Both the position numbers and the translations under genes were made by a program. The notes below the pieces were generated by a model that had not been told where the DNA came from, did no database searches, and saw only the letters and a list, made by a program, of their open reading frames with translations. A DNA stretch of 21,353 bases, from positions 1 to 21,353 of the IMG/VR virus record IMGVR_UViG_3300006870_000114. The stretch is one strand, 5' to 3'. The DNA comes from a virus. Positions 1 through 21,353 of the stretch are shown piece after piece. Position 1 is the first letter of the stretch. Each line of letters opens with the position of its first letter.

Positions 1-3000
1 GAGGAAAGACATACTATAAGTTGTCTCTCTTTGTTGGTTACGGTGACAAATCAAATATTCAAGGATTATTTGATATTACACAGAGTACGAAGTGCTTAGA
101 AGAAACTTTAGCAGGATCTACAGTTTTATCAGTAGATTCTACTATTGGATTTCCACAGAGTGGAACTATATATTCCGGAAATAATACAATTTCATATTCC
201 AATAAAAGTGTTAATCAGTTTTTGGGTTGTTCTGGAATTGAAAGCACTATTTCTTCAACAGATGATGTAAGATCTAATGAAACTTACTATGGTTATGAAA
301 ATGGAGATATTTCTAAAAAAGTCGAATTTAGAACAACTGGCGTTTTATCAAAATTTGTTCCCAAATCGGAATCAATTTTTGTCGAAGAGGGGCAAATTCT
401 ATCAATAAAAAGTCTTGGTGAACGTGTAATTAACAGAGAAACTAATAATAATTATAAAGAAACTTTTGCAAATAGTTGGATTTATAATACATCATCTACG
501 GTTGAGATAGATTCTTTTACTAATGGTGGTGTTATTTTAAAGTCTGTGGTAGATAAATCTCAATTTAAAGTTGGTGATAAAGTAGAAATTATAGATTCAT
601 ATAGTGGAGAAATTAAATATCCGACTCAATCTGATGACATTCCATATATTTCTTCCTTTGATAGAAGTTCTTTATTACTTTCTTTGAACAATTTCAGCAA
701 TTTTATTTCAGAATCTTCAGGAGTTTATTCCATTCGAAGAAAAATAAACAAAGCATCAAGTGATTCGGTTTCCATCGAATATGGAAATAATAAAATTATC
801 TCAGATATTCAAAATGTTTATTTTGATGAAGATAATTTTGCATATGTAGCATCCAATTCTTTACCATCATCAAAGGATTTTGAAAATATTTCATATACTT
901 ATAATCTAAGTGCATTTTTAAATAGTTCTTCTATCAATCAAAATAGTGGTCAATTGTCTGATGTTGATGAAGAATATAGTCTAACTTCAGAAACTAAAGT
1001 ATATACTTCTATACAATTTGATCAAAAGGTAAACTTTGTAACTGGAGATAGTATTTACTATGAACCAGAAAATAGTTCTATCGCTGGATTAACAACAGGA
1101 ACATATTATGTTGAAGTTGTAAAAACTTCCGATCCATCCACAAATAAAAGAAAGATAAAGTTGTATGGATCTAGATCATTTATTGGTGATAATGCAAATT
1201 CTATAAGACTTTCTTTTCCCAATGGAATAGATGGAAATCATAATTTTACATTATCTTCACAAAAATCAAAATCCATATTGCCAAACAAAAAATTTAAAAA
1301 ATTTAAATTAGAGCAAAATTTAAATGATGGAACTAAAGAAAAAACAATTCCTGGAAGCATTGGTATGCTTATCAATGGAGTTGAAATTGATAATTGGAAA
1401 GTTAATGATATAGTTTATTATGGTAATTTAGTTAGAGTTGAGATTTTAAATGGTGGCGATGAATTTGATGTTATAAACCCACCAAAGTTAGAGGTTTCCT
1501 CTGGAGCAGGAACTACTGCTCTAGTTCAACCAGTTGTTAAGGGATCGGTAAAGGAGATACTAATTGATGAGAAAGATTTAATTGTAGAAAAAGTCTTATC
1601 AATCAATGTTTCTGGTGGAAATGGAACTGGTGGAATTTTTAAACCAATATTGTCTAAGAAAAGAATTGAAGTATTATTTGATGCTAGAACCACAACTAAT
1701 GGGGGCGGAATTAGCACAACAACATCACAACTCACATTTTTAACCAATCACAATTTTGTTAATGGTCAAGAAATTATATACAGAAATTCTGGTCAAACAT
1801 CAATTCTAATAGGTGCTGGAACATCTTCTTTGATTGATAATAAATCATACTATGTTAGAGTTGATAATAATACAACTGTAAAATTATATGAGAATTTAGA
1901 TGATTATAATTCAAATAATTTTATAACTTTTGAACCAACTTGGGGAGAGGGTGGAATTCAAAAGTTTGTTTTTAATGAAATTAATAACATTTTAAGCGAT
2001 ATTCAGATTATTGATGGTGGAGAATTTACTAATAGAAAATTGATCGTAAAATCTTCCGGCATATCAACTACAAGAAATACAATTAATTTTGAAAATCATG
2101 GATTTTCTACTGGCGAACTCATTGAGTATTCTTCAGATTACCCAATTTCAGGAATTCAAACGACCAATCAATATTATGTTGTAAAGGAAACTGATAATTC
2201 ATTCAAATTATGTGATGCTGGTATTGGTGGAACAAATACAACTAATTTTAATTCTAGAGTTTTTTCAGTATTCTCCTCTCAAGGAACTGGATATCAAACT
2301 TTCAAATATCCAGATATAACAGCAAATATAGAATATACTACGGTAGGAATTGCAACTACAACTCAATCTAGATCCATTATACTAACTCCCGTTGTAACAG
2401 GTAAAATTAATTATCTATATCTTTATGAAAAGGGAACCAAATATGGATCAACAGTTTTAAATTTACATAAAAATCCCGATGTATCGGTCAAAATTGGAAG
2501 AGATGCTCAAGTATCTCCAATTATTCAAAATGGTTTTCTTGGAGAAGTAAACCTTGAATTTGGTGGTGAAGAATATTTTTCAACTCCAGATTTAGAAGTT
2601 TTTGACCCAACAGGATCTGGATCTGGTGCTAAGTTAAGAGCTGTTGTTTCTAATGGATCAATTACTGATGTAAAGGTAATTAGAACTGGAATAGGATATT
2701 CCAGTTCTACTGTCGTCAATGTATTACCAAGGGGAATTAACTTTGTCGAGAAGGTTGTTGTAGATACTGAAGTGAGATCACTCACAGTAAATAATGTCAA
2801 TAAAACTGATTCTAAGCAATATGAAATTTTAAGAGACGATGATAAATTGCAGTATTCTGTTTCTGCATATTTTGATACTCTGAGATCATCCTTTGAGGAT
2901 GATGGGAGCACAACTTCAAAAATTATTGGTTGGGCATATGATGGTAATCCGATTTATGGATCCTATGGATCGGTAGATCCTCAGAATGTTAGTTCTGGAA

Positions 3001-6000
3001 TAAAAACTATGACCTCCGGATATACTTTAGATGTATCCAACGTTGAAGATAGACCAAGTGATTTTGATCCCGGATTTTTTATTGAAGATTATCAATATAC
3101 TGGAACTGGAGATTTGGATGAGCATAATGGAAGATATGCAAAAACTAATGAATTCCCAAATGGAATATACGCATATTATGCGACTATTGATCCAATAACC
3201 AATATTCCAGTATTTCCATATTTTATTGGACAATCATTTAGATCAAAAACTATAGAAGAAAATAATACCTTAAATCAAAGTTTTGATTTTAATGAGTCAT
3301 CTTTGCTTCGCAATACATTCCCATATAAAATTTCCGAATTGAATTCTAGTAATGATTTTATTATTGAGACTAATGAAATTTCAACTCAGGAAATTGTTGT
3401 TGAGTCAATTCAACAAGGATCTATTGACAGTATTGACATTTTAAGTAAAGGTTTGGATTATAAAGTAGGTGAAAAACTAAACTTTGATAATACTGATACA
3501 GAAGGATCTGATATTGAGGCAGAAATCTCTTCCATTGAAGGTGGAAATATTGAAAATATTACTTCAGTAATTTCGGAGTATAGTGACTCCCCATTAATTT
3601 GGAAAAATGAAAATACTATAAGAGTCTATACAAATTCTTCAAATGAAATTAATAACAATGATTATGTGATTATTTCTGGTCTTAGCACGTCTATCAAATC
3701 TTTAAGTGGTTCTTATAAAGTTTCAGTTCCTTCTAATGTAAGTGTTGGAATAACGACAGATATTATTGGATCTGGATCAGAATCTACCGAAATTTACTTA
3801 TCCAATATTCCATCTAATGTCTCCATAGGCAACAGCATCACAATAGGATCAGAAACTGCAGAAGTTTTAAATGTTTATCCAACAAAAAATATTTTAACTA
3901 TTAAGAGGGGATCTCCAAATACATTACATACTGTTGGCACTGCAGTAACTTTTAATAATAATTATTTTGATATTAAAAAAAATACAAATAAATTTGAATC
4001 AGAATTAAAGAGAAAAATTTATTTCAACCCTAATGAGTCTGTTGGTGTAGGAACAACAGCAGGAACTGGTGTCACAACATCATTTAATCTTGGACAAGAG
4101 ACTATCTCCAGATTTTTACTTACGCAAAGAATATATCTAGAAAATCATCAACTTGAAACTAATCAAATAATTACATTCAATGTCAATAATAATGGTGCGA
4201 TTTCAATTTCAACAACACCAACTTCTACACAATTTGATTTACCAACATCAGTATATGCTGTAAATAAATCTCCAAATGCAATTGGAATTAAAACAACATT
4301 AACAGGAAATGAGGTTTTCTTCCGTTCAAATGGCGATAATGTTGATGATTATTATTTTGAAACAAATCCAACTCAAAAGACAGCAGATGTAAAAATTATA
4401 AAATCAACTGTTGCTATTTCTAGTGCTCATGGTTTAAGTTTTGGTGATGAAATAAAGTTAAGTGTTAAACCAAATCTTTCTGTAGGCATTGGAACTTCAA
4501 CGGCAGTTAGAGTTATTATAAATGAAAACACTAATAAAATTGAAATAAATCCAGTAGGGTTCACATCTTTAGGAATCAATACTGCAACCAATGAAATTAC
4601 TTTAGAAAATCATCAGTTTAATAGTGGAGACAAAGTATATTATGATTCTACTGAAGTCGCTTCAGGATTGACTACTGGAAGTTATTTTGTTTCCGTTGTT
4701 GATCAAAATAAAATTTATCTTTCAAACAGTTATTTTAATTCGATAAAAGATGATCCTACCATAGTTAGTATTGCAGGAACTGGTGGAAATTCCCATACAT
4801 TATCTTTAATAAATCCAAAATTAACTTCTATCAGGAATAATAATCTGGTATTTGATCTTTCAGATTCTTCTCTGAACGGATATAAGTTCAAACTGTATTA
4901 TGATTCTGAATTTAATAATGAATTTGTTTCCACAGGAACAACATCAGTGTTTACTGCTATTGGTGTTGGAACCATTGGTGTTTCTACAAACGCATCAGTT
5001 ACTATAAATTATAGTGAAAATCTTCCAGAAAGATTGTATTATAATTTAGAAAAATCTGGATATATCAGCACTTCTGATACGGAAGTTAAAAATTATAATG
5101 AAATTTTATTTGTAAACAGTTCATTTAATAATTCATATTCTGTTTCTGGTATCGGAACAACTACTTTCCAGATAACTTTGAGAGATGATGATGAAAAGAC
5201 AGACTATACAGAGTCTGAATGTGATGTTTTAGAATACACCACAACTTCTCTGTCTGCAACTGGGTCAGTTAACACTGTAAGTATTAAGTCTTTTGGAAGT
5301 AGATATAGAAAATTACCTACATTTACAAAAGCTACAACTGATAGTGGAAATGGTCTTTTTGTCACGGCAAATTCAAAAACAATTGGATCTGTAAAATCAA
5401 CCAGAATAATTAATGAAGGATTTGAATATTCGTCAGATAAAACTTTGTTACCAAAAGCTTCAATTTCTCCAAAAGTAACTTTAAAAAATTCCAATCAAGT
5501 TGGAATAGTTACAGTTACAAGCGGAGGAAGGGGATTTTTATCCCCCCCCAATATTGTTACGGTAGATAAGATAACAAGAAATGTTATTCAAAATGGATTA
5601 ATAACACCAGCAATGAATGGCGGAACAATTTCAAACATATTAATAGAAGATTCTCCGAAAGGATTGACAGATAATTCCGTAGAATTGTTTACTGTTAATA
5701 ACACAAATGGAATTTCAATTAAGAGTGTTAATTCAATATCTCCAACAGAATTCGTATGCGTTTTAACTACGCCACAACCTTTAGGTTTTACAACTGATCC
5801 ATTTGCAATTGGTGATTTTGTATTTCTTGAAGGAATTCAAAAATATGGAACCGAAGGAACAGGATTCAATTCTTCAGATTATGGATATAAATTATTTAAA
5901 ATTACAAACTATGATTCTACCAGTCTTACAGATGATCAATTAACTGTAAATGTTGCTGGTTTGACGACCAATACTGGAATTGCAAAAACTATTCAAGATT

Positions 6001-9000
6001 CTACAGGAATTGCAATTCATAAAGATAATTATCCAACATTTGATGTTACAATAATTCCTTCATTCTTTAAAGTAGGAGAGCAACTGACTGTAAATAATAT
6101 TGATAGAAATATTATTGTTCGTCAGCACACCAATGATACTGATTTTAGAATTGATGCATCATATGACTTGATACCAGGAGAAGTAATTAGAGGTAAAAAT
6201 TCAGGAGTTCTGGCTACAATAGAAAGTGTCGTGAATTATGACGCACAATTCGAAACTTCATACTCTATTAAAAGAAACGAGGGTTGGGATTCTGATATTG
6301 GATTCTTAAGTGAGGATTATCAGGTATTGCCCGATAACGATTATTATCAAAATCTTTCTTATTCTATAAAGAGCCCACAATTATGGAAAGATATCAAATC
6401 ACCGGTCAATAATTTAGTTCATAGCGTTGGCATGAAGAATTTTGCCGACTCTACCTTTGAATCATTGACAGGAACAGCAAATACAATTACTGCTTTTACA
6501 GATATTGATATAACACTAGATCTGGATGAAGTATTAAGAGTAGATACTATTAATAATTATGATTATACCAGAGATGTTGATGTTGTAGATAATGTTTCTA
6601 GATTTTTAGAGTTCAAGAATGAAAGATTTATTGCATATGGGGAATCTAGAACTAATGTTGTTTTAAGAATAGATGATCTCAGTGATCAATTTTCACAGTT
6701 TGAATCAAATCCGGTACAATATCTTAATATATTTGAACTTGATAGTAATGAACTGTATAGAGATTATATCTTCAAGATAAGAAATCTGGAAAATGATAAA
6801 GTTCAGTTAACTACTTTAAAGTTAGCAAGTAACTTTGATGGCAACTTTATTCATGAAAAAGAATCATTATCAAATAAAGAAGATTTATCTCTTCACGGAG
6901 ATTTTGATTTAGTAACAAATGAATTTGGAGAGACATTCTTAAGATTTATTCCTGAAAATCCATTTGATGATGATTTTGATATTAAATATATTGAAAGAAA
7001 GTTCACTATAGGAGTTGGAATTGCAACAACATCAATTGGGTCGGTTGATGTCACATCTTATTCCGGAATTGTTACTACAGGAACAGGTGGAATAACATCA
7101 TCAATACTTAGTGTGGATTCCAATACTTATAATTCATTCTATGTTTCTGCTCAAATTGAAACTGGAACAACTAGTGAAATGAATTTTGCTGAAGTTTATG
7201 TTACTCATGATGGAACTGATGGTTATATTGCAGAAAATTATTTTGATTCATCCAAAAATAACATAACAACTAGTGGAATTGGAACGTTTGGTGTAGATTT
7301 GAATTCTGGTTTATTCAAATTAAACTATACCAATAATCATCCAGAAAATGTATTAATTAATGCCAGAATACTTCAGTTTAAATCAGTAGGTGTTGGTGGA
7401 ACATATAGATTTGCTCTTTCGGGTCAACCAGCAGGTAATGAAAGATCTGCAGTTTATCAAACAAATTATGCAACTGCAACTGATACAACACTTCCTATTG
7501 AAATATTCACACTAGATAAGAATAACTTTGATGCAGTTTCATCTACAATTCAAGTCGAAGTTACTGGTTCTACCGATACGACTTACAATGGTTCTGCAGT
7601 CTATGGTGTTTCTTTTGTTCATGATATTACTGATAGTTTTACACAAACTAGACATGCATTATTTGGCACTGATGACATCGCTGGCATAGGAACTTTCGGA
7701 GCAGAATTGGTTAATAATGATTTTACGATTAATTTTTATCCATTTAGAACTGGTTCTGGAACTGGAACAATAAAAATTACATCTTTGTCAGAGGTATTCT
7801 ACACAGATACAGATTTTATCAATGAACCTCCAGATCTTATATTTGGAACAGGAGTAGAAAGTTTCAAGACAGTAGCATATTTGGCAATTGATGGTGAAAG
7901 AATCAATAAGAAAAACTTTGTCTTAAGAAGTGAAGGTACTCCAATTTTTGCAAAGACGTTTGACCCTTCCGATTCTAGTAAGGTAAATCTTTCTACTGGT
8001 GTATTTTCAATACAAGATCATTTCTTTAGCAATGGTGAGGAATTAGTTTATACACCAAAATCAACCTTTGTTGGAGTTGGATCAACTCCTATGATGTATA
8101 AAAACGGATCTGTTGAAGATGTATTACCATCAACAGTATTTGCAATTGTAGAAAACCAAGACTTTGATACCTTCCAAATTTCTACGACCAGATCTGGAAC
8201 TGCTGTTACTTTTACATCTATAGGTGAAGGTAATGCTCATGTATTTGCCATGGCAAAAAGAAATGAAAAGGCGATCATAACCATTGATAATATGGTTCAA
8301 TATCCAATAGCATTCAATGGCGTAGTTCATTCCTTAAGTGGAAATGGTGGAAGTATTTCTACAGAATCTACATTATTTGCTCTTTCTGGCATACAAACAG
8401 TATCACCATATAATATTTTGAAAATTGATGATGAATATATGAATGTTATAAATGTTGGATTAGGAACTACAAATGTTGGACCAATAACTGGAATTGGAAC
8501 AGAAACTCTTGTTCAGGTTGAGCGTGGATTTGTTGGATCATCAGCAACTGCACATAATGATTCATCTCAAGTGAATGTTTATCGTGGTAATTACAATATT
8601 GTTGATGATGAAATTTACTTTGTTAGGGCACCAAGGGGAAATGTTTCAATAACTAGAACTGGCAGCAATTTAGAATTTGAGACTTCGGATTTCTTAGGAA
8701 GAGTATTCTTGAGGAAAAACTATGATACAAGTCAAGTATTTGATGATTTCTCAAATAATTTCACTGGAATCGGAAACACTTATACTTTGACTGTTGGTGG
8801 AGCAAACACTACAGGAATTGGAACTTCTGGTGGAAATGGTATTGTATTTGTTAATGGCATTTTCCAAACACCAACCACAGAAAATAATCCAAATAATAAT
8901 TTCAGTATTATTGAGGGTGTTGGTATTAGTAGCATGGTGTTTAGTGGTATTAGAGACAATACTAATACTCAAGTAATATCAGCGTCTGATGTCAATCAAA

Positions 9001-11105
9001 ATCAACTTCCAAGGGGTGGAATTATTGTTTCCTATGGATCATCAGGTGGACTTGGTTATGCACCTCTTGTAGGAGCGTCTGTAACGGCTGTGGTAAGTGG
9101 TGGCGTTATTCAAAATAGTATTGGCATTGGTGCTACAGACAATGTTGGATCTGGATATAACGGATTAGTTTCAATTGGTGTTAGTGTCTATGAAGAAAAT
9201 CATTCTGGCGATGTTGCATCAATTACTGCTACAGTTGGTGCTGGCGGAACATTAACTTTTAATGTTACTAATGGTGGAACTGGATATAATAATCCACAAA
9301 TATTTGTTTCCCCACCTTCATATGAAAACTTGGAAGTTGTTGGTGTTTCTAGAGTTGGTTTTGGATCAACCACTGATACTGGAGTAGGATTATTAGTTGA
9401 TATTGAAATTGGTGCAGCATCTACAACGGGTATTGGTTCAACAACATTTGAAGTAAAGGGATTTAGGGTCAAGAGACCTGGATATTCTTTTAGAAAAGGA
9501 GACAAGTTTACTCCTGTTGGATTAGTTACTGCAAAAGGATTATCTGAACCAATTTCACAATTTGTTCTTGAGGCAACTGAAACATATAGTGATAATTTTG
9601 CATCATGGCAGTTCGGAGAACTTGACTTCATTGATTCTATTAAAAATTATCAAGATGGTTCTAGAGTAAGATTTCCATTGTATTATAATACTTCTCTTAA
9701 GAGTTTTGAAAAGCAAGTTGGATCTAGAGTTAATCTCCAAAATGCATTAATTATTATCATCAATGGCATTATTCAAGATCCTGGAGTGAATTATGTGTTT
9801 GATGGAGGAACCGCAGTAACATTTACTGAGGCACCAAAACCTGGAGATGATGTTGCAATATTCTTCTATAGAGGAACTCGTGGGGAGGATGATTTCCAGT
9901 TAGACAATATTATTCCAAGTATTGAAAGAGGTGATTTATTAAATGTCAATCGCAACCCATTAGTTGTAGATTCAATATCTCAAAATCAAAGAACGGTAAT
10001 CGATTTGCCAACATCAGATGTAGTAGAAACTGCTGCATATAGAGAGCAGGGTATTGAATCAATATATAAACCAACTTCTTGGACTAAGAAAAAATCTGAT
10101 AAATTTATCAATGGTGAATTTATTTTTAAAACTAGAGATTCTATTAGATCACAAACTTATCCGACTGCAAAAATCATAAAAGATATTTCTACAACAGATA
10201 CAAAAATATTTGTAGATAATTCAGAATTCTTTACCTCTGGTGGATCTAACCCCGATTTTGAATTTATTATTGTTGATCAATCACAAAATAATATTTCTGC
10301 AGAATTTACAGTTTCCGTTGGAACTGGAGGAACAATTTCTGATGTTGAAATTACAAACCCTGGTTATGCATATACTGGATCTACAGTAAATCTGAGATTT
10401 TCTTCTCCAATATTAGAAAATAATAATTGGCCAACTGTTTCTACTGGAATTGGAACTACAGCAACAGCAACAGCAACTGTAGGATCTGGAGGAACTTTAA
10501 CCTCTGTCACTATAACAAATCCCGGATATGGATATACTGGTTCTGTTTTTGTAATTGCAGATCATCATGAAGTTAAATTTGAAAATACTGGATCAAATTC
10601 ATTATTGAGTGTTAAGGGTTTCTCTGGAATTGTTACTGGAATTGGAACCACTGATAATTCTGGGCAATTGGCATTAAAGTTTTACTTGGATAGAGAAACT
10701 TTGGCATTTAATAATTCTAGTGATGCTCCAATAGCAACTTATCCAATCTTTATCTATGATACACAGATTGGTTCTGGAGTTACTTCAGTTGACAATTCAG
10801 ATTCTGCTGTTGTTGGAATTGGAACCACTTTCCTTGACAATATTTACTATATTAATCAGATTACATATGATGGAACTGTTGGTATAGCAACTTGCAATAT
10901 TGATTCCGGAACTGATATAACTGGATTATCCACTAGTGGTGATTTTGTTGGAAGATTCTCTTGGGGATTATTTGATGGTGTATCTAGATCTTCATCACCA
11001 ATTTCCATTGGAGTAACAGGAAAAACAGTTAATTCGGGTCTATCTACTTTCCCATTCATTCAAAGAAGGAAATATGGATTAAGAGATACTGGTGCAATAC
11101 TATAA
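1..11105 (+). CDS. Giant baseplate/virion structural protein in the T4 gene 7 position, 5' partial
   Basis: Probably a baseplate wedge component of a marine T4-like phage. It lies directly upstream of a gp8-like gene, where T4 has gene 7; the gp7 role is inferred from gene order, since I cannot align it with T4 gp7 (about 1,030 residues). The frame is open from base 3 (GKTYYK, then LSLFVGYGDKSN), so the TTG at 21 is probably an internal leucine codon and the gene starts outside the window. GAGGAAA at 1-7 could mimic a ribosome site for that TTG. Residues below count from the TTG. Residues 960-1075 form a YHYH-like domain (DGNPIYG, LDEHNGR, YAYY, FPYFIG). At least six H-x-F-x-x-G modules and many G-x-G-Y modules recur. 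IDNMVQYP (2755), VNGIFQTP (2944) and INGIIQDP (3247) mark three related segments. The C-terminus, RRKYGLRDTGAIL, is typical of the cyanophage family. No signal peptide or membrane segment is evident. Confidence 0.85.
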   Translation, partial: GKTYYKLSLFVGYGDKSNIQGLFDITQSTKCLEETLAGSTVLSVDSTIGFPQSGTIYSGNNTISYSNKSVNQFLGCSGIESTISSTDDVRSNETYYGYENGDISKKVEFRTTGVLSKFVPKSESIFVEEGQILSIKSLGERVINRETNNNYKETFANSWIYNTSSTVEIDSFTNGGVILKSVVDKSQFKVGDKVEIIDSYSGEIKYPTQSDDIPYISSFDRSSLLLSLNNFSNFISESSGVYSIRRKINKASSDSVSIEYGNNKIISDIQNVYFDEDNFAYVASNSLPSSKDFENISYTYNLSAFLNSSSINQNSGQLSDVDEEYSLTSETKVYTSIQFDQKVNFVTGDSIYYEPENSSIAGLTTGTYYVEVVKTSDPSTNKRKIKLYGSRSFIGDNANSIRLSFPNGIDGNHNFTLSSQKSKSILPNKKFKKFKLEQNLNDGTKEKTIPGSIGMLINGVEIDNWKVNDIVYYGNLVRVEILNGGDEFDVINPPKLEVSSGAGTTALVQPVVKGSVKEILIDEKDLIVEKVLSINVSGGNGTGGIFKPILSKKRIEVLFDARTTTNGGGISTTTSQLTFLTNHNFVNGQEIIYRNSGQTSILIGAGTSSLIDNKSYYVRVDNNTTVKLYENLDDYNSNNFITFEPTWGEGGIQKFVFNEINNILSDIQIIDGGEFTNRKLIVKSSGISTTRNTINFENHGFSTGELIEYSSDYPISGIQTTNQYYVVKETDNSFKLCDAGIGGTNTTNFNSRVFSVFSSQGTGYQTFKYPDITANIEYTTVGIATTTQSRSIILTPVVTGKINYLYLYEKGTKYGSTVLNLHKNPDVSVKIGRDAQVSPIIQNGFLGEVNLEFGGEEYFSTPDLEVFDPTGSGSGAKLRAVVSNGSITDVKVIRTGIGYSSSTVVNVLPRGINFVEKVVVDTEVRSLTVNNVNKTDSKQYEILRDDDKLQYSVSAYFDTLRSSFEDDGSTTSKIIGWAYDGNPIYGSYGSVDPQNVSSGIKTMTSGYTLDVSNVEDRPSDFDPGFFIEDYQYTGTGDLDEHNGRYAKTNEFPNGIYAYYATIDPITNIPVFPYFIGQSFRSKTIEENNTLNQSFDFNESSLLRNTFPYKISELNSSNDFIIETNEISTQEIVVESIQQGSIDSIDILSKGLDYKVGEKLNFDNTDTEGSDIEAEISSIEGGNIENITSVISEYSDSPLIWKNENTIRVYTNSSNEINNNDYVIISGLSTSIKSLSGSYKVSVPSNVSVGITTDIIGSGSESTEIYLSNIPSNVSIGNSITIGSETAEVLNVYPTKNILTIKRGSPNTLHTVGTAVTFNNNYFDIKKNTNKFESELKRKIYFNPNESVGVGTTAGTGVTTSFNLGQETISRFLLTQRIYLENHQLETNQIITFNVNNNGAISISTTPTSTQFDLPTSVYAVNKSPNAIGIKTTLTGNEVFFRSNGDNVDDYYFETNPTQKTADVKIIKSTVAISSAHGLSFGDEIKLSVKPNLSVGIGTSTAVRVIINENTNKIEINPVGFTSLGINTATNEITLENHQFNSGDKVYYDSTEVASGLTTGSYFVSVVDQNKIYLSNSYFNSIKDDPTIVSIAGTGGNSHTLSLINPKLTSIRNNNLVFDLSDSSLNGYKFKLYYDSEFNNEFVSTGTTSVFTAIGVGTIGVSTNASVTINYSENLPERLYYNLEKSGYISTSDTEVKNYNEILFVNSSFNNSYSVSGIGTTTFQITLRDDDEKTDYTESECDVLEYTTTSLSATGSVNTVSIKSFGSRYRKLPTFTKATTDSGNGLFVTANSKTIGSVKSTRIINEGFEYSSDKTLLPKASISPKVTLKNSNQVGIVTVTSGGRGFLSPPNIVTVDKITRNVIQNGLITPAMNGGTISNILIEDSPKGLTDNSVELFTVNNTNGISIKSVNSISPTEFVCVLTTPQPLGFTTDPFAIGDFVFLEGIQKYGTEGTGFNSSDYGYKLFKITNYDSTSLTDDQLTVNVAGLTTNTGIAKTIQDSTGIAIHKDNYPTFDVTIIPSFFKVGEQLTVNNIDRNIIVRQHTNDTDFRIDASYDLIPGEVIRGKNSGVLATIESVVNYDAQFETSYSIKRNEGWDSDIGFLSEDYQVLPDNDYYQNLSYSIKSPQLWKDIKSPVNNLVHSVGMKNFADSTFESLTGTANTITAFTDIDITLDLDEVLRVDTINNYDYTRDVDVVDNVSRFLEFKNERFIAYGESRTNVVLRIDDLSDQFSQFESNPVQYLNIFELDSNELYRDYIFKIRNLENDKVQLTTLKLASNFDGNFIHEKESLSNKEDLSLHGDFDLVTNEFGETFLRFIPENPFDDDFDIKYIERKFTIGVGIATTSIGSVDVTSYSGIVTTGTGGITSSILSVDSNTYNSFYVSAQIETGTTSEMNFAEVYVTHDGTDGYIAENYFDSSKNNITTSGIGTFGVDLNSGLFKLNYTNNHPENVLINARILQFKSVGVGGTYRFALSGQPAGNERSAVYQTNYATATDTTLPIEIFTLDKNNFDAVSSTIQVEVTGSTDTTYNGSAVYGVSFVHDITDSFTQTRHALFGTDDIAGIGTFGAELVNNDFTINFYPFRTGSGTGTIKITSLSEVFYTDTDFINEPPDLIFGTGVESFKTVAYLAIDGERINKKNFVLRSEGTPIFAKTFDPSDSSKVNLSTGVFSIQDHFFSNGEELVYTPKSTFVGVGSTPMMYKNGSVEDVLPSTVFAIVENQDFDTFQISTTRSGTAVTFTSIGEGNAHVFAMAKRNEKAIITIDNMVQYPIAFNGVVHSLSGNGGSISTESTLFALSGIQTVSPYNILKIDDEYMNVINVGLGTTNVGPITGIGTETLVQVERGFVGSSATAHNDSSQVNVYRGNYNIVDDEIYFVRAPRGNVSITRTGSNLEFETSDFLGRVFLRKNYDTSQVFDDFSNNFTGIGNTYTLTVGGANTTGIGTSGGNGIVFVNGIFQTPTTENNPNNNFSIIEGVGISSMVFSGIRDNTNTQVISASDVNQNQLPRGGIIVSYGSSGGLGYAPLVGASVTAVVSGGVIQNSIGIGATDNVGSGYNGLVSIGVSVYEENHSGDVASITATVGAGGTLTFNVTNGGTGYNNPQIFVSPPSYENLEVVGVSRVGFGSTTDTGVGLLVDIEIGAASTTGIGSTTFEVKGFRVKRPGYSFRKGDKFTPVGLVTAKGLSEPISQFVLEATETYSDNFASWQFGELDFIDSIKNYQDGSRVRFPLYYNTSLKSFEKQVGSRVNLQNALIIIINGIIQDPGVNYVFDGGTAVTFTEAPKPGDDVAIFFYRGTRGEDDFQLDNIIPSIERGDLLNVNRNPLVVDSISQNQRTVIDLPTSDVVETAAYREQGIESIYKPTSWTKKKSDKFINGEFIFKTRDSIRSQTYPTAKIIKDISTTDTKIFVDNSEFFTSGGSNPDFEFIIVDQSQNNISAEFTVSVGTGGTISDVEITNPGYAYTGSTVNLRFSSPILENNNWPTVSTGIGTTATATATVGSGGTLTSVTITNPGYGYTGSVFVIADHHEVKFENTGSNSLLSVKGFSGIVTGIGTTDNSGQLALKFYLDRETLAFNNSSDAPIATYPIFIYDTQIGSGVTSVDNSDSAVVGIGTTFLDNIYYINQITYDGTVGIATCNIDSGTDITGLSTSGDFVGRFSWGLFDGVSRSSSPISIGVTGKTVNSGLSTFPFIQRRKYGLRDTGAIL
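2898..3239 (+). other. YHYH-like domain inside the giant structural protein
   Basis: This is a domain, not a separate gene. In order it shows GWAYDGNPIYG, SYGSVDP, a YTLDVSNVEDRPSDFDPG segment, EDYQYTGTGDLDEHNGR, PNGIYAYYAT and FPYFIGQSF. These match the layout of the YHYH family (PF14240 in my memory): a DG.PIYG loop, an LDE.NGR loop, a Y-x-Y-Y strand and a final P-Y-F-x-G. The central signature here is YAYY, so the family's histidine is replaced by alanine. Its biochemical role in phages is not known to me. Boundaries are approximate and come from the motifs only. Confidence 0.7.
7275..10825 (+). repeat. Dispersed in-frame GGAATTGGAAC repeats coding Gly-Ile-Gly-Thr
   Basis: The 11-mer GGAATTGGAAC occurs at 7275, 8490, 8814, 10446, 10638 and 10815. 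Every copy is in the same codon phase and encodes the turn Gly-Ile-Gly-Thr. Three copies fall within 380 bases near the gene's end. The coordinates give the span of the set; the DNA between copies is ordinary coding sequence. Variants coding GIGT with other codons also occur, for example near 4488. Confidence 0.7.
10317..10548 (+). repeat. Tandem pair of G-x-G-Y beta modules near the giant protein's C-terminus
   Basis: Two copies start at 10317 and 10479, offset by 162 bases (54 codons). Copy 1 reads GTGGTISDVEITNPGYAYTG and copy 2 reads GSGGTLTSVTITNPGYGYTG. They share the pattern G-x-G-G-T-hydrophobic-x-x-V-x-I-T-N-P-G-Y-x-Y-T-G. Between them, at 10458-10475, is a 6-base microrepeat (ACAGCA three times, coding Thr-Ala). 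The strong match over 20 residues points to duplication of one strand-turn unit. It lies within the coding region and does not break it. Confidence 0.75.
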
Positions 11106-11126
11106 AATATAATATATCAAACAACT

Positions 11127-11134
11127 TATAAATA
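11127..11134 (+). promoter_or_regulatory. T4-type late promoter (TATAAATA) upstream of gp8-like gene
   Basis: A perfect TATAAATA octamer, the T4 late promoter consensus, sits in the 47-base gap between the giant gene and the gp8-like gene. It ends 18 bases before the ATG at 11153, so the transcript would have a short leader. In T4-like phages this element replaces both the -35 and -10 boxes and is read by RNA polymerase carrying the phage sigma gp55 with gp33 and the clamp gp45. The short AT-rich octamer can occur by chance, but its location just before a structural gene is what is expected of a real one. Confidence 0.75.
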
Positions 11135-11152
11135 CCTAAAAAACTATGTAAT

Positions 11153-12718
11153 ATGGCTGCCGTCGTAACAGATCAATTTAGAATCCAGAATGCAAATAAT
11201 TTTATAGATTCTGTATTGAACGCTAATAACTCGTATTATGTTTTTGTTGGGTTGTCAAATCCAGGATCTACCAATAATCCTATTGGATTTGGAAGAACAA
11301 CAACTTGGGGAAACGCCGTGTCTCCTTTACCAGACACCCCAATTGACAATTTACAATACTTGTCTCATTACAGAGATACTGGATTATATGGCAAAAGAAT
11401 TACTGGTGAAAATGTTAGGAGAGTCATAAAAAAGATAACCTGGACATCTGGAACTCGTTATGACATGTATAGGCATGACTATAGTATCAGAAATAGAAGC
11501 GTAAATAGTGATAGAGCAAGATTGTATGACTCAAATTACTATGTAATTAACAAGGATTATAGGGTTTATATTTGCTTATATAATGGATCCTCAGGAGATA
11601 ATCCTCAGGGAAATACATCAAAGGATGAACCTATTTTTACAGATCTTGAGCCATCTTCTGCTGGAGAAAGTGGTGATGGATATATTTGGAAATACTTGTT
11701 TACTATTGCACCTTCAGATGTTATAAAATTTGATTCTATTGAATATATTGTTTTACCAAATAATTGGTCAACTTCAAATGATTATCAAATAAGAAGTGTA
11801 AGAGATGCGGGAGATTCTAGAGTAAATAATAATCAAATTAAAGTAGTTTATATTGAAGATGGTGGTGGAGGTGGAGTATATCAATCCGGAACATATCCAA
11901 TTTTAGGTGATGGAACTGGTGGAGAAGTTAACATAACCGTAGATAGCTCAGGAAAAATAACAAATACAAGAGTTGTTAATGGAGGCAAAAATTATACCTT
12001 TGGTATAGTTGACTTAAAGAGATCTGGAACAATCAGTGCTGCGAATAGGGCAAAATTAATTCCAATCATACCTCCATCAAGAGGGCATGGATATGATATC
12101 TACACCGAATTGGGTGCAGATAAAGTTATGGTATATTCAAGATTTGATGATTCTACTAAAGATTTTCCAACAGATACTAAATTTGCTCAAATTGGGATTA
12201 TAAAAAATCCAGAAAGATATGAGTCTTCAGATTTAATGACATCTAGTAATTATTCTGCTCTGGGTGCTATAAAATTGCAAAGTGTTGTTTCAACACCTGT
12301 TGTAGGAACCGCAATTACTCAATCTAGAAGTGATGGAAGACAAGCTTCTGGATATGTGGCATCATATGATTCTACAACTGGAGTTTTAAAATATTATCAA
12401 GATCGATCTTTATATTTCCCAGCAAATAATGTTGATCAACTTGATAGCAACGATATCACAAATCAGGGTCAAGTTTTAGATTTTGAATCTAGTTCAGAAT
12501 CAATTGCTCCATTTGGTGGAAGCGTTGCAATAGCATTTACTGGAAGTACAACAACTGTTAATTCAAAATTAGTTAGTTTGGGTGTAACTTTTACATCTGG
12601 TCTTGCGAATCCAGAGATAAATAAAAGCACGGGAGATATTATTTACATCGACAACAGAAGTTTAGTTTCAAGAGACTCTAGGCAAAAAGAAGACATTAAA
12701 ATTATTCTGGAATTTTAA
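11153..12718 (+). CDS. 8: gp8-like baseplate wedge subunit
   Basis: Baseplate wedge protein of the T4 gp8 type, which in T4 forms a dimer that joins gp7 and gp10 in each wedge. I recognise the marine-phage version: SYYVFVG at 27-33, SGTRYDMYRHDYS at 99-111, LYDSNYYVINKDYRVYICLYNG around 123-145, and SGDGYIWKYLFTIAPSDVIKF at about 173-193. At 521 residues it is clearly longer than T4 gp8 (334 residues). Some of the extra length is a G-x-G-Y module at about 253-290 (DGTGGEVNITVDSSGKI, then VVNGGKNYTFG), of the type repeated in the upstream giant protein. The ATG at 11153 lacks a clear Shine-Dalgarno sequence; MAAVVTDQFR is the expected N-terminus and follows the late promoter at a sensible distance. 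Likely transcribed with the next gene, 6 bases away. Confidence 0.88.
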   Translation: MAAVVTDQFRIQNANNFIDSVLNANNSYYVFVGLSNPGSTNNPIGFGRTTTWGNAVSPLPDTPIDNLQYLSHYRDTGLYGKRITGENVRRVIKKITWTSGTRYDMYRHDYSIRNRSVNSDRARLYDSNYYVINKDYRVYICLYNGSSGDNPQGNTSKDEPIFTDLEPSSAGESGDGYIWKYLFTIAPSDVIKFDSIEYIVLPNNWSTSNDYQIRSVRDAGDSRVNNNQIKVVYIEDGGGGGVYQSGTYPILGDGTGGEVNITVDSSGKITNTRVVNGGKNYTFGIVDLKRSGTISAANRAKLIPIIPPSRGHGYDIYTELGADKVMVYSRFDDSTKDFPTDTKFAQIGIIKNPERYESSDLMTSSNYSALGAIKLQSVVSTPVVGTAITQSRSDGRQASGYVASYDSTTGVLKYYQDRSLYFPANNVDQLDSNDITNQGQVLDFESSSESIAPFGGSVAIAFTGSTTTVNSKLVSLGVTFTSGLANPEINKSTGDIIYIDNRSLVSRDSRQKEDIKIILEF

Positions 12719-12724
12719 GAAAAA

Positions 12725-15700
12725 ATGGCACAAAAAACGAATTTAAATATCAATCCATATTATGATGATTTTGATGCAGATAAAAACTTTTATAAAGTTT
12801 TATTCAAGCCAGGATTTCCAGTTCAATCTAGAGAACTAACGACTTTACAGTCGTTGATGCAAAATCAAGTAGAAAGTTTTGCATCACACACTTTTAAAGA
12901 AGGTTCTGTAATAATTCCAGGAAATATAACATATGATAATCAATTTTATGCGGTAAAGTTAAATTCAAATCAATTTGGAACCGACATATCATTATACATT
13001 GAGAAGTATGTTGGAAAAGTTATACAGGGACAAGTCAGTGGAGTTACTGCAAAAATTCAAAAGGTAGTATTTCCAACAGAAAGTGATAACGTAGAATATA
13101 TTACTTTATATGTAAAATATTTGTCTTCGGATAGTAATTTTGAATTTTCTCAATTTTCCGATGGAGAAACTTTATCTGGTTTAGAAAATATTGTTTATGG
13201 AAATACAACTATTTCTGCAGGAGTTCCTTTTGCTTCAACAATAAGCACTGATGCAACTGCAATTGGATCTGCAGTATCTATTGGCAGTGGTGTATATTTT
13301 ATTAGGGGTTATTTTGTAAGAGTTACTGAAGAAACTATTTTATTAGACTACTATACAAACACACCATCGTATAGAGTTGGTCTGAAGATAACTGAAGATA
13401 TTGTAGATGCAAAAGAAGATGCATCATTATATGACAATGCAAAAGGATTTTCAAACTATACTGCACCAGGCGCAGATAGATTAAAGATAACGGTATCTTT
13501 GTTTAAAAAATCATTATCAGATAAAAATGACTTTGATTTTGTAGAACTCCTGAAACTCAGAGATGGTAAAACTCAAAAAATTACCACAAAGACTCAATAT
13601 AATAAAATTAGAGACTATTTTGCGGAAAGAACTTTTGATGAATCTGGAGATTATACCGTAAATTCATTTGATGTAACAATACATGAGTTGTTAAATGATA
13701 GGTTAGGAAATGATGGATTATTCTTTTCTGATCAAAAAACAGATCAAGGAAATACTCCAAGCGAAGAATTTTTTGGTGTAAAGGTTTCTTCAGGAAAAGC
13801 ATATGTCAAAGGTTATGACATAGAAAAGATTGGAAATACTATAATTGATGTTAAAAAACCAAGAGATACTGAAAAAGTAGAGAATATTCCCATACCTCTT
13901 GATATGGGAAGTATTCTTAGAGTTAATAATGTTACCAGATTACCAGAACTTAGAAAAACGATTGAACTTTATGGGCAACTTGGGTCAACGACCAACAAAA
14001 TTGGAGAAGCGAGAGTTTATTCTTTCAATTTGACAGATGCCCAATATTCTAATGAATCTACAAGTTGGGATTTGAGATTATATGATATTCAGACATACAC
14101 AACACTAACCACAAATACAAATATATCTGTATTGGAATCGGATTTTGTAGTTGGTAAAAGCAGTGGAGCCAGTGGTTATGTTGTTTCCGATTCCAGTGAT
14201 AATATTTTCCAAGTAAGACAAACTTCTGGGGCATTTGCAAAGGGAGAACAACTGTCTATTAATGGCGTTGATGTATCAATATCATTAACAGAAATTCGTG
14301 TTTATAATACTCAAAATATCAAATCAGTAAAACAAACAAACACATTGTTTGGATCCTCTCTGGATTTTACTGCAGATTCTATTTTAGATACTTTCAATTT
14401 CCCAAATTCCATTTCACAGATTTCAATCACTGCTGGGAGTGGTGGTATTTCTACAGTAACGTCAACAGGAAGAGTATTTACTGGAATAAGAACTGATACT
14501 ATCATTAGATATCAAAGTGTCGGATTATCTACAGAAACTTTTAACAGAGTTTCATCAGTTAGTGTTGATGGAACTTCTCTTGAAATTTCACCAATATCAT
14601 CCGTCACTGGTGTTTTTGAAGGCGCATTACCAACGGCAGATATTCAAGTCAATGGATTTTTAGGTGCTCCAATAGTTAAAGGATCTTCCGCACTGTTTGC
14701 ACCACTTTCAAATCAAAATGTATCTGAAATTGACCTTTCAAACTCTTCAATTTTTATAATTGATCAGGTGACGGGCAAAAATGTTGACACTAATGATTCT
14801 ATAACAATTAATCCTAGTGACGTTACTGGCGTAACTGATATAAGTCTAGTTTCTTTTGATCAGGAAAGATATACAGTTGGGTATAATGGAGGAACTATTG
14901 CTCCATTATCATCAGATTCAGCAACACTGAGTGGATCTAATATTTCCTTTACTGGATTGGATCAATCTTTATCATCTTTTAATACTGTTGTAAATGTTAC
15001 GGCGTTAAAAAATAAAATTCAGTCAAAGGTTAAAAATCATACTAGAAGTTCAATAGTCAATATTACTAGGTCGAAATTGGCAGAGTCTGGATCAACATCA
15101 GACACTTCTTTAAATGATGGATTAACTTACAATAGATATAATGGTCTTAGAGTTCAGGATAGAGAAATTTCTCTTAATTATCCAGATGTTACAAAAATAA
15201 TATGTGTTTATGAATCATTAAATTCCAATGCTCCACAGTTAGATGTTGTTTCATTCACATCAACTGCAAATGTAAATTCAAATGTAGTTATCGGAGAAAA
15301 TATCATTGGATCTACAAGTAAAGCAATTGCCAGGGTAGTTACTAATAACAGCACTACTTCCCCAACAACAGGTGATAATAATAAGTTGGGTATAGTATAT
15401 TTAAATGCAAACAAATTTGTTGCTGGTGAAACAGTTACCTTTGAAGAATCTAATATAACCACCACAATCGAATCTATAACTTTAGGTTCTTATCTAGATT
15501 TGACTGCAAATTATGCTCTGGATAAGGGTCAAAGGGATGAATATTATGATTATTCTAGAATTGTTAGAAACTCTGGAACTTCAGAACCATCTAGAAAATT
15601 ATTAGTCGTATTTGACCATTATACAGTTCCTTCAACTGATGCTGGAGATGTATTCACTGTTGCGAGTTATGATGATGAAAGATTTGCAACTGATGTTCCA

Positions 15701-18700
15701 GAAATAGGATTATTCTTGACAAGAGCATCGGATACACTCGATTTCAGACCAAGAGTATCTTATTTCGATCCAAGCGTTACAACAGATAAGTCTCCATTTG
15801 ATTTTAGTTCAAGAACATCTTCATTCAACACAACTCCACTCAGATTACTAGCTTCAGGAGAATCATCTCAAGTCGGATATAACTTTTACCTTCCAAGAAT
15901 TGATAAAGTCTACTTAGATTCTTTGGGTAAGATTGTCATAGATAGTGGTAAATCTTCAACAAATCCATCAGAACCAGACAGAAATAATGATCTACTACAA
16001 TTAGCAACTATTGAACTTCCAGCATATCTTTACAATCCCAAAGATGCTGTTGTTACTCTGATTGACAACAGAAGATATACAATGAGAGATATTGGAAATA
16101 TTGAGGATAGAGTAGAAAATTTAGAAGCAACCACTTCTCTCTCATTCTTAGAAGTAGACACTCAAACTATTCAAATTCAAGATTCTGAAGGTAGAAATAG
16201 ATTCAAGAGTGGATTCTTTGTGGATGATTTTGAAAACTTTTCAAGATTAGATGCTCAAATATCAAATGTTGATATTGATCCAGAAGTAAGAGAACTTACA
16301 CCACTGGTATCAAGAAATAGTGTTGAATCTTTAATTGCACCACAACAAAATACTTCTCCTGAAGACTTAGATCTTGGAGTTGATTTTGAATTATTAGATT
16401 CAAACATTAAAAAGACTGGAAATCTTTTAACCCTCGATTATCAAGAGATTGATTGGTTGGAACAACCATTCGCAACAAAAGTTGAGAATGTTAACCCATT
16501 TAATGTTGTTTTATATATTGGAAATGTTGATTTATTTCCACAAGTTGATACTTGGACTAGAACATTCCAACTTCCAGATCGTAGAGTAACTAGAACTGTT
16601 AACAGAACTGTTAGAAGAACCGCTGTCAGTTCTTCTAGCAGAACTGTAAATCGTGAGGTAAATATTGCAGACCCAAATCGTAGAGGGCAAGTAACAACAT
16701 CAAGTTCTACATCTACTTCAGTGGGTGTTTCTAGATCTTCCAGAACAAGCTCATCTAGTAGCACTGCCAGTAGTCGCGAAATTGTCTCTAGAACTCCTGA
16801 AATTTACATGAGATCTAGAAACACTGAGTTTAAGGTTTCTGAATTGAAACCATTAACAAAGTATTATCAGTTTTTAGATAATAATAGAGAAGTTGATGTA
16901 GTTCCTAAGTTAGTAGAAATTTCTCCAAATCCACAATTACAAACTTATGGTGCCTCTGCCGCATTTAGTGTTGGTGAAACTGTGGTCGGAACAACCTCTA
17001 ATGGTGAATTAATAAGATTTAGATTATGTACTCCAAATCATAAATTTGGAAGTTTTAATAATCCATCTTCAATATTTACTATTAATCCATATTCAAGAGA
17101 AGAAGACATTGGTTCAATTTATAGTTCGACTTCAAAAGTTCTTAATGTAGATACTTCATCTTTAGCTCAACAAGCACAAGGAGCATACTCTGGTTATCTA
17201 GTAAAAGGTATGCAATTAGTTGGTCAAACTAGTGGTGCAATCGCCTATGTTAAAGATATTAGATTAATTTCTGACAATTATGGAGATTTGTTTGGAACAT
17301 TTTTCTTAAAAGATCCTAATACAAGCCCAGCACCTTCTGTCAGAATAGAGACTGGTCGTAAACCATATAGAATCACTTCTAGTCCAACAAATGAAGAACT
17401 ACTTCCCGGAAGTACAGCGATATCATATGCTGAAAGTGAGTATAATGCAACAGGTGTATTTGAACAATGGAGAAATCTATTTGTAACAACAGTTGTTAGA
17501 ACTAGAGTTGTTACAACCAGAGTAAACATTGTAACAACTACAACAAATACTAGAACTGGATATTTTGATCCATTAGCACAAACATTTACCGTTGGTGGAA
17601 ACGTTCAGGTTAAATCAAATATTGATACTGAAGATGATGCAAATGGCGTTTTCTTAACCTCTGTTGATCTATTCTTTGCAAATATTGATACTAATAATTC
17701 TCCACTAAGACTTGAAATTAGAACTGTTGAGTTGGGAACCCCAACATTAAATGTCATTGGTAGATCTGTTACTGTTAGACCCACCGAAGTTAATGCAGTT
17801 GGAAATACAATCACCAACATTAAAAAATCGACAACTGGAACTGTTGCCACAAATATAAAATTCCCAGAACCTATTTTCTTGGCACCAGGGAAAGAATATG
17901 CTCTCGTAATTGTTTCTGAAAATAGTAATGAATATGAATTGTGGACAGCAATCATGGGAGAAGATGTCGTTAGGGATTCCAGTCTTCCAGACGTTAATGT
18001 TGAAAGATATACCCAACAGTTCTCTCTTGGATCACTTTTCAAATCTCAAAATGGATCCATATGGACGACCGATCAATATCAAGATTTGAAATTTAAGTTA
18101 TATAAAGCGAAGTTCATAGAAAACACTGGTACGGCATATTTCTTCAATCCACCTTTAGATTCAAGTAATGGATATGTTAGAACTCTTGCAACAAACCCAA
18201 TAACTGTTTTACCAAAAACAGGAAAAATTGGAATTGTTACTTCATATAATAGTGATTTTATTGGAGTTGTTACTGTTGGAAGAAAACTTGCCGGTGTAAA
18301 TGGATATGGTGGATCTGCAACTGTTGTTGGTCAAGGAAGCTCAGTTGCTACAATTTCTACAACAGAATCTGGAGTAAACTATCCACCAACATTAACCAAT
18401 AAGGTTGTTTCCACTTATAATATTATTGGAAATGGAAGTGGATTGAAGTTAGTTATTAGCACTGATTCAAATGGAGTTATTTCTGGTGCTGCACATTCTA
18501 CAGCAAATCCAGATTATGGAACTGGATATAAAGTTGGGGATGTTGTTGGTATTGTAACCTCAACTACTGGAGTAGGAACTGCTAGAGGTAGAGATGCACA
18601 ATTTACAATTACTTCAATAACTGGTCTTGATACTTTATATCTCTCAAATGTTCAAGGTGAATTTGGCAGTAATGCCGAAAATCATGAATTCTCTGTTCAG

Positions 18701-20146
18701 ACTGTGGGAGCAGGATTAAGTTACTATGATGGAAGTAGTATTGTAAGTGCTGCCGGAACTTATATTACAAGTTCTAGTGCTGATGGAGGCGTAAACTCTG
18801 GAAATTACATAAAAGTTGATCATTTTGAACATGGAATGTATTCAAATACAAATAAGTTAATCTTAGATAGAATACAATCAGATGTTTCTCCAACAATTCT
18901 GTCTTCAAATTTACTTTTAAATCAGACTACAATCAGTGTTGCAAATACATCCAATTTCACAACTTTTGAGGGGCAGACAGTTGGTGGAAATTATCCAGGA
19001 TACGTCAAAATTGGGAATGAAATCATAAAATATGAGGGAGTTGGAAATGGAGAATTGACTGTTGCGACTACTGGTGGAAGAGGTGTTGATAACACTATTC
19101 CAATCAATCATTTTGCTGGTGATATTGTTGAAAAATACGAATTTGGTGGAATTTCATTAAGAAGAATTAATGGAAGAACTGCATCTATTAAAGACCCAAT
19201 TGATATTGATAGTTATCATGTTGAAATTGATAGATCATCTTCTACTGGTTCTAATAGACAGCAAGATAATTCTACTTCAGGATTGCCACAATTATCATTC
19301 ACATCCAGAAAAACTGCTGGTGGATCTAGAGTAACTGGCACTCAGAATATTCTGTTTACAGGATTAAGACCAACATATGATATTTCTCTTCCCGGATCAG
19401 AAACATCCGTGGATGCTTTCATTAGAACCACTTCTGGAACTGGAGTATCTGGATCAGAAAACTCGTTCAATGATGTAGGATTCCAACCAGTTCAATTAAA
19501 TTCATACAATCCTATGGAAACTCCAAGAATTGTATGTTCAGAACCGAATCAAGATCAGTATCTAACTGCACTCCCAAGGAAAAAATCATTTACTACAGGC
19601 ATAACCTTTAGTTCAACAGATTCTAACTTATCCCCAGTTATAAATCTGAATACGGCGTTTACAGAATTTTTCTGTGATCGAATTAATAATCCAATAACAA
19701 ATTATATCACTGATGGAAGAGTAAATGGTATTGAAGATGACCCACACGTTGCGATTTACTATAGCAACATAGTAAATCTTACAAATCCAGCAACATCATT
19801 GAAAGTTCTTCTTTCCGCGTATAGAGATTCTTCAGCTGATTTCAGAGTTCTTTATAGTTTGATTAGAGCAGACTCTAGCGAAATTGAACAGTCATTTGAA
19901 TTATTCCCTGGATATAATAATCTAAAGCAAACAACTGATGGATTATTACCAATTAATGAAAATCAAAATAGTGGTTTGCCTGATGTCAGAGTTCCTGGAA
20001 GTTTTGATAATGAATTCTTAGATTATGAATTTACTGCAAATAATTTGGATTTATTTACTGGATTCTCAATCAAGATTGTAATGTCAACAACAAATCAGGC
20101 AAAAGCACCTAGATTCAAAGATTTAAGGACAATAGCAGTCAGATGA
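12725..20146 (+). CDS. DUF4815-family giant baseplate/fibre-connector protein (T4 gene 9/10 position)
   Basis: Virion structural protein of 2,473 residues. The N-terminus carries the DUF4815 signature of marine T4-like phages: NINPYYDDFDADKNFYKVLFKPG, PVQSRELTTLQSLMQNQVESF and FKEGSVIIPG, within about residues 8-66. Residues 1120-1175 contain a short helical heptad stretch (MRDIGNIEDRVENLEATTS) followed by RFKSGFFVDDFENF. A Ser/Arg/Thr-rich linker spans about 1286-1357 and a Val/Thr/Arg-rich one about 1588-1612, just before FDPLAQTFTVGG. Near 1902 there is a G-x-G-x module and near 2056-2139 an E...RG...H...V module, both resembling parts of the first gene. The C-terminal segment about 2337-2400 (DDPHVAIYYSNIVNLTNP, then SAYRDSSADFRVLYSLIRAD) is family-typical. 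Position after gp8 suggests the fibre-connector role of T4 gp9, but that is inference. ATG at 12725 follows the gp8 stop by 6 bases, with weak AAGAAAA as ribosome site. Confidence 0.85.
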   Translation: MAQKTNLNINPYYDDFDADKNFYKVLFKPGFPVQSRELTTLQSLMQNQVESFASHTFKEGSVIIPGNITYDNQFYAVKLNSNQFGTDISLYIEKYVGKVIQGQVSGVTAKIQKVVFPTESDNVEYITLYVKYLSSDSNFEFSQFSDGETLSGLENIVYGNTTISAGVPFASTISTDATAIGSAVSIGSGVYFIRGYFVRVTEETILLDYYTNTPSYRVGLKITEDIVDAKEDASLYDNAKGFSNYTAPGADRLKITVSLFKKSLSDKNDFDFVELLKLRDGKTQKITTKTQYNKIRDYFAERTFDESGDYTVNSFDVTIHELLNDRLGNDGLFFSDQKTDQGNTPSEEFFGVKVSSGKAYVKGYDIEKIGNTIIDVKKPRDTEKVENIPIPLDMGSILRVNNVTRLPELRKTIELYGQLGSTTNKIGEARVYSFNLTDAQYSNESTSWDLRLYDIQTYTTLTTNTNISVLESDFVVGKSSGASGYVVSDSSDNIFQVRQTSGAFAKGEQLSINGVDVSISLTEIRVYNTQNIKSVKQTNTLFGSSLDFTADSILDTFNFPNSISQISITAGSGGISTVTSTGRVFTGIRTDTIIRYQSVGLSTETFNRVSSVSVDGTSLEISPISSVTGVFEGALPTADIQVNGFLGAPIVKGSSALFAPLSNQNVSEIDLSNSSIFIIDQVTGKNVDTNDSITINPSDVTGVTDISLVSFDQERYTVGYNGGTIAPLSSDSATLSGSNISFTGLDQSLSSFNTVVNVTALKNKIQSKVKNHTRSSIVNITRSKLAESGSTSDTSLNDGLTYNRYNGLRVQDREISLNYPDVTKIICVYESLNSNAPQLDVVSFTSTANVNSNVVIGENIIGSTSKAIARVVTNNSTTSPTTGDNNKLGIVYLNANKFVAGETVTFEESNITTTIESITLGSYLDLTANYALDKGQRDEYYDYSRIVRNSGTSEPSRKLLVVFDHYTVPSTDAGDVFTVASYDDERFATDVPEIGLFLTRASDTLDFRPRVSYFDPSVTTDKSPFDFSSRTSSFNTTPLRLLASGESSQVGYNFYLPRIDKVYLDSLGKIVIDSGKSSTNPSEPDRNNDLLQLATIELPAYLYNPKDAVVTLIDNRRYTMRDIGNIEDRVENLEATTSLSFLEVDTQTIQIQDSEGRNRFKSGFFVDDFENFSRLDAQISNVDIDPEVRELTPLVSRNSVESLIAPQQNTSPEDLDLGVDFELLDSNIKKTGNLLTLDYQEIDWLEQPFATKVENVNPFNVVLYIGNVDLFPQVDTWTRTFQLPDRRVTRTVNRTVRRTAVSSSSRTVNREVNIADPNRRGQVTTSSSTSTSVGVSRSSRTSSSSSTASSREIVSRTPEIYMRSRNTEFKVSELKPLTKYYQFLDNNREVDVVPKLVEISPNPQLQTYGASAAFSVGETVVGTTSNGELIRFRLCTPNHKFGSFNNPSSIFTINPYSREEDIGSIYSSTSKVLNVDTSSLAQQAQGAYSGYLVKGMQLVGQTSGAIAYVKDIRLISDNYGDLFGTFFLKDPNTSPAPSVRIETGRKPYRITSSPTNEELLPGSTAISYAESEYNATGVFEQWRNLFVTTVVRTRVVTTRVNIVTTTTNTRTGYFDPLAQTFTVGGNVQVKSNIDTEDDANGVFLTSVDLFFANIDTNNSPLRLEIRTVELGTPTLNVIGRSVTVRPTEVNAVGNTITNIKKSTTGTVATNIKFPEPIFLAPGKEYALVIVSENSNEYELWTAIMGEDVVRDSSLPDVNVERYTQQFSLGSLFKSQNGSIWTTDQYQDLKFKLYKAKFIENTGTAYFFNPPLDSSNGYVRTLATNPITVLPKTGKIGIVTSYNSDFIGVVTVGRKLAGVNGYGGSATVVGQGSSVATISTTESGVNYPPTLTNKVVSTYNIIGNGSGLKLVISTDSNGVISGAAHSTANPDYGTGYKVGDVVGIVTSTTGVGTARGRDAQFTITSITGLDTLYLSNVQGEFGSNAENHEFSVQTVGAGLSYYDGSSIVSAAGTYITSSSADGGVNSGNYIKVDHFEHGMYSNTNKLILDRIQSDVSPTILSSNLLLNQTTISVANTSNFTTFEGQTVGGNYPGYVKIGNEIIKYEGVGNGELTVATTGGRGVDNTIPINHFAGDIVEKYEFGGISLRRINGRTASIKDPIDIDSYHVEIDRSSSTGSNRQQDNSTSGLPQLSFTSRKTAGGSRVTGTQNILFTGLRPTYDISLPGSETSVDAFIRTTSGTGVSGSENSFNDVGFQPVQLNSYNPMETPRIVCSEPNQDQYLTALPRKKSFTTGITFSSTDSNLSPVINLNTAFTEFFCDRINNPITNYITDGRVNGIEDDPHVAIYYSNIVNLTNPATSLKVLLSAYRDSSADFRVLYSLIRADSSEIEQSFELFPGYNNLKQTTDGLLPINENQNSGLPDVRVPGSFDNEFLDYEFTANNLDLFTGFSIKIVMSTTNQAKAPRFKDLRTIAVR
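16580..16795 (+). other. Ser/Arg/Thr-rich low-complexity linker in the DUF4815 protein
   Basis: Within the DUF4815 gene, about 72 codons encode repeated R-T-V/V-N-R units (RRVTRTVNRTVRRTAV) followed by serine runs (SSSSRTVNREV, then SSSTSTSVGVSRSSRTSSSSS). The segment is basic and apparently disordered, unlike the acidic, beta-rich sequence on both sides. The reading frame is intact through it. A flexible hinge or an interaction tail is a reasonable guess; the sequence does not say which. Confidence 0.7.
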
Positions 20147-20340
20147 TAAAAGTTGAGGGTCATTCAAATCTTTATAGAGATGAAAATAGTGGCGCTATCA
20201 TTAACCATGATAGCGTTGCTTACAATCAATATGTAAATTCTATAAACCAAAAAGAACTAAAACAAAAAGAATTAGATGATATGAGGAGAGATATTGACGA
20301 AATAAAATCACTCTTAAAAGAGTTTTTAAAATCTAATTAG
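20143..20340 (+). CDS. Small conserved phage protein with C-terminal coiled coil, unknown function
   Basis: A 65-residue protein of a type I recall as common among marine T4-like phages (MIKVEGHSNLYRDENSGAII at the N-terminus), with no known function. Residues 1-25 form a small conserved head resembling a beta hairpin. Residues 34-65 (KELKQKELDDMRRDIDEIKS onward) are rich in Lys, Glu and Leu with heptad spacing, so a helical or coiled-coil tail that could oligomerise is likely. Its ATG overlaps the DUF4815 stop (ATGA at 20143-20146), which implies translational coupling; AAGGA at 20125-20129 is a possible ribosome site, 13 bases from the ATG. A strong hairpin lies inside the coding region and a terminator-like hairpin at its end. 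Cytoplasmic or virion location cannot be told. Confidence 0.8.
   Translation: MIKVEGHSNLYRDENSGAIINHDSVAYNQYVNSINQKELKQKELDDMRRDIDEIKSLLKEFLKSN
20193..20215 (+). other. Strong 9-bp inverted repeat inside the small gene
   Basis: CGCTATCAT at 20193-20201 pairs perfectly with ATGATAGCG at 20207-20215 around the 5-base loop TAACC. G-T pairs could lengthen the stem by up to three positions outward. No T-run follows, so it is not a standard intrinsic terminator. It is fully within the 65-codon gene (Ala-Ile-Ile-Asn-His-Asp-Ser-Val-Ala region). It could be a transcript processing site, a translational control element or a dyad for a binding protein, or it may be an accident of coding. Confidence 0.55.
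20310..20327 (+). terminator. Weak terminator-like hairpin plus T-run at the end of the small gene
   Basis: ACTCTT at 20310-20315 can pair with AAGAGT at 20318-20323, with TTTTT at 20323-20327. In practice this is ACTCT and AGAGT around a TAAA loop. The stem is short and AT-rich, so it would be weak. It lies just before the stop of the 65-codon gene and 25 bases before the next late promoter, where a transcript boundary makes sense. It could equally be coding sequence for Ser-Leu-Leu-Lys-Glu-Phe. Confidence 0.35.
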
Positions 20341-20351
20341 ATGGCAATTAA

Positions 20352-20359
20352 TATAAATA
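20352..20359 (+). promoter_or_regulatory. T4-type late promoter (TATAAATA) upstream of the fibre genes
   Basis: A second perfect TATAAATA octamer is in the 49-base gap between the 65-codon and 111-codon genes. It ends 30 bases before the ATG at 20390. It would start a late transcript for the 111-codon gene and the fibre gene beyond it. The terminator-like hairpin just upstream fits a unit boundary here. Confidence 0.72.
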
Positions 20360-20389
20360 GAGCATAGAGGTCTATTAGAGTATCAAATA

Positions 20390-20725
20390 ATGGCTGTTTA
20401 TGTATCCAATATTGTGATTGAGCAGGGATTTGACTTTGATACTTCATTTGAGTTGGAAGACACCAGAACAAACGCAGCACTCGATTTAACAACTGCTTCG
20501 GTTGAAAGTAAATTGAGAAAACATTATGGTTCTTCAACGGCAACAACATTCACATCTTCAATTACAAATCCCGAAGGTGGTGTGGTTACTATTTCATTGA
20601 GTTCTGCTCAAACGGTCGATTTAAAACCTGGTAGATATGTTTATGACGTAAAAGTCACAAATTCAGGAAAAATCTTTAAGGTCGTTGAAGGTGCTGCACT
20701 AGTAAGAGGCGGAGTAACAAGATAA
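20390..20725 (+). CDS. Small beta-rich structural protein upstream of fibre gene, unknown function
   Basis: A 111-residue protein of a family I recall beside fibre genes in marine T4-like phages; no function is established to my knowledge. The sequence alternates polar and hydrophobic residues in short strands (VSNIVIEQGFDFDTSFEL, then GGVVTISLSSAQTVDL, PGRYVYDVKVTN, FKVVEGAALVRGGVTR). The pattern, ending in a Y-x-Y-D-V strand and a G-x-x-x-V-x-x-G-V turn, resembles the small immunoglobulin-like N-terminal domains of phage baseplate and receptor-binding proteins. A role as an adaptor or capping piece for the adjoining fibre is therefore plausible but inferred. ATG at 20390 has AGAG at 20377-20380 upstream. 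The next gene begins one base after its stop, so they are surely cotranscribed and probably coupled. Confidence 0.75.
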   Translation: MAVYVSNIVIEQGFDFDTSFELEDTRTNAALDLTTASVESKLRKHYGSSTATTFTSSITNPEGGVVTISLSSAQTVDLKPGRYVYDVKVTNSGKIFKVVEGAALVRGGVTR

Positions 20726-20726
20726 C

Positions 20727-21353
20727 ATGCCTACAATCAAAGCTAGGGTTGGTAGTCAGAATGCCGTTCGTGTTTTATCTAACGCATCCGCACCGCCAAC
20801 AAAATTACTTAACCTAACTGACGTAAATTCTACTGATAAGTCTGATGGAAATCTCTTAATATGGGATTCTCCAACAGAAACTTTCATTATGAGGAATGAC
20901 ATTGATAGGAATATTCTTATCAGTGATGCAACTTCATCAACAACTCCTACTACTGGCGCTTTAGTAATTACTGGTGGAGTTGGAATTGGGGAAAACTTAA
21001 ATGTTGCTGGTTTAGGCACTTTTGGAATTGGATCTAATTCAATTAATATTAATGGGTCTACTGGAGTAGTAAATGTTGGATCAGGTGTTACTATTAGCAC
21101 CACTGAGGGAATATTTACTCCCGCATTAGTAGTTGGTAATGCCACAAATTCAGGATCGTTAACTGCTGATACCCTTACCATACTTGGAATTACAACATTA
21201 TCATCCGTCAGTGGATTTACAACTATTGGTGGAAATTTATTTGTAAAAGATAATTTAGAAGTTGCAGGAACTTCCAATTTTATTGGAACAGCAACTTTTA
21301 GAGGTGGAACAATTAATATTGGTGATGCTGATAGTGATAATATTAATGTAAGT
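20727..21353 (+). CDS. Tail-fibre-like protein, 3' partial
   Basis: The frame from ATG 20727 stays open for 209 codons to the last base, so the gene continues outside the window. It begins MPTIKARVGSQNAVRVLSN, then SAPPTKLLNLTDVNST and DGNLLIWDSPTETFIM, an N-terminus I recognise in cyanophage tail-fibre-like proteins; this part probably anchors the fibre. From about residue 70, TTGALVITGGVGIGENLNVAG begins short beta repeats (GENLNVAG, GIGSNSINING, GNLFVKDNLEVAG, GTATFRGGTINIGD), the kind that build a trimeric beta-helical shaft. The receptor-binding or chaperone C-terminus is not visible. GGAG at 20711-20714 is a possible ribosome site, 12 bases from the ATG. It starts one base after the preceding stop. 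The long antisense frame opposite (20756-21277) is a shadow. Confidence 0.85.
   Translation, partial: MPTIKARVGSQNAVRVLSNASAPPTKLLNLTDVNSTDKSDGNLLIWDSPTETFIMRNDIDRNILISDATSSTTPTTGALVITGGVGIGENLNVAGLGTFGIGSNSININGSTGVVNVGSGVTISTTEGIFTPALVVGNATNSGSLTADTLTILGITTLSSVSGFTTIGGNLFVKDNLEVAGTSNFIGTATFRGGTINIGDADSDNINVS

Follow-up and report, generated by a model that had tools for sequence, protein, structure and literature searches.

A proposed accessory module common to tail and neck proteins of cyanophages and related T4-like phages

Results

The stretch of DNA analysed here, termed the window, comprises the 21,353 nt at positions 1–21,353 of the IMG/VR virus record IMGVR_UViG_3300006870_000114 and carries three adjacent genes. 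The second product passes the curated cut-off of PF09215 (Phage-Gp8; 49.5 bits, cut-off 25) and the third that of PF16075 (DUF4815; 194.3 bits, cut-off 30).

3–11105, + strand: gp7-position giant wedge protein, 3700 aa, 5' end cut; phrog_2885 (baseplate wedge subunit), gene order in relatives
11153–12718, + strand: gp8 baseplate wedge protein, 521 aa; PF09215 E = 4.1e-13, phrog_438 E = 1.5e-156, T4 gp8 (1n7z) Z 17.3
12725–20146, + strand: DUF4815 protein, 2473 aa; PF16075 E = 4e-57, phrog_358

Family profiles reveal in all three proteins a common unit of about 60 residues, hereafter the module, whose signature consists of two G-x-x-Y halves flanking a G-x-G-A turn. An earlier note on this DNA had placed such units at particular sites in the three proteins, and every one of these sites indeed holds a unit. 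The gp7-position protein contains seven clear and two doubtful copies:

1434–1565, + strand: doubtful copy, residues 478–521; iterated profile E = 0.095, within the control range
2403–2576, + strand: copy, residues 801–858; iterated E = 1.3e-6, half-unit overlap with the next copy
2544–2714, + strand: copy, residues 848–904, the best of this protein; gp8-only profile E = 4.7e-6 (849–903), iterated E = 1.7e-15
2898–3191, + strand: YHYH domain, residues 966–1063, directly behind two module copies; PF14240 E = 1.8e-25
3420–3563, + strand: copy, residues 1140–1187; iterated E = 0.0012
5265–5438, + strand: copy, residues 1755–1812; iterated E = 4.1e-12, gp8-only E = 0.6
5493–5654, + strand: doubtful copy, residues 1831–1884; iterated E = 0.044
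9135–9302, + strand: copy, residues 3045–3100; iterated E = 2.2e-4
10272–10394, + strand: copy, residues 3424–3464; iterated E = 9.1e-9, gp8-only E = 0.075
10434–10544, + strand: copy, residues 3478–3514, adjoining the previous one; iterated E = 8.6e-10, gp8-only E = 0.039

The features of the other two proteins are:

11831–12019, + strand: single gp8 copy, residues 227–289; alignment of 95 gp8, AF2 pLDDT 88–94 over 221–290
11840–12070, + strand: gp8 stretch structurally matching gp18 domain I, residues 230–306; fold search with the AF2 model
18341–18544, + strand: DUF4815 copy, residues 1873–1940; gp8-only E = 1.5e-4 (1876–1925), iterated E = 1.5e-6, gp7-position-only E = 0.19

Detection of the module depended on the breadth of the profile. 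The literal G-G-x-...-Y motif matches merely twice, at residues 3442 and 3496 of the first protein, and is found neither in gp8 or the DUF4815 protein of the window nor in 200 residue shuffles of each protein; counting it was dropped as too weak a test to judge gp8. Also dropped were a seed of five copies taken exclusively from the first protein, which gave gp8 5.3 bits versus 5.1–5.6 for the best shuffles and 8.5 for the reversed first protein, and a six-copy automatic alignment in which the copies were badly aligned. Since the small seed failed to separate gp8 from controls, family profiles were required. A profile built solely from gp8 (90 segments of relatives, window gp8 among them) matched the first window protein at 849–903 with E = 4.7e-6 and the DUF4815 protein at 1876–1925 with E = 1.5e-4. 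At E ≤ 1e-3 it also found 30 of 90 gp7-position ORFs and 23 of 82 DUF4815 ORFs, counts in which related phages are not independent. Among 406 reversed and 406 block-shuffled ORFs, the shuffling preserving composition, there was no match at E ≤ 0.1, and at E ≤ 1 there were one and two, respectively; some of these 406 ORFs are fragments, and the set contains locus L001, a duplicate of part of the window that was excluded only from the carrier counts and from the search with the gp7-position profile. An HMM of the gp8 copies, an approach that the earlier note had suggested for all proteins of the phage, recovers both other carriers in the window with controls clean at E ≤ 0.1, which confirms the observation of a shared unit.

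The iterated profile, trained partly on window copies as well, recovered seven first-protein copies (E 1.7e-15 to 1.2e-3) together with gp8 227–289 and DUF4815 1873–1940; near the E values of the doubtful copies, reversed controls yield three matches in two ORFs. When the search was turned round, a profile built from 292 gp7-position copies, gathered by a gp8-seeded search and hence partly dependent, matched window gp8 with E = 5.9e-8, the window DUF4815 protein with only E = 0.19, and 29 of 82 DUF4815-class ORFs at E ≤ 1e-3. Profile–profile comparison of gp8 with non-gp8 copies gave a probability of 98.5 (E = 3.8e-15) over the full unit. With L001 left out, the carriers comprise 92/92 gp8, 34/36 full-length DUF4815 proteins and 47/47 gp7-position ORFs of at least 1900 aa. 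No convincing Pfam or NCBIfam family was obtained for 42 module copies; the best Pfam E value was 0.019, with hits scattered over unrelated families and no convincing Ig-like or carbohydrate-binding model. A titles-level listing of open-licence literature contained no description of the module, a weak form of absence.

In gp8 the module occurs exactly once in 92/92 proteins, and G238, Y243, G252, G254, G277, G278 and Y281 of its signature are invariant in 42 of them; the AF2 model predicts six strands between residues 231 and 305. The earlier assertion that T4 gp8 lacks room for the unit was correct: in a global profile alignment, window gp8 205–298 faces about 20 residues of T4 gp8, and T4-type gp8 has just a short linker there. 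The module profile found one match among 46 T4-type gp8 proteins, at E = 48. Absent from T4-type gp8 in the profile alignment, the module is therefore an insertion relative to T4 gp8. A second insert of window gp8 was considered as a further copy and ruled out, being a segment of another kind that is weakly shared.

The carriers extend well beyond the window genes. Among 13 whole phage records, chosen from gp8 search hits and with matches that may be overlapping half units, nine cyanophages had 8–24 module matches each, two rhizobial phages one and four, and two Straboviridae none. Additional carriers are gp14 neck, gp5 hub/lysozyme, tail-fibre and some sheath proteins, many of them encoded far from the baseplate cluster; overlapping or tandem units occur in the giant proteins and in gp14. 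Clear sheath copies are present in Atu_ph04 (E = 4.1e-7) and S-CAM3 (E = 3.3e-8 and 1.4e-4). The module is thus found along the tail and neck of cyanophages and is not confined to neighbouring genes or to the baseplate. A PDB sequence search with the gp14 tandem copies returned chance-level lectin matches only (E = 0.8). As a separate observation, the module-bearing stretch of tail-fibre proteins gives matches to the head-closure family phrog_460, which annotators should treat with caution.

As to how the copies spread, the closest copy in another locus belonged to the same gene class for 92/92 gp8, 32/36 DUF4815 and 181/187 gp7-position copies; these counts treat the window and its duplicate L001 as two loci, and the next neighbours of window gp8 are gp8 as well. 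Copies that group by gene across phages indicate an old dispersal followed by vertical inheritance. This grouping, together with the dispersed carriers, speaks against the exchange among neighbouring baseplate genes that the earlier note had envisaged. Its suggested check for gene conversion gave no support either, the longest exact between-gene match among the DNA of the eight window copies being 15 bases; the best pair of separate copies (71% over 66 bases) comprised the adjacent 3424–3464 and 3478–3514 copies of the first gene. Pointing the other way, cross-gene identity was slightly higher within phages (0.271) than between them (0.265; Wilcoxon p = 0.021, 312 non-independent copies). One giant-protein unit of phage S-H38 also matches window gp8 in plain BLASTP (37% over 99 columns, E = 6e-7) and is a candidate for a later move between genes.

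In a fold search with the AF2 gp8 model, residues 230–306 superimposed on residues 99–186 of the T4 sheath protein gp18 with Z scores of 6.0, 5.7 and 5.4 (KP1 sheath, 5.1), over 70–72 residues at 2.8–3.1 A; a Z of 6 is within reach of common beta arrangements, the safe-match level being Z 8. Sheath entries were the only ones confined to the module among the 50 matches listed. Across 37 non-redundant T4-type sheaths, the best match of the module profile starts at residues 97–106 in 34, and 32 of these 34 exceed the reversed maximum of 2.0 bits. Single sheath scores are weak (1.7–11.2 bits, with shuffles up to 8.9), as are profile–profile probabilities (4.6–20%; all copies 16%, E = 0.0016). On gp18, the register of the profile alignment differs by no more than one residue from that at the beginning of the structural alignment, and gp18 G106 (numbered without Met) aligns with a glycine invariant in 42/42 copies of alignment A1. 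Both units also have an inserted, dispensable accessory character, the module being absent from T4-type gp8 and domain I from sheaths L178, L179 and L186, where 8–9 residues replace 101. Taken together, model and profile evidence supports, without proving, that the module probably has the gp18 domain I fold and is its relative. For the gp7-position protein, the model of residues 786–1085 had a mean pLDDT of 62; it returned nothing at E ≤ 0.001, and its best listed fold matches were T-cell-receptor immunoglobulin domains (Z 4.3), with gp18 or other sheaths absent among the matches listed. A PDB sequence search with the whole first protein gave no match up to E = 1.

Discussion

We favour, with a probability of roughly 60%, the reading that the module as a whole is a small all-beta accessory unit that was anciently inserted, is inherited gene by gene, is related to gp18 domain I and presents a projecting docking surface. 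According to this reading, many virion proteins of cyanophages and related T4-like phages would have acquired it by insertion at an early time, each copy then passing on with its host gene. Domain I of gp18, a six-stranded barrel with a helix, protrudes and binds the baseplate and the retracted long tail fibres (PMC3004832). Since this likely relative protrudes, as does another, D3* of the tailspike Dpo31 (PMC13317679), surface exposure of the module in the window phage is plausible. Like domain I, the module may project from the particle, where fibres or adjacent parts of the tail, perhaps host glycans too, might dock on it; gp8 and the DUF4815 protein would then bear a single knob apiece, compared with several on the giant gp7-position protein. 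We thus propose an accessory docking module that has no Pfam or NCBIfam model. More tentatively, one type of docking knob might recur over the full length of the cyanophage tail, neck and hub included, with gp18 domain I as one representative, so that fibres or fibre-like proteins could park on many matching sites; in enterobacterial T4-like phages such knobs would be confined to the sheath.

Among the alternatives, a module devoted to adhesion to glycans on the host surface, a role that has been proposed for phage Ig-like domains, has perhaps a one-in-four prospect in our estimation. It could draw on the copies in tail fibres and on the match of the module profile to residues 431–505 of the Dpo31 tailspike, which is modest (chain E = 0.0029, best stretch 450–505) and falls in a domain of an exopolysaccharide-degrading spike (PMC13317679); however, the 42 copies lack convincing Ig-like or carbohydrate-binding matches in Pfam, and the copies in neck gp14 and hub gp5 are not obviously positioned for host contact. 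A purely structural role as a spacer, by which large virion proteins would gain length or stiffness without any binding, is in keeping with the units that overlap or stand in tandem in giant proteins and gp14 and with sheaths lacking domain I, but appears slightly less probable still: no variation occurs at the signature residues of 42 gp8, gp8 retains exactly one copy in all 92 cases, and the gp18 mutations G106S, S175F and A178V in T4 domain I block fibre retraction, a fibre-docking phenotype (PMC3004832). Swapping of the module between neighbouring baseplate genes by recombination or gene conversion would account for units in three adjacent window genes, the S-H38 unit close to gp8 and the slight within-phage identity excess, yet we judge it improbable given the same-gene nearest copies, the lack of long DNA stretches common to different window genes and the many carriers remote from the baseplate cluster. 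Convergence of glycine/threonine/valine-rich beta strands is the least credible, for although G, T, S and V abound in the units and the small seed did no better than controls, the gp8 profile matched the other two classes with clean controls and gp8 and non-gp8 profiles match over the full unit.

Tails of T4-like cyanophages consist of giant, mostly unannotated proteins, and a single profile now accounts for part of many of them. The tie of the proposed docking module to a T4 domain for which mutants have been characterised would allow proteins labelled 'structural protein, unknown' to be approached through a docking hypothesis open to testing.

Four known systems invite comparison. Window gp8 aligns with T4 gp8 (PF09215) outside its inserts, with Z 17.3, whereas T4 gp8 has neither the module nor the second insert (window gp8 about 353–486). 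Mobile beta domains common to unrelated virion proteins are familiar as phage Ig-like accessory domains; the module differs from these in its own G-x-x-Y/G-x-G-A signature and in that its copies yield no convincing match to any Ig-like family of Pfam. The view of such domains as mobile parts of phage structural proteins is echoed in PMC9230969. For D3* of Dpo31 from the marine podovirus Carin-1 (PDB 28lx, 8ck1), the likeness lies in the sequence match to the module profile and in the inserted, protruding position that its authors report (PMC13317679); they call D3* Ig-like, and, unlike the module, it is mounted on a tailspike beta-helix. Moreover, the gp8 fold search did not single out D3*, 8ck1 being listed solely for gp8 91–185, outside the module. 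The fourth is gp18 domain I (residues 98–188; PDB 3FOA, 3FO8), likewise an inserted accessory domain, with a 70-residue structural match (Z 6.0) and profile matches at the same place in 34/37 T4-type sheaths. It differs by its low identity to the module (19% of aligned residues), its extra helix (PMC3004832) and its single copy per T4 sheath protein, while the module is spread over many proteins.

Results

Three consecutive baseplate genes lie in the window, which is an entire virus record of 21,353 bases:

3–11105, + strand: gp7-position (giant, first) protein, 3700 aa, 5' end cut off
11153–12718, + strand: gp8, 521 aa
12725–20146, + strand: DUF4815 protein, 2473 aa

Annotated relatives show the order gp6, giant protein, gp8 and DUF4815 (VriC/VrlC-like) gene; the name gp7-position protein rests on the place of the giant protein between gp6 and gp8 and on Syn30, where part of it is annotated as gp7-like. 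The nearest named gp8 relatives are from Synechococcus phages (identity up to 57.7%, in a search that may omit records very near the window). In S-SKS1 (L003 2570–14956 and 16521–23880), the gp7-position gene is broken into four ORFs and the DUF4815 gene into two, reflecting either sequencing frameshifts or split genes.

A profile built from the insert of 90 gp8 sequences alone matched 30 of 90 gp7-position ORFs, 23 of 82 DUF4815 ORFs and six other ORFs at E ≤ 1e-3, and none of 406 reversed and 406 block-shuffled ORFs at E ≤ 0.1. In the window it recovered residues 849–903 of the first protein (E = 4.7e-6) and 1876–1925 of the DUF4815 protein (E = 1.5e-4), upholding the claim of the earlier note, read from the sequence alone, that all three genes share a module; the consensus given there, taken literally, matched twice in the first protein and nowhere in gp8 or the DUF4815 protein. 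With the iterated profile, also trained on window copies, the first protein has seven copies plus two doubtful ones, gp8 one and the DUF4815 protein one. Among long ORFs (L001, which repeats part of the window, excluded), the module was present in 92/92 gp8 proteins, exactly once in each, in 47/47 gp7-position proteins and in 34/36 DUF4815 proteins, those of Syn30 and S-H38 lacking it. A YHYH domain (PF14240, E = 1.8e-25; residues 966–1063, window 2898–3191) directly follows two copies in the first protein.

The module is inserted in gp8, as had been proposed: profile alignment with 46 T4-type gp8 proteins paired window gp8 residues 3–204 with T4 10–213 (E = 2e-23), and in the global alignment only about 20 T4 residues face the module. 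It is absent from the T4-type gp8 of ECML-134 and Vibrio phage QD01, and divergent versions occur in gp8 of two rhizobial phages, phiM7 of Sinorhizobium and Atu_ph04 of Agrobacterium. A second gp8 insert relative to T4 (residues 367–421, window 12251–12415) weakly matched segments of the gp7-position protein of phiM7 (E = 8.5e-5), a gp7-position protein of MA01 (E = 0.02) and S-SRM01 gp14 (E = 1.2e-3), with no control match at E ≤ 0.01 and one reversed and one shuffled match at E ≤ 0.1; this insert, too, may be a module common to several proteins.

The module of the three genes is not restricted to these neighbours. When an alignment of 42 copies was used to search 13 complete phage records, each of nine cyanophages yielded 8–24 matches, Atu_ph04 four, phiM7 one, and ECML-134 and QD01 none. 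Further carriers include:

gp14 head-closure proteins, copies in tandem
gp5 hub/tail lysozymes
tail fibres of phrog_17885
wedge protein of phrog_719
sheaths of Atu_ph04 and S-CAM3

A 103-aa gp14 stretch matched 375 of 50,697 phage records, among whose names are 288 Synechococcus, 58 Cyanophage and 18 Prochlorococcus, but only one each of Escherichia, Salmonella and Xanthomonas.

Discussion

Copies of the module group by gene. In a set of 333 near-complete copies, 92/92 gp8, 32/36 DUF4815 and 181/187 gp7-position copies had their closest counterpart from another locus in the same gene class, and no long DNA tract common to copies of different genes was found in the window. Together, these two results speak against the exchange between neighbouring baseplate genes suggested earlier and point to old dispersal with vertical inheritance. 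Two observations point in the opposite direction, namely a very slightly higher identity between copies within one phage and an S-H38 giant-protein unit resembling gp8 (L006 2326–2619, residues 776–873; 37% over 99 columns, E = 6e-7), which is a candidate for a move between the two genes.

Structural comparison suggests a link between the module and domain I of the T4 sheath protein gp18. In the AlphaFold2 model of gp8 (block-average pLDDT 88–94, residues 221–290), residues 230–306 aligned by VIA-align with T4 gp18 99–186 (Z 6.0, 5.7, 5.4) and with the KP1 sheath (Z 5.1), the only ones among the 50 entries listed whose alignment was confined to this segment. For residues 786–1085 of the first protein, the model (mean pLDDT 62) gave no confirmation of the fold. 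Independently of the structural match, a module profile trained without any T4-type sheath was run against 37 non-redundant sheaths of this type: in 34 the best match began at residues 97–106, and 32 of those matches exceeded the reversed maximum of 2.0 bits, but only four the best of 1,850 shuffles (8.9 bits). Profile–profile comparison arrived at the same place (100–146; E = 0.0016, but a probability of 16%), and the structural and profile alignments to gp18 differ in register by no more than about one residue. Gp18 G106 aligns with a glycine column invariant in the 42 copies if numbering excludes Met, a convention that fits all three of the mutations described below; here the ECML-134 sheath, 99.5% identical to a T4 record, stood in for T4. 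These sequence and model comparisons support the notion that the module is related to, and possibly identical with, domain I. In the T4-related sheaths L178, L179 and L186, 8–9 residues stand where T4 has domain I, with 101 residues over the same stretch of the alignment, as seen among 20 of its 87 rows.

Domain I (98–188) is a protruding insertion outside the subunit contacts; it binds the baseplate and the long fibres once these have retracted, and three domain I mutations inhibit retraction (PMC3004832). Most likely each module copy would project as a small knob on which fibres or tail parts dock, a place and function that we infer; glycan adhesion and plain structural filling are possible alternatives.

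Pfam and NCBIfam hold no convincing model for the module, and no description of it appeared among the open-licence papers listed by our literature searches. The D3* domain of tailspike Dpo31, inserted, protruding and Ig-like according to PMC13317679, matches the module profile (E = 0.0029) and may be a second solved relative. Accessory beta domains that recur in several virion proteins are already known, for example as Ig-like domains (PMC9230969); the main interest of the present module is its possible identity with gp18 domain I.
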